Both the position numbers and the translations under genes were made by a program. Below are positions 1 through 64,000 of a stretch of DNA of 64,000 nt, piece after piece. The stretch is taken from positions 353,646 through 417,645 of the forward strand of contig NZ_KI273144.1 of NCBI RefSeq assembly GCF_000469585.1, given 5' to 3'. Positions within the stretch are counted from its first letter, which is position 1. Each line of letters opens with the position of its first letter. The notes under the pieces were generated by a model. It was not told the DNA's origin. It ran no database searches and saw nothing but the letters and a program-made list of their open reading frames with translations. Source of the DNA: Chrysiogenes arsenatis DSM 11915. GTDB lineage: Bacteria; Chrysiogenota; Chrysiogenetes; Chrysiogenales; Chrysiogenaceae.

Positions 1-651
1 GCCACCGCGCTTAAACGTCACCGGCCAGAAACAGCGGGAAAGCAGTCGCAGACCGTAGGGGTTGTCATACGTGGGAAAGTGGCGCGCAAACACGAACTTG
101 CCAAACGGCAACAACTCACCTGTTGGGTCGTTTGCGCTGATAAAGCGCGGCGCGCCAGTATCGTCAAAGCCAAACCAGCGGCGTGGTTTTGCCACCAGAT
201 TATCAATGCGCATCCGCCCCCCTGCGGCACGCCACAGAATTTCAATCGGGGTGTAGCCGTAGTACGGGGCGTCAAGGATCTCGCTGACAAGGTGGTACAG
301 GTCGATCCGCTCAAGGTCTTCCACCAGATCGCGGCGCAGTTTTTCGGCAGCGGGGGAGGGCTCTTCGTTATGCAGACTCCCCGCACGCCAGCGAAAGTCG
401 CGGCGCAGTGTCCCCAGCTTTCTGGTCTGCACCACGCTGGTGACGTGGGCATCGGCCATCAACCCTTCCAGCACGCGAGGACTATCGCCCCGCGCCAGCA
501 GTACCGGGTCAGGGTCGGGTAGTAGGCCAATAAAGGCACTAAAGTCCCACGCCGTGCTGCGGCTGGCTATCTCCTGCCCCAGCGCTTGGCGCTCAGAGCT
601 TTCGCGAAATTCTATAAATTCGTGCGGTGTGATCCAGAGACCCTTACTCAT
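1..651 (-). CDS. Phage portal protein, Mu gp29-like (DUF935), 3' end off window
   Basis: On the minus strand an open frame starts ATG at 651 and runs without a stop to position 1 (217 codons), so only the N-terminal half is present. The translation begins MSKGLWITPHEF and contains the block APYYGYTPIEILW and the stretch RRWFGFDD, typical of DUF935 portal proteins of Mu-like phages. The portal is the dodecameric channel at the head vertex through which the terminase pumps DNA. The start codon overlaps the terminase stop (ATGAGTAA), indicating translational coupling. The shorter plus- and minus-strand frames across this interval are shadows. The family call is from recognised sequence pattern, not from a search. 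Confidence 0.85.
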   Translation of the reverse strand, partial: MSKGLWITPHEFIEFRESSERQALGQEIASRSTAWDFSAFIGLLPDPDPVLLARGDSPRVLEGLMADAHVTSVVQTRKLGTLRRDFRWRAGSLHNEEPSPAAEKLRRDLVEDLERIDLYHLVSEILDAPYYGYTPIEILWRAAGGRMRIDNLVAKPRRWFGFDDTGAPRFISANDPTGELLPFGKFVFARHFPTYDNPYGLRLLSRCFWPVTFKRGG

Positions 652-2200
652 AAAACCCCCGTAGCATGGTGCGTGCCTGCCGTGGCACGGCAGAATGGAT
701 GCCATCCGAACCGTTCCCCTGATGGGTCTGTAATCCTGCGATGGCCATTTGCGAAGCATCAGGGCCGTCGTCATTCACCGACGGCGTGAGCAGGTAAATA
801 AACTGCTCGCGCAGTTTGTCTTGGTCGCTATGCCCACGCTCAAAGCGCAGCTTGCCGTACTCCCACAGGTACGAACACGTCCCTACAATCCGCCCCTCTT
901 TGTTGGTGTTATGGTGCACCGCCTGCCAAGGCAAGTAGCGCCCGACGCTTTTGGCGAAGGTCTGCATCGCTTCGTGCAGGAAATCCTTGAGCATGTTTTC
1001 TTCGATATACGCCACAGCGCTGCCGTAGGTTTCCTGCTGCGCGTAGGCGGCAGCGAACATTTCGCTGATGCTTTTTTTCTTGAGCCATGCATGGAGGCAG
1101 TAGAACGCCATCTGTTCTGGGTCGAGCCCCCACGTCACTACCGCGCGGTAGTCGTTGTTTTCCCCTGCTCGTGCCGACGGGTCGACCGCCGTTGCCACAA
1201 TGAGCGGCGAGCGGATGATGCGGGCACGCTCGTAATACTGTGCCTGTTCTTCGGGGAACGGACTGTCGGCCACCGCCACGCGGTTGCGCATTTCGCGGTT
1301 AAAGTCGAAGGTGCCCATGTCGCGCTTCTTCTTCATGAGCCGTTCCATCGGCCAGTTAGCAGGCCAAAGTGGCCGCTCCTGCGGGGTGCCTTCGTCTTGA
1401 ATGGCGTCGTACACTTTAGAGAAGTACAGCGGCTCGTTCGTCTCTTCGTCTGTCAGGGCAATCATTTGTGAAATAGCACTGCGAGGGTGAAAGAGGTTCC
1501 CTACTAGTAATGCGCGATACCCCTTGCCCAGCGATCCCAGCACTGAGCCGCGAATCCAGCTAATCAGCTTTTTTACGAGGCGCGGGTTTTCTACGTTGTC
1601 ATCGTTTTCCATGTCGTCGAAACGGACGTAGTCGGGGCGGTGTGGGCCGTTCTTGAGACCGCGCACCTTGTCGCGCCGTCCCCGTGCCAGCACCCAGATC
1701 CCATTGGATGTTTTAAAGTCGTCGTCGCTCCAGTGCTTCGTAGTAAGGTCGCCAAAGTCGTGGCGCAGGCGGACGTTTTCTTCTAGCTCCAACTTGAGCG
1801 CGACGGTGAACCCTTGCGCCTGTTCGTGCGTGTCGCTGATGAGCATGGCAAAGCGGCACAGCCCATAACAGATGGCGTGGAGCGGATCGCCAAAGGTAAA
1901 GAACGTCGACTTGGCGTGTTCGCGGGGAGCCCCAACGACGGCAAACTGGTCGCGCAATTCGGCTATTTCTGCCCACTCGTGATGGAAGTCGCCAAACTCT
2001 GTGGTGAAGTAGTGCGGCAGATAGGTCTGCATGAAAAACAACTTGTCGTGACGCGCGCTGGCAATGCGCTCCCGCTTCTTAGCGGGGGTGTCGCACTCAA
2101 AGGGGCTGACGCTCTCTTTGATGAACCCGCGCAGTTCGGCAACCTGTTTGTCATACTGCCCCTCGCTCATGCGGGGGCGTTTACGCATTACTGCTGCCAT
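644..2200 (-). CDS. Terminase large subunit, Mu gp28-like (TerL)
   Basis: 518 aa. This is the packaging motor: an N-terminal ATPase and a C-terminal RNase H-like nuclease that cuts and translocates phage DNA into the prohead. Visible features are a Walker A-like loop GAPREHAKST at residues 90-99, a Walker B-type segment RFDDMEND around residue 190, and a nuclease-type motif TAVDPSARAGE around residue 330 giving the first metal-binding aspartate. The length suits the family. The ATG at 2200 is preceded by AAGGAGCAAGGAC. Its 5' end overlaps the DUF1804 gene and its 3' end overlaps the portal, as expected for a head-assembly operon. In Mu-type phages this enzyme performs headful packaging that includes flanking host DNA. 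Confidence 0.9.
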   Translation of the reverse strand: MAAVMRKRPRMSEGQYDKQVAELRGFIKESVSPFECDTPAKKRERIASARHDKLFFMQTYLPHYFTTEFGDFHHEWAEIAELRDQFAVVGAPREHAKSTFFTFGDPLHAICYGLCRFAMLISDTHEQAQGFTVALKLELEENVRLRHDFGDLTTKHWSDDDFKTSNGIWVLARGRRDKVRGLKNGPHRPDYVRFDDMENDDNVENPRLVKKLISWIRGSVLGSLGKGYRALLVGNLFHPRSAISQMIALTDEETNEPLYFSKVYDAIQDEGTPQERPLWPANWPMERLMKKKRDMGTFDFNREMRNRVAVADSPFPEEQAQYYERARIIRSPLIVATAVDPSARAGENNDYRAVVTWGLDPEQMAFYCLHAWLKKKSISEMFAAAYAQQETYGSAVAYIEENMLKDFLHEAMQTFAKSVGRYLPWQAVHHNTNKEGRIVGTCSYLWEYGKLRFERGHSDQDKLREQFIYLLTPSVNDDGPDASQMAIAGLQTHQGNGSDGIHSAVPRQARTMLRGFYE

Positions 2201-2678
2201 GTCCTTGCTCCTTAAATGCCGTTGTCAGTGGATCAAAACTCTCCGCCAGTACTGCCAGTCCCGCGGGATCGTGCTCGCGCAACCAGCCGATAATAAATTG
2301 CAGGTTTTCCAGAAAGACCCGGGGACGGTCGTAGGCAGGAGCGGCTCCCGCCTGCTCCCAACGCTGCACCAGTGTGCCGAGCTTGGTAATGGCATCGAGG
2401 CTCCCCGCACTCAGGCTGCCCGCTTGGCTGGTTTCCAGTGCTGTGAGTTCGCGTTCAAACAGGTCGCGCAGCCGCTGCACATTAGTGCGCTTTTGCTGCC
2501 GCGCCCGATCCCAGTCGTCGTGCTCTTCGCTGCCGCGTCTGGTTTCCGCCTTCCACGCCGCCACGCTCTGGCGCGAAACCCCCAGCGCATCGGCAATCTC
2601 TGTTAGGCTTTTGCCGTCGGCGGTGTACATACGGAAAGCGACGTCGTAGAGCTTCCCCTTTGCCCCTTTTTCCGCCAT
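2181..2678 (-). CDS. DUF1804 phage protein, probable small terminase subunit
   Basis: 165 aa from the ATG at 2678, chosen because AAGGAGCTGTTCTG precedes it and because that ATG overlaps the upstream stop as ATGA; a longer frame upstream only reads through the neighbouring gene. The N-terminus MAEKGAKGKLYDVAFRMY is followed by a helix-turn-helix (SLTEIADALGVSRQSVAAWK, about residues 24-43), then a helical region. DUF1804 proteins sit directly upstream of the gp28-type large terminase in Mu-like phages, and an HTH protein in that position normally recognises DNA for packaging. The small-terminase role is inferred from position and HTH content. Confidence 0.75.
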   Translation of the reverse strand: MAEKGAKGKLYDVAFRMYTADGKSLTEIADALGVSRQSVAAWKAETRRGSEEHDDWDRARQQKRTNVQRLRDLFERELTALETSQAGSLSAGSLDAITKLGTLVQRWEQAGAAPAYDRPRVFLENLQFIIGWLREHDPAGLAVLAESFDPLTTAFKEQGHGSSNA

Positions 2679-2923
2679 CAGAACAGCTCCTTTTCCAGTC
2701 TGGCAATCTCGCCGCGCACGGCCTGTAACTCGCCCCAGTGCTGCACCAGATCGTCCATGAATGTGGCGAGTCTGGGGATCTCCAGATCTGCCACCGGAGT
2801 CAGCGCGGTATTGAGCCCACTGCGGATAGCGCCGCAATGCCCTTCTATTCGCAACATTAAGCGCTGCTGACGATCCTTGGCTTCTGCCAATCTGCCGCGC
2901 ATAGCGGCACGTTCTATACTCAT
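2678..2923 (-). CDS. Small helical phage protein of head operon
   Basis: 81 aa from ATG 2923 (GGAGTGGGGAAACG upstream). I do not recognise the family. It is charged and predominantly helical, with a C-terminal heptad-like stretch (ELQAVRGEIARLEKELF). It is coupled to both neighbours by ATGA overlaps, so it is translated with the DUF1804 protein and the upstream membrane protein. The position matches the small genes found between lysis genes and terminase in Mu-like phages. Function unknown. Confidence 0.7.
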   Translation of the reverse strand: MSIERAAMRGRLAEAKDRQQRLMLRIEGHCGAIRSGLNTALTPVADLEIPRLATFMDDLVQHWGELQAVRGEIARLEKELF

Positions 2924-3264
2924 CGTTTCCCCACTCCTTCCCGGGCAGCCGGGCACCACTGATTGTGTTCTATCTTCTGCACCATGGCTTCCAGTGTCCG
3001 TGTAGAGAGGGTGATCACCCCCGATAGATCTTCTGCCAGTCGCTCGTACCCCTTGACGAGCGAGACGTTGTCTTCGTAGTAGCGTGTCACCCGATCCATA
3101 TCTGCGCGGTAGACCTTGAGGACGTTATCAAGCTGCGCCTTGTGCTCAGCTAGCATCCGCTCCGTGCGGCGCTGATCGACATACCAGAACACCACCGCCA
3201 TGCCGGGCAAGCCCAGCGTACTGACCGTCAGCGACACGAACGCCAGCGGAATTCCCTCCAACAT
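2920..3264 (-). CDS. Phage protein with N-terminal TM and coiled coil
   Basis: 114 aa from ATG 3264, preceded by AAGGGGGAAATAGGC; a TTG seven codons upstream is possible but has a poorer context. Residues about 5-24 form a membrane helix (PLAFVSLTVSTLGLPGMAVV), followed by a long charged helical region. The architecture resembles the DUF2730-type small membrane/coiled-coil proteins at this place in Mu-like genomes, but the family assignment is tentative. It could also act as an inner-membrane partner in lysis, because it follows the lipoprotein gene by two bases. Confidence 0.65.
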   Translation of the reverse strand: MLEGIPLAFVSLTVSTLGLPGMAVVFWYVDQRRTERMLAEHKAQLDNVLKVYRADMDRVTRYYEDNVSLVKGYERLAEDLSGVITLSTRTLEAMVQKIEHNQWCPAAREGVGKR

Positions 3265-3266
3265 GC

Positions 3267-3500
3267 CTATTTCCCCCTTTTGCAATCGGCCAGCTCGTCA
3301 GTGAGCCAGCGTTCGTAGTCGTAGCGCTCCAGTAGCCATGCCGGAGTCACTTCATAATTGCCGCTCGCCAGCGGCGTGATCATCCGGTCGGCGGGGATTA
3401 CCACCACCGGGGATGGGCGGGCGGCGCAACTGCTCAAAATGAGCAGAAAGGCCATGGCCGTCGCGGCGAGCAAGATCTTCTGCAAAGGTGTGGCGATCAT
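3267..3500 (-). CDS. Small phage lipoprotein, o-spanin-like candidate
   Basis: 77 aa from ATG 3500 (CCGGAGGCGACCT upstream). The N-terminus is a clear lipoprotein signal, with hydrophobic core ILLAATAMAFLLILSSC and lipobox cysteine at about residue 25, followed by a short proline-containing mature part. About 150 bases of it overlap, in another frame, the gene at 3352-3591. An outer-membrane lipoprotein encoded overlapping a small TM protein is the classic Rz/Rz1 spanin layout. The spanin call is an inference from architecture; no homology was recognised. The ATG at 3521 would add seven basic residues and is less likely. Confidence 0.6.
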   Translation of the reverse strand: MIATPLQKILLAATAMAFLLILSSCAARPSPVVVIPADRMITPLASGNYEVTPAWLLERYDYERWLTDELADCKRGK

Positions 3501-3591
3501 AGGTCGCCTCCGGCGGAGCATTGCGGTGTGCCAGATACTGGCGCACCAGCATGCCCACCACCGCCAGCAGTGCCGCCAGCGCTTCCCACAT
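3352..3591 (-). CDS. Small phage TM protein overlapping lipoprotein gene
   Basis: 79 aa, ATG 3591, two bases after the upstream stop. It has an N-terminal membrane helix (EALAALLAVVGMLVRQYL) and a soluble tail with an AFEQLR-like segment (LSAHFEQLRRPP) that I associate with small proteins of Mu-like phages. Its 3' part is shared out of frame with the lipoprotein gene 3267-3500, so the pair could be inner- and outer-membrane spanin subunits. The tail is shorter than a typical Rz coiled coil, so this remains a candidate. Confidence 0.6.
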   Translation of the reverse strand: MWEALAALLAVVGMLVRQYLAHRNAPPEATYDRHTFAEDLARRDGHGLSAHFEQLRRPPIPGGGNPRRPDDHAAGERQL

Positions 3592-3593
3592 GG

Positions 3594-3812
3594 CTACTGC
3601 GCCTTGTCATGGGACACGTCCCAATTGATGGGCTCTTTCGTCATCAGGCGCAGCGCTACGTTGAGTGCAGCCAGGATGGACGTTTGTGCTTCCAGGCTAA
3701 TGACAAAGCCGGTGTAGCTCTGCACCACCAGCGCAATGATAGCCAGCAGGTTGATCCAGAACGTCTTACTCAGCCAAAAACGTTTCCCTGCGGTCGCTTG
3801 GTTCTGTGGCAT
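3594..3812 (-). CDS. Holin-like small membrane protein of phage
   Basis: 72 aa, start ATG 3812 with strong AAGGAG five bases upstream. The pattern W(L)SKTFWINLLAIIALV, a second hydrophobic segment (ILAALNVALRLMTKEPI) and a charged C-terminus match a widespread small phage membrane protein often found in lysis cassettes. It is the first strong ORF of the leftward late-type transcription unit and is followed by the lipoprotein/TM pair. A holin role is inferred from size, two hydrophobic segments and place. Confidence 0.65.
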   Translation of the reverse strand: MPQNQATAGKRFWLSKTFWINLLAIIALVVQSYTGFVISLEAQTSILAALNVALRLMTKEPINWDVSHDKAQ

Positions 3813-3829
3813 GTGTACTCCTTGGTCGG

Positions 3830-3916
3830 TTACGGGTTAGCAAATGTGAAAAGTAACAACGTGAAAGACGCTAGACGGGCCTTCGTGCACAGGGCGATGG
3901 ATGTGAAATGTTCCAT
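3830..3916 (-). CDS. Possible 28-residue hydrophobic peptide
   Basis: A very short frame, MEHFTSIALC...FTFANP, starts at ATG 3916 directly behind a strong Shine-Dalgarno sequence (GGAGGCAATC) and stops 17 bases before the holin-like gene. The C-terminal half is hydrophobic (RLASFTLLLFTFANP). It could be a leader peptide or tiny membrane peptide coupled to the lysis genes. Evidence is only the SD, position and composition. The rest of the 3917-4140 interval holds two terminators and no further gene that I can see. Confidence 0.3.
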   Translation of the reverse strand: MEHFTSIALCTKARLASFTLLLFTFANP

Positions 3917-4021
3917 GATTGCCTCCATGTTGCTGCTCACGTGTGACCCGCGAGCGCGTTACTACGAGAGCAACTGGTGGCGATCATAAGGGGAGATGGC
4001 TAAATAGTCTTTTGAACACCA

Positions 4022-4046
4022 ACAAAAAAACGGCTCTGGGAGCCGT
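4022..4046 (-). terminator. Rho-independent terminator (minus strand)
   Basis: A perfect 7-bp stem, ACGGCTC (4030-4036) with GAGCCGT (4040-4046) and a 3-base loop, is followed on the minus strand by a run of seven T. It is the second of two tandem terminators downstream of the cargo genes and separates them from the lysis/head genes. Confidence 0.8.
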
Positions 4047-4080
4047 TGTAGGTAATATACTCGTAACAAGAGGGGGAAAT

Positions 4081-4111
4081 AAAAAACCCCCGCGTCCGTG
4101 AGGGGCGGGGG
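4081..4111 (-). terminator. Rho-independent terminator (minus strand)
   Basis: CCCCCGC (4087-4093) pairs with GCGGGGG (4105-4111); on the minus strand the stem is followed by six T. It lies 30 bases after the stop of the 4-TM gene, so it ends the repressor-cargo transcript before the late region. Confidence 0.8.
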
Positions 4112-4140
4112 TGTGCTTGGTTTGCTATTGCAGCATATTG

Positions 4141-4647
4141 CTATTTGACATCAGCATCTGGGCTAATACCCTCCGCCTGTCTGCGATGTTCAATAACGGC
4201 ATCTATGCGCTCGCGCTGGATTCGCATGAGCGAACCTGGAAGCCGCAAGGATAAGATAAAAGCGAAGACGGCAAAAAATAAAAACACGCGCTCTACCCAA
4301 ATCCGTATAGCGTAATGCGTTGCAGGAATAAGTAGTGCAATAAATATACAAGCAAGGGTTATAAGGTACAGAACGAACATCCACTTATGCCGAGCAAGGC
4401 GGTTAGAAAGTGTTTTACGGTGAGCCTCCGCTATTCTCCATGTGCCAGGCGGCAAGAGGGCGGGGTCGCCAAGTAAGGCAATGATTGCCACCAAGAAACC
4501 AGCAAGGACGGAAAAAACGGTCACAATAACATTCATGGCGTTGCTATTCTCATGAATCAGCGGTTGCCCGTAGTACGAAGCTGCGATGGCCAATGCAAAA
4601 GAAACCGCCGTGAAAGTGATTTTTTTCCAGTCTAATTGCTGTTTCAT
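4141..4647 (-). CDS. Four-TM membrane protein of prophage cargo pair
   Basis: 168 aa. Four hydrophobic segments are visible at about residues 10-27, 39-60, 89-107 and 118-138, with a charged loop between TM2 and TM3 (RIAEAHRKTLSNRLARHK) and a charged cytoplasmic-type tail. I do not recognise the family. The start overlaps the stop of the 311-aa gene by ATGA, so the two are translated together. The pair lies in the region between repressor and lysis genes and is followed by its own tandem terminators, a typical place for lysogenic-conversion, superinfection-exclusion or abortive-infection genes. That role is inference. The base composition is lower in G+C than the early operon. Confidence 0.75.
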   Translation of the reverse strand: MKQQLDWKKITFTAVSFALAIAASYYGQPLIHENSNAMNVIVTVFSVLAGFLVAIIALLGDPALLPPGTWRIAEAHRKTLSNRLARHKWMFVLYLITLACIFIALLIPATHYAIRIWVERVFLFFAVFAFILSLRLPGSLMRIQRERIDAVIEHRRQAEGISPDADVK

Positions 4648-5579
4648 TGTGATAGCGTCCCATCCCTTTGCAGTGTTGTCATGTACGCCAGTACTGCGTT
4701 CATGACGTCATTATATACCACCGTGTTCCCCTCTAACCGCAACTGAACCTTTTCACTAACGCGCATCTGGCGAGCACTCAGGTGATTGCCCTTTCCTGTG
4801 ACAATTTTAAAGCCATCATCTTCGGGTTCGTCCGCTACGATCTTTTTTGCAATGTCTGCCACCCGACTCGCTGCCGTCAACTTGCTCTCTTTTTTCCGTG
4901 AGTCAAAAGAGATAGTAACACGTACATTCAGGTTTTCAATCCCATTTGGCGTAACATCAGACGCAAACATTCCCCGAATCTCTTGCGCAAGGGAACCGAA
5001 TAACTTCCTTTGGACAGTTGTCCTTTCTATATGCTCAACACTGGCGGAATACAGTGCTCCGCTGAGTTCGATCTCTTTTACCCCTTCGCGATTCAATATC
5101 CTAAGATTATCTGTATTTACAATAGGATCAACCGTGTAACTCTCGGCAAGCTCGTGCTGATCTACACTCAGCAGAACAGAAGACAGGTACGATGTTGCAA
5201 TAGATTCGTGCACTCCGCTCGGACACAGTATGACGTGGTTATTTTTAATCAACACAAAAATATCCCCGCTCAGGTAGTCGTGTCCGTCGGGCGGAGGACA
5301 TACACTCAGGTCAGTTGCTGGGCTTTGCGGTGACGGCTGCGGAATAATAGACGTTGGCTGGTTAGGCCTGTAGAGGCCGATATGCAAAAAGATGCCGCCA
5401 TTCTCTGCTAAAAAATACTTCAGCCCTTGGATCTTTCCGAGCCGATGCGGAAATGTTCTGTTTTCAGTGTTTGATAGCTTTTGATGTGCGTCCGTGATGA
5501 TTCGTTCGAGATCATTGGACTGCGATCTACTCCAAACAGCCCGACGATAGAACAGTGTGCGTGTGCATGTTAGTGACAT
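4644..5579 (-). CDS. Soluble 311-aa partner of 4-TM protein, unknown
   Basis: 311 aa, no signal peptide and no membrane segment. The N-terminal part is basic (RTLFYRRAVWSRSQS). A central beta-rich part includes SGDIFVLIKNNHVILCPSG. The C-terminal half is helical and lysine/glutamate rich. I recognise no catalytic motif. The start at 5579 lies close behind a purine-rich GGGGGGAAG stretch. It is coupled by ATGA to the 4-TM gene downstream. A soluble sensor or regulator acting on a membrane effector is one reading, consistent with prophage defence or exclusion modules, but nothing in the sequence proves it. Confidence 0.7.
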   Translation of the reverse strand: MSLTCTRTLFYRRAVWSRSQSNDLERIITDAHQKLSNTENRTFPHRLGKIQGLKYFLAENGGIFLHIGLYRPNQPTSIIPQPSPQSPATDLSVCPPPDGHDYLSGDIFVLIKNNHVILCPSGVHESIATSYLSSVLLSVDQHELAESYTVDPIVNTDNLRILNREGVKEIELSGALYSASVEHIERTTVQRKLFGSLAQEIRGMFASDVTPNGIENLNVRVTISFDSRKKESKLTAASRVADIAKKIVADEPEDDGFKIVTGKGNHLSARQMRVSEKVQLRLEGNTVVYNDVMNAVLAYMTTLQRDGTLSQ

Positions 5580-5629
5580 ACTTCCCCCCTTGTTATTTTG
5601 GTCATCTAATCCCCTTTACCCTGCCCCCT

Positions 5630-6088
5630 TCATCCCCGTAGAAAGTCAGTTCGCAATTTAATGTCAGGAATTTCAGAGATCGTCTCGTGCAGATATTTTA
5701 CGTCGCCTAACAAGACAAAACCGATGCCACCTTTAGTATTTTCACTACGATACATCAGCATTTCACTTAAGGGCTTTAATGTCCAAATCGTATCAGGTGA
5801 CAGCAGCTGCGCGTCATGGACAATAAACACAACGCTTTCACCTTTTTCGCCAACAGCTGCAATTAGCTGGCGCAACTGACGTACATTCTCCTCAGCTGCG
5901 CGCTTTGGCTTTCCACCTAATGCTGTAACTAATGCGCTCACAAAGCGATTCTTTGTCACACCTTTCTGCACGGCAACATCCACCAGTCGGTAGCCCGGTA
6001 TCGGGTGCTCCGACTCTGGTAACTGTTTTGCGACCACAAATCGTTGGCCCGTCACGGTGTGGAGAATCATCTCAAGCATTGCTGACAT
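5630..6088 (-). CDS. MuB-like ATPase fragment lacking Walker A
   Basis: 152 aa, ATG 6088 with AAGGAGCGAGCT upstream; an in-frame TAA upstream rules out a longer N-terminus. The C-terminal half resembles the Walker B and sensor region of MuB/TnsC-type AAA ATPases: VVFIVHDAQLL (Walker B with D instead of the usual DE/EE), then GFVLLGDVKYLH and LRTDF. The phage's own MuB has the parallel blocks IVLVIEEAH, VVLVGQSDPM and LRTDV. No P-loop is present. The protein sits between the repressor and the cargo pair, in the lysogenic transcript. A regulator or decoy of transposition is possible; so is a remnant that kept a structural role. Confidence 0.65.
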   Translation of the reverse strand: MSAMLEMILHTVTGQRFVVAKQLPESEHPIPGYRLVDVAVQKGVTKNRFVSALVTALGGKPKRAAEENVRQLRQLIAAVGEKGESVVFIVHDAQLLSPDTIWTLKPLSEMLMYRSENTKGGIGFVLLGDVKYLHETISEIPDIKLRTDFLRG

Positions 6089-6114
6089 AGCTCGCTCCTT
6101 GTTTCTTTAATTAT

Positions 6115-6129
6115 GCCGAACAGTTCGGC
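6115..6129 (-). other. Hairpin after repressor stop
   Basis: GCCGAA (6115-6120) and TTCGGC (6124-6129) form a perfect 6-bp inverted repeat with a 3-base loop that begins at the repressor stop codon. There is no T-run on the minus strand, so it may be a weak terminator, an RNA-stability element or a protein site between the repressor and the MuB-like gene. Confidence 0.35.
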
Positions 6130-6632
6130 TATTGTGTAATGCGTTCTTCCAAGGCTTTGACTCGTTGTTCCAACGCTTTGGTGTGCTTTTTAGTGCGCAC
6201 CATAAACTCTATCAATTCAACAGCAAGGAGCTGGTCGTCGCTGTCGAGTTCATCTAGCAATGTCAGTAATAGGCGCGATTGGCCAATACCAGTTTTTGGG
6301 GTGTGATCGGAGGCCGATTCGTATTCCCTCTCGGTCATTGTTCTACCAATAACAATACCGGACATTGTTTTCCCTAATCCGCTCTTGCCCATTATAGAGC
6401 CTAATCCACTCCACCGCTCCATCGGCCCCGCGCCGGTAAGGAGCCAGTCGAGTGAAATGTCATGACTATCTGCTATCTGTACACAAAGTGGGTAAGGTAC
6501 GTGATCCCGCGATTTCCAATTGCTAAGCGTCTGTCGATTAACGCCAGTCTCATTGCATAGCTCTGTGTCAGTGTTTACGCGCAGCGCATGCTTAATTCGG
6601 TCGATAATAGTTTCAGCAGCATTTTTATTCAT
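6129..6632 (-). CDS. CI-like phage repressor, no S24 peptidase domain
   Basis: 167 aa from ATG 6632 (AAGAGG upstream, long spacing); the longer frame to 6695 would run through the early promoter and is rejected. The N-terminal domain has a phage-CI-type helix-turn-helix (ELCNETGVNRQTLSNWKSRD, about residues 24-43) followed by SLDWLLTGAGP, the usual sequence at the end of this domain. The C-terminal third is a heptad-like helix (ALEQRVKALEERI) that would mediate oligomerisation. No Ser-Lys LexA/S24 peptidase is seen, so induction would not be by RecA-stimulated self-cleavage. It is divergent from the early operon and likely binds the GTGTAA-type sites between them. Confidence 0.75.
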   Translation of the reverse strand: MNKNAAETIIDRIKHALRVNTDTELCNETGVNRQTLSNWKSRDHVPYPLCVQIADSHDISLDWLLTGAGPMERWSGLGSIMGKSGLGKTMSGIVIGRTMTEREYESASDHTPKTGIGQSRLLLTLLDELDSDDQLLAVELIEFMVRTKKHTKALEQRVKALEERITQ

Positions 6633-6635
6633 ATT

Positions 6636-6682
6636 GTGTAATTTACCTCTTGACTTACCCGTACTGTGTAAATAATATACAC
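6636..6682. promoter_or_regulatory. Candidate repressor operators in divergent region
   Basis: GTGTA (6666-6670) and TACAC (6678-6682) form a perfect inverted repeat with a 7-base spacer lying across the -10 box of the early promoter. A second GTGTAATTTAC element lies at 6636-6646, between the -35 box and the repressor start. Repeated GTGTAA half-sites overlapping the promoter suggest operators for the CI-like protein or the gp16-like regulator. Assignment to a protein is inference. Confidence 0.5.
6650..6678 (+). promoter_or_regulatory. Early (transposition) operon promoter, sigma70
   Basis: TTGACT (6650-6655), exactly 17 bases, then TAATAT (6673-6678). This is close to the sigma70 consensus and points at the early operon, whose first gene starts 70 bases downstream. 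Inverted repeats overlap it, so it is probably the repressed early promoter of the phage. Confidence 0.8.
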
Positions 6683-6747
6683 GACATGAATACACGGTAG
6701 CGGTTTCGCTTTGTGTGTCAATAGGAAAAATAGGAGGTGCGCTGGTG

Positions 6748-6972
6748 ATGACGCAAAGACAAGTGCGGGCACGGCTGATGGAGCAGGGGACGAACCTGCA
6801 TCAATTTTCAAAGAAATACGGGTACTCGTACAACACGGTGCAGCAGATTGTCCGCCGCTGGGCAGGGCGGAGCGAACTGCCATGGGGTCGAAAATCGACC
6901 AAGATCATGCGCGATTTGAGTACGGAGATTGGTGTCGAGCTGATCCCTGGCATTTACAGCGATTCATTTTAA
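6748..6972 (+). CDS. Small DNA-binding regulator, BcepMu gp16-like
   Basis: 74 aa. ATG 6748 (or the adjacent GTG 6745) follows TAGGAGG; the upstream GTG at 6715 has no ribosome site. The protein has an atypical helix-turn-helix (LHQFSKKYGYSYNTVQQIVR) and ends in a conserved-looking VELIPGIYSD. It is the first gene of the early operon, the place of Ner in Mu and of gp16-like proteins in BcepMu-type phages. Such proteins damp early transcription or repressor synthesis. The family name is from pattern memory. Confidence 0.7.
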   Translation: MTQRQVRARLMEQGTNLHQFSKKYGYSYNTVQQIVRRWAGRSELPWGRKSTKIMRDLSTEIGVELIPGIYSDSF

Positions 6973-6982
6973 GGAGGACGAC

Positions 6983-7624
6983 ATGGAAGAGCAGGTAGTG
7001 ACGAGCATGGCGACGACGGAGCTTTTTTGGTTTGGCAATCATTCGGTACGGGTAGAGATGGACGGCGCAATGCCGTGGTTTAACGCCAATGATTTATGTG
7101 GGGTGTTGGAGTATGTGAACCCGCGCGAAGCGCTGGCGAAGCACGTTGACGGGGATTGCGTCACGAAACGCGACGCAATCGACGGCATGGGTCGCGTCCG
7201 CCAATCAAACTACGTCAGTGAGTTTGGTATGTATGCGTTGATTTTGGCGAGTCGCACGGACGCGGCGAAGCGTTTTCGTAAGTGGGTGACGAGCGAGGTG
7301 TTGCCGGAGATTCGCCGCACGGGGTGTTATGCGGGTGAGGCGATGGCACGGTTGGAGGCGTCGGATTTTATTGAAGAGGGCTACTTGCGGGGCAAGGCCG
7401 AGGGTATAGCAGAGGCGGCGCAGTTGGCGGTGGGGTTATTGCCGGAGCACCTGAAGCGGATTACGCGCTACCACACTATGGGGCTAACGACGCGTGAGGT
7501 TTGTAAGTTGTTAGGCCGTGATCGTTCAACGATCAAGCGGCATAAGCAGCGGTTGCGGGCGGCGGGGTTTATTGACAATGAGCATGGGGTGCTGATTGAC
7601 GAGTTGCCTCGGTTGTTTGTGTAA
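6983..7624 (+). CDS. BRO-N domain antirepressor-like protein
   Basis: 213 aa, ATG 6983 after AAGGAGGACGAC. Residues about 8-110 form a BRO-N domain: FWFGNHSVRV, WFNANDLCGVLEY, VSEFGMYALILASR, AKRFRKWVTSEVLPEIRRTG. This DNA-binding fold is common in phage antirepressors. The C-terminal part is different from the usual KilAC/ANT domain and has a helix-turn-helix (LTTREVCKLLGRDRSTIKRH) near residues 173-192. It may counteract the repressor or act as an early regulator. Confidence 0.8.
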   Translation: MEEQVVTSMATTELFWFGNHSVRVEMDGAMPWFNANDLCGVLEYVNPREALAKHVDGDCVTKRDAIDGMGRVRQSNYVSEFGMYALILASRTDAAKRFRKWVTSEVLPEIRRTGCYAGEAMARLEASDFIEEGYLRGKAEGIAEAAQLAVGLLPEHLKRITRYHTMGLTTREVCKLLGRDRSTIKRHKQRLRAAGFIDNEHGVLIDELPRLFV

Positions 7625-7638
7625 GGCGGGAGGAAAGG

Positions 7639-7935
7639 ATGGCACAAAAAACCTACACGCCGGTGATGAGCAGCTACAAGCTGATCGACATCATGGAGTT
7701 TTTACACCAGCAAAGTACGGCGGTGAGTGCGGCAGAGATTGCCCGTGGTTTAGAGCTGCCGCACGGGACGGTGATGAGTCACCTGAGTGTGCTTTTGGAG
7801 CGCAAGTGGGTGCGGATGAGTGGGGCGCTGTACGAGCCGGGCAACCGGATTAGCGCGCTGTATGCGGCGTATGTACAGGCACTGAAGCACAAGCGGCACA
7901 CGCTTGATGGCGAGATTGCGACACTGGGAGGGTGA
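7639..7935 (+). CDS. Winged HTH protein, IclR-type DNA-binding domain
   Basis: 98 aa, ATG 7639 behind GGGAGGAAAGG. The block YKLIDIMEFLHQQ, AAEIARGLELPHGTVMSHLS and LLERKWVRMSGALYEPG is the N-terminal winged helix of IclR-family regulators, without the effector domain. It is the third DNA-binding protein in a row in the early operon. Target and role are unknown. It may help switch from early to middle transcription. Confidence 0.7.
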   Translation: MAQKTYTPVMSSYKLIDIMEFLHQQSTAVSAAEIARGLELPHGTVMSHLSVLLERKWVRMSGALYEPGNRISALYAAYVQALKHKRHTLDGEIATLGG

Positions 7936-7936
7936 T

Positions 7937-8140
7937 ATGCAGGTGAATGAAGAGCAGGTAGCGGTGCTGGTTTCAGCCGATGGGACGTTGGGCGAGTTTT
8001 TGGCTCAGGTATATACAGCCAACGCCGCCACGCTGGCGGCGGCGTTGCGGCAACTGCGCGCGCTGCGCTATCGGGGGTTTGAGTGTGCGGTGATTATCAA
8101 TCGGCTACGGCAAATAAAACAGCAAGAAAGGGTGGCGTAA
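7937..8140 (+). CDS. Small early phage protein, unknown
   Basis: 67 aa, ATG 7937 two bases after the previous stop, with GGGAGGGTGAT upstream; a longer frame starting at 7904 has no ribosome site and overlaps the previous gene. It is alanine/leucine rich and helical (AATLAAALRQLRALRYRGFE), ending in basic residues. No family recognised. Its stop shares a base with the next start (TAATG). Confidence 0.6.
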   Translation: MQVNEEQVAVLVSADGTLGEFLAQVYTANAATLAAALRQLRALRYRGFECAVIINRLRQIKQQERVA

Positions 8141-9084
8141 TGGCACAGCGTAGAAAGCCGGAAGCGGCAATAGATTCGGTAGAGGTGGAGCGGGAGCAGG
8201 TGGTGGAGTCGGCGAATTTCCACGAGCGTCAGGTGGCGATGCATACGGCGGAGCTGGAGGCGGAGCACGATGCACGGCTGCGGCAGCGTGAGGAGCAGGT
8301 GGAGCGGGAGCAGAAGATTGCGGAGTGCCACGAGATGATTGGCCGCATTCAAGGGGTCAAGATGATCGCCGATTTCGCCAACGTTGGCGGTTTGATGTGG
8401 CTCAAGCAAGTCAAAGAAACCAAGCTTTACCGCGATCTCCCAAGCATAGGAACGTGGGATAAGTTTTGTAATCACATAGGATTGTCACGCCAAAAGGTGG
8501 ACGAAGATCTGCTTAACCTCGCAACATTCGGCGAACAATTTCTCGCCAACGTTGGCGGTTTTCAAGTCGGCTACCGCGATCTCAAAAAGCTCCGCCAACT
8601 CTCGGCAGCGGGCGAGGTGCAGGTGCAGGACGAGGTGGTGATGATTGGCGACGAGCAGATTCCGCTGGATTCAGATCATGCGGATGATTTACGGGCGGGG
8701 ATTGAGCGTATTTTGGAGCAGAACCGTAATCAGGCGGAGCAGTTAGCGCGTTTGCAAAAGAGTGTGGATGCGGCGGTGAAGGAGGAGACGAAGGGGCTAC
8801 AAGGGGAGGTGAAGGCGCTGATTAACGAGGTGAAGCGCCTGAAGCCGTATGACCCGGACGAGCAGGCGAAGGATTATTCGTTTGCGGTGGAGATGTTTCG
8901 GTCGTTGCAGGAGTGTTGTGCTTCGCTGGCGGCGAAGGCGGGGAAGCTGATGGTGGACGAGCGGGTGCTGGATGATCCGGTGTTGATGGGGCGGATCGAG
9001 GGGCATATTGCGACGGCGGAGCTGGTGGTGCGTGATGTGCGGCGGATGTGGGAAGAGCGGGTCAATTTATTTGATGAGGTGTGA
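8140..9084 (+). CDS. Coiled-coil early phage protein, unknown
   Basis: 314 aa from ATG 8140 (TAATG junction). The first 70 residues are a charged coiled coil rich in Glu/Gln. The middle (about 85-160) contains two related ANVGG segments separated by GTWDKFCNHIGLSRQKVDEDL, which looks like a DNA-binding helical domain. The C-terminal half is again helical with heptads. I do not recognise the family. It precedes the transposase, where Mu-like phages carry accessory early proteins. Codon choice in 8340-8620 is less G-rich than in the flanks, hinting that the middle domain has a different history. Confidence 0.65.
   Translation: MAQRRKPEAAIDSVEVEREQVVESANFHERQVAMHTAELEAEHDARLRQREEQVEREQKIAECHEMIGRIQGVKMIADFANVGGLMWLKQVKETKLYRDLPSIGTWDKFCNHIGLSRQKVDEDLLNLATFGEQFLANVGGFQVGYRDLKKLRQLSAAGEVQVQDEVVMIGDEQIPLDSDHADDLRAGIERILEQNRNQAEQLARLQKSVDAAVKEETKGLQGEVKALINEVKRLKPYDPDEQAKDYSFAVEMFRSLQECCASLAAKAGKLMVDERVLDDPVLMGRIEGHIATAELVVRDVRRMWEERVNLFDEV
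8376..8389. repeat. 14-bp palindrome, copy 1
   Basis: CGCCAACGTTGGCG is a perfect palindrome, and the surrounding 19 bases recur identically at 8543-8561. It codes for part of an ANVGG repeat in the coiled-coil protein, so it may be a coding repeat, a protein-binding site, or both. Confidence 0.6.
8544..8557. repeat. 14-bp palindrome, copy 2
   Basis: Second exact copy of CGCCAACGTTGGCG, 168 bases (56 codons) downstream of the first and in the same reading frame. Confidence 0.6.
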
Positions 9085-9088
9085 GGCG

Positions 9089-10681
9089 ATGGCACGTGCG
9101 ATTGATCCGGCTATGTTAGCGATGATGCAAGCGGACTGGCGCGCGGCTGGTGCGGGGATGCGTACGCGGGTGGTACAGCAGTGGGCTGAGCGTCTGGGGG
9201 TTTCGGTGGCGGCGTTATACCGCGCTCTGCCACGGCAGCGCACGCATGAAAGTTCGCGCAAGATTGAGGGGATTGAGGATGCTGCGCGGGTGGTGGCGGC
9301 GATTAAGTGTCGTCCGCCGGAGCATCGGGGGCGGCTGACAACGGAGCAGGCGCTGCGCTTAGCGGTGGAAAATGGGTCGTTGGAGCCGCGGTTTGGCGAG
9401 GTGCATCCGTCAACGTTTGATCGGGTGATTCGGGAGACGGGGGATCTGCGGCAGCGGCGGCGGGTGTGCCGGTTCCAAGCGGAGCGGCCAAACGAGTTGC
9501 ACCATGTGGATGCGTCGACGTCGAGTTGTTTCTATATCGCGAAGCGTTTGCCGGATGGGGAATACGTGTTGAAGTTGCACCGTGGCACAAAGGATTACAA
9601 GAATAAGCCGATTCCGGTGGATGGGCTGCGGCCTTGGGTCTACGGGTTGACGGATGATCATAGCGGGGTGCATGTGGCACGGTATGTGGCGGCGTGTGGC
9701 GAGAGCGCGGGGGACAATCTGGATTTTCTGGCGTGGGCATGGAGCCGTAATGAATGCAAGGAGTTTTTTGGGCTGCCAGAAAAGATCAAGGGGGATAAGG
9801 GGCCGATGATGTCGAGCGAGGGGGCGGTGGATTTTTTTGGCCGCCTGGGGGTGGAGATTGACCCGTCGGTGCCGCTGTCTAAGGAGGCTCACGGCAAAAT
9901 TGAGCGCCCGTGGCGGACGCAGTGGCAGCGGTTTGAGTTGCCGTTTTTTGTGGAGAGTAATTGGAAGTCGTTTGAAATCACCCTTTCGGAATTGAATCGG
10001 CAGTTTTTTATTTATCAGCAGGAGCTAAATGGGCGTGAGCATCGCTTCGAGCGGGGGGCGAGTCGCATGGATGCGTGGCGCGAGATCAGCCGCTACGGCG
10101 GCGCGGTGGAGTTGCCGGAGGATGCGATCCGCACGGTGGTGCGGCGTTGGAAGCGTAAGGTGGATCAGGCGGGGGTGCTTTCGCTGGAAGGGGTGCTGTA
10201 CGAGGTGAAGGGGCTGCATGATGCCTGGGTATTTGTGTACCAAGGGGTGTTTGAGCAGGCGATGGTGGTGGTGGATTGTGTTACTGGCCAGAAGTACGAG
10301 GTGGAGGATTTCCGTCCGAACAAGATTGGCGAGTTTACGGCGGCGCCGCATTCGCCGTACCAGAAGGCGGCGAAGGAAGCGGTGCAACTTGATGGGATGC
10401 ACAATTCTTTATATACGCAGGCGGTGGCGGTTGACGCGAAGTTAAAGCGGCTGCCGACGCGGACGAAGGAGGTTCGTGCTTTGGAAAATCCGCTGAATGT
10501 GGATGTGTATCCGGATGTGGCGGCGGCGTTACGGGATTTGCAGGCGATGTCGGGTTTGATTTTAACGGGTGCGTCGCGGGCTGAGGTGGCGCGATTGATT
10601 GAAGAGGCGGGTTGTTCACGCCGGTTTGTGGCGGAGTTGGCGGCGGATATTGAACACGAACGGGTGCGCGAGGCGCTATAA
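9089..10681 (+). CDS. DDE transposase (MuA-like)
   Basis: 530 aa from ATG 9089, behind GAGGTGTGAGGCG. This enzyme binds the phage ends and performs strand transfer for integration and replicative transposition. An N-terminal helical DNA-binding region with a DNA-binding-type segment (RLGVSVAALYRALPR, about residues 35-49) is followed by an RNase H-like core with D141 (LHHVDAS), D236 (IKGDKGP) and E272 (GKIERPW). The last two are separated by exactly 35 residues, the D-D(35)E signature. A Mu-type C-terminal beta-barrel region follows (about 380-460), then a helical tail. The length is shorter than E. coli MuA because the extra N-terminal enhancer-binding subdomain is reduced. Confidence 0.9.
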   Translation: MARAIDPAMLAMMQADWRAAGAGMRTRVVQQWAERLGVSVAALYRALPRQRTHESSRKIEGIEDAARVVAAIKCRPPEHRGRLTTEQALRLAVENGSLEPRFGEVHPSTFDRVIRETGDLRQRRRVCRFQAERPNELHHVDASTSSCFYIAKRLPDGEYVLKLHRGTKDYKNKPIPVDGLRPWVYGLTDDHSGVHVARYVAACGESAGDNLDFLAWAWSRNECKEFFGLPEKIKGDKGPMMSSEGAVDFFGRLGVEIDPSVPLSKEAHGKIERPWRTQWQRFELPFFVESNWKSFEITLSELNRQFFIYQQELNGREHRFERGASRMDAWREISRYGGAVELPEDAIRTVVRRWKRKVDQAGVLSLEGVLYEVKGLHDAWVFVYQGVFEQAMVVVDCVTGQKYEVEDFRPNKIGEFTAAPHSPYQKAAKEAVQLDGMHNSLYTQAVAVDAKLKRLPTRTKEVRALENPLNVDVYPDVAAALRDLQAMSGLILTGASRAEVARLIEEAGCSRRFVAELAADIEHERVREAL

Positions 10682-10685
10682 AAAG

Positions 10686-10713
10686 TGCCTCTGGGGAGGG
10701 ATTCCCAGAGGCA
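10686..10713 (+). other. Strong hairpin between transposase and MuB genes
   Basis: TGCCTCTGGG (10686-10695) pairs perfectly with CCCAGAGGCA (10704-10713) around an 8-base loop. There is no following T-run, so it is unlikely to be a simple terminator. It sits five bases after the transposase stop and 40 bases before the MuB start, where it could stabilise mRNA segments, attenuate, or serve as a processing site that sets the transposase:MuB ratio. Confidence 0.55.
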
Positions 10714-10753
10714 GGGTGCTGTGTTACCAAAACAAGAACTAGAGGGTATCTAT

Positions 10754-11680
10754 ATGCAGAGTATGACGCGTTTAGAGTTGTTTGTCAATCTTGGGTATAA
10801 GCGCGATCCGTTCAAGGATGCGGTGTTTGCGACGGCTGATGGTTTGCGGGTGATGCGGATTTTGACGATGGCGGTGGAGTCTCAGGCGATGGTGTGTATT
10901 TGCGGTGAGCGTGGGATTGGGAAGTCCAAGGCGATCACGGCGGCGCTTTCAAAGCTGGGGGTGCATCAGGTGCATGTGACGCGTGGTCAGAAGGAGCGGA
11001 TTACGATTGGCGATATTGAGTGTGCTTTGGTGCTTGATTTAGCGCCGGATGGTGAGTCGCCAAAGCGTGGTGGCGAAGCGCGTAGTCGGCAGGTACGGAG
11101 GATTGTGGGGGAGGTAAGCCGTAAGCGCAAGATTGTGCTGGTGATTGAAGAAGCGCACCGGATGCATAGTTCGACGTTGCGCAGTCTTAAAACGTTACGG
11201 GAGATTCAGTGGATGGGCAATAGCGAGTTGTTTTCGGTGGTGCTGGTGGGGCAAAGCGATCCGATGAGTCGTGCTGGTGTTTCCGAGGTGCGGTTGCGCA
11301 CGGATGTGGTGCGGATGAATGGGCTGTCGCAGGAGGAGGCGGCGGGGTATTTGTGCGCGGTGTTGCCGAATCATTTTACGGATGAAGTGGCAATGCGGGT
11401 GGCGGCGTTGTCGGCGGCACGGAACTTTTTAGAGTTGCAGGAGCGGGCGGTGGCGCTCTTAAATCTGGCGCTGGCGGATGGGCGCGAGGGGGTGAGTTTG
11501 GAGGATGTGGCGGTGTTAGCGGGGCGTGAGCAGGAGGTTTTGCCGCGTTCTGGTAGAGCGGCGGAACGGAAGCGGCCTGCGGCGAAGTCGGGTGATGTTG
11601 CGCTGCGTTCGGTTTTGGGGCGGCGTGCGGCTGCTGATGGTGTTGATGGTGACGAAAACGATATTACTCAGGCGGTGTGA
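10754..11680 (+). CDS. MuB-like AAA+ target-selection ATPase
   Basis: 308 aa. ATG 10754 has AGAGGG seven bases upstream; an ATG three codons later is an alternative. MuB-type proteins polymerise on target DNA with ATP, deliver targets to the transposase, and give target immunity. Walker A is GERGIGKS at residues 51-58, Walker B IVLVIEEAH near 127-135, then a sensor block FSVVLVGQS and an arginine-containing LRTDVVRM. The C-terminal tail is basic and low-complexity (RAAERKRPAAK). It is closer to the compact MuB/ExeA-like ATPases than to E. coli MuB with its separate HTH domain. Confidence 0.88.
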   Translation: MQSMTRLELFVNLGYKRDPFKDAVFATADGLRVMRILTMAVESQAMVCICGERGIGKSKAITAALSKLGVHQVHVTRGQKERITIGDIECALVLDLAPDGESPKRGGEARSRQVRRIVGEVSRKRKIVLVIEEAHRMHSSTLRSLKTLREIQWMGNSELFSVVLVGQSDPMSRAGVSEVRLRTDVVRMNGLSQEEAAGYLCAVLPNHFTDEVAMRVAALSAARNFLELQERAVALLNLALADGREGVSLEDVAVLAGREQEVLPRSGRAAERKRPAAKSGDVALRSVLGRRAAADGVDGDENDITQAV

Positions 11681-11682
11681 TA

Positions 11683-12297
11683 ATGGAAGATATGCGTGCT
11701 ATTGATTATATGAAGGATGGTAAAGGGCGGTTGGTGCCGATGTCGATGGTGAAGCCGATTGACCAGGCGCGCGATGTGCTGGTGCATGATCTGGTGAGAA
11801 AAGCACGGGCGATGCGTGACGATCTCAAGCGGTTCCGCGCGGATGTGTTTGCGGAGGTTGGCGCGTTTGTTGATTTGTCGGCGGGGGAATTTGGCGTAAG
11901 TCTCGGCGGGAAAAAGGGGAATATTACGCTCTATTCTTTTGATGGGTCACTGAAGGTGCAATTGGCGGTGGCGGATCATCTGGTGTTTGACGAGCGGCTG
12001 CAGGCTGCACAGGCGCTGATCGGTGAGTGCGTGGAGGAATGGTCGCAGGGGAGTCGCGACGAGATCAAAGCGCTGATTTCGGCAGCGTTCCAGACGGACA
12101 AAGAAGGTAAAATCAATACTGGTCGAGTGTTGTCGCTCCGTCGGATTGATATCAAAGACGAGCGCTGGCAGCGGGCGATGGTGGCGATTGGTGAGTCACT
12201 CACGGTAGTTGGGTCAAAATCATATATCCGGTTTTATGAGCGGGTGGGGGATTCGGATCAATACGTTGCGATTCCGCTCGATGTTGCGGCGGTGTAG
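11683..12297 (+). CDS. DUF3164 family phage protein
   Basis: 204 aa, ATG 11683, two bases after the MuB stop (the overlapping GTG 11677 is less likely). It matches the DUF3164 pattern found in the early region of Mu-like phages: an N-terminal MKDGKGRLVPMSMVKP segment, the middle GKKGNITLYSFDGSLKVQ, and the C-terminal KINTGRVLSLRRIDIKD...W. The molecular function is not established. Its constant place beside gemA and the transposition genes suggests an early DNA-transaction role. Confidence 0.8.
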   Translation: MEDMRAIDYMKDGKGRLVPMSMVKPIDQARDVLVHDLVRKARAMRDDLKRFRADVFAEVGAFVDLSAGEFGVSLGGKKGNITLYSFDGSLKVQLAVADHLVFDERLQAAQALIGECVEEWSQGSRDEIKALISAAFQTDKEGKINTGRVLSLRRIDIKDERWQRAMVAIGESLTVVGSKSYIRFYERVGDSDQYVAIPLDVAAV

Positions 12298-12299
12298 TC

Positions 12300-12980
12300 A
12301 TGGCGTTGGATTTGGCGACGCAGCGCAAGAAGTTGATTCGGGTGATTCATGTGGCGAAGCGCGATATGGGGCTGTCTGACGATGTGTATCGCGGGATACT
12401 GTTGGAAGCTGGCGGGGCTGAGTCGGCGGCTGATTTGAATTTATTTGCGCTCGAACGGGTGCTCAAGCATTTGCGAGCGCATGGGTTCAAGATTCGTCAT
12501 GCTCGTAAGGCGGATGGGTCGCCTGTCAAAAAGCAGAAGCGCTCGCGTCCGCTGGATGTGCGCGATGAGTCTCGCAAAATCAGAGCGCTCTGGTTGTTCC
12601 TGCACGAGATTGGGGTGGTGAAGGATGCATCGGAAGCGGCGTTAGCGGCGTATGTGAAGCGGATTTGCCGCGTGGATGCGTTGCAATGGACGAACGGTTG
12701 GATGCGGGATCGGTTGATTGAGTCGCTCAAGAAGTGGGCGATGCGGTTTTTGCCTGCGATCACAGATGAATTACTGGATGAGGTATCCCGCTCGAATGCG
12801 CGGCAAGAATTGGTACTGATGGCGCGGGCACGGCAGGCGGATGCGCGGGAGCGTAATACGTTTGTGCCATATCTGGAACTGTGGGCGCTGTGTATGTTCG
12901 CGCTAGGGCGTAAGTCTGTTTTTAATCAGGATTTGATTGATAGTGCGGCTATTTTATCGGCGTGCGAGGTGCGGTTATGA
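12300..12980 (+). CDS. gemA: GemA family regulatory protein (DUF1018)
   Basis: 226 aa, ATG 12300 directly after the DUF3164 stop. The N-terminus contains RKKLIRVIHVAKRDMGLSDD and YRGIL, the hallmark of GemA/DUF1018, followed by an LERVLKHLRAHGF segment and a C-terminal region with NGWMRDRLIE. In Mu, GemA affects host gene expression and DNA supercoiling-related functions. It is followed by the Mor-like gene with an ATGA overlap, the same order (gemA, mor) as in Mu. Confidence 0.85.
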   Translation: MALDLATQRKKLIRVIHVAKRDMGLSDDVYRGILLEAGGAESAADLNLFALERVLKHLRAHGFKIRHARKADGSPVKKQKRSRPLDVRDESRKIRALWLFLHEIGVVKDASEAALAAYVKRICRVDALQWTNGWMRDRLIESLKKWAMRFLPAITDELLDEVSRSNARQELVLMARARQADARERNTFVPYLELWALCMFALGRKSVFNQDLIDSAAILSACEVRL

Positions 12981-13345
12981 ATGATGTGGAGAAGGATTTT
13001 TACCCTGAGTTGTTTCGTGATTTGGCGGATAAGGCGGCACAGTTGCTGGTGAGCGAGGGGTTGGCGCCGGAGTTGGCGGATGATTTGGGGTACAAGTTTG
13101 CGGAGTTGTTGCGGATGGATTGGTCGGGTGAGCAGTTTTATTTACCGAAGGGTGTCCGTTTTGAGTTGCATAAGCGCGATCTGGAGATGTTCAAGCGGTT
13201 TAATGGGCGGAATTATTCGGAGTTGTCGCGGTTGTACGGGATTTCAACGCGGCAGGTGCGCAAGCGGATTAACGATGTGCGGGTGGCGCTACTAGCAAAG
13301 CAGCCGTCGCTATTTGATGCGCCGAGCGCGTCGGAGGTGGGGTGA
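12977..13345 (+). CDS. Mor/C-family transcription activator
   Basis: 122 aa from ATG 12977 (ATGA overlap with gemA). The N-terminus LFRDLADKAAQLLV and the C-terminal helix-turn-helix YSELSRLYGISTRQVRKRIN (residues about 80-99) are typical of the Mor/C family, which turns on middle or late phage promoters as a dimer. It is the likely activator of the leftward lysis and head genes. Proteins of this family recognise imperfect dyads upstream of promoters with poor -35 boxes. Confidence 0.85.
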   Translation: MNDVEKDFYPELFRDLADKAAQLLVSEGLAPELADDLGYKFAELLRMDWSGEQFYLPKGVRFELHKRDLEMFKRFNGRNYSELSRLYGISTRQVRKRINDVRVALLAKQPSLFDAPSASEVG

Positions 13346-13458
13346 TGTGGTTTCTGGCTGGTTTTACGCTGGGGGCGTTGGTGGTTTGGGTGGTGTGCGA
13401 GGTGGTGTTTTATTGTCGCTGGCGGCGGTTTTATGGTCAAAGGAGGGTGCGGTTATGA
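13345..13458 (+). CDS. 37-residue single-TM protein
   Basis: A short frame, MWFLAGFTLGALVVWVVCEV..., starts at ATG 13345 overlapping the Mor stop (TGATG) and ends at 13458 overlapping the next start (ATGA). It is one membrane helix with a basic C-terminus (RWRRFYGQRRVRL). Tight coupling on both sides and a GGAGGTGGGGTG ribosome site make it a probable real gene. Function unknown. Confidence 0.6.
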   Translation: MWFLAGFTLGALVVWVVCEVVFYCRWRRFYGQRRVRL

Positions 13459-13652
13459 CTGGGTATCGTTACACGGAAAAGGGGTCTGATCGTTCGTGCG
13501 TGGTGTGTAAATGGTCGTTTAATCAGAAATCTTTTCGCGGCAAGGTGAATTTGCGTTGTGATCAGCACTCGGGGTATCGGGTGGCACGCGATAGTATTTG
13601 CGATATGTTTATCGCGCGCGTGGTGGAGGATGAGCGCAAGGGGAGTGCATGA
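13455..13652 (+). CDS. Small Cys-rich (zinc-ribbon-like) phage protein
   Basis: 65 aa from ATG 13455 (ATGA overlap; AAAGGAGGGTGCGGTT upstream). It has a CxxC pair (SCVVCKW) followed by RCDQH, giving a possible C-C-C-H metal site. Positively charged overall. No family recognised. It is coupled to the downstream DnaC-like gene by another ATGA overlap, so it could be an accessory of replication. Confidence 0.6.
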   Translation: MTGYRYTEKGSDRSCVVCKWSFNQKSFRGKVNLRCDQHSGYRVARDSICDMFIARVVEDERKGSA

Positions 13653-14395
13653 GGGCGGTGTCGGGGCTGCTGGCGGGGATTTTGGATATTGATAAGCGGC
13701 CTGTTGCTCCGGTGCCGTGTCCGGCGTGTGGTGTGGATATGGGGTGGAGGCCGTTTCAGGGTGGGTGGTTGCCGAATGAGTATTGTCGGTGCGTGGAGCC
13801 GCCTCCGCCGGGGGTCGAGGAGTTGCTGGGGATGTGTGGGGTGCCGCTTTATTATGTCAAAAAGCGGCTGGCGGATTTGATTGATCATAATGGGCCACTG
13901 CGTAAGGTGGTGGTGTATTGCGAGGGGTCGTTGTTGTTATATGGTCTGCCGGGCACGGGGAAGACGCATATTGTGGCGGGGTTGTTGCGGCGTGAGTTGG
14001 AGAATAATCGGGTTGATGAGCGGCGTGCGATGTTTGTGGTGGTGCCGGATATGTTGGCGGAGATTCGCGAGGGGATTCGCGATAGTACGATGGAGCGGCG
14101 AATTCAGCGGATTACGTCTATTCCTTTGTTGATTCTGGATGATTTGGGGGCGGAAAAGCCGTCTGATTTTGCGCGCGAGACGCTCTATCGGATTATCAAT
14201 CATCGGTATAATAATCATTTGCGGACGTGGATCACGAGTAATATGGCGTTAGATAAGGGTTTGGAGGCTCATTTGGGGTTGCGTTTATGTAGTCGCCTGA
14301 GCGAGATGTGTACGGTGATTTTTACTGGGTCGAAGGATTGGCGGAAGTGTATGCGTTCTGGTGGGTCTGCAAGTGTCGATGTGGAGGTGTCGTGA
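13649..14395 (+). CDS. DnaC/IstB-like AAA+ helicase loader
   Basis: 248 aa, ATG 13649. The N-terminus has a zinc-type motif (CPACG and EYCRC, about residues 24-50). The ATPase core has Walker A GLPGTGKTH (near 99-107), Walker B LLILDDLGAEKPSD, sensor TSN and an arginine-rich RLCSRL. This is the DnaC/DnaI/IstB pattern: a loader that places replicative helicase on DNA. Phage Mu replication normally borrows host PriA-DnaB-DnaC, so an own loader suggests the phage adapts to hosts without DnaC. An IstB-like transposition helper role is the alternative, but MuB already fills that position. Confidence 0.85.
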   Translation: MRAVSGLLAGILDIDKRPVAPVPCPACGVDMGWRPFQGGWLPNEYCRCVEPPPPGVEELLGMCGVPLYYVKKRLADLIDHNGPLRKVVVYCEGSLLLYGLPGTGKTHIVAGLLRRELENNRVDERRAMFVVVPDMLAEIREGIRDSTMERRIQRITSIPLLILDDLGAEKPSDFARETLYRIINHRYNNHLRTWITSNMALDKGLEAHLGLRLCSRLSEMCTVIFTGSKDWRKCMRSGGSASVDVEVS

Positions 14396-15171
14396 TGGAT
14401 GTGGTTGATCGTGTGCCGGGGGTGTGTGAGTTTTGTGGGCAGTGGGATTCGGGGCCGCTCCATGATGGGTTCGGGAGTTGTTGTCGTCACTATATATATA
14501 ATGAAGGGAATGCGTCGGCGCCGGTGTTTTTGACGGTGTCTGGTTTGCGGATTGATTTGGCTAATCCGCGTGTCGAGTTGATTCATTGGTACGATATTGT
14601 GTGGGGTCTGTGTGTGCAGCCGCGTTATTTGGGGCATTCCCCTAAAGGCACGTATTCGATTGCTCAGCATTCGTTGTGGGTGATGGAGTTTGTGCGGCGT
14701 TCGCTGGAAAATGCTCGGCCTGTCGATCTGCTGTTTGCGCTCTTGCACGATGCGCACGAGGCGTACATGGGCGATATTATTCGTCCGCTGAAGTATCTGC
14801 CTGAGATCTATGATTCATTGCAAGCGGTGTTAAATGGGGTGCAGTGTGTGATCGAGCGGGCGTTCGGGCTGGGGGAGATGTCGAATCGGCTGGCTGAGGT
14901 GATCGCTCTTGCTGATCAGCAGGCGGCGGCTATTGAGATGCACAATCTATGGCCTGCTGGTGTTGTTGATGATGGATTGATCCCGCTCCCAGGTGAGTTG
15001 GCGTGTGATGTTGGCTGGAGGCCTTCATTGCCGCCCAATCGAGTCAAGGACGAGTTTAGTCGGTTGCTGCTTAATCTGGTCGATCAGGTCGGCGTTCAAT
15101 TGCCTGTGATTTGGGCGTATGGAGATAAGTCACAGCGGGTTGCTGTGTGGGATAAAAATGATTGGTCGTAA
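14395..15171 (+). CDS. HD-domain phosphohydrolase, YfbR-like
   Basis: 258 aa from ATG 14395 (TGATG junction, GGAGGTGTCG upstream). The N-terminus has a Cys/His cluster (VCEFCGQW and SCCRHY). The core shows H..S......H (YSIAQHSLWV) and the HD pair in LLHDAHEAYMGDI, typical of phage HD hydrolases related to 5'-deoxynucleotidase YfbR. It probably dephosphorylates nucleotides or nucleotide derivatives during infection. Alternatives are degradation of a signalling nucleotide. Metal-ligand residues are all present. Confidence 0.75.
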   Translation: MDVVDRVPGVCEFCGQWDSGPLHDGFGSCCRHYIYNEGNASAPVFLTVSGLRIDLANPRVELIHWYDIVWGLCVQPRYLGHSPKGTYSIAQHSLWVMEFVRRSLENARPVDLLFALLHDAHEAYMGDIIRPLKYLPEIYDSLQAVLNGVQCVIERAFGLGEMSNRLAEVIALADQQAAAIEMHNLWPAGVVDDGLIPLPGELACDVGWRPSLPPNRVKDEFSRLLLNLVDQVGVQLPVIWAYGDKSQRVAVWDKNDWS

Positions 15172-15184
15172 ATGGGGGTGCGTT

Positions 15185-15661
15185 ATGTTGCCATGGATTC
15201 AGAACGCTCAGGCGTTGATCGGTTTGCGGGAAATTAAGGGCGCGCAGCATGCGCCGGAGATCCTGCAGATGTGGCGTGATATTAAAAGGGGTGGAATTAA
15301 AGACGATGAGACGCCGTGGTGTGCGGCGTTTGTGGGAGCTATGCTGGAGCGCGCGGGTATTGTGTCGAGTCGATTTGAGTCCGCGCGGTCGTATGAAAAA
15401 TGGGGAGTGGCGATACCTTGGCCTATATACGGATGTGTCGTTGTTTTCACTCGCTCTGGTGGCGGGCACGTTGGATTTTGTGTCGGTAATACCCCATCCG
15501 GGAATCTATTGATCCTCGGCGGGAATCAATCTGATGAGGTTAATGTTCGCGTGTTCACGCTGGATCGGGTGACGGCGTATCGCTGGCCAGCATCATGGCC
15601 TATGCCTGATGATCTCGCACTACCAATGGGCAACGCAGAGTTGTCTGTAAGGGAGGCGTGA
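15185..15661 (+). CDS. Endolysin, NlpC/P60-like (TIGR02594 type)
   Basis: 158 aa from ATG 15185. It starts PWIQNAQALIGLREIKG and contains the catalytic cysteine block TPWCAAFVGAML and the histidine block GGGHVGFCVG, the pattern of small phage peptidoglycan amidases/peptidases of the TIGR02594 group. No signal peptide is seen, so release would need a holin. It lies at the far end of the rightward operon, about 11 kb from the holin/lipoprotein genes on the other strand, which is unusual. The following gene encodes a small TM protein that could serve it. Confidence 0.8.
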   Translation: MLPWIQNAQALIGLREIKGAQHAPEILQMWRDIKRGGIKDDETPWCAAFVGAMLERAGIVSSRFESARSYEKWGVAIPWPIYGCVVVFTRSGGGHVGFCVGNTPSGNLLILGGNQSDEVNVRVFTLDRVTAYRWPASWPMPDDLALPMGNAELSVREA

Positions 15662-15846
15662 TGATTATTGGCATTGTTCGGATCACGGCGCGGGATATTT
15701 TAATGGTTGTAGCAGCAGCGGCAGCCACTATCGTTACTGTTGCGGTGCTCGTGTATGGAGCAAGCACGTTTACCTATCATTTTTGGTACAAGCATTTGGT
15801 GAAGCAAACTGTTCGGGAAATGGTAGTAGACGAATCATTAAAATAG
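15661..15846 (+). CDS. Small single-TM protein after endolysin
   Basis: 61 aa, ATG 15661 overlapping the endolysin stop (TGATG), with GGGAGGCG upstream. It has one long hydrophobic segment (ILMVVAAAAATIVTVAVLVY) and a charged C-terminus. It is the last gene of the phage before the terminator and right end. A holin or pinholin partner of the endolysin is possible from position and topology; no family was recognised. Confidence 0.6.
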   Translation: MIIGIVRITARDILMVVAAAAATIVTVAVLVYGASTFTYHFWYKHLVKQTVREMVVDESLK

Positions 15847-15876
15847 CCACCCGCCAAAAACCAAGCGCTCACGCAA

Positions 15877-15919
15877 AACGCCCAGTGTCAAAATTCATTT
15901 GATGCTGGGCGTTTTTTTT
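15877..15919 (+). terminator. Terminator of the early/right operon
   Basis: AACGCCCAG (15877-15885) pairs with CTGGGCGTT (15905-15913); further pairing (TGTCAAA with TTTGATG) extends the stem, and eight T follow. It ends rightward phage transcription before the attachment end. Confidence 0.9.
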
Positions 15920-15939
15920 GGAATCGTACTGCTCATGTG

Positions 15940-15997
15940 AAGCATTCGTAAAGCATCGTTGATCTCACCTTTCGCACTTATAAGCACTTACTATTCA
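15940..15997. mobile_element. Phage right end (attR) with transposase-binding repeats
   Basis: Within the last 58 bases there are two pairs of short direct repeats: AAGCAT at 15940-15945 and 15951-15956, and GCACTTA at 15974-15980 and 15984-15990. Read inward on the minus strand the end is TGAATAG..., and AAGTGCGAAA occurs 19 bases in, one base different from the AAGTACGAAA of the Mu L1 site as I recall it. The top strand ends TTCA like Mu's right end, and PhnE coding sequence starts immediately after. The exact boundary could shift by a few bases. Confidence 0.6.
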
Positions 15998-16637
15998 TAC
16001 CCCCGTTCTCTCTTTTGGTCAACCCAACTTTACCAGCCGTTCGGACGACATTGTTGCCGGAATTGTCGAAAGTCTGACCATGACCTTCACCTCAACCGTG
16101 ATCGGTGTCGCGCTTTCTATTCCTATCGCACTCGGAGCCGCCCGCAACATCGCCCCGCTGCCAATCTACCTTTTCTGCCGTGGCATCATTACTGTTTCGC
16201 GTACTTTTCAGGAAATCATTATCGCCATTCTATTTGTCGCTATGTTCGGTTTTGGACCACTGGCGGGAATGATTACCCTGGCCTTTGCCACCATCGGCTT
16301 TATGGCGAAACTGATGGCCGAAGATATTGAAGACGTCGACCATGCGCAGGTCGAAGCGATCCGCGCCACTGGTGCGAGCTGGCCGCAAATGATTATCTCC
16401 AGCATTGCACCGCAAGTCATGCCGCGCCTGATCGGCCTGTCGGTGTACCGTTTGGATATCAATTTCCGCGAGTCGGCCATTATCGGCATTGTGGGTGCTG
16501 GCGGGATCGGCGCGACGCTCACTACCGCATTCGACCGTTACGAGTACGACACCGCAGCGGCGATTCTGATTATTATCATTGGCATTGTACTCATGACGGA
16601 ATACTTCTCCGGTTACGTGCGCCAGAGGTTGCAATGA
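15998..16637 (+). pseudogene. phnE: phnE-type phosphonate ABC permease, 5' end removed by prophage
   Basis: In-frame PhnE sequence runs from about 15999 (PVLSFGQPNFTSRSDD...) to the stop at 16635-16637. An upstream stop at 15981 lies in phage DNA. The remaining part has the permease core, including the EAA-type loop (EAIRATGASWPQMI) and GAGGIGATL. The N-terminal membrane segment and start are missing; internal ATG 16080 could only yield a truncated protein. Its 3' end overlaps the next phnE by four bases (ATGA), so both permeases once formed one operon (a phnE1-phnE2 pair) probably preceded by phnC and phnD beyond the prophage. Confidence 0.85.
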
Positions 16638-17449
16638 AAGGAATCAGTGTCGTCCCCACGCAAAAAGTCTGGCAGTATCGCAACCGACGGCAACAATTGA
16701 CCAACTGGCTCTGCTGGTTATTGGGTGTGCTGCTTTTTGGCTGGAGCTGGCAGTTTATTTCCGACAACACGATCTGGGAGTTTGCCCTCGATGCACACAC
16801 GCAGGGAGCCGACTTACTTTCGCGCATGGTACCGCCGCGTTGGTCGTATATGGAAAAGCTCTGGCAACCGCTCTGGGATACCATCAACATCGCAACACTT
16901 GGCACAGTACTGGGAACCATTGTCGCCGTGCCGACTGCTTTTCTGGCGGCGCGCAATACCACGCCCCACACGGCTATTCGCACGCTGGCACTTGGCGTGA
17001 TTGTGTCGTCGCGCTCCATCAACTCGCTCATCTGGGCGTTGCTTCTCGTCACGATCCTCGGCCCCGGAGTGCTGGCCGGAATCATCGCTATTGCCCTGCG
17101 CTCCATTGGGTTTATCGGCAAACTTCTGTACGAAGCTATCGAAGAAATTGATACCGCCCAAGTCGAAGCCATCAGCGCCACCGGCGCGAACCAATTGCAG
17201 ATAATGGCCTATGCAATTGTGCCGCAAGTTCTCCCAGCGTTTGCCGGAATATCAGTCTACCGTTGGGATATCAACATCCGCGAATCGACGGTGCTCGGAT
17301 TGGTAGGTGCTGGCGGAATTGGGTTACAGCTGATGGCATCGGTCAATGTGCTGGCGTGGTCACAAGTTGCTATGGTTTTCATCGCCATCTTTGCCACCGT
17401 ACTTGTTAGCGAGTGGGTCTCGGCGAAGGTGCGCCACACGATTATGTGA
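16634..17449 (+). CDS. phnE: Phosphonate ABC transporter permease
   Basis: 271 aa, ATG 16634 overlapping the truncated phnE stop. Inner-membrane permease of the BPD_transp_1 family: an N-terminal TM (about residues 25-45) and a core with five or six TMs. The cytoplasmic EAA loop that contacts the ATPase is EAISATGANQLQIM, and the PhnE-typical VYRWDINIRESTVLGLVGAGGIG is present in shorter blocks (RESTVLGLVGAGGIG). The gene itself is intact, but the promoter and upstream partner genes have been separated by the prophage, so expression may depend on read-out from the phage end. Confidence 0.9.
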   Translation: MKGISVVPTQKVWQYRNRRQQLTNWLCWLLGVLLFGWSWQFISDNTIWEFALDAHTQGADLLSRMVPPRWSYMEKLWQPLWDTINIATLGTVLGTIVAVPTAFLAARNTTPHTAIRTLALGVIVSSRSINSLIWALLLVTILGPGVLAGIIAIALRSIGFIGKLLYEAIEEIDTAQVEAISATGANQLQIMAYAIVPQVLPAFAGISVYRWDINIRESTVLGLVGAGGIGLQLMASVNVLAWSQVAMVFIAIFATVLVSEWVSAKVRHTIM

Positions 17450-17478
17450 GGACGTATCGGCGTTTGGGAGCGACATAC

Positions 17479-19767
17479 CTACTCTTGCGTCGCTATCCTG
17501 CCGAGCGAGAACAGCGTAATCATTTCCTTTAAAAGCTTTTCTTCGTTGCGCGAGCAGGCGAAACTCCGCCCCTGAAGTGCCATTGAGCGCGCGACATCCG
17601 GCTGGTTCAGAATGTTTTGGAGCGCGTTGCGATAAGAGAATGGATTTTGGTCGCGGATCACCGTACCGGTCACGCCATGCATCATGTTCTCCTGACAGGC
17701 GCCTTCGGCGGCAACGACGACCGGCAAACCAGAAGCTTGCGCTTCTAAGATCACATTGCCAAAGGTTTCCGTAGTGCTGGGAAAGAAAAATACCTGTGCC
17801 GAAGCATACGCCGCCGCGAGCATTTCCCCCCGCAAATAGCCGGGCGTGATAACGGCGGGATAGCGTTGCTTGATTTCCTTCAGCAGCGGCCCATCACCAA
17901 TGATAACGAACTTCGCCGTGCGCTGCGTTTGCTGCCACAGCTCATGGGTTTGCAACCATACTTCGAGATTTTTTTCCCGCGCCACCCTGCCGACATAGAG
18001 AATGACGGGCTCGCCCTGATAGGTAGCGTCAAACTGCTGCCAGAAATCTTTCTGCCGTTTGTCTGGGTGAAAAAGTTCGGTATTCACCCCACGTCGAAAA
18101 ACATGAATTCGTTTCCGTTTTACCCCATTGGAACGGAGCACTTTGGCATAGGTGTCCGAAGGGGCGAGCACGCGATCGGCTTGATTGCAAAGCACGGCAT
18201 ACGCGCTCCAAAGCAGCCGTTCGCACAGGTGGTCACCTGTATAGCGGCCAATATAGGCGGGAAAATCCGTGTGAAAGGTGGTGACATACGGGATTTTCAG
18301 AATCGACGCGATGGCAAAGGCGTAGAGGCCAAGAATGCCCGGAGTTGCCGCATAAATCACGTCAAAATTTTCCTGGTCAACATATTCAAGGAGATCAAGA
18401 AAGTGGGGGATGTTGAGAGTCAGTTCGGGATATTCTGGGAGCGGAAACGAAAAAAGCGCCGCAAATTGATAACGGTGCGGGGTTTCTGGCAGCAAAGTGG
18501 TGCCGCAGGTCAAGAAAGTCATATTGTACTTATGGCGTTGACATAGCGCGAGCAGCTTGCGGCTGGTAAGGGCAACGCCGTTAATATCATCAATAGTATC
18601 GGTGAAATACGCAACCTTGCCTTCGCGGTGCTTCGCCCCACCCGTCAGCGCCTGAAATATTTGACGCGAACGCCGCTTTTCAATCGCCCGCTGCCAGTAG
18701 GTAGAGAGGTAAAAAGCGGTTGGGACGGCACTGAGGACAATTTTCCCAAGGATCATTGCGAGTTGTTCCATATCGCCATTTTTTTGGTGGCGCAGTTCGC
18801 CGATTAAATACGGGAAAAATTGCGTGGTAAATGAGTGAATCAGTTGATGGCGTTCATTCGCTAAATCGTAATCGCGCCCACATACCTGTTGAATAAATTT
18901 TCCAAGGCGTGCGCCTCCAAAAATCCGCTGCGGCCATGAAAGGCGTTGCTCCTGTCCAAACAAAGCATCCAGCAAAGGATAGGCGGCACCCCGCTCTTGC
19001 ATCCACTGGTAGGTAATCCCCATCACCATGTGACTAAGGCGCTCCGCCGATCCAGGCTGACCAGCGGGTTCGGTTGTTGCTAAACGGAGCGATTGCAACA
19101 AATCATCGCAACTTTCCCCAGCAAAACGGGTAAATGTTTGCCCAACATCGATGCCACCATGATCATCCGAACCGCCCGTCATCGCAATCGTTGCCCGCTG
19201 CCGTTTATTAAACCCGTACTGATTGGCGTATCGCTCCAAGTCGGTGGCGGTAGTACGCTGCACAATCTGAAGCGTTAAATTGCGGGAAAGGCGCGAGCGG
19301 GTTCCGTTCAGAATTTCCCAGTTGTCAAACAGTAGCAGACAGCGTTCGATATGCGTACGATCAAGCGTTCCATTCATATCATACAGCGGGTGCGCCAGAA
19401 TATGCTCGATCTGCTGATATTGCAGATAATCAACCAATTCGTAGATATTTTTCCGAAGTGGTTGAATTTCACGGTGATGCGCTTCGGTGATGTTGAGGGC
19501 AATGACATGCAACTGGCAATTATCTTCGGGGAAAGCGACGGTAATCTCTTCGCTCACAAAGACATCTGGCAAGTGTCCAATTTCCAGACATCCGGCAATC
19601 GCATTGTGATCGGTCAGCGTCACCAAACTCATGCCACGCGCTTTGAGGCGGTGGTAGAGTGTCAGCGGCGCTTGATAACTCTCTTGCATACCCAGTTTGC
19701 CAGAAAAAAATCCCGCCGAACTCTGGGAGGCCGACGAATGGAGGTGCAGGTCGATGGTTCCTTGCAT
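17479..19767 (-). CDS. PHP phosphoesterase - GT4 glycosyltransferase fusion
   Basis: 762 aa. ATG 19767 has TAAGGAACCGT upstream; the longer frame to 19956 overlaps the acyltransferase gene and is rejected. Residues 1-270 are a PHP metal-dependent phosphoesterase domain (DLHLHSSASQ, TLTDHNAIAG, GGSDDHGG). A helical linker follows to about 390. Residues 390-762 are a GT-B glycosyltransferase: VAYFTDTIDDINGVA, FHTDFPAYIG, VLYVGRVAREKN, then STTETFGNVILEAQASG with the E-x7-E motif. It is last in the operon with OlsB- and OlsA-like genes, eight bases after the acyltransferase stop, so a sugar headgroup on a membrane lipid is a plausible product. Substrate unknown. Confidence 0.8.
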   Translation of the reverse strand: MQGTIDLHLHSSASQSSAGFFSGKLGMQESYQAPLTLYHRLKARGMSLVTLTDHNAIAGCLEIGHLPDVFVSEEITVAFPEDNCQLHVIALNITEAHHREIQPLRKNIYELVDYLQYQQIEHILAHPLYDMNGTLDRTHIERCLLLFDNWEILNGTRSRLSRNLTLQIVQRTTATDLERYANQYGFNKRQRATIAMTGGSDDHGGIDVGQTFTRFAGESCDDLLQSLRLATTEPAGQPGSAERLSHMVMGITYQWMQERGAAYPLLDALFGQEQRLSWPQRIFGGARLGKFIQQVCGRDYDLANERHQLIHSFTTQFFPYLIGELRHQKNGDMEQLAMILGKIVLSAVPTAFYLSTYWQRAIEKRRSRQIFQALTGGAKHREGKVAYFTDTIDDINGVALTSRKLLALCQRHKYNMTFLTCGTTLLPETPHRYQFAALFSFPLPEYPELTLNIPHFLDLLEYVDQENFDVIYAATPGILGLYAFAIASILKIPYVTTFHTDFPAYIGRYTGDHLCERLLWSAYAVLCNQADRVLAPSDTYAKVLRSNGVKRKRIHVFRRGVNTELFHPDKRQKDFWQQFDATYQGEPVILYVGRVAREKNLEVWLQTHELWQQTQRTAKFVIIGDGPLLKEIKQRYPAVITPGYLRGEMLAAAYASAQVFFFPSTTETFGNVILEAQASGLPVVVAAEGACQENMMHGVTGTVIRDQNPFSYRNALQNILNQPDVARSMALQGRSFACSRNEEKLLKEMITLFSLGRIATQE

Positions 19768-19775
19768 ACGGTTCC

Positions 19776-20543
19776 TTACTCCGCGGTTGTCAGGGTGTGG
19801 TATTGACCGCGAATAGTTTGATAGAGCATCGCCGCAAATTCTTTGCGCGTCCCGCACGGTGGCGCATGCTCCAGAATATGTTGGGTGCACTCCACCGATT
19901 GGAGGCGTAAAAATCGTTGCAAATGTGCGCCAAACGTCATATCGCCGTAATAGCACACGCTATCGAGCGTTTCACGGTCAGCGCTTGCCTCATTGATGAC
20001 GGTATACGCCAAGACGACTGGCAACACGGCAATACCAGCCTGAAGCGCCACTTGAATCAACGCCCCTTTAAAAGGGAGCACGGTTGAGCCGTCCGAACTG
20101 GTCGCCTCGGGAAACAGACAGATGTTGTAGCCCTGTGACAAAAGTGCCGCGAGCTGTGATTGTTCTTCGTGGAGTTTGGTGTTGCGGCGACGATCGACAA
20201 ACACTGATCCACCACATTTGGCCATCCAGCCGATAAATGGTGAACGCTCAACCTCGCGCGATGTAACAAAGAGCGTTGGAACCTGCGACGCAATAACGAT
20301 GATGTCAATATACGAAAGGTGGTTCGCCACAATCAGCTCGCCCCGCAGGGTACGCGCCAGCCGTCCGCCACGAATGCGGATATGCAGCAGCCACACCCCA
20401 AAGCGGCAGATGTGATGGGTCAGGTGTGCCTGCATCCACTGCCGTTTGTGATGTGCCAAAGGGAGTATGCCAACCAGCGTGGCGGCGATGCCATAGCCTA
20501 CAATCGCCAGCGCCACGACACCTTGTTTCCACACATGCTTCAT
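19776..20543 (-). CDS. 1-acyl-glycerol/lyso-lipid O-acyltransferase, PlsC/OlsA-like
   Basis: 255 aa, ATG 20543 overlapping the upstream stop (ATGA). An N-terminal membrane anchor (GVVALAIVGYGIAATLVGIL) is followed by acyltransferase motif I NHLSYID (NHx4D), the block FVDRRR, motif III FPEATSSDGSTVLPFKGA and a downstream proline-containing block. The family transfers an acyl chain to a lysolipid hydroxyl. Next to an OlsB-like gene it fits OlsA, which completes ornithine lipid. A general PlsC is the alternative. Confidence 0.8.
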   Translation of the reverse strand: MKHVWKQGVVALAIVGYGIAATLVGILPLAHHKRQWMQAHLTHHICRFGVWLLHIRIRGGRLARTLRGELIVANHLSYIDIIVIASQVPTLFVTSREVERSPFIGWMAKCGGSVFVDRRRNTKLHEEQSQLAALLSQGYNICLFPEATSSDGSTVLPFKGALIQVALQAGIAVLPVVLAYTVINEASADRETLDSVCYYGDMTFGAHLQRFLRLQSVECTQHILEHAPPCGTRKEFAAMLYQTIRGQYHTLTTAE

Positions 20544-21412
20544 TTGGAAAATTTCTGGCTTACCTTTTCGTCGATCGCTTGCATATCGAGCAAGGTTAAA
20601 AAGTCGACACAGCCAAAATCAAGATCGAGCGCGGGTCCGCCGCACACGACCGCGCCGGCTTTCAGGTAAAACTTCAGGAGTGGTGGCAGGATTTTTTCGG
20701 CACTACGGGGAAAATCTGGCTGCAACACTTCGACAAAATCGGCGTACCCTTCGAGTCCACTGATGCGGTAGGCACGGCGTGTTTTGGTGCGCAACGACTT
20801 CTCTGAACCGTATTTGGCCAGAAGATGCAGATACAAAGCCGCCGCGTCATCAACGGCGGTTGTTTGCACACTAGAGCAGCCAAACAAATAACGCGATTCG
20901 GTCAGTTTCAGGTATTCGTTAATCCCTTTCCACAACAACGCTATCGTAGAAGAGTTGCGATGCTGCAGGCTGACACAGGCGCGACCGAGTTCTAACTTCT
21001 TACCAGGAAGCGCTAATATCGGACGAATATCGAACTCTGAACTTGAATAAAATGTGGAATTAAAGAGCGAAGCATTCATCCGATACGTTCCCGCCAACTC
21101 GTGCGTGCGCTTGTCAATAATCATCAAATGATCGCATTGTGTATCAAAACGATCCATATCGAGCGGGAGTGCTTTTTGTCTTTTTTGCACTTCGGTGTAA
21201 AACACATCATAACGCAGGCGGAGCACCCGTTCTAACTCTTCACCACTATCCGCTGTTTTGACTGAATATTTGCTGGTTTCAAAAGAGAAAGGGACGTGCG
21301 CCATAAACCGCCGGATTTTCGCGTGGAGGAGCGTTCCCAAAAATTTGTCGGTGCGCGTAACACGGCAAAGCGGAGCAAGACGGGGGGAATCTAATACCTT
21401 TTGAGCCAGCAT
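20540..21412 (-). CDS. Ornithine/amino-acid N-acyltransferase, OlsB-like GNAT
   Basis: 290 aa, ATG 21412 after AAAGGAGACGCT. It has an Acetyltransf_5 (PF13444-type) GNAT core: VLRLRYDVFYTE, DHLMIID, AGTYRM, ELGRACVSLQHR, LFGCSSVQTT and a C-terminal LLKFYLKAGAVVCGGPALD with DFGCVDFLTLLD, all typical of OlsB/hemolysin-like acyl-ACP N-acyltransferases. OlsB joins a 3-hydroxyacyl chain to ornithine, giving lyso-ornithine lipid. The pairing with a PlsC-type gene supports this. Other amino acids as acceptor cannot be excluded. Confidence 0.8.
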   Translation of the reverse strand: MLAQKVLDSPRLAPLCRVTRTDKFLGTLLHAKIRRFMAHVPFSFETSKYSVKTADSGEELERVLRLRYDVFYTEVQKRQKALPLDMDRFDTQCDHLMIIDKRTHELAGTYRMNASLFNSTFYSSSEFDIRPILALPGKKLELGRACVSLQHRNSSTIALLWKGINEYLKLTESRYLFGCSSVQTTAVDDAAALYLHLLAKYGSEKSLRTKTRRAYRISGLEGYADFVEVLQPDFPRSAEKILPPLLKFYLKAGAVVCGGPALDLDFGCVDFLTLLDMQAIDEKVSQKFSK

Positions 21413-21510
21413 AGCGTCTCCTTTGAGGATTTGTCTGCTGGAGCATAGGTACGTCTGGTGAAAAAAATGTTAAGTTGACGTCAGAAGAGTGTAGTTTTTG
21501 TGATTGAAGA

Positions 21511-21535
21511 CAAAAATGGGGCGGTTACCCGCCCC
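21511..21535 (-). terminator. Terminator of the heme-MCP gene (minus strand)
   Basis: GGGGCGG (21518-21524) pairs with CCGCCCC (21529-21535) around a 4-base loop; on the minus strand it is followed by A and five T. It lies 38 bases beyond the stop of the chemoreceptor gene and upstream of the olsB-like gene. Confidence 0.75.
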
Positions 21536-21572
21536 GCTCAGAACATCTCAATCAGTAAAAATGCCTTTCCAT

Positions 21573-23309
21573 TCAGCGCGAACGCCCTTGCGGCAAGCGC
21601 AAGGATGATGGCTCCGTGCGAAACTCATCGACCAAGGCCATAGTCTCTTGCGCTTGTTGTTCAACCGCGTTGGTATGAACGACAAGGTCATGGATAATTT
21701 CCGCACTCTCTTCGACACCACTGGTAATGGTCGCAATCGTTTCCGCAACGGTCGAAATCGCACTCGCCTGATTTTCAATCAGCTTTTGGGCTTGCAAATT
21801 TGCGGTAGCCATTGACTCAATTTGTTGCAAAATCTCACCAAAGAGGTGATCAACCTGACGAATCCGCTCGACACCATCATGTACATTGGTACGCGCCGCA
21901 TCCATGTTCCGGCTCGCAATGCCAGTTTCCTGTTGCAGCGTACCGAGGATAGATTCAATTTGTGAAATGGCCCCTTGGGTACGCTCCGCGAGCTTACGCA
22001 CCTCATCAGCTACCACGGCGAATCCTCTGCCGGACTCCCCAGCGCGCGCCGCTTCGATAGCCGCGTTGAGCGCCAGCAGATTGGTTTGATCGGCAATATC
22101 ATTGATCGAACCAAGGATCGCCGTAATCTCTGACGATGAACGGGAAAGGTTGCTCACCGTCCCGTGCAGTTCCGTGGCTTCCGACTCAATCTGCACCATG
22201 GAACGCACAGCACCACTGAGTGTTTCTTTGCCCGCACGAGTCATATGGCAACTTTTTTCGGTTCCTTCCGAAATGGTACGGATAGCCGCCAGCACCTCGC
22301 TTGAGGCGTTGCCAATCATCTGCGTCTGGTCGGCACTGTGGCGCAACTGTTCGCTCTGAGCATCAAAGCTGGTCGAAAAATCTGCCGCCATATTCGCAAT
22401 TTCACGGTTGCGGTTGGCAACAGTGGTAAAGTGTTCTTTAATATTGGCGAGCAGCGTGCGTAAGTTGTGAATGAACAAGTTGATAGCGCTGGCAATCGTC
22501 TGGATTTCACGGTTGCTTGCGGAAGGAAGCTCGATGGTTAAATCATTTTCCGATTTCCCTAACAGGCGGGCATACGTAGCAATCGGCTGAATAAGGCCAC
22601 GCTCAAAGAAGAGGTGCAGCAGGAGTACGAGAAAAATCAAAAACAGAACAACCACAATAACCGCAGTGAGCATAAGTGAGGAATGCAGACCCGCAACCGA
22701 TTTCTGCGCAATATCGAGTGGCACGGCAACCGAAATAATCCCGCGGTAGTCGCCTTCTTTAAAGTTAAAGGCAACTTCGCCATAGTCCGCCACCAGACGG
22801 TTGTAGAGTGGCGTTGGGACTTCGCGATGCGGTTCGCCATGACATGTCAGACACGCTTTGGCAACTTTGAGTGGCAAAGCGTAGAGAATCGCTTCTTTCC
22901 CTTCATGAATCCCATGCTCCCAATGTTCGGTAAGTTTTTTATCTTCGATAAGCTGCATAATGCGCAGCTCATTTTCGTTTGGGACATTCAGCGGATTGCG
23001 GTAGCGCAAAGCGGTTTGTTTGATGTACATCTCGCCGCTTTCGCTGAGTTTTTTGGCCACCTGAGCGCCTGAATAGGCTGGAGTTGCCGCCCATTGATTC
23101 ACAGAAGTGTCACTAAAGGTAACTTTTGGGGCAATTTGCGCCATATAATTACGCATCGTCAGAAGCTGGTGCGCCATTTTACGAGCTTTATCGATATTTT
23201 CTTCCACCGAATAATCATCAATTTGCTTCTGGCCAACTATTCCCAGGGTTCCAATAGCCACCATCAACATCAGTGCGACCAGCGCCGCAAGTTTTACTTT
23301 CATTCCCAT
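21573..23309 (-). CDS. Methyl-accepting chemotaxis protein with c-heme DUF3365 sensor
   Basis: 578 aa from ATG 23309 (AAAGGATTAAAAAGC upstream). TM1 is at residues about 6-25. The periplasmic domain of the DUF3365/Tll0287 type carries a c-type heme motif CLTCH at 153-157, inside [17 protein letters not shown]2 ([20 protein letters not shown]) lies near residue 210-230, then a HAMP-like region and the MCP signalling tip [18 protein letters not shown] with [10 protein letters not shown]. This would be a redox-, oxygen- or gas-sensing chemoreceptor needing cytochrome c maturation. The gene is monocistronic with its own terminator. Confidence 0.9.
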
Positions 23310-23479
23310 GCTTTTTAATCCTTTACGAAAAAATTGGACACAGGAATTTTGCAATCAGAGTGCCATTGTTCTTGGCCGCCCTCAGTGCGAAAATAACATT
23401 TCAGGTGATTGTTTTATTGCCGGAAAAATTGGTGGAAATTGTGCCACCCGATGATCTCTTGCGAACACCATCCTCTCAC

Positions 23480-23845
23480 TTATCCCGTGCGAAACATAAA
23501 ATAGACCGCCGCAACAAGGCATAATCCCGCCCAGAGATAATCAAGCTTTAATGGTTGGTGCATATAAAAAACGGCAAACGGCACAAACACCGCAAGGGTG
23601 ATCACTTCCTGTAAAATCTTCAAATTGGCAATCGAATATTCGGTCGCCCCAATTCGGTTTGCCGGAACTTGCAGCAGATATTCAAAGAGCGCAATTCCCC
23701 AACTGATGAGCGCTGCCCAATACCATTTGTGTCCCGCCAGATTTTTCAGGTGGGCATACCACGCAAAGGTCATAAAAATATTGGAGAGCATCAACAGAAA
23801 AGTCGTCTGCACAATAACCGGTAATCCAAGCAATTTAGCGAACAT
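23480..23845 (-). CDS. DMT-superfamily DUF486 membrane protein
   Basis: 121 aa. ATG 23845 is chosen because GGAG lies six bases upstream; an ATG four codons earlier (23857) covers that site. Four TM helices are present, with FMTFAWYAHLKNL, WYWAALISWGIALFEYLLQV and ANRIGATEYSIANLKILQEV, the highly conserved DUF486 pattern. The family is a small putative drug/metabolite transporter with unknown substrate. It is isolated between two chemoreceptors on opposite strands. Confidence 0.85.
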   Translation of the reverse strand: MFAKLLGLPVIVQTTFLLMLSNIFMTFAWYAHLKNLAGHKWYWAALISWGIALFEYLLQVPANRIGATEYSIANLKILQEVITLAVFVPFAVFYMHQPLKLDYLWAGLCLVAAVYFMFRTG

Positions 23846-24008
23846 ATAGTACTCCATAGGGTGAGTAAAACTTGCTCCATCTAGTCGCGAACGGTGTTGG
23901 TTGTCAATGGGAATTATAGTAACAAGCGAGTTATGATTGCGGGTCACTTGCGCATCTGCTAAATTCGCCACGGAAATTTTAAGAATGATTCTATTTTGAG
24001 GAGGGTAT

Positions 24009-26342
24009 ATGCGTTTTCTCCGTTCATTTCTCATCTCCACACGACTGTATTTAGGATTTGGTGGGATCTTAGCCATAACGCTACTGGTTATGGCGTTAAG
24101 TGTTACGACTGCTTTTGACAACATGATTCAAACCAACAACACCCGCAATGCTGAGATGACCTACAAAATTGTCCTCGCCCAAATTGCGGAACAAGGTAGA
24201 CTCTCCGTTATGCTAAGCGACGCTATTGCGAACATTCCTGACTTCAGCCGGATGGCTGAAGAAAATGACCGTCAGGGACTTCAGGCTGCTCTTGGCCCAG
24301 TGTTTGAAAAATTCAAAACAACCTATGGGCTACGCCAGTTTCAATTTCACACGATTGATGCCAAAGCCATGCTCCGCTTGCATATGCCGCAAAAGCATGG
24401 CGATGATCTTTCCTCTTTTCGCCATACCGTCGTCGCCGCTAACAAGAATCGCGCAGCGGCGGCAGGGCTGGAAGCCGGCGTAGCCGATCTTGGACTGCGT
24501 GGCGTTGTTCCGGTTTTCCACGAAGGGAAACATGTTGGCTCGCTAGAGTTCGGTTTTGATTTCGGGGAAAAATTTGTTCAAGATCTTAAACGTTCTTTTG
24601 GCGTCGATGTGGCACTGTATACGCAACGGGAAGGGAAATTTGTCGCACACGCCTCAACTTTTCGCGACCAAGGGGCTTTTTTGAGCGATCAAGAAATGCG
24701 GCACGTCGTGAGTGGCGGCCAAGCAACATTGACCGGGATGCTCAAAAACGAGCCGGTTGATATCAGCGCCTATCCGCTACAAGATTTTTCTGGTAGCACC
24801 GTTGGCGTGCTGGAGATCGTCACCAGCCGCGCTGAAGTAGCCGCACAAATTGCCAGCTTGCGTACCGCTCTTATCGTCATAGGCGTTCTGCTTCTGCTCT
24901 TTGCTGTTCTCGCGTCTTATCTGATTGCGACATCCATTATCACGTCGCTGCGCCGCGTGCATACGGTGACCAAAGATCTTGCACAGGGCGAAGGCGATCT
25001 GACTGTCCGTCTCCCTGATGATGCCGGACGCGATGAACTCCACCGGTTAAGCCACTACTTCAACCGCTTTATTGATAAAACCGAGCAGATGATCAGTGGA
25101 ACATATCGGATGATCGGCAATAGTGCTGGCGCCATTGCCGGTGTACTGGAAGTCATGGGGCGCGTCCGTTCCGACGCGACACGCAGCGCAGATAACGCCA
25201 GCGAACTGTCCGCCTCTGCTCACGAAATGAGCGCAACTATCAACGAAATATCGCGCAATATCGCCGATGCCACTGACGCAGCGGAAAGAACTGTTACCAT
25301 GGCGGGTTCAGGCGCAAAACAACTGGAAGCCAGCACGAATAGCATCCGTCAGCTTGGTCAGGAAATTGACGCACTGGCTGACGAAATCCGCGAACTGCAG
25401 CAAAGCGCGAAACAGATTGGCGCCGTGGTTGGCGTGATCAATGACATTTCCGAACAAACGAACCTGCTCGCACTCAACGCCGCTATCGAAGCTGCCCGCG
25501 CTGGCGAAGCTGGACGTGGTTTTGCTGTCGTCGCCGACGAAGTGCGCAAGCTGGCTGAAAACACGCAGCGCTCAACGAAAGAAATTGAATCCGCTATCCG
25601 CATGATCGTTACGAAAGTCGAAGCAGCCAGCGTTAAAGCCCATCAAGCCAGCGAACTCACCGCCGCACAAGCCGATGTTTCGCGCGAAGCCCAGCAAAGC
25701 TTCCATGAAATTTCTTCAGCTATCGACTCCATGGGCGAAATGTTCCTGAGCGTAAATGCAGCCATGGAAGAGCAATCAGTGACCACTGAACAAATAGCCG
25801 ACAATATCGACAACATGGCAGAACGCTTCAAGAGCCTCAGCAATCAAGTTGTGCTCCTTTCCGACAACGCCGACGTGATCGTCGGAAACCTGCGCGAAAT
25901 GGGCGACGCCTTTGGGTCATTAAAAACCAATAATCGCTCGACCCCATTTATCAAAGGGAAAATCGCCCATGTGCTGCTGTTGCATAACATTCTCGCACGT
26001 GTGAACCAAGGCAATCGCGACACGCAGATTCCCGACCACAACAACTGCGGCTTCGGGAAAATTTGCGCCAGCCATCTGATGGACGAATTCCGCAACGATC
26101 CCGACTACATGGCCTTGGCGCAACCGCACAAGCAAGTCCATGAACAGGCACTGAGCCTCCTTCACGCTATTGGTGGCACCGAAAAGGAATTAGACAGTAA
26201 ACGTGAAGCGTTTGAACGGGTTGTTCATCAGTTTATTGAACGACTTGACCATCTGATTGTCAAGTATTCCAGCGGAAATAACGGAGTCAAAGCAGCCCTC
26301 CCGCCAGCAGCACGCGTCCAAGGATTGCAACTACGTAAATGA
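24009..26342 (+). CDS. Methyl-accepting chemotaxis protein with C-terminal CZB domain
   Basis: 777 aa, ATG 24009 after GAGGAGGGTAT. TM1 is at about residues 15-37. A periplasmic single-Cache-like domain follows ([33 protein letters not shown]), then TM2 ([20 protein letters not shown], about 282-302), HAMP, and an MCP helical hairpin with tip [20 protein letters not shown]. The C-terminal 120 residues are a CZB zinc-binding domain ([31 protein letters not shown]). CZB receptors sense zinc or oxidants such as hypochlorite. The following gene overlaps its stop. Confidence 0.9.
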
Positions 26343-26965
26343 ACGTATTCTTCAACAAAGTCTGGCAGCGAGTAAAAGCATCGTTCCGTGATGATCAATA
26401 TCTCGACTACCTGCGCACCGAAATTGAAGGCGAGGGCGAAGCAACACACGTTGTGCTGCGCCCTCGTAACAGCGAACATACGACGATATGCACCGGGTAC
26501 CTTTCGAGCCGCACGCATCAGCACGCCCCCGACGTTACCGAAACCATGACCTGCTTTCGCACGCCGAACGATCAGGTGCTGTTGCTCAAATTCACGGTTG
26601 AGGTTACCGGAACCCATGCCAGCTTCGGCAACAGCGCCGAAGCCATTGCCAAAACGGCGTATGGCATCCAACCCACCATAATGCCGCAAAAAAATGGAAC
26701 CCTCACACTCATACACGGTGCCGTCGCGCTTACCCTTTACGAAACGGCACCCGTGCACGCCCTTGCCGTGCTGGCATCGCAAAAACGTTTCGAACTCTAC
26801 CTTGCGGGAACAGGGGAAATTTGGCAGACATTACAAACCGTGAGCGGCTTTGATACGCCCGTGGCCGCTCCATTCGCACCTGTGCCAGAAATGCTGGTGC
26901 ACCCAGCCGCATGGGACGATGAATCGTTGCGCCTTGCGCTCCTATTGCGGCATAATAACGGCTGA
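26339..26965 (+). CDS. Unknown protein coupled to the CZB chemoreceptor
   Basis: 208 aa, ATG 26339 overlapping the receptor stop (ATGA). No signal peptide or TM. The sequence is beta-rich with isolated tryptophans and histidines ([44 protein letters not shown]). I recognise no domain. Translational coupling suggests it works with the chemoreceptor, for example as an adaptor or ligand-handling protein, but this is inference only. Confidence 0.65.
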
Positions 26966-27000
26966 CACGTATCCGACCCGACACGATAAGGAGAGAGCTT

Positions 27001-27519
27001 ATGTTCTTTGATTGCATCCGCGCCAGACGCAGTATCCGCAAATTCACCGCACAACCCGTGGAAACCGAAAAAATCCAATTGATTACCGAAGCTGCCCTGC
27101 GTGCGCCCTCGTCACGTGGCCGCCAGCCGTGGGAATTTTATGTCGTCACGAGCCCTACAACCCTCACAAAACTTGCCCGCTCCAAAATGCACGGTTCGGC
27201 CTTTCTTGGTGGTACCACACTCGCCATTGTCGTCTGTGCCGACCCAAACGTAAGCGATGTGTGGATAGAAGATACCGCCATCGCCGCAACCTATATCCAG
27301 CTCGCCGCTCAAGAACTTGGACTTGCCAGCACGTGGGTACAAATCCGCCTGCGTCAGCACGACCAGCAGACCAGTTCAGAGGCGTTTTTACGGGAACAGC
27401 TCAACCTTCCGGCCACATTGCAGGTCGCATCGATTATCGGTATCGGCTACCCCGCGGAAACACTTCCCGGCTGGAAGGTGAGTGACCTACCGAGCGGAAA
27501 AATCCATTTTACAGAGTGA
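27001..27519 (+). CDS. Nitroreductase-family flavoprotein
   Basis: 172 aa, ATG 27001 after AAGGAGAGAGCTT. FMN-binding N-terminus IRARRSIRKFTAQPVE, AALRAPSSRGRQPWEFYVV, middle block EDTAIAATYIQLAAQELGL and C-terminal IGIGYPAE are the nitroreductase signature. It is a dimeric NAD(P)H-dependent FMN enzyme reducing nitro compounds, quinones or enones; the particular substrate cannot be predicted. It converges on recJ; a GC-rich 8-bp inverted repeat (GCGGCACA...TGTGCCGC, 27525-27556) lies between the two genes without a clear T-run. Confidence 0.85.
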   Translation: MFFDCIRARRSIRKFTAQPVETEKIQLITEAALRAPSSRGRQPWEFYVVTSPTTLTKLARSKMHGSAFLGGTTLAIVVCADPNVSDVWIEDTAIAATYIQLAAQELGLASTWVQIRLRQHDQQTSSEAFLREQLNLPATLQVASIIGIGYPAETLPGWKVSDLPSGKIHFTE

Positions 27520-27565
27520 TACGCGGCACAATACTCCCAACGCGCGACATGTGCCGCACTGGCTC

Positions 27566-29236
27566 CTATCCAGCCGCATAATCCACCACCACCAGTTGCG
27601 GCCACGACCGCCCATTCCAGGTGTTGATATCAAGGCGGAAGGCCAGCAACACGTTTTTATTCACCATCGGTTGCAGGTTTTGCGAAAAAGCGATCCCTTG
27701 GTGTCGCCCGCCACTCGGATCAACCAGTGTCAAGCGGCTGTGTTTGCCGTCGTGTCCAAGGCGCTGTACGTCAATCAGCCGAAAGTTGGCAACCAGTACG
27801 GGTTCTTCGTTTCCGCGCCCAAATGGTTCCAGCACACGAAGTTGTTCTCGGCTTTGCAACGTTAGCAGTGGTGGTGCAACGGTTCCAGCAACGTCGAGTT
27901 TTGGCTGAAACACTTCTGGCGCAATTTTTTCCATCTGACGGTGCAGCCGTTGTCGCAGGGTGTCGATATTCTCCACCGCAATGCGAAATCCAGCCGCCAT
28001 GGGATGGCCTCCAAAGCCTTCCAGAATATCGGCACACACTTCAAGGTGCTGCCGAATATCGATCCCGTCAACGGAACGACAGCTCCCTTTTGCGATTCCG
28101 TCTTCGCCAATCGCACAGACGAGCGCGGGTTTGTAAAAGTGACTTTTCAGGCGTGACGCCACAATGCCAATCACCCCTTCGTTCCAATCGGTGCGCGCGA
28201 CAACAAGCGGTAAGAAGCGCTCAAGCTGGCGTTCTTCAATGAGGACATATGCTTCCTGCACAGTTTGTTGTTCGATTTCGCGCCGTGCTAGGTTCAAGGC
28301 GTTGAGCTGCGTCGCCAATACCGCCGCGTCTTCGTCATTGTCACACAAGAGGAGCTCCAGTGCTTGTGAGGCGTGTTCTAGCCGCCCAGCAGCATTCAAT
28401 CGTGGGGCGAGGGCAAATCCAAGATCGCCACTGCGGATGGTTGCCAAATCAACATTGGCAACGTGACACAACGCCCGCAATCCGGCAAACGGGGTTTCCC
28501 GAAACAGGCGCAAACCGTGTTGCACTATCGTCCGGTTTTCGCCAATCAGCGGCATGACATCGGCCACGGTTGCCAGTGCAACCAGTGGCAACAAAGGCGC
28601 TAGCGAAATATCTTTGCGCCCAAGGTGTTTGCGTAAAGCGATGGCAAACTTCAGCGCCACCGCCGTACCGCTTAATTCCTTGAAACGCGAACGACAGCCG
28701 GGTTGGTGCGGATTGACGATAGCGTGCGCGTGCGGGAGTTCGGCAGGAACTTGATGGTGATCGGTGATAATAAGCGGAATCTGGTGCTGGCGCAGTATTT
28801 CAGCTTCGGCAACGCCACTTATGCCACAGTCTACGGTAATAATCAGTGCCGCACTCTGCGCTAAATGGAGCATGGAGTCACGATGTAAGCCATACCCTTC
28901 GCTAAAGCGGTCGGGAATATGCCAAGTAACCTGCGCGCCGCACTGACGCAAGAAACGCACCAGCACTGCCGTTGCCACGGTGCCATCAACGTCGTAGTCG
29001 CCATAGATAACGATGTTGCCTTTTTGCTGGAGTATCTCTGCGGTACACGCCACCGCCTCTGCCATCCCCAACATTTCCATGGGGTCAGACAGGTCGGCTA
29101 ATGTGGGGTTCAAGAGAAACTCCCCCTCTTCTTGCCGTTTTTCGAGTATAAACTTGAGAAGATTATCGAAATTTTCTATCATCGCTGGTTGCTGATACTT
29201 CCAGACAAATGCATTACCCTGAATCGTTTTTAACAA
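27566..29236 (-). CDS. recJ: Single-strand DNA 5'-3' exonuclease RecJ
   Basis: 556 aa with the TTG at 29236, chosen because it has GGGGGATTCC upstream and keeps the usual N-terminal tryptophan segment (VWKYQQPA); ATG 29182 is an alternative. RecJ degrades 5' ssDNA tails in recombination and mismatch repair. DHH-family motifs are clear: YGDYDVDGTVA, VDCGIS, TDHHQVP, TVADVMPL, and the DHHA1 motif GFGGHPMAAGF, followed by the C-terminal OB-like domain. The first codons lie 12 bp from the divergent tamB start, so promoters must overlap coding sequence. Confidence 0.92.
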   Translation of the reverse strand: MLKTIQGNAFVWKYQQPAMIENFDNLLKFILEKRQEEGEFLLNPTLADLSDPMEMLGMAEAVACTAEILQQKGNIVIYGDYDVDGTVATAVLVRFLRQCGAQVTWHIPDRFSEGYGLHRDSMLHLAQSAALIITVDCGISGVAEAEILRQHQIPLIITDHHQVPAELPHAHAIVNPHQPGCRSRFKELSGTAVALKFAIALRKHLGRKDISLAPLLPLVALATVADVMPLIGENRTIVQHGLRLFRETPFAGLRALCHVANVDLATIRSGDLGFALAPRLNAAGRLEHASQALELLLCDNDEDAAVLATQLNALNLARREIEQQTVQEAYVLIEERQLERFLPLVVARTDWNEGVIGIVASRLKSHFYKPALVCAIGEDGIAKGSCRSVDGIDIRQHLEVCADILEGFGGHPMAAGFRIAVENIDTLRQRLHRQMEKIAPEVFQPKLDVAGTVAPPLLTLQSREQLRVLEPFGRGNEEPVLVANFRLIDVQRLGHDGKHSRLTLVDPSGGRHQGIAFSQNLQPMVNKNVLLAFRLDINTWNGRSWPQLVVVDYAAG

Positions 29237-29248
29237 GGAATCCCCCAA

Positions 29249-32200
29249 GTGAATGCAAAGTGGATTTATGGAGTGCTTGCTATCACGGTATTCGTTACCG
29301 TTGCACTGAGCTTTGCGGGATGGTATGCCATGCGGCAATTGCCATCGCTCGTAGCAAACCTCGCTGACCAAGCGGGGATAACCATACAATACGAAGCGCC
29401 GAAAGTGAATCTTTCCGGCATAACAGCCAAGAATGTGCACGTCAGCGGCACGGGGTTTGACATTGCCTTTGAGCGCGTTTCGGTCGGCATCTACTGGCGC
29501 TCACTCTGGCGTTTACAGGGAATCGGCGTGAAGCTACGCCATGGTTCGCTCACGCTGATTCCGACCACCTCATCCGATGCGACAGTGACATTATCGGCTC
29601 CACCTGAGCCGCTTGCCTTGCCGGACATTCCCGCTCTCTTAGAAACGTACCGCAGTTATTTCACCTATTTTGGTGGCATCGAAGTGATTGATCTTGCGGT
29701 GCACGTTGATGCACTCACCATCAGTGGGATAAGTGGTACCGTGGAGCAAGGCGGCAACGGGCGGATACGGGTAGCGCAGATTGACCATCCGCAAACCGGC
29801 ATGATTCGCGACCTTCAGTTAGATTTCAGCGCTGACGGCCACGCCTATCAACTGCTGTGGAATCTCCGCCTTGCACCGCAAACCATTCAGGGAGTGGAGC
29901 TAAGCGATACTCTGCGCCTGAAGGGAGCCATCGATCTGCGTCAGCAAATCGTGCTCCTCCGCGAAGGGCGGGTAGCATTACCAATGGTTATTCTTCACCC
30001 TACCGCAACCATTGGGCTAGAGACGTTTGAAGCGCGACTGACTGGCGAGGCGCACACTGCGAGTCGCTGGCACGATATGAAACTCCCTTTTGAAGCGACC
30101 GCCGCTGGTTCGTATCGCGACCTGCGCTATCAAGCCACCATAAACGGCACGGAATGGCACGCGCTCATGGCACACCTCCCATCCATGAAAATCACGGTGG
30201 AAGGTAACCTAGACGCCGTTCGCGCTACCTTGCAAACCGACACCAGCGAGGCAATCCGTGTTGCAGCACAGTACCGTTTTGGCGATCCTACCATTGCGCT
30301 TGAAGCGACACTCAACAACGCTCGCCTGCAGGACTATATCTACCCCACGATAAAGTATATCGACCTCCGCGAAATCACCGGCCAAGCAAAAGGGGCGCTC
30401 CACCTGAAAACCCTGACAACGACGCTCGATGCTGAAGTTGCGCTGATGTACAACAGTTTTGCCACACCACTCCGTGCCACCGCAAAAACGTCCATGATCA
30501 TTGATCGCAACCACATTGCTTTTCAAAACGGCTCCGCGCACTCGCCACACATGAATGCCACGGCCAGCGGCGCGCTCTATTTTCACGATCTCAACAACTT
30601 TTTCGATTTGCACGCCGAAGGAACAGTTCATCGCATTGCCCCGCTGGTCAAGCCATTCTGGATAGACTTTATCGATGGCAGCGGTACGTTTGCTTTGCAT
30701 ATTACGGGCGAAGCGGAAAATCCGCGTGTCAACGTAAGCGCAAGTGGGACAGACCTCCGCGTCTTCGATGGCATCATTGATCGTGGGAGCGGTCAGGTTG
30801 AGGTATATGGGAACGAGGTAAAAATTCTTGCCGTCACGGCAGAAATTGCTGAAGGTATCGTCAGCATGCCACGTGGTTATGTGCGTGTGGCAGATGCCGA
30901 TTCGGTCGAAATTCATTTCCCTTTTTCTGGTACCGCACTCCCTTCGGAACGGTTACAAGGGTTTGGAAACCTGACGTTACCCCCTTTTGATTTCCCCGTA
31001 ATCGATTCGATTGAAGGGCGCATCAGCGGGAATGGCCGCGCCCCGAATGTCGCCGTTGCGTTTCGCTCCGCGCCAACACAAGGGTCGCAGTGGAATATCC
31101 CAGAACTGCACGGCAACCTGACGTTTTCGCCGGAGTTAGTTTTGCGTGGCACTCTCGTCGAACAGTGGCAGCCGCACAATGAACTCAAAGGTTCGATCGA
31201 CTTTACCCGCGAACGCCTTGACCTCACTTTCTCCGGCAGCCAAATTGAGCCACAAACATATTATCCAAAATTACTTCCAGCGTTTAGCATGAGCATTCAG
31301 CAGGTGAATGCAGTCGCCAAAGGAACCTTTACCAAACCACGCGTTTCCTTTGAGCTTGCCCAAGGTGTCTTGCGCGAAAATGCCGAACGATTAACAATTG
31401 TCTTCGATGCCAAAGGCGATGCGACAGAAGAACGCGCCACAGTCACTTTCCCCGAGCTGGACGTGATCTGGCCAGTGCGTGCCAGTGCGCCGGGTGCAAC
31501 CGTCACACTTGACCTCAAGCGTGGCGAGCAACGCGTTCACGGGCGAGTAACATCACAATACGGCGATCTGAATGTCAATGCGCTTATGAAAGGCGTGTCG
31601 CCCATCTCCCTGCAACTGGCGGGCACCAGTGATTTGGAAATCTTTGACGGCCTGACCGGTGGACTCATACAGGGCAAAGGGGGGGTGGCACTTGAACTGG
31701 CTGGCGAAGAAGTGATCGAAGGATACGTCCGCTTTGCGCCAGAGGCCTATATTATCCCCAAAGGGGAGCCACAACTGAAACTTGCCGACGTCAGTACGTC
31801 GCTGGAGTTTGATCGCCAAGAGGATCGCCTTTCGTTCCGTACACTCCGTGCGTCGCTGGGGCGTAATGGGTTGATCCTCGGCAATGGTGATGTGTGGCGC
31901 GATGAAGAGGGGGAGCTCTCATGGAAAACCGATCTGAGCCTCACTGGCTTTTCCTACCAAACAGGGGAAAATCTGATTATGGCCGACGCGCACGGTTCAG
32001 CGCGAAGCCGCAGTGGCGAACTGCCCTACCTCTCTGGCGAAGTCGATATCCGGCGCGGGCAGCTTTCTTCTCGCACCACCCGTGGCGGCAGTAGCGTCGC
32101 CCCAGGCACCGGTGGTGCGCCATCACAGATTGGCGCGATGATTAACGACTTGCCATTTGAAGGCATTATTTCCCTCCGCTCTTCGGCACCCGTCACAGTA

Positions 32201-32845
32201 CTGCTTAATGAAGGCAAAGTTGTTATTCAGCCAACGCTGGAAGGGGTGAAGCGCGATGGATATTTTGCACTGCGCGGTACGATTGACGTGCTGAGTGGCG
32301 ACTTACTGTACAATAGCAACACATTCTTGCTGAAACGGGGGCAGATGACGTTTGACCAGAGCTTTCAGCCCCACCTCGCACTCAATGCCACAACATCGCG
32401 CCAAGGGTATACAATTTTTGTCTCCATCGCGGGGACGCCAACCAATCCCATTGTCAATTTTCGCAGTATTCCTTCCCTCCCGCGCGAAAAAATTGTACAG
32501 ATGTTGGTACTCGGCGACGTTGGCGACGATCTTGCTCCGACATCAGCCGCGTCCTACCTCCTCGCCGGGCGCTTAGTAGAAAGCTTGAACACGATGACCG
32601 GCATGTTTTCTGGAGCTTCTCTGTTCTCTGTTTCTACCAGTGGACTCATGACCGATCATGCGGATATTTCGATCGGTAAAGAGCTTTCAAGCCGTTTAGA
32701 GATAAAAGTGACACAAGATATTGGGGCAGAGCGGGAACAGCAAATAGAAGTGATTTATAAAATTTTTGACTTCCTCCACATCAAAGGGCGCGAACGACTG
32801 GGCGGGTCGTACGGGGTCGAGATAGAATACCGGATAGGACATTAA
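29249..32845 (+). CDS. tamB: Translocation and assembly module protein TamB
   Basis: 1198 aa, GTG 29249 with AAGGA upstream. An N-terminal inner-membrane signal anchor (AITVFVTVALSFAGWYAM) is followed by a very long beta-rich periplasmic region of AsmA/TamB repeats and the conserved DUF490 C-terminus. The latter shows LRGTIDVLSGDLLYNSN, FLLKRGQMTFDQS, ISIAGTPTNPIV-like pattern and REKIVQMLVLGD, ending RLGGSYGVEIEYRIGH. TamB-type proteins bridge the envelope for lipid transport or autotransporter assembly and work with an Omp85 partner, here encoded next with a one-base overlap. Confidence 0.9.
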   Translation: MNAKWIYGVLAITVFVTVALSFAGWYAMRQLPSLVANLADQAGITIQYEAPKVNLSGITAKNVHVSGTGFDIAFERVSVGIYWRSLWRLQGIGVKLRHGSLTLIPTTSSDATVTLSAPPEPLALPDIPALLETYRSYFTYFGGIEVIDLAVHVDALTISGISGTVEQGGNGRIRVAQIDHPQTGMIRDLQLDFSADGHAYQLLWNLRLAPQTIQGVELSDTLRLKGAIDLRQQIVLLREGRVALPMVILHPTATIGLETFEARLTGEAHTASRWHDMKLPFEATAAGSYRDLRYQATINGTEWHALMAHLPSMKITVEGNLDAVRATLQTDTSEAIRVAAQYRFGDPTIALEATLNNARLQDYIYPTIKYIDLREITGQAKGALHLKTLTTTLDAEVALMYNSFATPLRATAKTSMIIDRNHIAFQNGSAHSPHMNATASGALYFHDLNNFFDLHAEGTVHRIAPLVKPFWIDFIDGSGTFALHITGEAENPRVNVSASGTDLRVFDGIIDRGSGQVEVYGNEVKILAVTAEIAEGIVSMPRGYVRVADADSVEIHFPFSGTALPSERLQGFGNLTLPPFDFPVIDSIEGRISGNGRAPNVAVAFRSAPTQGSQWNIPELHGNLTFSPELVLRGTLVEQWQPHNELKGSIDFTRERLDLTFSGSQIEPQTYYPKLLPAFSMSIQQVNAVAKGTFTKPRVSFELAQGVLRENAERLTIVFDAKGDATEERATVTFPELDVIWPVRASAPGATVTLDLKRGEQRVHGRVTSQYGDLNVNALMKGVSPISLQLAGTSDLEIFDGLTGGLIQGKGGVALELAGEEVIEGYVRFAPEAYIIPKGEPQLKLADVSTSLEFDRQEDRLSFRTLRASLGRNGLILGNGDVWRDEEGELSWKTDLSLTGFSYQTGENLIMADAHGSARSRSGELPYLSGEVDIRRGQLSSRTTRGGSSVAPGTGGAPSQIGAMINDLPFEGIISLRSSAPVTVLLNEGKVVIQPTLEGVKRDGYFALRGTIDVLSGDLLYNSNTFLLKRGQMTFDQSFQPHLALNATTSRQGYTIFVSIAGTPTNPIVNFRSIPSLPREKIVQMLVLGDVGDDLAPTSAASYLLAGRLVESLNTMTGMFSGASLFSVSTSGLMTDHADISIGKELSSRLEIKVTQDIGAEREQQIEVIYKIFDFLHIKGRERLGGSYGVEIEYRIGH

Positions 32846-35442
32846 TGATGCTTGCTGAAGTGGTTATCGCCACCATCCTCACCACTTTTGACGAAGATCG
32901 GGCGCTGCTCCAGTCGCTTGTAGAGCGTCCTGTACCGCACGAAGAGATCGATTCCGTGGTGCGACAATTAGATGATCTGGCTTTTTTCCGCGTCGTCAAC
33001 ACCGCGCGAGAGGGCGACCAGTTGCAGATTCACGTCGAACGGGAATATCCCATCGATCAGGTAGTTTTCCGTGGCAACTATACCGTTCTTGACAGTGTTA
33101 TTTTGCGCCACCTAACGGTTATTCCGCGTCATATTGGCGATGTACTTGGCTGGGAACAGCTCCAACAGCAAGTGCGCGATCTGTATTGGGAAAATGGCTA
33201 CCTTGATGTGCAGGTCGATATTGAAATGGAAATCGCGGAATACACGGCGAATCTTATTGTCCGCGTTACAGAAGGGCGACCGTACGTAGTGCGGAGTGTT
33301 ATTTATCCAACCGATCAGCCGAACCTTCCGTGGATTATTCCGAGTGCGTTTCTTGATTTTACCTCCCTGCGTGAACGGATGGGAGCATGGCGGCAAGACA
33401 TGGTCAGGCAAGGGTTTATTCAGGCCGACTACCATGTAAGTTATCAGCGCACACATACGACGGTGCCCGGATTTTCCATCTCCTCCCCATTCAAAACACT
33501 CCTGAACCTAGGCGCACGTGATCAGGGAGTTGACCTCTACATAAATCTCAAGCCAGGCAAACAGTACCGCCTGACCTACGATATTCCTGAGGGGGTCACT
33601 CAAGAAGAGCTGCTGGCACAGCTGCGCATGGAACGTCGCTTAGTGATTGATGAATTTGAATTGCAACTGATGGAAGAAGAGCTGCGTCGTTATCTAGAAT
33701 CAAACAGGGGATACCATGTCGACGTTGTCATGTTGCAGCTCGAAGGCGATCACCTTCGCCTGAACATCATCGGCACTCCGGCTACGGCCACCCCCGTTGT
33801 GGTGCAAAGTAATCTCTGGGAACCTAGGATCAAGCGTCCCGCAGAACGACGCAACGAACAGGGCGGCATGACACCCGTTCAGCGCAACCGCTTGGAAGGA
33901 CGTTTGGTAGGAGAAATGGCAAACCGCGCCATTGATGCGCGCATAACAAAAGGTGAAAACGACGCGGGTAGCATAACATGGTCAGTATTGAGCACCCTAT
34001 CGCCTTTACCATACGCCATACAGCTTCAGGAAACCCATCCCTCTGGAATTGCCGCCGACACAATTATGCGAGCTATTTTCGCCCGCTATCAGGAAAACGA
34101 ATGGCTTGCTTCCGATCCCGACCTTCTCGCTCAAGTGGTAAAGCGCGAATATGGCGCGTCTGGCTATCTTGATGCCGCCGCACAGGTGAATCGTACTCAT
34201 GTTGGGAATCAAGTTGCCCTGATGATTACCGTCGATCCCGGAAAACAATACCGACTGGATAACTTTTTGATTCTGGGGGCTCATCGCACCTCGCCGCGCT
34301 ATATTGCGCGTCTGGTCGACACAACTCCGGGAACCATCGCCCAGCTCGAAGCGCTGGAACGAGCGCGCTTTAACGTAGAAGGCGAGCGGGTATTTTCGTT
34401 TAGTAAGATGAGTACTGTTGCCTATGGCGATCAGGTGACACCCGTTGTTGAGGCGGAAGATAAACGAAATGCGTATGGTGCATTTTCGCTTGGTTTCGAC
34501 TCAAGCACCGGACTTAGCTCACAAGTAAAATTGGGGTACACAAACGTTTTGGGTCGCGGTGGAGAAGTGTTGGCCACGCATCGCGAATCGAACAAGCAAG
34601 TCGTCTCTGCTGCCACATATAACGAACGCTACTCATTCGGCTTGCCGGTTGACACCGAATACGGCATCTTTCGCGAAGAGCTTTCAAAAAACTACTTCGA
34701 CTTCGAAAAATATGGTGCCAGAATCGCCCTGCGCCACCAACTTACCACCGCTATCTCAGTAGCACTCGGTTATGACTATGAAGTCACCACGTATGATGCC
34801 GTTGATCCGCGCCTGCGTTTCGGGCGTGACTACGACGCCGAAAGCCACTACCACATTCTCAGTGCCACAGCAAGGCTAACGAAGACCGACAACCCGCTGC
34901 TGCCCACTCGCGGCCTTGAGGCTTCGGTATTGCTTGACTATGGCCTTTCGACCGCGAACCGATATGCTAACTACAGCGGCATGACATTGCGTGGCAGCCT
35001 GTATATTCCACCGTGGGACAATGGTGTTGTCGCCCTGCATGGGGAATACGGGATTTTGCGTCCAAACAACTCCGACTCTCCACTGCCACTGGAACGGCGC
35101 TTTTATCTGGGAGGAGCGAACTCCGTGCGCGGCTATGCACTTGATTCTGTCGGAGTAGACAACGGGAACGGCGCTACCATTGGCGGACTCAGTTATACAC
35201 TTGTCAGTACTGAATACCGCCACTCTTTTGGCAACATTGAAGTCGTCGCCTTCTACGACATTGGAACGGTACACGAAGGCGAACTGATAGATGGGGATAA
35301 AACCCCTTACATGAGCGTCGGCAGTGGCATCCGTTACAAAACACTGGTCGGCCCTGTACGCTTTGACGTGGCCACACCGCTGACGCACAAAGAAAGTGCT
35401 AACCGCGTCGAATGGTATTTAACACTGGGGTACAGTTTCTGA
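32845..35442 (+). CDS. tamA: Omp85-family outer-membrane protein (TamA/BamA-like)
   Basis: 865 aa, ATG 32845 (TAATGATG junction with tamB). N-terminal POTRA domains (REYPIDQVVFRGNYTV; RVTEGRPYVVRSV; VDPGKQYRLDNFLI) are followed from about residue 540 by a 16-strand barrel with the Omp85 signature RRFYLGGANSVRGYALD and a C-terminus ending in F (YLTLGYSF). It is longer than E. coli TamA because of extra POTRA modules. The N-terminus has only a short, acidic hydrophobic stretch (MMLAEVVIATILTTFDED), a poor signal peptide, which is odd for an outer-membrane protein. Confidence 0.88.
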   Translation: MMLAEVVIATILTTFDEDRALLQSLVERPVPHEEIDSVVRQLDDLAFFRVVNTAREGDQLQIHVEREYPIDQVVFRGNYTVLDSVILRHLTVIPRHIGDVLGWEQLQQQVRDLYWENGYLDVQVDIEMEIAEYTANLIVRVTEGRPYVVRSVIYPTDQPNLPWIIPSAFLDFTSLRERMGAWRQDMVRQGFIQADYHVSYQRTHTTVPGFSISSPFKTLLNLGARDQGVDLYINLKPGKQYRLTYDIPEGVTQEELLAQLRMERRLVIDEFELQLMEEELRRYLESNRGYHVDVVMLQLEGDHLRLNIIGTPATATPVVVQSNLWEPRIKRPAERRNEQGGMTPVQRNRLEGRLVGEMANRAIDARITKGENDAGSITWSVLSTLSPLPYAIQLQETHPSGIAADTIMRAIFARYQENEWLASDPDLLAQVVKREYGASGYLDAAAQVNRTHVGNQVALMITVDPGKQYRLDNFLILGAHRTSPRYIARLVDTTPGTIAQLEALERARFNVEGERVFSFSKMSTVAYGDQVTPVVEAEDKRNAYGAFSLGFDSSTGLSSQVKLGYTNVLGRGGEVLATHRESNKQVVSAATYNERYSFGLPVDTEYGIFREELSKNYFDFEKYGARIALRHQLTTAISVALGYDYEVTTYDAVDPRLRFGRDYDAESHYHILSATARLTKTDNPLLPTRGLEASVLLDYGLSTANRYANYSGMTLRGSLYIPPWDNGVVALHGEYGILRPNNSDSPLPLERRFYLGGANSVRGYALDSVGVDNGNGATIGGLSYTLVSTEYRHSFGNIEVVAFYDIGTVHEGELIDGDKTPYMSVGSGIRYKTLVGPVRFDVATPLTHKESANRVEWYLTLGYSF

Positions 35443-35467
35443 TGTTTGCTGATCAAATGAGGGTAGG

Positions 35468-35857
35468 CTACCGTTGACCCTCTTCGATTGTGCAGGTCGT
35501 GTCAATCCCGCCACGTGTATTGTAGATGGTGGTGACTTTGAGGTAGTGCGGAGTCAGCAGCGCCCAGATATCGTCGAACAAGCGATTCGTCACGTGTTCC
35601 TGATAAATACCGACATTGCGGTAACTAACCAGATAATATTTGAGACTTTTGAGTTCCACTATTTTTTCATTTGGAATGTATTCCAGCACTAATGTGCCAA
35701 CATCCGGCAAACCACTGAACGGACATACGGCACTAAATTCTGTTGTTGTATATTCCACCAACTGCCGTCGCCCAGCGTAGGGAAATGTTTCAAGAACTTG
35801 AACATCAATATGCGATTCATCCACAAAATTGAGTACTTTGCCTTCTGCCTGCGCCAT
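35468..35857 (-). CDS. queF: NADPH-dependent 7-cyano-7-deazaguanine reductase QueF
   Basis: 129 aa, the short (YkvM-type) form. It reduces preQ0 to preQ1 in queuosine synthesis. Visible are the catalytic cysteine in FSAVCPFSGLPDVG, the QueF motif ELKSLKYYLVSYRN that binds NADPH, the glutamate/histidine region YQEHVTNRLFDD and the tail TIYNTRGGIDTTC. Start ATG 35857. The leader (35858-35940) shows no preQ1 riboswitch that I can recognise. It converges on tamA and is divergent from the tRNA-Ala gene. Confidence 0.93.
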   Translation of the reverse strand: MAQAEGKVLNFVDESHIDVQVLETFPYAGRRQLVEYTTTEFSAVCPFSGLPDVGTLVLEYIPNEKIVELKSLKYYLVSYRNVGIYQEHVTNRLFDDIWALLTPHYLKVTTIYNTRGGIDTTCTIEEGQR

Positions 35858-35944
35858 ACAACCCCCGACTGTAATAAAAGTGCGTCAAGCTAACGCAAAA
35901 TATGCATTGGTGCAATCGCGATTCGCGCGAAATTGATTAAATGA

Positions 35945-35974
35945 TTGACAGCAAACACCCTGCTACGCTATAAG
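35945..35974 (+). promoter_or_regulatory. tRNA-Ala promoter, sigma70
   Basis: A perfect TTGACA (35945-35950), an 18-base spacer and TATAAG (35969-35974), 12 bases before the tRNA 5' end. A 17-base reading with CTATAA is equally possible. Confidence 0.8.
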
Positions 35975-35985
35975 AATCCCCCGTT

Positions 35986-36061
<76 letters not shown>

Positions 36062-36075
36062 AGTTAAATCATTAC

Positions 36076-36106
36076 AAAAGCCGCTGGTATCTCCAGCGGC
36101 TTTTTG
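36076..36106 (+). terminator. Terminator of tRNA-Ala
   Basis: AAAAGCCGCTGG (36076-36087) pairs perfectly with CCAGCGGCTTTT (36093-36104) around a 5-base loop, followed by T. It also works in reverse (A-run 36076-36079), so it may end the leftward giant gene whose stop is only 36 bases away. Confidence 0.92.
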
Positions 36107-36141
36107 CATTTTCTCGAAGTCAATCTGTGGAATTTCAACTT

Positions 36142-39100
36142 TTAATTCACCTGAGACATCGTATCGATAATCAGCTGTTGTCCGTTATCATCACTTATAA
36201 ATGCTGGATCTCCAGCCTCACCGCTATGGAGCAGCAAGCCAAAGTCAGGGTCAAAAATCCAAAGTGTATTTCCTGTGGCGGTATACGGCGCTGTTCCTCC
36301 GGTAAACTGATACCATCTCGGTATCGCTGGGAGTATTTCGATGTTTAGTATGCTTGCTCCATAGATTGGTGGAGCACTTTGCTGCCATGTAGCACCCTGG
36401 ATGGCACCGTGGTTCGCGGCTGCCGAGCGATCCTTTGCTACCACTCCTGATCCTTCATTCAGTGGCCAATAGCCAAGGAGTTCATTCGTGTCAATGTTTG
36501 GAAGGTTAAATGGCGCACCGTGCATGAGATCTGTGATCTCACTGGAACCTAGCGATCTATTCCAAATAGAGGCTTCTGCGATTGCGCCATTAAAGTAGCC
36601 ATTATTTCCGCCACCTTGCAGCAAAGTGCTCCCAAGCAACAAGGGATTTGCATTTGCGCTTAAAAGCGTCTTTGGAGGCGCCTGTACACTATCCAGCAGT
36701 CCATCAATATACAGCTCAACCTGTTGCTCATTACTCTCATACACCACCGCAACATGATGCCACTGGCCAATACTCACACTCTGCGTCGATTCAATACCAC
36801 TGCCCCACGAAACCCCGTCGTGCATATTAAAGTGCAGCTTACGGCTGCCATTCGGTCCACCGGGACTGCTAACGGCAATCGCGTAAGCGTGCTCCTGCTT
36901 AAATAAATCATAATAATCCGATACCGGTTCGACATCCAATCTCACCCACGCGACAAACGAAGCTTGATCAAGGATAATGTTATGGGTAACGTTCCCCAGC
37001 GTCACATAATCATCGGCGCCATCGAGCTTTAGCGTACTACCAAGGAAGTTCAGTCGCGTAACATCTCCAACAATAACTCCATCATTTCCATTGGCTGTCA
37101 GGTCTTTAGTAATGTCGCCAACTCTCTCATCAAAGTTATAGTAAGCCACAAGACCAGATTCAGTACCGGTGAGCTGACGGCTCATGTTCTCCAAAATCTC
37201 AGATTCTGTACGAGCAATATTCCATACCCGCACCTCGTCTAGCATTCCCGAAAACCATTCGTTTGTTCCTCCCGTGTAATGCCCTAACGTCAGATCTGCA
37301 AGGCTATTAGCGGGGAGTGTCGCTATGCTGCCCGAATAATCCTGAGTTGCGACTGTCACACCGTTGACCATAATGGACATAACTCCTGCTTCATAGACCG
37401 CGCTGATGTGATTCCACTTACGAATATAATCGTTCAAATTAATGGAACTGGTAAGTTGCTGCGTACCGTTATGGATAATGTAGAAATCGAGGTGAGGGCT
37501 TCCATCTGCCTGAAGCCGAAAAGCAATCTGAGGAGCTGTTTCGCTTCTTGCAATAGTGTGGAACCTTGGTTCGGCATCTTGTAAATTCACCCACGCCTCA
37601 ATCGTAAACGCACTGGACACATCGGCATTTTCCAATCCGCCAGTAAGCACCATATCGGGCGAGTCACCAAATTGCACCACGCCGCCATGAGCCTGAAGGG
37701 CAAACTCAGGAGCAGGCATATAAGCATGCAGATACGCAATAGCATCCTCACTCAGCGCGCGGTCATAGAACCGAAGGTCATCCATCATCCCGATGTATTT
37801 TCGGTAACTGTCAGAGCTTTTCTCTCCAATACCCAAAAGAGTTTGTGCATCTAGAGTCAACAGACTCCCTGCAAATGTGGTTTCGAGGACACCATTGACA
37901 TAAATTTTGTTTTCACCAGTGGACTTTACTCGTGTTACTGCGATGTGCTGCCACGCCCCATTGTTGATGGAGGACACGGAATGCCCGTTGTAAAACTGCG
38001 TCGCGTCACCGGTGCCAAAGGCCAGCTTACCTCCGCTGGCAATGCCGACACTAAAATCACTAGCGTTACCCCCAGCATCGGCATCCAGAAGCTGATCAGC
38101 TTCCCAAGCAACCGTTCCATAGCCGGCCTGAGTGGTTTGCAGCCAAAAAGTGATCGTGAAATCGTCCTGAACAGGGCGGTTCACTACGATGTAATCATCG
38201 ATACCGTCAAAATTTGCGGCCTTACCCAATTTTCCTAGGACGTAAAAGCTTGAGGAGTTGGCATTGTACAATGTGCCATGATTGGTACCAGCTGAGTCCA
38301 GAGCATTATCTTCAAATTCATAATGGGCGATAAGGTCGGCAATCACACCAATTGGCACACCACTAGTATCATTAAAACTTAAATACTCAATATTTGTCAG
38401 TGTATCCGTACCATCAGGCTTGATAACGGTATAGCTTCCATCGCCGTTATTCGTGACTGTGTACAATGAGCTGTGGCCAGCGTAGATAACTGTATTTATC
38501 CCACCGCCGCCGTTGATCGTATCGTTGCCCGCACTGCCGACGAAGGTATTGTTGCCGGAATCTCCCAACAATTCATCATCCAACTCCGTGCCAACGAAAG
38601 CACCCGCCGCCGCACCAAGTTGAACGTTCAGGTTATCTATCGCTCCCGTACGATACCCTTCAACAGAGAAGAAAGCATACATCTGCGGCGCGCTCGCTAT
38701 CCCAGCATTCGTCACGGTCGTTGTGTGGGTTGTTTTTAGGCTGCCTATCGTGCCAGTACTATCAGTGTGGTATATTGCAAATGTAACGTCAAAGGCGCCC
38801 CCCCCTATTGCTTCGAGTGTTAACTTAAAGAAATACCATGTTGGCCCTGTGGTCATATCACCACCAGCCCAGTTGAGCTCATCGCCTAGGCCGTTATTGA
38901 CCCAGTTACCGCCACCGCCGTGATAGGAGACACCAATAAAGCTGCCGGTGTCTGGCGTGGCACTCCAGCCGCTTGCACTGTTGGTTGCTTCGGTAGAAAA
39001 ACCAATGGCTCCGTAGCCACCATTGCCCGCATTTTCAAAATAGCCCGATAGCACATACGTGCCTTGTGCGGTTACAGGATAAGCACTTTTTGTCGTCCAG

Positions 39101-42100
39101 ATATGGTCTGATCCAAGTGGTATCGCAATACCACCGCCTCCGTTCAAGCCAGCGGTGCTACTCCATACGAAGGGGTCACCAGAGCCATTGATGCCGCTGG
39201 TGAAATAATCTGTTAGGCTTGTTGGCGTAGCAAAGTCGAAGAAAGTGCTTGCTGATAGCATTATTTCATTCACAACGGTAGGCGATACTCTGTTGTTTGT
39301 ATCTCCAAGCCCAAGCTGGCCATATTGATTATCACCCCAAGCATAAATCGTCCCGTCGTTCGCGATGGCCAGTGAGTGATTCAGCCCGGCTGCAATCGCT
39401 ACTGCCGTACCAGATGGTGCATCCATTATCATGGTCGGCACGGTATGCGAACTCGTAGTGCCCAGCCCGAGTTGGCCACTGAGATTTTTTCCCATCGACA
39501 ACAATTCACCGTTATCGTTAAGCAGTAGCGAGTGTTCTCCACCAGCCGCTATGGCCATAATAATACTGTTCGTTATGACGGGAGCTGGCTCTGCAATGTA
39601 GGTATCTGTCGAGTCAGTGCCGAGCTGTCCATCCGCATCGCTCCCCCAACTCCATACACTACCGTCTGTTTTGAGTGCTAATGAATGTGAAACACCGGCT
39701 GCGATAGCTTTGATGTCAATAAAACCACCAATATGCTGAGGAGAGCTCGCGTTGTCGGTATTCCCTGTGCCAAGTTGCCCATGTTGGTTATTCCCCCACG
39801 CATAGAGGAGCGTATTTTCGTCGCGCTGCACGGCGAGGGTGTGCAAGTCACCAGCGGCGATAGCGATAGTTTTATCCATTCCAAAATAGATGGGCGTATG
39901 ACGATTTGCGGTTGTGCCATCACCCAACTGTCCATAGTCGTTACGTCCCCAGGTCCAGACAGAGCCATCAGCGCGAAGTGCGACGGAGAAATCTACCCCA
40001 GCAGCAATATCCACAACCCCACTCAGCCCGCTGACAGGAATCGGAACAGCACTGCCCTGCGTTGTGCCGTTGCCTAACTGCCCAGATTCATTTGCCCCCC
40101 ATGCCCAGACAGTACCACTTGCATCCAGTGCAAGGGTATGTCTTGAGCCACCAGCGAAAGCGATAATGTTCGTTGGTGTTACCAACAGTGATGGTACGTT
40201 ACGATCAATAGAATCACCAATTCCAAGCTGTCCAAAAGAGTTTTCGCCCCATACGTTTGCCGTGCCTGTGGCAGTCAGGAGCATGGTGACAGTATCTCCA
40301 GCGGCAAGACTCGCATCTCCTTGCACACGAACGAGGTGGATAGCAGTTCCAGAAGATTGCTCGTCAAAATACGACAAGCGGACGTACTGAAGTGCGCCAT
40401 CAGCAGTATCAAACGTGTACAGCGCGGTGTGCAGGTCGCTCGTTTCGCCATTTGGGAACTGCCACTGCCATGAGGTAATCAGTGACCCGTTAATAGTGTC
40501 AGGTGTAGTAAAGCTAATGCTTTGTCCATTTTCGGCAAACGTTTCTGCTTGGATGAGCGCGGCATTCGGCTCCCACGGTGGCATTGCTCCCTGCTTATTG
40601 TGAACCGATAGTGTAATCGTTTGCGTACTAGTTGTTTCTTCGATGTTTATAAATTCGTTGATGCCGTTTGACACATACAAGAAGCGCCCATCAGTCGTGT
40701 CGAATGTTAAAATGCTTGGCAGGAAGGGCTCTGAAAATTCAGGGTTGCTTACCCCCTGCGCAATAATCCGCTGCCATGAGCGCATCCCCGCCTCGGTATA
40801 AATCACGCCACCATAAAGTGCCGGCGCGGTATTGTGCCATAGCGGCGATCCTTGTATTACCCCATGATGAGCAAATGTTGAGTAGTCATGCGTACTCACG
40901 GCACCAGTACCTTCATTCAACGGCCAATAACCGACAAGCGTCTGATCAAAAGGGTCAGGGGTTGATGCCATGACGTGCGAGATTTCACTCGAGTCAAGAG
41001 CACGATGCCAAAGGGAAACTTCCGCAAGGTTTCCGTTAAAGTACCAGTTTCCATTACCACCGATTCCTATATGGGCATTACCAGTAGATACTGCTTTTGT
41101 TGTAAAGGTGGTTTGAGCAACTTCCTGAGCATTGATGTACAGCGTGGATGTTTTACTGACATCATCGACAACTGCTGTGACATAAACCCATTCGCCTTCA
41201 GGAATTGCACCTGGCGCTGTTGCAACGGTTGCATTACCATCAAAATTTTCAAACACGAGTGCTCTGTCGCTGGTTGCCCAATTATTTACATAGAAATAGC
41301 TGTTTTTATTGATGCCATCGTATCCGGTGCTGAAAATAGTTTTGGGATATGCTTCCCCTTTCACCTCAAAGCGCATCCACGCACCAATAGTAAGGGTAGC
41401 AGCATCAAGATTTTGGCCTAAATCGATTTTATCGAACATTCCGTCGGTAGCATCAAATTTCAGGCTATCCCCAAGGAAGTTCAGGCGTGCCGTAGAGCCA
41501 GAAAGGGTTGCATGGTTCTCGTTTGTACTCTGATCTAGAATTTCGGCTCCAATACGTTCATCAAAATTGTAGTAGGCCATCAGGCCGGGCTGCGGAGCAA
41601 GTAACTGCTGGTTCATATTTGCTTGAATTTCACTTTGAGTTCTTGCGGTATTCCATATGCGCACTTCGTCAATCATCCCTTTGAATGGCTGGTTGACGTG
41701 ATTATTGCCAATCCAAAAGCTACCTGTTGGTGTATTTGGCGAAACAAGAGGTGTATTACCACTCAGCACCCCGTTCACATAGACATTACCAACCCCATTT
41801 TCAATTACGAGTGCTATATGTGACCAATTCCCAACGGTTAGTGTCCCTCCTGTAAGCCAAGCACCTACACCTCCGTACAAAACACCAAGTGAGCCAAAAC
41901 CGTCTACATAAAGACTATAGCCATCTGATGACGTGTTACCATTAACCAATATTGTCTGCTCGCCGCCCATTGAACCTTGATAGTTAACCCAAGCTTCCAT
42001 CGTGATGGCATCGGTAGCGGTTGTTGGTAACGTTGATGATTGGACATATCCACCTGTTCCACCAAATTGAACCACACCGCCATGGGCTTGCATTGTTATT

Positions 42101-45100
42101 GTTGGTGCTGATGCGAAGGTTTCAATTGGCCCCTGAGCATCGCTAAAGCTGATAAGTTCTATATTGCTTAGCGTATCCACAAAACCACCGGGCTTATATA
42201 CCACGTAGTTCGTGCCATCAAAAATTACCGTATAGAAAGCGAAATTACCTCCATACTGAACAACATCCAACCCTTCGCCACCATCAATACTGTCGTTACC
42301 ATCACTACCAATAAAAGTATCATTGCCTGCGGTTCCAGTAAGCGTATCATCACCAGAGATGCCACTAATATACGGCGAAAGAACCATAATAGAGGCGTCA
42401 TCAAAGTGGGCACCAAAATGCCCTGCCAAGCTAACGGTATCCTTCCCGCCAATGCGTAATCTTACAAAACGGACGCCAGGGCTGTAATTGGTAAACGTAT
42501 GGCTCACCAGTACCCAGCCATCTGCAGGCGAAAGCGTTTCAGGTGCCCACTCAGCGCCGACATTCCAGCTTGTCACAGCGCCATGGTATTCATGGTCAAG
42601 GCGACCCTCGACAAAATATTCTCCATTATAATCACGCGCCCGCACATAAACGCCTATTTGAATTGGGAAATTCCCGGAATCAAGCTGCGCTGCCGTAAAG
42701 CCTTGGGCAAGAAGATCCACTTCCTGATACATGATTCCCATTGCCGATGAAGTGCCAAAAGCATATCCACCTGTCCGTGGTTCCCATGTATCCGCCAGCC
42801 AACCATCACCTCCGTTCATTTCAACTGTCCACCCGCTTAAATCACCACTTTCAGCGCCTGGGTTCTGCAGGAAGTTGACCGATAGGAGTTCATCTATAGA
42901 TGGCGGGAATATAATTTCCACCGGAACTGTTTCTGATGAATATGTTACGGATGACAATCCAAGTCGGCTATCATTATATCCCCACGCCCATAATGTGCCG
43001 TCCGGCTTAAATGCCCATGAGCGAGCGTTATTTGGTGAGGTCGCCGCACTCACCCAGCCCGTTTCGCCGCTATCCAAAACGGGTTCTGGTGTTATATGGC
43101 TAACTATTGTTCCATCACCCAGTTGTCCTTGGCCGTTTCCTCCCCAGCCAAAGAGGGCTCCATCGGTATTGAGCACCAAGGCGTGGTTGGTGGAGAGTGC
43201 GATAGCACTCCAACTGTTACTCGCGTCTATATGCTGTGGTTGATTGTAAGTGCCTGGTTCACTGGCACCTAGCAAGCCAGAATGCCGGTCGCCCCACCCC
43301 CAGAGCGATCCGTCACTGCGCAGAGCAAGAACAACATTTTGTCCTGCGACTACACTTTGCCAATCATATCCCGCGCCTATTTGCGTCGGAACAAGTTTTT
43401 GAATGTTCGCATCGCCAAGTTGGCCATATGAATAATACCCCCAGCCCCATAATGATCCATTGCGTTTGATGGCTAAGCTATAATCGCCAGAAGTCTTCAC
43501 CGATATCCAGTCGTCATCCGTGCCAACCTGCTGCGGAACGGTCACGCCCATGTGGAGACTACCGTTGCCGTGTATGCCGTATCCCCACGTCCACAGGGTA
43601 CCGTCTTCGCGCAACGCTATCGAATAGCTTCCGCCGGCGGCAATATCACGCCATGCAGAGCCAACTCCTATCTGTACCGGCGCGTTTCGTTGTTCAGCTG
43701 TTCCATCACCCAGTTGACCCTGCGAGTTTGTTCCCCAACTCCAAAGCGTACCATTACTTTTCAGCGCCAGTGAATGCACTGAACCAGTGGCAACTCGTAC
43801 CCAATCTTGCGCCACGCCGACCTGTTGCGGTGTTGTTATCCCCATCCCAGCGGTTCCGTTGCCAAGCTGTCCAAAAGAATTTTCCCCCCAACTCCAGAGG
43901 GTTCCGTCAGTGCGGACAACAAGAGTATGTTCGGAACCTGCTGCTATCTGTGGCTTGATGCCATAGATGAGATATACGCGCGTATTGCCTTCCAGAGAAA
44001 CATGCAGTCGGTCACCGGCGCTCAGTGGATCAGTTGGTGATTTTGATACATCGCTGCTGTCATAGACCTCTGCCGTAGCACCGGAAGGCCATGTGACGGC
44101 ATCAAAAAGATCCTGCACGGTTTTGCTGGAAAGGTCTGTGGTATTAAAGGCGATCGCCCCACTGTTATTATCTATCGTTATACCGTTAGAGCCAAGCGAC
44201 TCCACAACAATAACCGGAAGCGCAATATATGAGGCTGGGAAAGGAACGGGAATTGGGGACATCTCGTAACCATACGTTGGAGTGGCTACGCCAAGTCTGC
44301 CCGTGTTGCTGCCCCATCCCCAGAACGATCCATCCAGTTTGAATCCTAGAGAGAAATCATTGCCAGAGAAGGCAGAAAGCCAGCCAGTTTCATCGCTATC
44401 AATAACAATGCCAGGTGTGTAATGCGATCCGTATATCGTGTCATTACCGAGCTGTCCGGAGTTGTTTTGTCCCCAACTCCAGAGGGTGTTGTCTGTTTTG
44501 ATCGCGAGTGAATGGAAAGAACGTGTAGCAATATATTTCCAGTCCGAATCACCACCAATGCGCTGTGGAGTATTGTACTGAGATGTATCGCCCAGTCCAA
44601 GCTGACCATACATATTTTCGCCCCACGACCACAGTGAGCCATCACTCTTCAGGCCTATAACGAACGAAGACCCCGCAACAATACTCTGCCAATCGGCTGA
44701 TGAGTCGATGCGGACAGGCACTAGACTATGAGCGTGCTGCGTGGCTGATCCAAGCTGGCCGTACCCATTATAACCCCAGCCCCACAAAGTTCCGTCGGTT
44801 TTCAGTGCAAGGGCAAATGAGTCTTGGGCACTTACCGCAATCCAGCCACTCTCGTTGCCAATCTGAGTAGGCGTGTTTACACTGATCATTGAATTTATCC
44901 CAAGCTGCCCTGACCCGTTTTCACCCCAGCTCCATAACGTGCCATCCTGACGCAGTGCTACGGTATAGTGGCCACCAGCGGCAATATCAACCCAAGTATT
45001 CCCAGATGCGACCTGCATGGGAAGATTTCTGTTGGTTTGTGTGCCATCTCCCAGTTGTCCAGAATAATTCTCTCCCCACGCCCAGAGTGATCCATCAAGC

Positions 45101-48100
45101 TTAATTGCTACCGAGTGTCCGCTACCGCTGGCAACGCGCGTCCAAGTCGCCTCGCCCCCTACCTGAAGAGGAACATGCAGCTGACCAGAAACGTCACCGT
45201 TCCCTAACTGCCCACTGCTATTATCTCCCCATGACCAGAGGGTTCCATCATGCTGAATAGCGAGAACGTGTGTACTGTGAGTCACAGCTTGCGGGAGCAC
45301 TCGCTGCACGCGGTAGGTGCGGTTTCCATCCTCATATTCCATAACAAAGAGGTCGCCTTCTACGAGCTGTGCAAAAGATTCCTTGGTATCTCCAGTAAAA
45401 TCGGTGACGCGAGTAGTCGCGGCAGCAGGCCATACAGTGAGAGCACCGAGAAGATCACTGACGCTTCTGTCGCCATAAAGACTGATGTAACTGCCGTTGT
45501 TAATAACCACAAAACCAGAGTTTGGCGCTGCTTGCGCAAAAAGTGCGGGCTTTGCTATATACGATTCAGGGAAGATGATTTGTACTGGCAACGGCTCTTG
45601 CATCATTCCCGAACCGATACCAAGTTGGCCGACGCCATTATAGCCCCACGCCCACATCGTTCCGTCTTGCTTGACGCCAAATGAAGCGGCTGAGCTTGCT
45701 TCAGCATGCATCCATCCCGTGTCATCGCTATCGAAAACAATTACCGGGCTCAATACAGCGTAGTCGAAATTTCCGTTTCCAATTTGGCCGTCAGCGCCGT
45801 TCCCCCAGCCCCATAACGTGTTATCGGCTTGTTGTGCTAACATATGGCTGTTTCCAGCTGTAATTGCTGTCCAACTACTTTCGATACCAACGCGGCGAGG
45901 CGTACCAAGTGTCGCCGAATCGCCATGCCCTAACTGGCCATAGATCCCTTCGCCCCACGTCCATAGGGAACCATCAGCGCGAAGCGCTGCACTAAAGGAG
46001 CTTCCGGCAGCAACTGCCATCCAATCAGAGCTGTGTCCAACTCGCGCTGGAGCAAGAACATTTCCGGTTTGTATAACGCCGAGATTGGAGCCATATCCGT
46101 TATAGCCCCATGCCCACAAACTTCCATCCTCTTTGATGGCCAAGGCATGTTGATATCCAACAGCAAAGGTCAACCAATCAGTGTCAGAGCCTATTTGCAT
46201 TGGAGAAGAGACAGAAGGGATAACGGAACCGATCCCAAGCTGGCCAGCATCATTACCACCCCACGCCCAGAGCGTGCCATCGCTGCGAAGGGCAACGGAG
46301 AAATTGTAACCCGCACCGATTTCTTTCCAATCCGATCCCGTATCGACTTGAACTGGTATATTGCGGCTATAATCAGCACTGGCAATGCCAAGTTGTCCCA
46401 TGTGATTTAATCCCCAGCTCCAAAGCGTACCATCGCGTTTCAGGGCAAGGGAATGACCCTCCCCGGTGGCAACACGTATCCAGTTATTTTCACCACCGAG
46501 TTGTCCAGGCTGATTCCGTGTGCCGCCTTCCGTGCCATCTCCAAGCTGTCCGTTGCCGCTACTTCCCCACGTCCAAAGCGTACCATCTTCCTTAATCGCT
46601 ACCGTGTGAGACATGCCGGCTGCTATTTGCGACAGCGAACGATAAATGGTGTAGGTACGGGAAATCCCTTCGTAGGTGACCACAAGGCGATCCCCATTTA
46701 CCAGCACATCGCTTGTTGCCTTTGACACATCACTGCTATCACGTACATCGACCAGCCCATCGAATGACAGAGTAATAGAATCCAACAATTGCCCGGCTGC
46801 CATTTCCTCTGAATTGTGCTGATTGAGCACTATCATATTGCCATTGTAGTGTACCGAAATTCCTGACGCCGTTATGCTTTGTGCAAATAAAGCGGGCTCA
46901 GCAAGGTAAGAAGCTGGCAGTACCAAGAGCCTTGGTGTGGCCTCAGCCGTATAGGTAACCTCTACGGCTGGAAGTCCAAGTTGACCCGCATTATATCCCC
47001 ATGCCCAAAACGAACCATCAGCAGTGACGGCAAAAGATTGGGTTGCTGAACCAGCGACGGAAACCCAGTGGGACTCGTAAGTATCAATAACAAGGACAGG
47101 TTCCGTCTGAGCGTAGAACGTATTTCCATCTCCAAGCTGCCCTTGGTCATTTGCTCCCCATGCCCAAAGCGTCCCGTCGCTCGCCACAGCAAATGAGTGT
47201 TCGTTTCCAACCGCTATTGAATTCCATTCGAGTGATTCGGCAACTTGGGCAGGAGTGAGGTTTGATCCACCCATTCCTCCTTTGCCTAACTGGCCACGCA
47301 TGTCGTCGCCCCACGTCCAGAGTGTTTTATCGTGTTTGATGGCGAGCGTGTGGCCATATCCTGCTACTACACTTTGCCATCCCGCACCGTCACCGATGCG
47401 CACTGGAGCTAGGCGGTTGGTCGTCGAACCGTCGCCAAGCTGTCCATGGCCATTGTATCCCCATGTCCAGAGCGTGCCGTCGCTACGCAGAGCCACAGTG
47501 TGCATGGCTCCTGCATCTACTGCTACCCAGTTCGACCCGAGGCCAACCTGCATCGGAGTCTCTGTGGTAAGTGTATTGCCAAATCCAGATTGCCCATAAT
47601 AATTTCCGGTGTTCCAACTCCACAGTGTTCCATTGGACTTGAGTGCCATAACGTGGGAGTCGCCCAAGGCTACAGCCGTCCAATCTTTGTCTGCTCCTAT
47701 CTGGGAAGGTGATGCGGCCAGCGAACTTCCCCATGCCCAGAGTGTTCCGTCACTTCTCACCGCATAAGAGCGAGAATTATCGGCACTGACGTGGACCCAG
47801 TCAGTTTCTCCACTAATTTGAACAGGCTCAAAGCGGTGTTCATTTGAACCATCGCCGATTTGTCCACTGTAATTCTCACCCCACGCCCACAGCGTGCCAT
47901 CCGGCTTGATAGCCAACGCGTGCGAGCTGCTGGCAGAAACCTGTGGCCGGAAGTCTGTGATCATGTACGTGCGTGTCGCTCCGCCTTCAGTCAAGGTAAG
48001 CGTATCGTCTTGAGCAAGCATATCTTGTGATGTTTTCGGTGTCCCGTTGACATCCTTTATCGTTTCGATTGCATTGGAAGGCAACGTGAGACTTTCTAAG

Positions 48101-51100
48101 AAGTCAGCAATAGCAATATCACCGAGAGAGGCAGTATTCAGCGCGATGATATTATTTTGTTGGTCTATCGTTATATGCTTTCCGGTAAGCCATGTTTCAG
48201 ATGATCGCGCAAGCAAGGCGACTGTGGGCTCATGCAGTGTTAATTCTATAGGCTGTGGCGTAGTGGCCATAACGGTGTAGCCTATTCCAGCTTGGCCATC
48301 CATATTGCGTCCCCAGGCCCACAGTGTGCCATTGCGTCGTATAGCAAGTGAATGCTCCCGCCCAGCGCTGAGTGCTATCCAGTTTGAGTCCACACCTATC
48401 TGAACCGGAGCCAGCATGTTTGTGGTACTGCCATCGCCTATCTCTCCGTTAGCATTCAAGCCCCAACCCCAAAGAGAACCATTGCGCTTTATGGCCAGTA
48501 CGCGTTGACCCGACAGATCAATTGACTTCCAGTCGATATCCGTTCCAACTTGCATTGGGGTCAGTTGTGCTGCCGTATTACCGAGTCCAAGTTGGCCGAC
48601 AGTATTCGCTCCCCACGCCCATAAGGTGCCATTTGTTTTGAGGCCAACCGTAAAACCAGTACCAGCAACCACGGCAAGCCAATCAGTGTCAGTGCCAACT
48701 TGAACCGGATTTAGTTGAAGAGTAGTGTTTCCTACACCCAGTTCACCTGAGCTATTGTTTCCCCACGCCCACAGCGAGCCATCGGTTTTGATCGCCATAG
48801 TGTGCACTCTACCTGAACTGATAGAGTGCCAATCGCTAGCAGAACCGATTTGGATGGGCATATTTTTGAGATCCAATGTCCCGTCGCCAAGTTGACCACT
48901 TTGGTTGGCTCCCCACGCCCAGAGCGTTCCGTCAGTTTTCAGTGCAATGGCATGGTGGCTCGTTGCGGCAACATACTTCCAGTCATTATCGTTTCCAATT
49001 TGCGCTGGAGTATTTTGTGCGTCAAAATCACCTTTGCCAAGTTGTCCACTTTGGTTTGCACCCCATGCCCACAGCGTATTGTCACGCTTCAGTGCTACGG
49101 TGAAGTAGTGACCAGCATCAACGTGCTTCCAATCGTTAGCGCTCTCAATCTGCAGCGGGAAAAACTTATGGTCGACACTGCCATCGCCAATTTGACGCGA
49201 CTCGTTATTGCCCCAAGCCCACAGGGTGCCGTCGCTTTTCACTGCTGCGGAGTGATAGAATCCGCCGGAAATAACGGGTTTTATGCCAAAAATCGCATAT
49301 TCAAAGAACGTAATCCCATCCAACGTGATAACGACTTTATCACCATCTGCCAGCGGTACTCCTGCACCCTTTACATTGCCCAAAGCATCATGGATTTCGA
49401 TGGTTTCACTTCCAATCAGGGTAAGTTGATCGTAAAGAAGTGTTGTTGTCCATGCTGCAGCAATGTCAGATGTGTCGAGAATAAGCAGTTTGAGGTCAAA
49501 ATCGACAGAAATAGGTGAAGTTTCCAGCACTACTGGCTCGTAACGGAATACGTATTCTGCGGTAACCGTCTGATTTTCTGTAATGTTCAGGTACGAGCCA
49601 TTCCAGCCTGTAAACTCGTAATTGGAGCGAACCGGAATGGCAGGGGGAACAGCATTCTGCCCATGGTTCACGACAGTAGTCGCCAGCACAGTGCTGTCAT
49701 AGTCAATAAAGGTCACGGTATAGCTGCCAACAGCGTACTGCGCCGTGATGGTCATGTTGCCAGTGATATTACTAAAGTCAGCGGGGAGCCAACCGGCAAA
49801 ATTATAGCCGACTCGAGTTGGATCTGTTGGCGCTACTGCACTGGTACCGTGCTCCACGCTATCGCTTTTGAGTACGCTGCCGTCGTAGTCGACGAAGCTG
49901 ACGCTGTACTGATTGATCGCATACTGTGCAGTAATCGTTGTATTGCCAGTGATAGTACTAAAGTCAGCTGGGCTCCAACCAGTAAAGCTGTAGCCAGTTC
50001 TGGTGGGACTTGTTGGTGCTACTGCGGCGGCGCCGTATTCGACACTGTCGGTTGTTAGGGTAGTGCCGTCGTAATCAACGAAGCTCACGCTATACTGATT
50101 GATCGCATACTGCGCGGTGATCGTTGTATTGCCAGTGATGTTGCTAAAGTCAGATGGGCTCCAACCGGTGAAGCTGTAGCCAACTCTGGTGGGGCTTGTT
50201 GGTGCCACCGCCGCAGCGCCGTATTCGACACTGTCGGTTGTTAGGGTAGTGCCGTCGTAATCAACGAAGCTCACGCTGTAGCTATTGATCGCGTACTGCG
50301 CGGTAATCGTTGTATTGCCAGTGATGTTGGTAAAGTCAGATGGACTCCAACCGGTGAAGCTGTAGCCAGTTCTGGCGGGACTTGTTGGTGCCACCGCGGC
50401 GGCGCCGTATTCGACACTGTCGGTTTTTAGGGTAGTGCCGTCGTAATCAACGAAGTTCACAGCAAAGCTGTCGATGGCATACTGCGCGGTGATGGTCATG
50501 TTGCCAGTGATGTTGCTAAAGTTAGATGGGCTCCAACCGGTGAAGCTGTAGCCAGTTCTGGTTGGACTTGTTGGTGCCACCGCCGCAGCGCCGTATTCGA
50601 CACTGTCGGTTGTTAGGGTAGTGCCGTTATGATCGACAAAGCTCACCACAAAACTGTTGATCGCGTACTGTGCGGTAATCGTTGTATTGCCAGTGATGTT
50701 GCTAAAGTTAGATGGGCTCCAACCGGTGAAGGTGTAGCCAACTCTGATGGGGTTTGTTGGTGCTACCGCGGCGGCGCCGTATTCGACACTGTCGGTTTTT
50801 AGGGTAGTGCCGTCGTAATCAACGAAGTTCACAGCAAAGCTGTCGATGGCATACTGCGCGGTGATGGTCATGTTGCCAGTGATATTACTAAAGTCAGCTG
50901 GGCTCCAACCGGTGAAGCTGTAGCCAGTTCTGGTGGGGCTTGTTGGTGCCACCGCCGCAGCGCCGTATTCGACACTGTCAGCTTTGAGCGTTGCGCCGTT
51001 ATGATCGACAAAGCTCACAGCAAAGCTGTCGATGGCATACTGCGCGGTGATAGTCATGTTGCCAGTGATGTTGCTAAAGTTAGCTGGGCTCCAACCGGTG

Positions 51101-54100
51101 AAGGTGTAGCCAACTCTGGTTGGGTCAGTTGCTGGAGCTATCGCTGAACTGCCATATTCGACTGAGTCGGTTTTGAGCGTTGTGCCGTCGTAATCAACGA
51201 AGCTCACAGCAAAGCTGTTGATGGCATACTGTGCAGTAATCGTTGTATTGCCAGTGATAGTACTAAAGTCAGCTGGGCTCCAACCTGTAAAGGTGTAGCC
51301 TGTTCTGGTGGGACTTGTTGGTGCTACCGCAGCGGTGCCGTATTCTACCGTGTCGGTTGTTAGGGTAGTGCCGTTATAATCAACGAAGCTCACGCTGTAG
51401 CTATTGATCGTATACTGTGCGGTGATAGTCATGTTGCCAGTGATGTTGCTAAAGTTAGCTGGGCTCCAACCGGTGAAGGTGTAGCCAACTCTGGTTGGGT
51501 CAGTTGCTGGAGCTATCGCTGAACTGCCATATTCGACTGAGTCGGTTTTGAGCGTTGTGCCGTCGTAATCAACGAAGCTCACAGCAAAGCTGTTGATGGC
51601 ATACTGTGCAGTAATCGTTGTATTGCCAGTGATAGTACTAAAGTCAGCTGGGCTCCAACCTGTAAAGGTGTAGCCTGTTCTGGTGGGACTTGCTGGTGCT
51701 ACCGCGGCGGCGCCGTATTCGACACTGTCAGCTTTGAGCGTTGCGCCGTTATGATCGACAAAGCTCACCACAAAACTGTTGATCGCATACTGTGCGGTAA
51801 TCGTTGTATTGCCAGTGATATGACTAAAGTCAGATGGGCTCCAACCGGTAAAGGTGTAGCCTGTTCTGGTGGGACCTGTTGGTGCAATGGCCGCTTGGCC
51901 GTGTTGTATCGTATCAGCTTTCAGCACCGCTCCATCGTGATCCACAAAACTGACGCTGTAGCTACTCACAGGTTGTGGTTGATCTTTGGCTTGCACTATA
52001 AGAGTAAAACTCTGTGTCGCCAGCGTCTGCCCATCTTCTTGATACGTTCCAGTCACCTGGTAGGTATTTAAACTTACTCCAATAAGCGGAAAAGCACTGA
52101 TAGCACCGCTTGTAGGGAAACCCGCTATGGCAGGGCTGACGCTCCACCGGACGTTATTCAGGTAATTGGTACGCCCAAACACATAGGGTTGAACGGTAAG
52201 GGTTTCACTAATGTCTTTCGTAACACTTTGAAACGGGAGTATCAGACTGACTTGGTCGCTCACTACCTGTACAGTACGCTCCACCGTAGTGACCTTGCCA
52301 AGGTTGTTGGCAGTCGCCGTGATAGTATACGTTCCGGGGATCAGGTTCGGTATGTTCGCACTCCCAACTCCAGCAGTTACAATAATCGGACTTCGCCCAG
52401 GAAGAGAAAGTGTGAGTGGAAGGCTCTGGAGAGTACCGCTCATACTCTGTGCATATGCACTTGCGTAAGCGGTCAGATCGCCACTCGCAGCATTAACTGG
52501 CAATTTAAAAATTGCAGGTACAGTCAGTTGAACAACTGGTTGGTTAGCCTGTACCACCGTAATACGGCGAGTAGTACTGCCAACAAGCCCACGACTATTC
52601 GTCACTGTCAGTTCTACCGTATAGCTCTTGCTTGCTTCATCGGGCGCAAAGACAATATTCTGCGTATTAAAGATTGCCCGCTCCGCGGTTTCACCAAGAA
52701 TGACGGCATCGCTTCCTCCCCCTCTGATGCTCCAACGGTATTGAAGCGCATCAAGCCGTGGGTCGGAGCTCTGGCTTCCATTGAGAGTAAAGTTTTCGCG
52801 TTCATTCAGACGCACTTCGGCTGGAGCATTAATGGCAGCAACAGGAGCAGAACGGTTTGTAAAACGCTCTTGAACCTCTACTTGGGCATTGATCGCGGTG
52901 CTTTTGCCAGATGTGGCTGACATCGCCACCAGTTGAATCGTCGCTTGCCCAGGTTGCAGGGCACGTAAAGAAAGCGCACTACCCTGCGGTGCAAAAGTAA
53001 CAACATTCTCACCACTCACAAGACTCCAAGTGTAGATCATTTCTCCTGTATCGTCCGCGCTAAAAGCACTACCAAGAATAGTTCCACTGCCATAGAGCGA
53101 CCCATCGGTAATAGTCAAAATTTGACTTGAAGGAGTCAGATGCAATCGCGGAGCACCAAGCTCTTGAACAGTAAGGCGGAAAATATCTTTCGCCACAGTA
53201 GTGTTCGCACCATTTCGCACTGTAAGTTCGTATTCATGTTCGCCAGGAGAGAGACTTTGGATATTGATTCGACTCACACCACCCGCAGTGGTAAGCGCAG
53301 CATGAGCCTGCGAAGTCAAACCTCTCCAACTAATCAGCGGCGACCCACTACCAAGGTTATCGACCCGCGCCATCTGTGGCACTAGCGTATATGAGGCGTT
53401 CAGGGTTTTGAGCACCGATGCGGGGGCGGGGGCTTTAGCGAATGCTTTGGGTTTCAGTACATTGACAATATAATGCTCCGAATAACCACTGCTCTCACTG
53501 TTGGTTCCTTTGAGTCGCAAGATATATTCGTCGGCAGGGTTATCGGTTGGAACACTCCAGTCGATTGTCCCAGCCGAATAGCGGTAAACACGATTCGCTT
53601 CACCCGCGGGGCGTACAAATTCCAGCTCGACAGTATCATTGGTGGAGAGATTCGTGGAATTAGCGAAAGCTAAACCAAGGGTTTCACCGGGGCGCAACGC
53701 AAGTGTTGTGCGGGAAAGCGCCACAAACATTCGTGGTGCACTGGGAAGGCGTACCGTAATCTTCTGCGCGTCAGTGGTATCCCACGCCGTGCCAATCGCG
53801 GCACTGAAGGTGATATAATACTCCCCAGCAGCAGGAAAACTGTGCGTAAACATGTTTCCAGTAGCCGTTTGCAATACGGTAGTTTCATTACTGTCATACA
53901 GCGTCCATGTCTGTCCAATAGCTTGCCCACCACCTTGCTGGCGTGCTACTGCCCGCCCTTCAAGCGAAATTGTTGTGCCGACCGTAATGCTTGCCCCACT
54001 ACCGCGCGCAAAGCTCAAACTCACAAAAGGTTTGCTTTCAGGGTGGAAATAAAAAGCCTGTGCCTTGCGCTCACCATCTTTGATGAACATAATGGTATAA

Positions 54101-54453
54101 CGTTGGCCACCCTGTAAAAGTCCAGTTGGTATAACAAGACCACCCGCCCACCCATCAGGCCGTGGATGAATTTCGATAGTTTCAGAGAAAGATGTTGGCA
54201 TGTAGGGTTGGTTGTTAGCGCGAAGTGTGATGCTGAGTTGATTCGTTGCAGGAGCGACGCTAAGGGAGTATTCAGTTACGGCAGCTTGGGCTTGGATAAA
54301 GTCATTCAGATTACTTTCGATATCCACAGGGTCAGAGTTAAACAGAAAACTTCGAAATTGTTCCCCTTGCTGCTCGCCAAACACATTCGCCTGCACTGGC
54401 GTAAACGACAACAATATAAACAGAACCCCAACTACTAGGTGCATATACCGCAT
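36142..54453 (-). CDS. Giant secreted repeat protein (InlB-B, RCC1, RTX-like, LamG)
   Basis: 6103 aa in one uninterrupted frame. ATG 54453 follows AGGGGGATGTT and starts a Sec signal peptide (MHLVVGVLFILLSFTPVQA, cut near residue 22). Order: Ig/PKD/cadherin-like domains to about residue 830; 13 InlB-type B-repeats of about 62 residues (830-1636); five RCC1-type propeller blocks (about 1720-3850), each separated by an 80-100-residue linker ending in TYTI/YLIYGIKPQ-type strands; RTX-like nonapeptides (GDDTLTGTAGNDTFIG, near 4030); two LamG-like domains; a sixth RCC1 block (about 4720-5070); a second RTX-like segment (near 5300); three LamG-like domains and a short end domain. No autotransporter barrel, LPXTG or PEP-CTERM anchor is seen, so the secretion route and attachment are unknown. 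It is probably a surface or matrix adhesin. Confidence 0.9.
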   Translation of the reverse strand: MRYMHLVVGVLFILLSFTPVQANVFGEQQGEQFRSFLFNSDPVDIESNLNDFIQAQAAVTEYSLSVAPATNQLSITLRANNQPYMPTSFSETIEIHPRPDGWAGGLVIPTGLLQGGQRYTIMFIKDGERKAQAFYFHPESKPFVSLSFARGSGASITVGTTISLEGRAVARQQGGGQAIGQTWTLYDSNETTVLQTATGNMFTHSFPAAGEYYITFSAAIGTAWDTTDAQKITVRLPSAPRMFVALSRTTLALRPGETLGLAFANSTNLSTNDTVELEFVRPAGEANRVYRYSAGTIDWSVPTDNPADEYILRLKGTNSESSGYSEHYIVNVLKPKAFAKAPAPASVLKTLNASYTLVPQMARVDNLGSGSPLISWRGLTSQAHAALTTAGGVSRINIQSLSPGEHEYELTVRNGANTTVAKDIFRLTVQELGAPRLHLTPSSQILTITDGSLYGSGTILGSAFSADDTGEMIYTWSLVSGENVVTFAPQGSALSLRALQPGQATIQLVAMSATSGKSTAINAQVEVQERFTNRSAPVAAINAPAEVRLNERENFTLNGSQSSDPRLDALQYRWSIRGGGSDAVILGETAERAIFNTQNIVFAPDEASKSYTVELTVTNSRGLVGSTTRRITVVQANQPVVQLTVPAIFKLPVNAASGDLTAYASAYAQSMSGTLQSLPLTLSLPGRSPIIVTAGVGSANIPNLIPGTYTITATANNLGKVTTVERTVQVVSDQVSLILPFQSVTKDISETLTVQPYVFGRTNYLNNVRWSVSPAIAGFPTSGAISAFPLIGVSLNTYQVTGTYQEDGQTLATQSFTLIVQAKDQPQPVSSYSVSFVDHDGAVLKADTIQHGQAAIAPTGPTRTGYTFTGWSPSDFSHITGNTTITAQYAINSFVVSFVDHNGATLKADSVEYGAAAVAPASPTRTGYTFTGWSPADFSTITGNTTITAQYAINSFAVSFVDYDGTTLKTDSVEYGSSAIAPATDPTRVGYTFTGWSPANFSNITGNMTITAQYTINSYSVSFVDYNGTTLTTDTVEYGTAAVAPTSPTRTGYTFTGWSPADFSTITGNTTITAQYAINSFAVSFVDYDGTTLKTDSVEYGSSAIAPATDPTRVGYTFTGWSPANFSNITGNMTITAQYAIDSFAVSFVDHNGATLKADSVEYGAAAVAPTSPTRTGYSFTGWSPADFSNITGNMTITAQYAIDSFAVNFVDYDGTTLKTDSVEYGAAAVAPTNPIRVGYTFTGWSPSNFSNITGNTTITAQYAINSFVVSFVDHNGTTLTTDSVEYGAAAVAPTSPTRTGYSFTGWSPSNFSNITGNMTITAQYAIDSFAVNFVDYDGTTLKTDSVEYGAAAVAPTSPARTGYSFTGWSPSDFTNITGNTTITAQYAINSYSVSFVDYDGTTLTTDSVEYGAAAVAPTSPTRVGYSFTGWSPSDFSNITGNTTITAQYAINQYSVSFVDYDGTTLTTDSVEYGAAAVAPTSPTRTGYSFTGWSPADFSTITGNTTITAQYAINQYSVSFVDYDGSVLKSDSVEHGTSAVAPTDPTRVGYNFAGWLPADFSNITGNMTITAQYAVGSYTVTFIDYDSTVLATTVVNHGQNAVPPAIPVRSNYEFTGWNGSYLNITENQTVTAEYVFRYEPVVLETSPISVDFDLKLLILDTSDIAAAWTTTLLYDQLTLIGSETIEIHDALGNVKGAGVPLADGDKVVITLDGITFFEYAIFGIKPVISGGFYHSAAVKSDGTLWAWGNNESRQIGDGSVDHKFFPLQIESANDWKHVDAGHYFTVALKRDNTLWAWGANQSGQLGKGDFDAQNTPAQIGNDNDWKYVAATSHHAIALKTDGTLWAWGANQSGQLGDGTLDLKNMPIQIGSASDWHSISSGRVHTMAIKTDGSLWAWGNNSSGELGVGNTTLQLNPVQVGTDTDWLAVVAGTGFTVGLKTNGTLWAWGANTVGQLGLGNTAAQLTPMQVGTDIDWKSIDLSGQRVLAIKRNGSLWGWGLNANGEIGDGSTTNMLAPVQIGVDSNWIALSAGREHSLAIRRNGTLWAWGRNMDGQAGIGYTVMATTPQPIELTLHEPTVALLARSSETWLTGKHITIDQQNNIIALNTASLGDIAIADFLESLTLPSNAIETIKDVNGTPKTSQDMLAQDDTLTLTEGGATRTYMITDFRPQVSASSSHALAIKPDGTLWAWGENYSGQIGDGSNEHRFEPVQISGETDWVHVSADNSRSYAVRSDGTLWAWGSSLAASPSQIGADKDWTAVALGDSHVMALKSNGTLWSWNTGNYYGQSGFGNTLTTETPMQVGLGSNWVAVDAGAMHTVALRSDGTLWTWGYNGHGQLGDGSTTNRLAPVRIGDGAGWQSVVAGYGHTLAIKHDKTLWTWGDDMRGQLGKGGMGGSNLTPAQVAESLEWNSIAVGNEHSFAVASDGTLWAWGANDQGQLGDGNTFYAQTEPVLVIDTYESHWVSVAGSATQSFAVTADGSFWAWGYNAGQLGLPAVEVTYTAEATPRLLVLPASYLAEPALFAQSITASGISVHYNGNMIVLNQHNSEEMAAGQLLDSITLSFDGLVDVRDSSDVSKATSDVLVNGDRLVVTYEGISRTYTIYRSLSQIAAGMSHTVAIKEDGTLWTWGSSGNGQLGDGTEGGTRNQPGQLGGENNWIRVATGEGHSLALKRDGTLWSWGLNHMGQLGIASADYSRNIPVQVDTGSDWKEIGAGYNFSVALRSDGTLWAWGGNDAGQLGIGSVIPSVSSPMQIGSDTDWLTFAVGYQHALAIKEDGSLWAWGYNGYGSNLGVIQTGNVLAPARVGHSSDWMAVAAGSSFSAALRADGSLWTWGEGIYGQLGHGDSATLGTPRRVGIESSWTAITAGNSHMLAQQADNTLWGWGNGADGQIGNGNFDYAVLSPVIVFDSDDTGWMHAEASSAASFGVKQDGTMWAWGYNGVGQLGIGSGMMQEPLPVQIIFPESYIAKPALFAQAAPNSGFVVINNGSYISLYGDRSVSDLLGALTVWPAAATTRVTDFTGDTKESFAQLVEGDLFVMEYEDGNRTYRVQRVLPQAVTHSTHVLAIQHDGTLWSWGDNSSGQLGNGDVSGQLHVPLQVGGEATWTRVASGSGHSVAIKLDGSLWAWGENYSGQLGDGTQTNRNLPMQVASGNTWVDIAAGGHYTVALRQDGTLWSWGENGSGQLGINSMISVNTPTQIGNESGWIAVSAQDSFALALKTDGTLWGWGYNGYGQLGSATQHAHSLVPVRIDSSADWQSIVAGSSFVIGLKSDGSLWSWGENMYGQLGLGDTSQYNTPQRIGGDSDWKYIATRSFHSLAIKTDNTLWSWGQNNSGQLGNDTIYGSHYTPGIVIDSDETGWLSAFSGNDFSLGFKLDGSFWGWGSNTGRLGVATPTYGYEMSPIPVPFPASYIALPVIVVESLGSNGITIDNNSGAIAFNTTDLSSKTVQDLFDAVTWPSGATAEVYDSSDVSKSPTDPLSAGDRLHVSLEGNTRVYLIYGIKPQIAAGSEHTLVVRTDGTLWSWGENSFGQLGNGTAGMGITTPQQVGVAQDWVRVATGSVHSLALKSNGTLWSWGTNSQGQLGDGTAEQRNAPVQIGVGSAWRDIAAGGSYSIALREDGTLWTWGYGIHGNGSLHMGVTVPQQVGTDDDWISVKTSGDYSLAIKRNGSLWGWGYYSYGQLGDANIQKLVPTQIGAGYDWQSVVAGQNVVLALRSDGSLWGWGDRHSGLLGASEPGTYNQPQHIDASNSWSAIALSTNHALVLNTDGALFGWGGNGQGQLGDGTIVSHITPEPVLDSGETGWVSAATSPNNARSWAFKPDGTLWAWGYNDSRLGLSSVTYSSETVPVEIIFPPSIDELLSVNFLQNPGAESGDLSGWTVEMNGGDGWLADTWEPRTGGYAFGTSSAMGIMYQEVDLLAQGFTAAQLDSGNFPIQIGVYVRARDYNGEYFVEGRLDHEYHGAVTSWNVGAEWAPETLSPADGWVLVSHTFTNYSPGVRFVRLRIGGKDTVSLAGHFGAHFDDASIMVLSPYISGISGDDTLTGTAGNDTFIGSDGNDSIDGGEGLDVVQYGGNFAFYTVIFDGTNYVVYKPGGFVDTLSNIELISFSDAQGPIETFASAPTITMQAHGGVVQFGGTGGYVQSSTLPTTATDAITMEAWVNYQGSMGGEQTILVNGNTSSDGYSLYVDGFGSLGVLYGGVGAWLTGGTLTVGNWSHIALVIENGVGNVYVNGVLSGNTPLVSPNTPTGSFWIGNNHVNQPFKGMIDEVRIWNTARTQSEIQANMNQQLLAPQPGLMAYYNFDERIGAEILDQSTNENHATLSGSTARLNFLGDSLKFDATDGMFDKIDLGQNLDAATLTIGAWMRFEVKGEAYPKTIFSTGYDGINKNSYFYVNNWATSDRALVFENFDGNATVATAPGAIPEGEWVYVTAVVDDVSKTSTLYINAQEVAQTTFTTKAVSTGNAHIGIGGNGNWYFNGNLAEVSLWHRALDSSEISHVMASTPDPFDQTLVGYWPLNEGTGAVSTHDYSTFAHHGVIQGSPLWHNTAPALYGGVIYTEAGMRSWQRIIAQGVSNPEFSEPFLPSILTFDTTDGRFLYVSNGINEFINIEETTSTQTITLSVHNKQGAMPPWEPNAALIQAETFAENGQSISFTTPDTINGSLITSWQWQFPNGETSDLHTALYTFDTADGALQYVRLSYFDEQSSGTAIHLVRVQGDASLAAGDTVTMLLTATGTANVWGENSFGQLGIGDSIDRNVPSLLVTPTNIIAFAGGSRHTLALDASGTVWAWGANESGQLGNGTTQGSAVPIPVSGLSGVVDIAAGVDFSVALRADGSVWTWGRNDYGQLGDGTTANRHTPIYFGMDKTIAIAAGDLHTLAVQRDENTLLYAWGNNQHGQLGTGNTDNASSPQHIGGFIDIKAIAAGVSHSLALKTDGSVWSWGSDADGQLGTDSTDTYIAEPAPVITNSIIMAIAAGGEHSLLLNDNGELLSMGKNLSGQLGLGTTSSHTVPTMIMDAPSGTAVAIAAGLNHSLAIANDGTIYAWGDNQYGQLGLGDTNNRVSPTVVNEIMLSASTFFDFATPTSLTDYFTSGINGSGDPFVWSSTAGLNGGGGIAIPLGSDHIWTTKSAYPVTAQGTYVLSGYFENAGNGGYGAIGFSTEATNSASGWSATPDTGSFIGVSYHGGGGNWVNNGLGDELNWAGGDMTTGPTWYFFKLTLEAIGGGAFDVTFAIYHTDSTGTIGSLKTTHTTTVTNAGIASAPQMYAFFSVEGYRTGAIDNLNVQLGAAAGAFVGTELDDELLGDSGNNTFVGSAGNDTINGGGGINTVIYAGHSSLYTVTNNGDGSYTVIKPDGTDTLTNIEYLSFNDTSGVPIGVIADLIAHYEFEDNALDSAGTNHGTLYNANSSSFYVLGKLGKAANFDGIDDYIVVNRPVQDDFTITFWLQTTQAGYGTVAWEADQLLDADAGGNASDFSVGIASGGKLAFGTGDATQFYNGHSVSSINNGAWQHIAVTRVKSTGENKIYVNGVLETTFAGSLLTLDAQTLLGIGEKSSDSYRKYIGMMDDLRFYDRALSEDAIAYLHAYMPAPEFALQAHGGVVQFGDSPDMVLTGGLENADVSSAFTIEAWVNLQDAEPRFHTIARSETAPQIAFRLQADGSPHLDFYIIHNGTQQLTSSINLNDYIRKWNHISAVYEAGVMSIMVNGVTVATQDYSGSIATLPANSLADLTLGHYTGGTNEWFSGMLDEVRVWNIARTESEILENMSRQLTGTESGLVAYYNFDERVGDITKDLTANGNDGVIVGDVTRLNFLGSTLKLDGADDYVTLGNVTHNIILDQASFVAWVRLDVEPVSDYYDLFKQEHAYAIAVSSPGGPNGSRKLHFNMHDGVSWGSGIESTQSVSIGQWHHVAVVYESNEQQVELYIDGLLDSVQAPPKTLLSANANPLLLGSTLLQGGGNNGYFNGAIAEASIWNRSLGSSEITDLMHGAPFNLPNIDTNELLGYWPLNEGSGVVAKDRSAAANHGAIQGATWQQSAPPIYGASILNIEILPAIPRWYQFTGGTAPYTATGNTLWIFDPDFGLLLHSGEAGDPAFISDDNGQQLIIDTMSQVN
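39250..40300 (-). repeat. RCC1 propeller block 6 of giant protein
   Basis: About seven RCC1-like repeats (consensus W(A)WGxNxxGQLGxG...AAGxxHxLAL) between LamG/RTX-like segments of the giant gene. The repeats are more diverged from blocks 1-5, with ITALAxxG-type rather than DWxxVAAG-type linkers, suggesting a separate origin or older copy. Confidence 0.8.
42900..49290 (-). repeat. Five RCC1 propeller blocks of giant protein
   Basis: Blocks lie at about 48245-49290, 46920-47945, 45600-46630, 44220-45300 and 42900-43960. Each has about seven blades with the pattern LKxDGTLWxWGxNxxGQLGxG and DWxxVxAGxxHxxAL, fitting one seven-bladed beta-propeller per block. The blocks are joined by a repeated linker (S/T-x-GDRLxVxxEGxxRxYxI). 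This gives a string of propellers, an architecture suited to protein or glycan binding. Confidence 0.85.
49546..51965 (-). repeat. 13 tandem 186-bp InlB-type B-repeats
   Basis: Thirteen units code for SFxVSFVDYDGTTLKTDSVEYG-type repeats (consensus shown in pieces: FVDYDGTTL, DSVEYGAAAVAP, GYTFTGWSP, NITGNTTITAQYAIN). Central units are nearly identical at DNA level; two carry a one-codon insertion (PATDPTR instead of PTSPTR), and these two also share a longer block. The first and the last two units are the most diverged. The pattern is what unequal exchange or conversion between units produces. Confidence 0.93.
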
Positions 54454-54476
54454 AACATCCCCCTATGAATAGCAAA

Positions 54477-54505
54477 AGCGAGGAAATGACTCTTTTTTCC
54501 TCGCT
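54477..54505 (-). promoter_or_regulatory. Leader hairpin of giant gene
   Basis: AGCGAGGAAA (54477-54486) and TTTCCTCGCT (54496-54505) form a perfect 10-bp stem in the 5' leader, 24 bases before the ATG of the giant gene. On the minus strand four T follow the stem, so it could act as a weak attenuator or mRNA-stabilising structure. The 54454-54736 interval otherwise holds only promoter-like AT-rich sequence; a 100-codon minus-strand frame here is rejected. Confidence 0.55.
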
Positions 54506-54673
54506 CAAACTCTATTGTTATCTCTATGGTTTCTTTATTCGCAAACACCGTTATATATATGCCCGCATTAACCAGAGAGCAACTGAAAAAATAGATCGTT
54601 GCAAAATATTCCTCTCCATTTTTCAACCAGATTTTACGGAGAGTACCATTCCGCATCTCTCGCAATATCAGCC

Positions 54674-54702
54674 TTGTTATTTTTATAGCAATTGCATATT
54701 TT
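54674..54702 (+). promoter_or_regulatory. Candidate promoter of DUF1538-PII genes
   Basis: TTGTTA (54674-54679), a 17-base AT-rich spacer and TATTTT (54697-54702), 35 bases before the DUF1538 start. Each box matches four of six consensus bases. Confidence 0.4.
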
Positions 54703-54736
54703 GACTGTGAGCGTGCACTTCCCGTGGAGGCCTTCA

Positions 54737-56347
54737 ATGAGTCAGTCAGAGCGCTATCACGTCACTTTTTCTGAGGCCATTGCTATCTTGGCACCATATA
54801 TCTGGGGCAAGTTGCGCGAACAATTGCGTGCTGTCCTCCCAATTGTCGCGTATTTATTTCTCTTTCAAGTGGTTATTCTACAAAAAAATGTTATGGGCGC
54901 ACTGGCTATCAGCGCTGCTCTCGTTGGTGTTCTCATTGGCCTCATGTTTTTCATGGAAGGGTTACGTGTTGGATTGATGCCTCTGGGAGAAGCTATCGGT
55001 GCTGGGCTTCCCAAAAAACGGGGTCTGCCGATTATCCTGAGTTTTGCTTTTATCCTCGGAGTCGGCAGTACGCTAGCAGAACCAGCGATTGGTGCTCTGC
55101 AAAGCGTTGGCATGGGGGTGAATCCCGCTCAGGCTCCATTGCTCTATTACATGCTCAGCGAACGTTCCACACTGCTTGCGCTCTGCGTTGGCGCGGGGGT
55201 AGGTATCGCGGTCATGCTCGGTATTATTCGATTTGTGTATGGGTTTTCGCTCAAATACTACGCCATTCCGATCGTCGCCGTGCTCTCCGTTGCAACTTTT
55301 TTTGCCGCTTTGCTCCCTGACGTTGAATACATTATCGGCCTAGCATGGGACTGTGGTGCCGTTACTACTGGTCCTGTCACCGTGCCACTGGTACTCGCAC
55401 TTGGTCTGGGGGTATCGCGCGTAGTATGCACGCGCAGTGATAGTGGTATGAGTGGTTTTGGTATTATCACATTGGCATCGCTTTTCCCGATAGCCGCCGT
55501 GCTTTTGCTTGGAGTGGCGCTCTATTGGCAGGGCGACTATCTGAGTGCAGCGGCAAACGCCACCACTATTCAAATGGCGCAGGGGAACTATCTTATCGAA
55601 GCCTTTTCCGGTGCCTCGCGCGCGATTATCCCACTCGTCGCCTTTTTATTTCTCGTCCAATGGCTCCTGATTGGCGAAAAACTTCACTACCTGAATGAAA
55701 TCATACTCGGCATTGTGCTGACGGTGATCGGTATGGCACTGTTTAATCTTGGCCTACTGCTTGGGCTGGTGCCGTTAGGCGATCAGGTTGGTTCGCTGGT
55801 ACCAGCAACGTTTTCCAGCGTCGAACTGCAATGGCTGAACGAACCGCACGGGCCGCTCTACGGAATGTTCGGCATTGGCGTTGCGATTCTGTTTGCCTTT
55901 TTCCTCGGCTACGGTGCTACGCTAGCCGAACCAGCGCTCTCCGCGCTTGGAGAGCAAGTCGAAACGATCACCAATGGCGCTTTCAAAAAGAAACTGCTGA
56001 TTCAATCCGTCGCCATCGGTGTTGGTGCGGGGATCGGACTTGGTATTGCGAAAGTCATCTTTAACTTGCCACTCGTCTGGCTGTTGCTTCCATCCTACGC
56101 TATCCTTTTGGTGATAACGGTTTTTTCCGATGAAACCATGACTAACATCGGTTGGGACGCGGCGGGCGTTACGACCGGGCCAATCACCGTTCCGCTTGTT
56201 ATCGCCATGGGACTGGGTGTCGGATCAAGCGTCCCTGGCGTTGTAGAAGGGTTTGGCATTCTGGCACTGGCAAGCGTTTTTCCAATTCTCACCGTCCTGA
56301 CGATGGGGTTGTTAGTGAAAACAAAAAAAGAGTCTCGGGGAGTGTGA
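54737..56347 (+). CDS. DUF1538 membrane protein, tandem-repeat predicted transporter
   Basis: 536 aa from ATG 54737 (GTGGAGGCCTTCA upstream). About twelve TM segments are arranged as two homologous halves (about 1-285 and 286-536). Each half carries the motif GxGxTLAEPAxxALxxxV (STLAEPAIGALQSVG; ATLAEPALSALGEQV), and each ends in a WDxGxVTTGPxTVPLVxAxGLG motif. The two halves suggest inverted or parallel repeats forming one transport unit. The substrate is unknown. The PII-like gene follows one base after its stop, indicating nucleotide- or metabolite-dependent control. Confidence 0.85.
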   Translation: MSQSERYHVTFSEAIAILAPYIWGKLREQLRAVLPIVAYLFLFQVVILQKNVMGALAISAALVGVLIGLMFFMEGLRVGLMPLGEAIGAGLPKKRGLPIILSFAFILGVGSTLAEPAIGALQSVGMGVNPAQAPLLYYMLSERSTLLALCVGAGVGIAVMLGIIRFVYGFSLKYYAIPIVAVLSVATFFAALLPDVEYIIGLAWDCGAVTTGPVTVPLVLALGLGVSRVVCTRSDSGMSGFGIITLASLFPIAAVLLLGVALYWQGDYLSAAANATTIQMAQGNYLIEAFSGASRAIIPLVAFLFLVQWLLIGEKLHYLNEIILGIVLTVIGMALFNLGLLLGLVPLGDQVGSLVPATFSSVELQWLNEPHGPLYGMFGIGVAILFAFFLGYGATLAEPALSALGEQVETITNGAFKKKLLIQSVAIGVGAGIGLGIAKVIFNLPLVWLLLPSYAILLVITVFSDETMTNIGWDAAGVTTGPITVPLVIAMGLGVGSSVPGVVEGFGILALASVFPILTVLTMGLLVKTKKESRGV

Positions 56348-56348
56348 C

Positions 56349-56690
56349 ATGCCGAATGAAGAGTATTATCTTAACAATATCATGATCATCACCTGCATTG
56401 TGGAACGGGGGAAAGCAGACGATGTCGTAGAAGCCGCCAAAAAAGTCGGAGCCAAAGCGGCAACGATTTACTATGCGCGCGGCACTGGCATTCGCGAGCG
56501 GCTGGGTCTTTTAGGTATTGCCATCCAACCAGAAAAGGAAATCATCGAAATAGCGGTTCATCCATCGGCGGCTGATGCGGTTTTTGATGCGATGATCGAC
56601 GCTGGCAAGCTCCATCTACCTGGAAAAGGATTTATCTACATGACACAAGCGGTTAAAGCGTATACGTATATTCCCAAAAAAGAGGAATAA
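56349..56690 (+). CDS. PII-like signalling protein partner of DUF1538
   Basis: 113 aa, ATG 56349 one base after the DUF1538 stop. The pattern IITCIVERGKADDVVEAAKKVGAK, ATIYYARGTG and IEIAVHPSAADAVFDAMIDAG with a glycine-rich GKGFIYM end is a ferredoxin-like PII fold. The T-loop differs from GlnB (ARGTGIRERLGLLG, no conserved uridylylation tyrosine), so it is a PII-like rather than nitrogen-regulatory GlnB/GlnK protein. By analogy to SbtB and other transporter-linked PII-like proteins, it probably gates the DUF1538 transporter. Confidence 0.85.
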   Translation: MPNEEYYLNNIMIITCIVERGKADDVVEAAKKVGAKAATIYYARGTGIRERLGLLGIAIQPEKEIIEIAVHPSAADAVFDAMIDAGKLHLPGKGFIYMTQAVKAYTYIPKKEE

Positions 56691-56694
56691 CCCG

Positions 56695-57432
56695 TCAGCG
56701 TAACTGGAAAAGCATCGGAATTTCGACTACCGTTTCTATGCTCACACCATGGCGTGTTGCTGGGAAGTAGGTTGACTGCTCAACTGCTTTGCGAGCACTT
56801 TCGTCAAGTGGTGCATGGTTTGATGGTTGCACAATCGTGATGACACTGGCCGTACCATCCACACCAATACGCGCCGCTACAACGACTTCTCCCTCCCAGC
56901 CCATGCGGCGAGCGACCCGTGGATATTCTGGAATTACCTGACGTGCGTAACGCGCACCATCTGGGCTGCCAAAGGGTGCCGGAATAAACTCGTGGTTTTC
57001 CGTTTGAACCACCGGCGTTGCGTCATTTGATGGAGTTCCATTATCAAGTTTTGGCTGGTCAACCGAATCATGTGTGTATGCGATCTCGACGGCGGTCTCC
57101 ACCTCTTGGCGAACTTCTACCGTATCCACTACCGCCTTTACCGGCTCCCGTACCACTGGTTTTGGTGGCACCAACGCGTGTTGCGCTGACACATCAGGTG
57201 GTGCTGCAACACGTTTTTGCACTGGTGGCGGTGCAAGAACAGGAGTAGGTGCCGCTACCACAGGCACTTCGGCCTGCGACACAATACGCACCAGATCAAC
57301 CGCCACGCTTGTAACCGTTTCGGCTGGCTTACCTGAGCGTTCAAAATGGGCGGGCAACAGCGGCAACACCGCCGCATGCAAGGCGATAGAAAGGGCGAAT
57401 GGCATCAGGAGTGACGACGACTTTTTCTTCAT
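56695..57432 (-). CDS. tonB: Energy transducer TonB
   Basis: 245 aa, ATG 57432 overlapping the ATPase stop (ATGA). N-terminal anchor LLMPFALSIALHAAVLPLL, a Pro/Val-rich periplasmic spacer (APPPVQKRVAAPPDV, PPKPVVREPVK), and a C-terminal TonB domain with YPRVARRMGWEGEVVV, VGVDG-like and EQSTYFPATRHG blocks. As the last gene of a cobalamin operon it is presumably dedicated to BtuB, energising uptake with ExbB/ExbD encoded elsewhere. Confidence 0.88.
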   Translation of the reverse strand: MKKKSSSLLMPFALSIALHAAVLPLLPAHFERSGKPAETVTSVAVDLVRIVSQAEVPVVAAPTPVLAPPPVQKRVAAPPDVSAQHALVPPKPVVREPVKAVVDTVEVRQEVETAVEIAYTHDSVDQPKLDNGTPSNDATPVVQTENHEFIPAPFGSPDGARYARQVIPEYPRVARRMGWEGEVVVAARIGVDGTASVITIVQPSNHAPLDESARKAVEQSTYFPATRHGVSIETVVEIPMLFQLR

Positions 57433-58232
57433 AAATGCTCCCGTCCCTGAAAACGCAGGCTGCGGATCGGCACAACCCGTGGCGTCCCCGTATGTGGATC
57501 GGTTTCTACCAACACCTCCATTCGGAAAGCGCGCCCGAGATTTTCCGGTGTAAATACTTTGGATGGGGTATCCACCGCTACCACGGTGCCACCACTTTCT
57601 AAAAGTACAATGCGGTGCGAAATCGCCGCGGCAAGATCCAAATCGTGCGATACTTGTACTATGGTCACACCGTGCTCGCGGTTCATGGTTCGCAACAGCT
57701 CTGCCGTCTCCCAGCGGTGATCCATATCCAGGTGACTCGTCGCTTCGTCAAGCATCAACGTTGGGCTCCCCTGCGCGAACGCACGGGCAAGATAGACCCG
57801 CTGCCGCTCGCCACCACTCAGTTGCGTCACCGGACGGTGCTGGAGGTGCGCAGTATCGGTCAACTCAAGCGCCCGCTTCACCGCCTGACGATCGAAAGGT
57901 GATAAACTCCCCAAAAGCCCGATGCGGGCAAAACGCCCCATTGCCACCAATTCGCCCGCCGTGTAGCCGAAAGCTGGTTCGGCAGATTGCGGCACCACCG
58001 CACACAGCCGCGCCATATCGCGACGACCAATCTGGTGCGGCTGCCTGCCTTCCCATTCCACAACCCCAACCTGTGGTGTCAACACACCACGCAACAGCCC
58101 CAAAAGTGTCGATTTACCACAGCCATTCGGCCCGAGAATCGTAAGAATTTCTCCCCGCTCGACCCGAAAAGAGATATCGCGTAGCACCGAAGTGCGACCG
58201 TACCCAAAGTGTAAACCCTGAACCACAATCAT
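57429..58232 (-). CDS. btuD: Cobalamin ABC transporter ATP-binding protein
   Basis: 267 aa from ATG 58232 (overlaps the permease stop as ATGA). Walker A GPNGCGKST, Q-loop VVPQSAE, signature LSGGERQR, Walker B PTLMLDEATSHLD and H-loop VSHD are all present. The FecE/BtuD-type ATPase powers inner-membrane B12 import with the neighbouring permease. The alternative longer frame to 58652 only reads the permease gene in another frame. Confidence 0.9.
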   Translation of the reverse strand: MIVVQGLHFGYGRTSVLRDISFRVERGEILTILGPNGCGKSTLLGLLRGVLTPQVGVVEWEGRQPHQIGRRDMARLCAVVPQSAEPAFGYTAGELVAMGRFARIGLLGSLSPFDRQAVKRALELTDTAHLQHRPVTQLSGGERQRVYLARAFAQGSPTLMLDEATSHLDMDHRWETAELLRTMNREHGVTIVQVSHDLDLAAAISHRIVLLESGGTVVAVDTPSKVFTPENLGRAFRMEVLVETDPHTGTPRVVPIRSLRFQGREHL

Positions 58233-59215
58233 CGGCGTAACCCAAAGCGGCGCAACAGGAAGAGAAAACTTGGCGCCCCGATAATTGCCGTAATCACCCC
58301 AACCGGAAGTTCCGCCGGTGAAAAAAGCGAACGGGCGAGCGCATCTGCCAAAAGCAAAAAAATCGCCCCCGCACATGCAGCTGCCGGAATCAAAAAGCGG
58401 TGCGAAGGCCCCCAAATAAGCCGTACCGCGTGAGGAATGACCAAACCGACAAACCCCACCAAACCCGCCAGCGCCACGGCCATCGCCGTCATCATCCCCG
58501 CTGCTCCTAGAATAATCAGCCGCCCCATCACCACATTCATCCCCAAGTCGGCCGCTTCCTCTTCGCCCTGCGTCAACAAATCCATCGCCGGAGCCATCCC
58601 CCACAGCACACCAAACATCGCAATACACACACCGTAGCCCGGCAGCAGCCACGTACTATTTTCACCACTTAAATCACCTGCCAGCCAAAACACTGCCCCG
58701 CGCACGCTGTCCGCCGGAAGACTCCAGAGGAGAAACAACAGCAATGCCGCAGCGAGGCTCCCCACCATCACCCCAGCAAGAATAAGCGTTTGCGCAGAAC
58801 CACGCTGAATCCCGCCCACCATGACCGCAATTGCCAGCGCCAGGAGCGCACCGACAAAAGCGAACAATGGAACCGTCAGCGTCAACCAAGTACCCAATGC
58901 CAGCGCACTCACCGCACCAAACGCCGCACCGCCAGAAACTCCCAGCAAGTACGGATCAGCCAACGGATTACGCAAGACCGCCTGAAACGCACTCCCCGCT
59001 ACCGCCAGCGACGCACCAACCAGCATTGCCAGCAAAGCGCGAGGGAGACGAATATCGAACAGGATCGTCGCGTGAATGGCCTCTTGTGGCTCTCCCCACA
59101 ACGCTTGCCACAGGGCGGGCAGCGCAATCGTGTACGTCCCCGTGCTCAGTGAAATGGCGAGAGCAAGACCGATACCGCACAGCAGGAAGACAATGGCAAT
59201 GGGTTTATTTTGCAT
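58229..59215 (-). CDS. btuC: Cobalamin ABC transporter permease (FecCD family)
   Basis: 328 aa from ATG 59215, chosen for the GGAG nine bases upstream. Ten TM helices are expected. The FecCD signature RLPRALLAMLVGASLAVAG is seen in its first part, then FQAVLRNPLADPYLLGVSGG, and the ATPase-contact loop region GFVGLVIPHAVRLIWG. It starts five bases inside the btuF end, so the two are co-translated. Confidence 0.9.
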   Translation of the reverse strand: MQNKPIAIVFLLCGIGLALAISLSTGTYTIALPALWQALWGEPQEAIHATILFDIRLPRALLAMLVGASLAVAGSAFQAVLRNPLADPYLLGVSGGAAFGAVSALALGTWLTLTVPLFAFVGALLALAIAVMVGGIQRGSAQTLILAGVMVGSLAAALLLFLLWSLPADSVRGAVFWLAGDLSGENSTWLLPGYGVCIAMFGVLWGMAPAMDLLTQGEEEAADLGMNVVMGRLIILGAAGMMTAMAVALAGLVGFVGLVIPHAVRLIWGPSHRFLIPAAACAGAIFLLLADALARSLFSPAELPVGVITAIIGAPSFLFLLRRFGLRR

Positions 59216-59219
59216 ACGA

Positions 59220-60089
59220 TTATTCTCCACCATGTAAGGCACGATGCAGCGCTTCCAGCCCAAGCACTACGCGTGGGCTGGGTCGATGCAGCCAGTCAAC
59301 ATTGATCGAATATACCCGCTGTTGCTGCACCGCCTGCAACTGCGACCACTGCTGAAAATAGACATCCGGAGTCGTATCCGCCGGATGCGGTGAAACAATA
59401 ATCACTTCAGGATCATTCTGTAAAAGCCCCTCAATACCCCATGTCGGATAACTGCCACCGTCAAGTGGCACAGTGTTCACCCCACCAGCAATGCGCAGAA
59501 GATCATCTGCCATCGTCCCCGTTCCCGCCACATACAGCGGTTTGAGCATGACGGTAATGAGCGTCCGTGGCGTACTTTTCCCGATACTTTGCTGACGCAC
59601 CCGTTCGATGCGCTGACGCATATCCTCCGCAAGAGCGTTGGCAGTATCCACATGTCCAGCAACCTCCCCAAGCGTTACCACCAACGTGACCACATCATCC
59701 AGCGTTTTCGGATACGTGACATAGGTAGTAAAGCCAAGTGCGTCAAGCCGTTCTACAAAGCTGCGACGATTCCCATCTGCGGCCGCAAAAATAATATCGG
59801 GACGCGCCGCAATAATCGCCTCCAGATTCGGCTCCGCGTACGCCCCAATCTGTGGCCGCTGCCGCGCCTCTGCCGGATAATTGCAATAGTCAGTTACACC
59901 AACAAGTTTTTCACCTGCTCCGAGCGCAAAAAGGATTTCTGTCACGCTCGGCACAAGGGAAACTATCCGCTGGGGCGGCGCATCCAAAGCAACACTCCGC
60001 CCCACTGCATCAACCCACTGGCCAGCAAAAGCCGACCAGTGGCTGAGTACGAAACAAAAGAGCAGCAGGACGCGACTGACGATTTTCAT
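59220..60089 (-). CDS. btuF: Periplasmic cobalamin-binding protein
   Basis: 289 aa, ATG 60089. Signal peptide MKIVSRVLLLFCFVLSHWSAFA, then the cluster III binding-protein fold: VDAVGRSVALDAPPQRIVSL, PSVTEILFALGAGEKLVGVT, ARPDIIFAA, VTLGEVAGH, and GVNTVPLDGGSYPTWG. It hands B12 to BtuC/BtuD. The aromatic residue pattern of the binding cleft (DYCNYP) agrees with BtuF. A siderophore- or heme-type substrate is ruled out by the riboswitch context. Confidence 0.88.
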   Translation of the reverse strand: MKIVSRVLLLFCFVLSHWSAFAGQWVDAVGRSVALDAPPQRIVSLVPSVTEILFALGAGEKLVGVTDYCNYPAEARQRPQIGAYAEPNLEAIIAARPDIIFAAADGNRRSFVERLDALGFTTYVTYPKTLDDVVTLVVTLGEVAGHVDTANALAEDMRQRIERVRQQSIGKSTPRTLITVMLKPLYVAGTGTMADDLLRIAGGVNTVPLDGGSYPTWGIEGLLQNDPEVIIVSPHPADTTPDVYFQQWSQLQAVQQQRVYSINVDWLHRPSPRVVLGLEALHRALHGGE

Positions 60090-61939
60090 TAGAAGCGATA
60101 ACTCGTTGAAAGATAGGCGCTACGGCCAGGCGTGTTGTACGTTGCAATCGCCTCGTATTCTTTGTCAAAGAGATTTTCGATTTTTGCCTGCACAGACCAC
60201 TCAGGGGTAATGGCATATTCGCCACGCAGATGGGCAAGGGTATAGCCCGGAAGTTTGAGCGTATTGGCGGCATCGACAAAGCGCTCGCTAAAGCCTTCCA
60301 GCGAGAGTGTGGCGCGCAGCGCACCAAAATCGCCATTAAGGTTGAACTGACCTGAACGCTTGGCACGATAGATGAGCGTTTTGCCCGTGCCACGATCTTC
60401 TGGCGTCAGCAGATCGACGATACCACTGACACTCCAGTGCGGCGTCAGCGTGTAGCCCGCGCCAAGTTCGTAACCAGTAATCTGAGCACGGTTGACGTTC
60501 TGCGCCGGCCATCCCGATATCAGATTATCAATTTCTGTGCGATACGCGGCTATGTTCCAGTAGGCAGAGGCCAATTGCTGGCGCAGCGAAACCTCGTAGC
60601 TTTTCCCTTTTTCCGGTTCCAGATTTGGATTACCGCCACCGCCCCACATAGGATCCGCTGGCCAGTACAGCTCGTTGAACGTCGGGGCGCGGAACGACGT
60701 GCCATAGTTCAGCGCCAGATGGAAATCGTGCGGCAACGCAATGCCATATCCAGCATTCCACGTCGTATGCGTGCCAAACTGCTCGTTGTCTTCACGTCGC
60801 ACACCCACGAGCGCCGTGTGATTCCCTTCATTCATCTGATATTGCGCAAAATAACCAGTATTATCGCGACTTGATTTGTCATACTGTGTGGTGCTGCGGA
60901 CTTCGTCATCCTGATACTCTGCCCCCACGCTCAGCACATCGCTGCCGCGCAGAGCAATATCATTTTGCAAATTTAAAAAAGTGCGGTGTGAGTCATAGCG
61001 ATCACGAAAAGTGCCATTGAGGAATTCTTTGGTGCGGTCGGCGCTTTGACCAACTTTGGCACTCAGGTTCCACTGCGATGTTGGGCGCAACGTCAGGAGC
61101 AGTCCCGTAACCTGTTGGATTGTCTGCGACTCATTCGTCCATCCATCATAGTCGCTCTCCCCTTCGCTGCGCAGGGTATGAAATTCCACACCATTCCCCG
61201 GCGAAAATTGATGGGAAACCCGCGCAGTAATAGCCTTTTGCGCATAACCGTCTTTATCTGACTCGTCCGGCGTGTTGCCCCAGCCACCAGGATCGGCCAC
61301 ATTGTTTTTTTGTGAATCAAAACCACCGGTATAGGCTTCGCTGACGCTGAAAGCAAAACGGGTTGCACCGCTCCCGCTGTGAAAAGAGATACTGCCGCGA
61401 TGCGTGTGGTAACTGCCGCCACCCAACGTCATACTGCCGCCCGTGCCTGCATCGCCCTTGCGGGTAAATACTTGAATAACACCACCAACCGCTTCGGAAC
61501 CGTAGAGCGTCGAGCGCGGCCCACGGACAATTTCAATCCGTTCAATTTGATCAAGTGGCAAGTGCTGCAACGTCGGATCGCCAAGGGTTGCCGATCCGAT
61601 TTTCATGCCGTCAACCAACACCGCCACATGGCTATTATTCGTGCCGCGCAGGGAAACACGGGTTATTTTCCCCATGCCACCACTCTGCGTAATCTGCACT
61701 CCAGGCACAGCATTCAAAAGCTGTGGCAAGTCGCGATACTGCCCCTGCGCAATCTCTTCGCGCGTGATCACCGTGACTGATGCCAGTGTTTCATCGACAC
61801 TCTGCGCCGTACGGGTTGCCGTAACAAGAGTGGGAGCAAGACGAGTGGGGGCTGACGTATCAGCCAGAGACGGTGCCGCTGCCAACGGAATCAGCACAAG
61901 GCTGAGAGCAGCGGGATACAAACGGGAACGCTTCGACAT
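60089..61939 (-). CDS. btuB: TonB-dependent cobalamin receptor
   Basis: 616 aa from ATG 61939 (GGAGGCCTTTCT upstream), with signal peptide ending ...APSLADT. A TonB-box-like segment (PTLVTATRT) opens the mature protein, then the plug domain (ASVTVITREEIAQ, DLPQLLNAVPGVQ, VSLRGTNNSHVAVLVDGMKI, IERIEIVRGPRSTLYGSEA) and a 22-strand barrel ending YLSTSYRF. Its size and plug motifs match BtuB, and a cobalamin riboswitch precedes it. Confidence 0.92.
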   Translation of the reverse strand: MSKRSRLYPAALSLVLIPLAAAPSLADTSAPTRLAPTLVTATRTAQSVDETLASVTVITREEIAQGQYRDLPQLLNAVPGVQITQSGGMGKITRVSLRGTNNSHVAVLVDGMKIGSATLGDPTLQHLPLDQIERIEIVRGPRSTLYGSEAVGGVIQVFTRKGDAGTGGSMTLGGGSYHTHRGSISFHSGSGATRFAFSVSEAYTGGFDSQKNNVADPGGWGNTPDESDKDGYAQKAITARVSHQFSPGNGVEFHTLRSEGESDYDGWTNESQTIQQVTGLLLTLRPTSQWNLSAKVGQSADRTKEFLNGTFRDRYDSHRTFLNLQNDIALRGSDVLSVGAEYQDDEVRSTTQYDKSSRDNTGYFAQYQMNEGNHTALVGVRREDNEQFGTHTTWNAGYGIALPHDFHLALNYGTSFRAPTFNELYWPADPMWGGGGNPNLEPEKGKSYEVSLRQQLASAYWNIAAYRTEIDNLISGWPAQNVNRAQITGYELGAGYTLTPHWSVSGIVDLLTPEDRGTGKTLIYRAKRSGQFNLNGDFGALRATLSLEGFSERFVDAANTLKLPGYTLAHLRGEYAITPEWSVQAKIENLFDKEYEAIATYNTPGRSAYLSTSYRF

Positions 61940-61945
61940 AGAAAG

Positions 61946-61989
61946 GCCTCCTGTGTTGTATCCCGGGGGAGTGGGGGAACACAGGAGGC
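61946..61989 (-). promoter_or_regulatory. Helix sequestering the btuB ribosome-binding site
   Basis: GCCTCCTGTGTT (61946-61957) and AACACAGGAGGC (61978-61989) form a perfect 12-bp stem. In the mRNA it buries the GGAGG Shine-Dalgarno of btuB (start 61939). It lies between the B12 aptamer and the start codon and is thus the likely expression platform, hiding the site when the aptamer is occupied. Confidence 0.8.
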
Positions 61990-62059
61990 GAATTAACGGG
62001 CAAAATACCCGAAAAACGACCGAACCGGCACCCACCTTCCATACCCGGGAAGGATAGTG

Positions 62060-62228
62060 TTGACATATTCCGGCAGGTCTCCTGACTTGCGTTTCATCCT
62101 TCCGACCGCCTTCCCAGCCGGTATGGCCAGTGGCAAAGTGATCAGTCGTCAACGCTTACAGTGGCGGGTCCGTGGGGGAGTTGCACCCCTCTTCCCTTTT
62201 CATCTGCCGCCTTCGCGACAGACACCGG
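62060..62228 (-). promoter_or_regulatory. Cobalamin riboswitch
   Basis: Read on the minus strand the leader holds all core parts of the adenosylcobalamin aptamer: an AAAAGGGAAGAGGGGTGCAA stretch, the CCGCCACTGTAA element, TTTGCCACTGG, GGCTGGGAAGGC, and the B12 box AGTCAGGAGACCTGCC (62072-62087). It lies directly before btuB and its expression platform helix. It would turn off uptake genes when cobalamin is plentiful. Confidence 0.95.
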
Positions 62229-62243
62229 AAAATCAATAGCTGC

Positions 62244-62272
62244 TTTTTACGTGAAGCGTTGCTGGCTGTCAA
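62244..62272 (-). promoter_or_regulatory. Promoter of the cobalamin operon
   Basis: On the minus strand TTGACA (62267-62272), a 17-base spacer and TAAAAA (62244-62249) lie just upstream of the aptamer. The -35 box is perfect and the -10 box moderate; spacing to the aptamer 5' end is right for transcription starting near 62237. Confidence 0.6.
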
Positions 62273-62355
62273 CGAGAGAAACAGCGTTTTGGTACACTAT
62301 TGCGAGTTGGTGAAAACGGTAAAACCGTGCAACATCAAGAGAAAAAAGCCATCTG

Positions 62356-62514
62356 TCATCTCGAACGTGTGAGTTTTACACCACAAACTTTACTAACATG
62401 TCTTTTTTCAACGAAAGTTGGCACGCTGACTGTTGGACGGGGCAGTGGGGATATCCTGCCCAGCGTTTTTAACTGCTGCAGAAATGGCTGTTCGACTTCG
62501 GTGTATTCACTCAT
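62356..62514 (-). pseudogene. hsdR: hsdR relic: N-terminus of type I restriction subunit, truncated
   Basis: A 52-codon frame starts at ATG 62514, overlapping the AlbA_2 stop (ATGA). It begins MSEYTEVEQPFLQQLKTLG, the typical N-terminus of type I restriction HsdR subunits, where a tryptophan normally follows. Here the next residues (RISPLPRPTV...) no longer resemble HsdR, and the frame stops at 62356. The remaining 950-plus codons of HsdR are absent; the cobalamin operon follows instead. It therefore looks like the scar of a deletion that removed hsdR. An orphan small protein is the alternative. Confidence 0.7.
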
Positions 62515-64000
62515 TCCCGCTCTCCTTCGTGCAGAGCTTGCAAGCAGTGTTTGCCGAGCGCAGTCAGCCGGTAGCGCTGCTTGCTGCTGCGGGGTTTATC
62601 GGGCAGAGTCATTTCGATCACGCCTGCCTCCAATGCTGGCGTTAGGTACAAGCTGCTGAAGCTCACCCGGTCGCGCAGCGCCATGGCAGCCATCAGCTCA
62701 CTCCGGCTCATCTCGCCTGCCAGCACTTTAAGCAAGGGGGTGACTTGCTGGGTGACTTGCTGGGTAACTTGCTGGGTAACTTCGGGGGTGGCATCCGCCA
62801 TTGGATGCACTGGCAGTCGGATCAGGTAGGCAAGGCGTTCATCGTCGGTTTCGAAGACTGGCGCAGGCGAGCCATTAGCGGCCATCGCTTTGAGGATTTT
62901 TGGTACACCGGTAGAACGCCCTTCAGTCAGATCCAGCTCCTTGAGAAACTCGCCGATACGGCGATTACGGTAGCGGCGGCTTACCGCCCGGCCAGCGGCA
63001 AAATCTTCCAGCCGGATAGAGCGATCTGGACCGGGTACACTCAACACCACCAGCTCGCTGCGGCTGATGCGCACTTCAATCGGTTCGCGCTCTTCGTAGG
63101 AACGGTGATACACCGCATTGACCAGCACCTCTTCAATGGCGGCATAGGGAAAATTCCATACCCGTGTGGCTTCGGCCCGGTCGGGGTGCTTGATCACCGT
63201 CTCGTGCAGATAGTTGCGCTGGATATACCCCAGTACCTCGCGGATCATACGCGCTAGCGGGCCTTTGAAGATTTTCTCGTCAAAGCGGTCACCACCAGCC
63301 CCTTCGGGAAACCAGACGACATCAATCTGCGTATAGGGGAAAAAGCGCTCTGGATTTTCATTGAAAAACAGCAGGCCGACGTTTTTCGGCCAGGGCGATT
63401 CTGCCGGACCACCGACAACATTCATCTGCCGCCCCAAGGCTTCAACGGAAAGGTTTTCGCCATCTTTGGCCAAGGCACTACCCACTTCGCGCAGATATTC
63501 CAGCATCAGCGGTTTAGACAAATCCGCCACGCTGGCCTGCTGGGCATAGCGATCATCAAAGGGCACCGTAGCCGTCAGGCTCAGCAGCTCCCGCTCGGTG
63601 TCGCCCTTGGCTTCCACCGTACTGCTGTAACGGCGAATGTAGTAATGCCAAATTTTCTGTTTAGCCGTAACCGATGCCGGTGCTTTGTAGGGGCGATTCA
63701 TGCCGCCGGGAGCCTGCAATACCATCAGGGTGCGCCCAGCCACGCGTTCGATGCTCAGCGCTGGAAAATAGGGCGGCTGAATCAACTGGCAGGCGGCCAG
63801 CAATTGCTGCTGGATGTGGTCGAGTTGCTCTTCTGCCAAACCCACAGGGGGAAACTGCGGCTGGCCATTGGCATCGCAATCCTGACCGATCACCACATAG
63901 CCGCCGCCCAGATTTTCAAAATCGTTGGCAAAAGCGCACAGGGTGCGGATGATGGCATCGGGATTCCAGCCCGCCTTGTATTCGATGCGCTCCCCTTCCA
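62511..64000 (-). CDS. AlbA_2 / HATPase_c_4 protein (RecG-like C-terminal), 5' end off window
   Basis: At least 496 aa; the N-terminus lies beyond the right edge, with frame continuing through EGERIEYKAGW to 64000. The N-terminal Schlafen AlbA_2 domain (LCAFANDFENLGGGYVVIG, RTLMVLQAPGGMNRPYKAP, YYIRRYSST) is followed by an HATPase_c_4 region (EEVLVNAVYHRSYEEREPIE, SVPGPDRS, RYRNRRIGEFL) and a C-terminal winged helix. Between these is a QVTQQVT repeat. Such proteins are frequent companions in type I restriction loci, and the hsdR relic overlapping its stop supports that setting. Confidence 0.85.
   Translation of the reverse strand, partial: EGERIEYKAGWNPDAIIRTLCAFANDFENLGGGYVVIGQDCDANGQPQFPPVGLAEEQLDHIQQQLLAACQLIQPPYFPALSIERVAGRTLMVLQAPGGMNRPYKAPASVTAKQKIWHYYIRRYSSTVEAKGDTERELLSLTATVPFDDRYAQQASVADLSKPLMLEYLREVGSALAKDGENLSVEALGRQMNVVGGPAESPWPKNVGLLFFNENPERFFPYTQIDVVWFPEGAGGDRFDEKIFKGPLARMIREVLGYIQRNYLHETVIKHPDRAEATRVWNFPYAAIEEVLVNAVYHRSYEEREPIEVRISRSELVVLSVPGPDRSIRLEDFAAGRAVSRRYRNRRIGEFLKELDLTEGRSTGVPKILKAMAANGSPAPVFETDDERLAYLIRLPVHPMADATPEVTQQVTQQVTQQVTPLLKVLAGEMSRSELMAAMALRDRVSFSSLYLTPALEAGVIEMTLPDKPRSSKQRYRLTALGKHCLQALHEGERE

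Follow-up and report, generated by a model that had tools for sequence, protein, structure and literature searches.

A degenerate, probably ATP-blind MuB-type AAA+ core encoded downstream of the repressor in a Mu-like prophage of Chrysiogenes arsenatis

Analyzing a 64,000-nucleotide stretch of the Chrysiogenes arsenatis DSM 11915 genome (the window), we found that an ORF of 152 amino acids with an ATG start, on the minus strand at 5630-6088, encodes what its sequence marks as a degenerate, probably ATP-blind core of the MuB type, carried as lysogeny cargo by a Mu-like prophage. This arrangement, whose protein product we call P0001, is known from one genome alone. As accessory cargo, such a MuB/TnsC-type core could damp transposition by docking on MuB-type oligomers, a reading that we put forward tentatively and at rather less than an even chance.

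The P0001 gene is real. Its frame has neither frameshifts nor internal stops, the translation signal AAGGAG is in place as a Shine-Dalgarno sequence (6095-6100, minus strand) with a spacer of 6 nt to the ATG, and just six codons are open in frame upstream of that ATG, in agreement with the proper ribosome site and upstream in-frame stop described in the initial annotation. The codon-position composition is that of a coding gene and resembles that of the operon neighbors. The GC3 value of P0001 (0.47) matches the values of the repressor (0.48) and the cargo (0.48 to 0.49 with the repressor), not those of the MuB (0.64) or transposase (0.69) genes, and this speaks against recent copying from the neighboring MuB. 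In addition, the flanking genes on both sides are just 40 to 50 nt away, leaving no space for MuB remnants.

Homology to MuB is found at several levels. In a pairwise BLASTP comparison, P0001 and the window's own MuB (10754-11680) share 29% identity across the Walker B/sensor half (E 9e-9), a whole-genome tblastn search matches it to MuB at E 8.5e-5, and it matches Pfam AAA_22 at E 3.7e-5 with 24.5 bits, slightly below the Pfam cut-off of 27 bits. These scores place the likeness above chance and bear out both the MuB-type AAA+ homology and the resemblance to the Walker B/sensor part that had been noticed by eye. A phmmer search of P0001 against the PDB gave no match, and PADLOC and NCBIfam returned nothing useful for this protein. 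P0001 is roughly equidistant from all MuB and ExeA-like ATPases, and a phylogenetic tree failed to place it, giving it a very long branch (8.3). Like phage Mu MuB and other MuB-type ATPases (PHROG 296; PDB 8xvb), it has the AAA+ alpha/beta core, is encoded in the same prophage as a MuB, and conserves the stretches KPKR..E..RQ, T-LK-L-E, and LRTD; unlike them, it has lost the Walker A and B residues, lacks the N-terminal part and the lid domain, and has a gene presumably read with the repressor instead of the transposase. It shares the AAA_22 domain with ExeA/AAA_22 ATPases, as well as DAQ and KPKR-AE stretches with some of them, but the members found are full-length with an intact P-loop.

The predicted structure points the same way. 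AlphaFold2 with a 33-row alignment gave a model with pLDDT 76.8 and pTM 0.75, in which the order of strands and helices is that of an AAA+ core; this model depends on the alignment of MuB relatives, as single-sequence AlphaFold was uninformative (pLDDT 38). The first 27 residues are poorly predicted, and around the Walker A position the strand 7-9, loop, and helix 15-22 are weak (pLDDT about 50). Because of this weak N terminus and the failure without an alignment, the fold assignment rests equally on homology and on the model. The best Foldseek matches are ORC2/Cdc6 and TnsC (7rzy, E 6e-5; 7plh, E 7e-5), and a profile built from alignment A5 reaches the solved Mu MuB structure 8xvb at E 0.011. 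Thus, as modeled with its relatives, P0001 is predicted to have an AAA+ fold of the initiator/TnsC type; a fold unrelated to AAA ATPases, the outcome that the initial annotation had named as speaking against its reading, did not appear in this model. TnsC of Tn7-like elements and CASTs is its best solved transposition-related structural match, but TnsC is an ATP-binding protein that assembles into rings or filaments, whereas P0001 has no intact ATP site.

We read the motif positions from alignments A1 and A3-A5 (up to 40 MuB-type cores) and from the column table of A5, which has 33 rows, that is, P0001 and 32 relatives. In the alignments with MuB relatives, residues 3-9 align to the beta-1 strand preceding Walker A, and residues 9-16, LHTVTGQR (6041-6064, minus strand), fall on Walker A itself (family GExGxGKS/T), where the window's MuB has GERGIGKS and P0001 retains a single glycine. 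The P-loop is thus degenerate rather than absent, which corrects the earlier view that the protein starts after Walker A. At the Walker B strand, residues 85-93, SVVFIVHDA (5810-5836, minus strand; family VLVIEEA; strand 85-91 in the model), IEEA is present in 32/32 relatives of A5 and is replaced by VHDA in P0001 (EE to HD). The sensor 1 position, residues 128-129 (5702-5707, minus strand), reads GD where the family has GQ, and an aspartate is able to serve as sensor 1 (PMC5039278). The cis residues of the family that are gone from P0001 are G9, G12, K15, S16, E91, E92, and Q129. What is kept is R146 (5651-5653, minus strand), invariant in A5 and lying in the loop after alpha-4; in AAA+ proteins, the arginine finger after alpha-4 acts on the adjacent subunit (PMC5039278), and by this analogy R146 is a conserved family arginine at the arginine-finger position. 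Conserved positions are kept at 1/6 of catalytic and 10/18 of other sites, a difference that is not significant (about p 0.12, calculated by hand from the A5 columns). The N-terminal part is absent, since the protein starts at beta-1, and so is the lid, since it stops six residues after R146. P0001 is therefore probably ATP-blind, as judged from the aligned sequences, in which both motifs of its ATP site, Walker A and Walker B, are lost. This supports the proposal of a catalytically dead MuB relative and adds the degeneracy of Walker B to it. With cis residues lost and, according to the model, the fold and the arginine-finger position retained, P0001 fits a pseudo-ATPase (AAA+-like) subunit. 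Orc2 and Orc3 are AAA+-like subunits of ORC without ATPase residues; like P0001, they keep the AAA+ fold and have lost the residues for ATP hydrolysis, and they work within a mixed oligomer (PMC5291709). They are, however, eukaryotic and fixed subunits of their complex, whereas an oligomer containing P0001 would be hypothetical.

The gene lies 40 nt downstream of, and on the same strand as, a CI-type repressor gene (6129-6632 from its likely ATG, minus strand; Phage_CI_repr, 6.1e-19). The minus-strand gene order is repressor, P0001, P0004, and membrane protein; past its final gene, this series closes with a strong intrinsic terminator-like hairpin with a T run (4029-4047, minus strand), and no minus-strand terminator-like site was found between the repressor and P0001. 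The claimed linkage to the repressor holds on these grounds, and we infer that P0001 is co-transcribed with it in the lysogen. In the interval between the repressor stop and P0001, at 6115-6129, lies the perfect 15-bp palindrome GCCGAACTGTTCGGC, the sole exact copy in the window and a candidate operator or attenuator. The intact MuB-type ATPase of the prophage (10754-11680, plus strand; AAA_22, 3.7e-14; phrog_296 'DNA transposition protein', 1.6e-14) is encoded behind a MuA-type transposase (9080-10681, plus strand; phrog_310 transposase, 1.5e-23), whereas P0001 is not part of this early operon, its gene following the repressor on the other strand. Downstream of P0001 lies a separate cargo cassette (4141-5607, minus strand) comprising P0004, a phrog_26543-type protein (4644-5579), and the membrane protein (4141-4647). 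A second prophage in this genome carries a 96% identical copy of the cassette (L018:12162-13628), there without P0001 and behind an unrelated S24-type repressor; P0001 as a member of this cassette was rejected on that account.

How might such a core act? MuB acts as ATP-dependent filaments (PMC7350765), making a subunit without an ATP site a natural cap, and each ATP site combines cis residues from one subunit with an arginine from the next (PMC11208146; PMC5039278). In the mechanism we propose, P0001 would be transcribed together with the repressor during lysogeny, and its R146 face would dock on an ATP-bound MuB-type subunit of its own prophage or of an incoming relative. Docked in this way, it would cap the oligomer, as the next subunit would find no ATP site. 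The resulting MuB filaments would be shorter, and transposition would be damped in lysogeny or superinfection. Expression, binding to MuB, and inhibition are all presumed steps here. Retention of R146 is compatible with the initial suggestion of immunity or dampening by mixing into MuB filaments. The narrower version, in which P0001 is a dedicated decoy that uses arginine-finger capping to block transposition of its own or superinfecting Mu-like phages, seems to us unlikely; to our knowledge, a MuB-decoy immunity factor of this kind has not been described in Mu-like phages. Tn5 Inh and P-element KP are truncated transposition proteins that act as inhibitors. The likeness is one of proposed logic only, a shortened relative poisoning the active one; those inhibitors derive from transposases, whereas P0001 is of MuB type and its inhibition presumed. 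Speaking against capping are the failure to find orthologues, the dependence of the model on an alignment of MuB relatives, the lack of a significant excess of losses at catalytic positions, the missing MuB N-terminal and lid parts, and the ability of aspartate to be sensor 1. Moreover, MuB, TnsC, and IstB can go on supporting some activity when their ATPase is mutated (PMC11208146), which means that an inactive subunit is not necessarily a poison. Should P0001 bind MuB, an AAA+ transposition helper would have a natural dominant-negative regulator, and P0001 would offer a ready tool for studying how MuB/TnsC filaments are initiated and terminated.

Searching for the gene elsewhere, we found no P0001 orthologue in INPHARED phages by tblastn and none in PLSDB plasmids by tblastn, where one chance match fell in ligA. 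Pattern scans recovered only the window's own prophage from IMG/VR and nothing from GTDB genomes. Among about 100 relatives of the host and 391 relatives of the host of a sibling prophage, all searched genome-wide, the only matches were intact MuB- or ExeA-like ATPases, with no P0001 orthologue in either set. Hence, neither the gene nor its position is conserved in the searched collections. The sibling Mu-like prophages have a MuB 46 to 71% identical to the window's, and each whole sibling record holds at most one match, its MuB, with no second AAA gene. Behind their repressors, the slot is filled by other genes, named by eye as lipoprotein-like, HNH-like, and membrane proteins; P0001 is thus cargo in a variable slot. 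The same gene was thus not seen beside the repressors of related prophages, where the initial annotation had proposed to look for it; unrelated cargo stands there instead.

This variable slot also leaves room for P0001 as a functional pseudo-ATPase with a partner other than MuB, for example, as an adaptor or sensor serving the repressor or another accessory or defense protein. The unrelated cargo of the siblings fits such a role, as does a GC3 like that of the lysogeny genes and unlike that of MuB, and the roughly equal distance to all MuB/ExeA-like ATPases gives P0001 no privileged relation to the MuB of this prophage. On the other hand, the cassette occurs without P0001 in the second prophage, so P0001 is not its obligate partner, and PADLOC finds nothing; we regard this alternative as rather doubtful.

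The presence in a single genome raises the question of whether P0001 is a working gene at all. It could be a functionless relic, a truncated and degenerating AAA+ gene of an unsampled lineage whose C-terminal end was cut when the cassette arrived. Besides its restriction to this genome, the loss of every ATP-site motif and of both flanking domains and the branch length of 8.3 favor this explanation, and the cassette border at 5607, set by the 96% identical copy, lies 23 nt downstream of the P0001 stop codon, which makes a recent truncation plausible. Against it, the frame is open with a good Shine-Dalgarno sequence and ends cleanly at domain borders, and the neighbors, 40 to 50 nt away, leave MuB remnants no room. 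When three MuB cores were subjected to simulated neutral substitution down to 27% identity, the frame stayed open in 0.5 to 0.7% of runs, in a simulation that ignores indels. An open frame in fewer than 1% of neutral-decay runs indicates that P0001 did not arise by fresh decay of a MuB copy, and most of its divergence probably arose under coding constraint. A gene that diverged while it still worked and was truncated only recently would still fit, and the simulation is compatible with both a working pseudo-ATPase and a lately truncated, once-working AAA gene of an unsampled lineage. The decaying fragment found only here, which the initial annotation had set against its own idea, is therefore borne out in its confinement to one genome and weakened in its decay, since plain decay would seldom leave a frame open at about 27% identity. 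We give the relic rather less than an even chance, the same as the capping reading; if it is right, P0001 is merely a curiosity of one prophage.

A last candidate was a split AAA+ ATPase, with a P-loop GKSGLGKT from the repressor linker and the remainder from P0001. The Gly-rich linker of the repressor (about 6360-6390) contains GKSGLGKT, a perfect Walker A pattern, and gives a weak AAA_22 score (E 0.027) with no significant stretch. The linker of a homologous sibling repressor (L020), however, is Gly-rich without GK[ST], so the pattern is probably a chance one, and P0001 has its own degenerate Walker A position, leaving nothing missing to supply. We rejected this explanation as highly improbable.

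Several minor observations concern the wider locus and its relatives. Within 644-15846 of the window, the late genes are minus-strand and the early genes plus-strand, running away from the repressor, while in the sibling L012, late and early genes run in the same direction and the terminase-region proteins match the window's minus-strand genes. Sibling slots with differing accessory genes are L090:11040-15582, L091:5628-6546, and L092:5387-6353. The occurrence of the P0004 cassette behind two unrelated repressors in one genome suggests recent movement of lysogeny cargo, perhaps serving superinfection exclusion or defense. The contig of the second prophage (L018) ends in IS genes (4-1973 and 19091-19870), identified by eye as IS21-type IstA/IstB and an IS256-like transposase.

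Follow-up and report, generated by a model that had tools for sequence, protein, structure and literature searches.

An intact AlbA_2 gene in a probably eroded type I restriction-modification locus of Chrysiogenes arsenatis

The stretch of DNA analyzed here (the window; 64,000 nt of Chrysiogenes arsenatis DSM 11915, positions 353646-417645 of contig NZ_KI273144.1) carries at its right edge an AlbA_2 gene with short pieces of type I restriction-modification genes on either side. The gene lies on the minus strand at 62511-64052, with the part up to 64000 in the window, and encodes an intact accessory protein of 513 aa with SLFN_AlbA_2, HATPase_c_4 (RecG-C-like) and Fic-like_C domains. All three domains exceed their Pfam cut-offs in the 495 residues encoded inside the window, with 43.5 bits against 25.3, 36.1 against 26 and 88.5 against 27, respectively. 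The reading frame is open and has no stop, and among the 153 positions that are at least 97% conserved in 72 relatives (a count that excludes rows with stops as well as L086, L100, L105 and L118) the protein differs at two, both mild changes from A to V. The solved-structure chains related to it by sequence are 4rgl (C-terminus), 2kyy (N-terminus, RecG-related) and 3lmm, and its predicted structure model has a mean pLDDT of 78.3 and a pTM of 0.50. The domain content suggests an ATPase that binds nucleic acid and has a winged helix, probably an accessory in defence or regulation. A 12-nt in-frame tandem repeat, (VTQQ)n, is found between the ATPase and C-terminal parts at 62738-62789 (L003:884-935); VTxx-like units, counted by pattern, number 2-13 in 43 of 73 rows and are absent from the other 30.

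Right after the AlbA_2 stop, an ORF of 52 aa occupies 62356-62514 on the minus strand, and its start shares 4 nt (ATGA) with the AlbA_2 stop, in line with the original prediction. The ORF had been described as beginning exactly like HsdR for 19 residues. The likeness stands, but not the exactness, as codons 1-19 (62458-62514, minus strand; MSEYTEVEQPFLQQLKTLG) are 68-89% identical to the HsdR start at nine related loci with full HsdR (tblastn). A 60-column profile of the HsdR start gives the window 31.9 bits, compared to at most 6.9 in 2000 dinucleotide shuffles. DNA alignment with the related locus L041 shows that 22 nt are missing from the window directly after codon 19. Past this gap, the HsdR homology continues in another frame, where the window has GQDIPTAPSNSQRANFR and L040 has GPDIPAAPGKSQRLNFR, and it ends at 62411. 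This second piece (62411-62455, minus strand) represents HsdR residues 28-42 (DIPTAPSNSQRANFR), and its score was matched by 1/2000 dinucleotide shuffles, compared to 0/2000 for the first piece. The divergence previously placed after 19 residues is thus true of the ORF's own frame, in which the remaining codons consist of out-of-frame hsdR followed by unrelated DNA. The proposed comparison with relatives carrying full hsdR placed junctions both at the 22-nt gap and at about 62411. A junction near 62457 was therefore correct as one edge of the gap and was rejected as the final one; these alignments put 62457 at the edge of a small deletion inside the hsdR stub and the final hsdR break at about 62411. 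In L041, the 22 nt of the gap lie between two GGGC, and deletion between these short direct repeats may have produced the gap. The DNA past the break, upstream of btuB (62245-62410, minus strand), was compared with the btuB regions of two genomes of the same family; it matched neither significantly, and the comparison did not illuminate the old locus. It is followed by the cobalamin riboswitch of btuB (62055-62244, minus strand; 128.4 bits), which is a bystander.

On the other side, a fused leader ORF of 50 aa, recognized by HsdM/HsdS comparison, overlaps the AlbA_2 start at 64045-64197 (L003:2191-2343), outside the window. Its first part, KLTLSHHESQLLYACDDLHGSM, resembles the HsdM start (about residues 1-23), the second, NPDALQDVL, is identical to residues 133-141 of the L040 HsdM and is also present in L041, and the third, TGAVPVTPDTEAAHA, resembles the C-terminus of the L041 HsdS, LTGKVPVTGDAAAPEAAHG. 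The HsdS piece is short, with 10.6 bits, and none of 2000 shuffles was as good as the real sequence for either the HsdM-start or the HsdS-end piece. The hsdM start is joined in frame, via the 9-codon HsdM piece, to the last hsdS codons, possibly by deletion between the short direct repeats GAT-T-CTCA-CGGC. The expectation that hsdM and hsdS lie past the right edge was not borne out, as only this fused stump of the two genes is present in the 2855 nt between the window edge and the contig end at 420500. A Mutator-family (PF00872) transposase gene runs off the contig end at 65987-66853 (L003:4133-4999), 1.8 kb from the leader ORF.

When a full HsdM of 925 aa was searched against the same genome, the sole match, a weak one taken alone, was the stump itself (64114-64188; E 0.355, 64% over 25 residues). 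A full HsdR had no match, and neither HSDR_N nor Methylase_S was detected in the genome with family searches whose control was positive in 9 of 14 known genomes; the assembly consists of 22 contigs, so that a piece may have been lost. Three proteins of the genome with an N6-methylase domain carry Eco57I/HSDR_N_2, Type_ISP_C and MmeI domains, and none of them matches full HsdM. Of the motor/nuclease subunit HsdR, the locus has codons 1-19 and 28-42 only, of the methyltransferase HsdM a stump of 25 residues, and of the specificity subunit HsdS a C-terminal stump. It is thus no solitary (orphan) type I methyltransferase, which would have intact hsdM and hsdS without hsdR. As no HsdR, HsdS or further HsdM match exists in the genome, nothing was found that could methylate as a type I system. 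The earlier suggestion of methylation left without restriction was therefore rejected, and for this assembly the locus provides neither activity.

The gene order from which these pieces could derive is found in relatives. One genome from each of 84,980 species was scanned with the 513-aa AlbA_2 protein, and the best 80 of 313 confirmed loci were kept. In nine of these 80 (L040, L041, L045, L046, L049, L073, L081, L086 and L089), the AlbA_2 stop overlaps the start of a full hsdR (product of 1084-1091 aa), by 8 nt in L089 and by 4 nt in the other eight, and the L040 protein is identified as HsdR by both TIGR00348 and PADLOC REase_I. Upstream of AlbA_2, hsdM and hsdS are present in all eight intact loci in which the 5' side is covered; hsdS adjoins AlbA_2 in L040, L045, L049 and L073 and is farther away in L041, L046, L081 and L089. 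The two closest relatives of the window AlbA_2 among the best 80 of 313, L041 (82% identity) and L040 (81%), both have intact hsdM, hsdS and hsdR, and the tree places the window with them (support 94, not starred). Other genes also follow AlbA_2. In L052, L062 and L064, it is followed with a 4-nt overlap by an ORF of 770-808 aa, which we take to resemble a TOTE-type helicase/restriction protein, and a short M(A/T)VESLPNFTRPARQRWESIPAEIRQRLL-like ORF follows in several beta-proteobacterial loci (L047, L051, L058, L059, L060, L071 and L078).

The pieces around the window AlbA_2 occur in the order HsdM start, HsdM internal, HsdS end, AlbA_2 and HsdR start, with the AlbA_2 frame intact, i.e., the arrangement of a decayed type I locus. 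The deletion scar proposed in the original prediction is supported and is larger than first described, as it comprises stumps of all three hsd genes. Very probably, this is an eroded type I restriction-modification locus that retains its intact, embedded AlbA_2 gene. The ancestral operon would have had hsdM and hsdS before AlbA_2 and hsdR after it, and several deletions would have taken most of the three hsd genes, leaving of hsdR its first 42 codons with a frameshifting gap of 22 nt. AlbA_2 might still be expressed from the old operon promoter, putatively coupled to the fused leader ORF, and its product would act alone as a predicted nucleic-acid-binding ATPase.

Stubs of hsd genes are also found beside AlbA_2 in other lineages on the one tree calculated, which was a quick IQ-TREE run with 80 rows that omitted L087 (23 stops). 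Besides the window, an hsdR stub follows AlbA_2 in 7 of the 80 related loci and an hsdM stub in 6 (best 80 of 313; some scored by eye). The tree rows with an hsdR stub (n = 8) are the window, L044, L055, L056, L066, L084, L092 and L107, and those with an hsdM stub (n = 6) are L101, L103, L106, L114, L115 and L119. The remaining rows were scored as adjacent or near hsdR (13, with L093 counted as intact though its hsdR runs off the contig), intact hsdM (2) and none (51, including L096 with hsdR 2.5 kb downstream and L100 and L105 with the contig end at the gene). Profiles support the hsdR stubs of the window, L055, L056, L066, L084 and L107 and the hsdM stubs of L106, L114, L115 and L119, while those of L044 (8 codons), L092 (5 codons), L101 and L103 were recognized by eye only. 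In L056, the stub joins HsdR residues 1-14 to 177-202. An HsdM start just before AlbA_2 is shared by the window, L044 and L066, and an in-frame fusion of HsdM start and HsdS end that overlaps the AlbA_2 start is present in the window and, as read by eye (the HsdS end included), in L044. The genome of L044 (Variovorax soli) has no HsdR match. Among 399 genomes of its family, 18 have close AlbA_2 relatives, and inspection by eye detected no stub other than that of L044 itself. AlbA_2 relatives also turned up elsewhere, two among viral contigs, six among phage records and three among plasmids.

One explanation for the intact AlbA_2 gene is plain transient decay, in which the whole locus is vanishing and AlbA_2 is intact because no deletion has struck it so far. 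We regard this as a serious possibility, somewhat short of probable. It agrees with the substitution pattern, as the stumps are not relaxed: with pN/pS at 0.21-0.23, they resemble AlbA_2 (0.19) and the corresponding codons compared between the intact loci L040 and L041 (0.24). With values this similar, the loss is probably recent, perhaps so much so that the intact AlbA_2 gene does not imply selection. AlbA_2 is also not immune to damage elsewhere. A relative in a same-family genome, G001 (L185, G001:C2:54500-59000), is broken over frames 1, 2 and perhaps 3 (E 4.9), AlbA_2 contains stops at the stub loci L092 (two) and L107 (one), and in G585 an hsdS end and an hsdR start lie beside an AlbA_2 gene that is split over two frames, possibly by sequencing error. 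Moreover, AlbA_2 was the bait for all loci, which biases the collection toward its survival. However, the distribution of stubs fits less well with transient decay. The hsdR-stub label changes 8 times on the tree, at least 5 of these on starred branches, and is not more clustered than shuffled labels on the 80-row tree. Repeated loss is the simplest reading, though a change can be either the gain or the later vanishing of a stub, so that the figure of 5 does not count deletions in the strict sense. Additionally, the stubs range from a few to about 55 codons, and HsdR searches detected no half-length hsdR beside them; one of these searches relied on a profile built for the HsdR subtype of the window, which suits L107 less well, and the contigs of L056, L084, L092 and L107 reach no further than 0.6-2 kb downstream. 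The 51 tree rows (of 80) in which AlbA_2 is followed by no stub and no hsd gene, subject to the caveats for L096, L100 and L105, also speak against a merely passing state.

Alternatively, AlbA_2 might have arrived already stripped, as a one-gene cassette that carries short hsd ends and inserts with target duplication, which we find rather unlikely for the window. Long target duplications have been reported to accompany the insertion of restriction-modification genes (PMC3031569). Among 77 loci including the window, seven (L044, L061, L067, L068, L070, L102 and L108) have AlbA_2 flanked by direct repeats of 28-202 nt, and the right copy begins 0-42 nt past the AlbA_2 stop. In a place-constrained test, the seven loci score 24-60, and a score of 20 or more was reached by 0/3000 cross-locus pairs; in the unconstrained first test, however, 3/1500 such pairs reached 18, 28 and 45. 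Three of the seven, L061, L067 and L068, belong to one clade and may represent a single event. In L044, the 8-codon HsdR stub runs directly into the right copy; the left copy coincides with the 3' end of a gene judged metalloprotease-like by eye. This gene is present in 4 of 100 other genomes of the genus, with no AlbA_2 in the flank examined; the right flank of L044, however, adjoins it in none of the four, i.e., only half of the empty site is shown. An intact operon, L045, is likewise located between repeats of 181 nt (170 identical), whereas five of six intact operons tested have no repeat. The window itself lacks such a long target duplication, as its scores of 12 and 9 are not above the controls. 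In L070, where AlbA_2 has no hsd neighbours, the direct repeat around the gene is 202 nt long (7573-7774 and 9696-9897; 178 identical).

A broader form of this idea, which we consider doubtful and put forward as speculation, is that AlbA_2 is also a one-gene mobile unit. It would exit the operon with tiny hsd ends, insert with a target duplication of 28-202 nt without a transposase, and both spread and persist without restriction or methylation. The window would then be such a unit, or an intermediate still in its old place.

We consider it highly improbable that the 52-aa ORF encodes a conserved small protein of its own. Its start codon does overlap the AlbA_2 stop, but past codon 19 it continues into out-of-frame hsdR and then into DNA without homology, and it is not conserved as such: AlbA_2 is followed by full hsdR, other stubs or something else, never by this ORF, in the 80 related loci (best 80 of 313), and this candidate was rejected. 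Chance likeness or misassembly can practically be dismissed even though the segments are short and the contig ends 2.9 kb away inside the transposase gene, since pieces of three hsd genes flank AlbA_2 in the order of the intact operon and hold up against the shuffle controls.

Accessory genes in restriction operons are usually taken to be helpers of the enzyme. The eroded type I locus described above, like the stub loci of several other lineages, has lost the enzyme but kept the accessory gene, and such enzyme-free loci make the function of the AlbA_2 ATPase testable in isolation. They also show that an hsd-like start codon is a poor ground for predicting methylation. Among the matches listed in a search of open-licence literature, we found no report of AlbA_2 genes left after hsd loss. 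The locus resembles the type I loci listed as decayed in REBASE in that its hsd genes are disrupted. What sets it apart is a fourth gene, embedded among stumps of all three subunit genes, that is still intact and overlaps with the fused leader ORF. Work by Nobusato in 2000 and Furuta in 2010 reportedly describes restriction-modification genes that duplicate long stretches of target DNA when they insert. The variable-length repeats around the L045 operon and around AlbA_2 genes are similar to this, whereas the window is repeat-free and the unit in the relatives is often AlbA_2 without a restriction-modification gene. Finally, PrrC is reported to sit inside a type IC locus and to become active upon inhibition of the enzyme (PMC12707154). 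As with PrrC in ecoprrI, AlbA_2 is set among hsd genes; however, it combines AlbA_2, ATPase and winged-helix parts instead of being an anticodon nuclease, and in the window it stands without its host enzyme.
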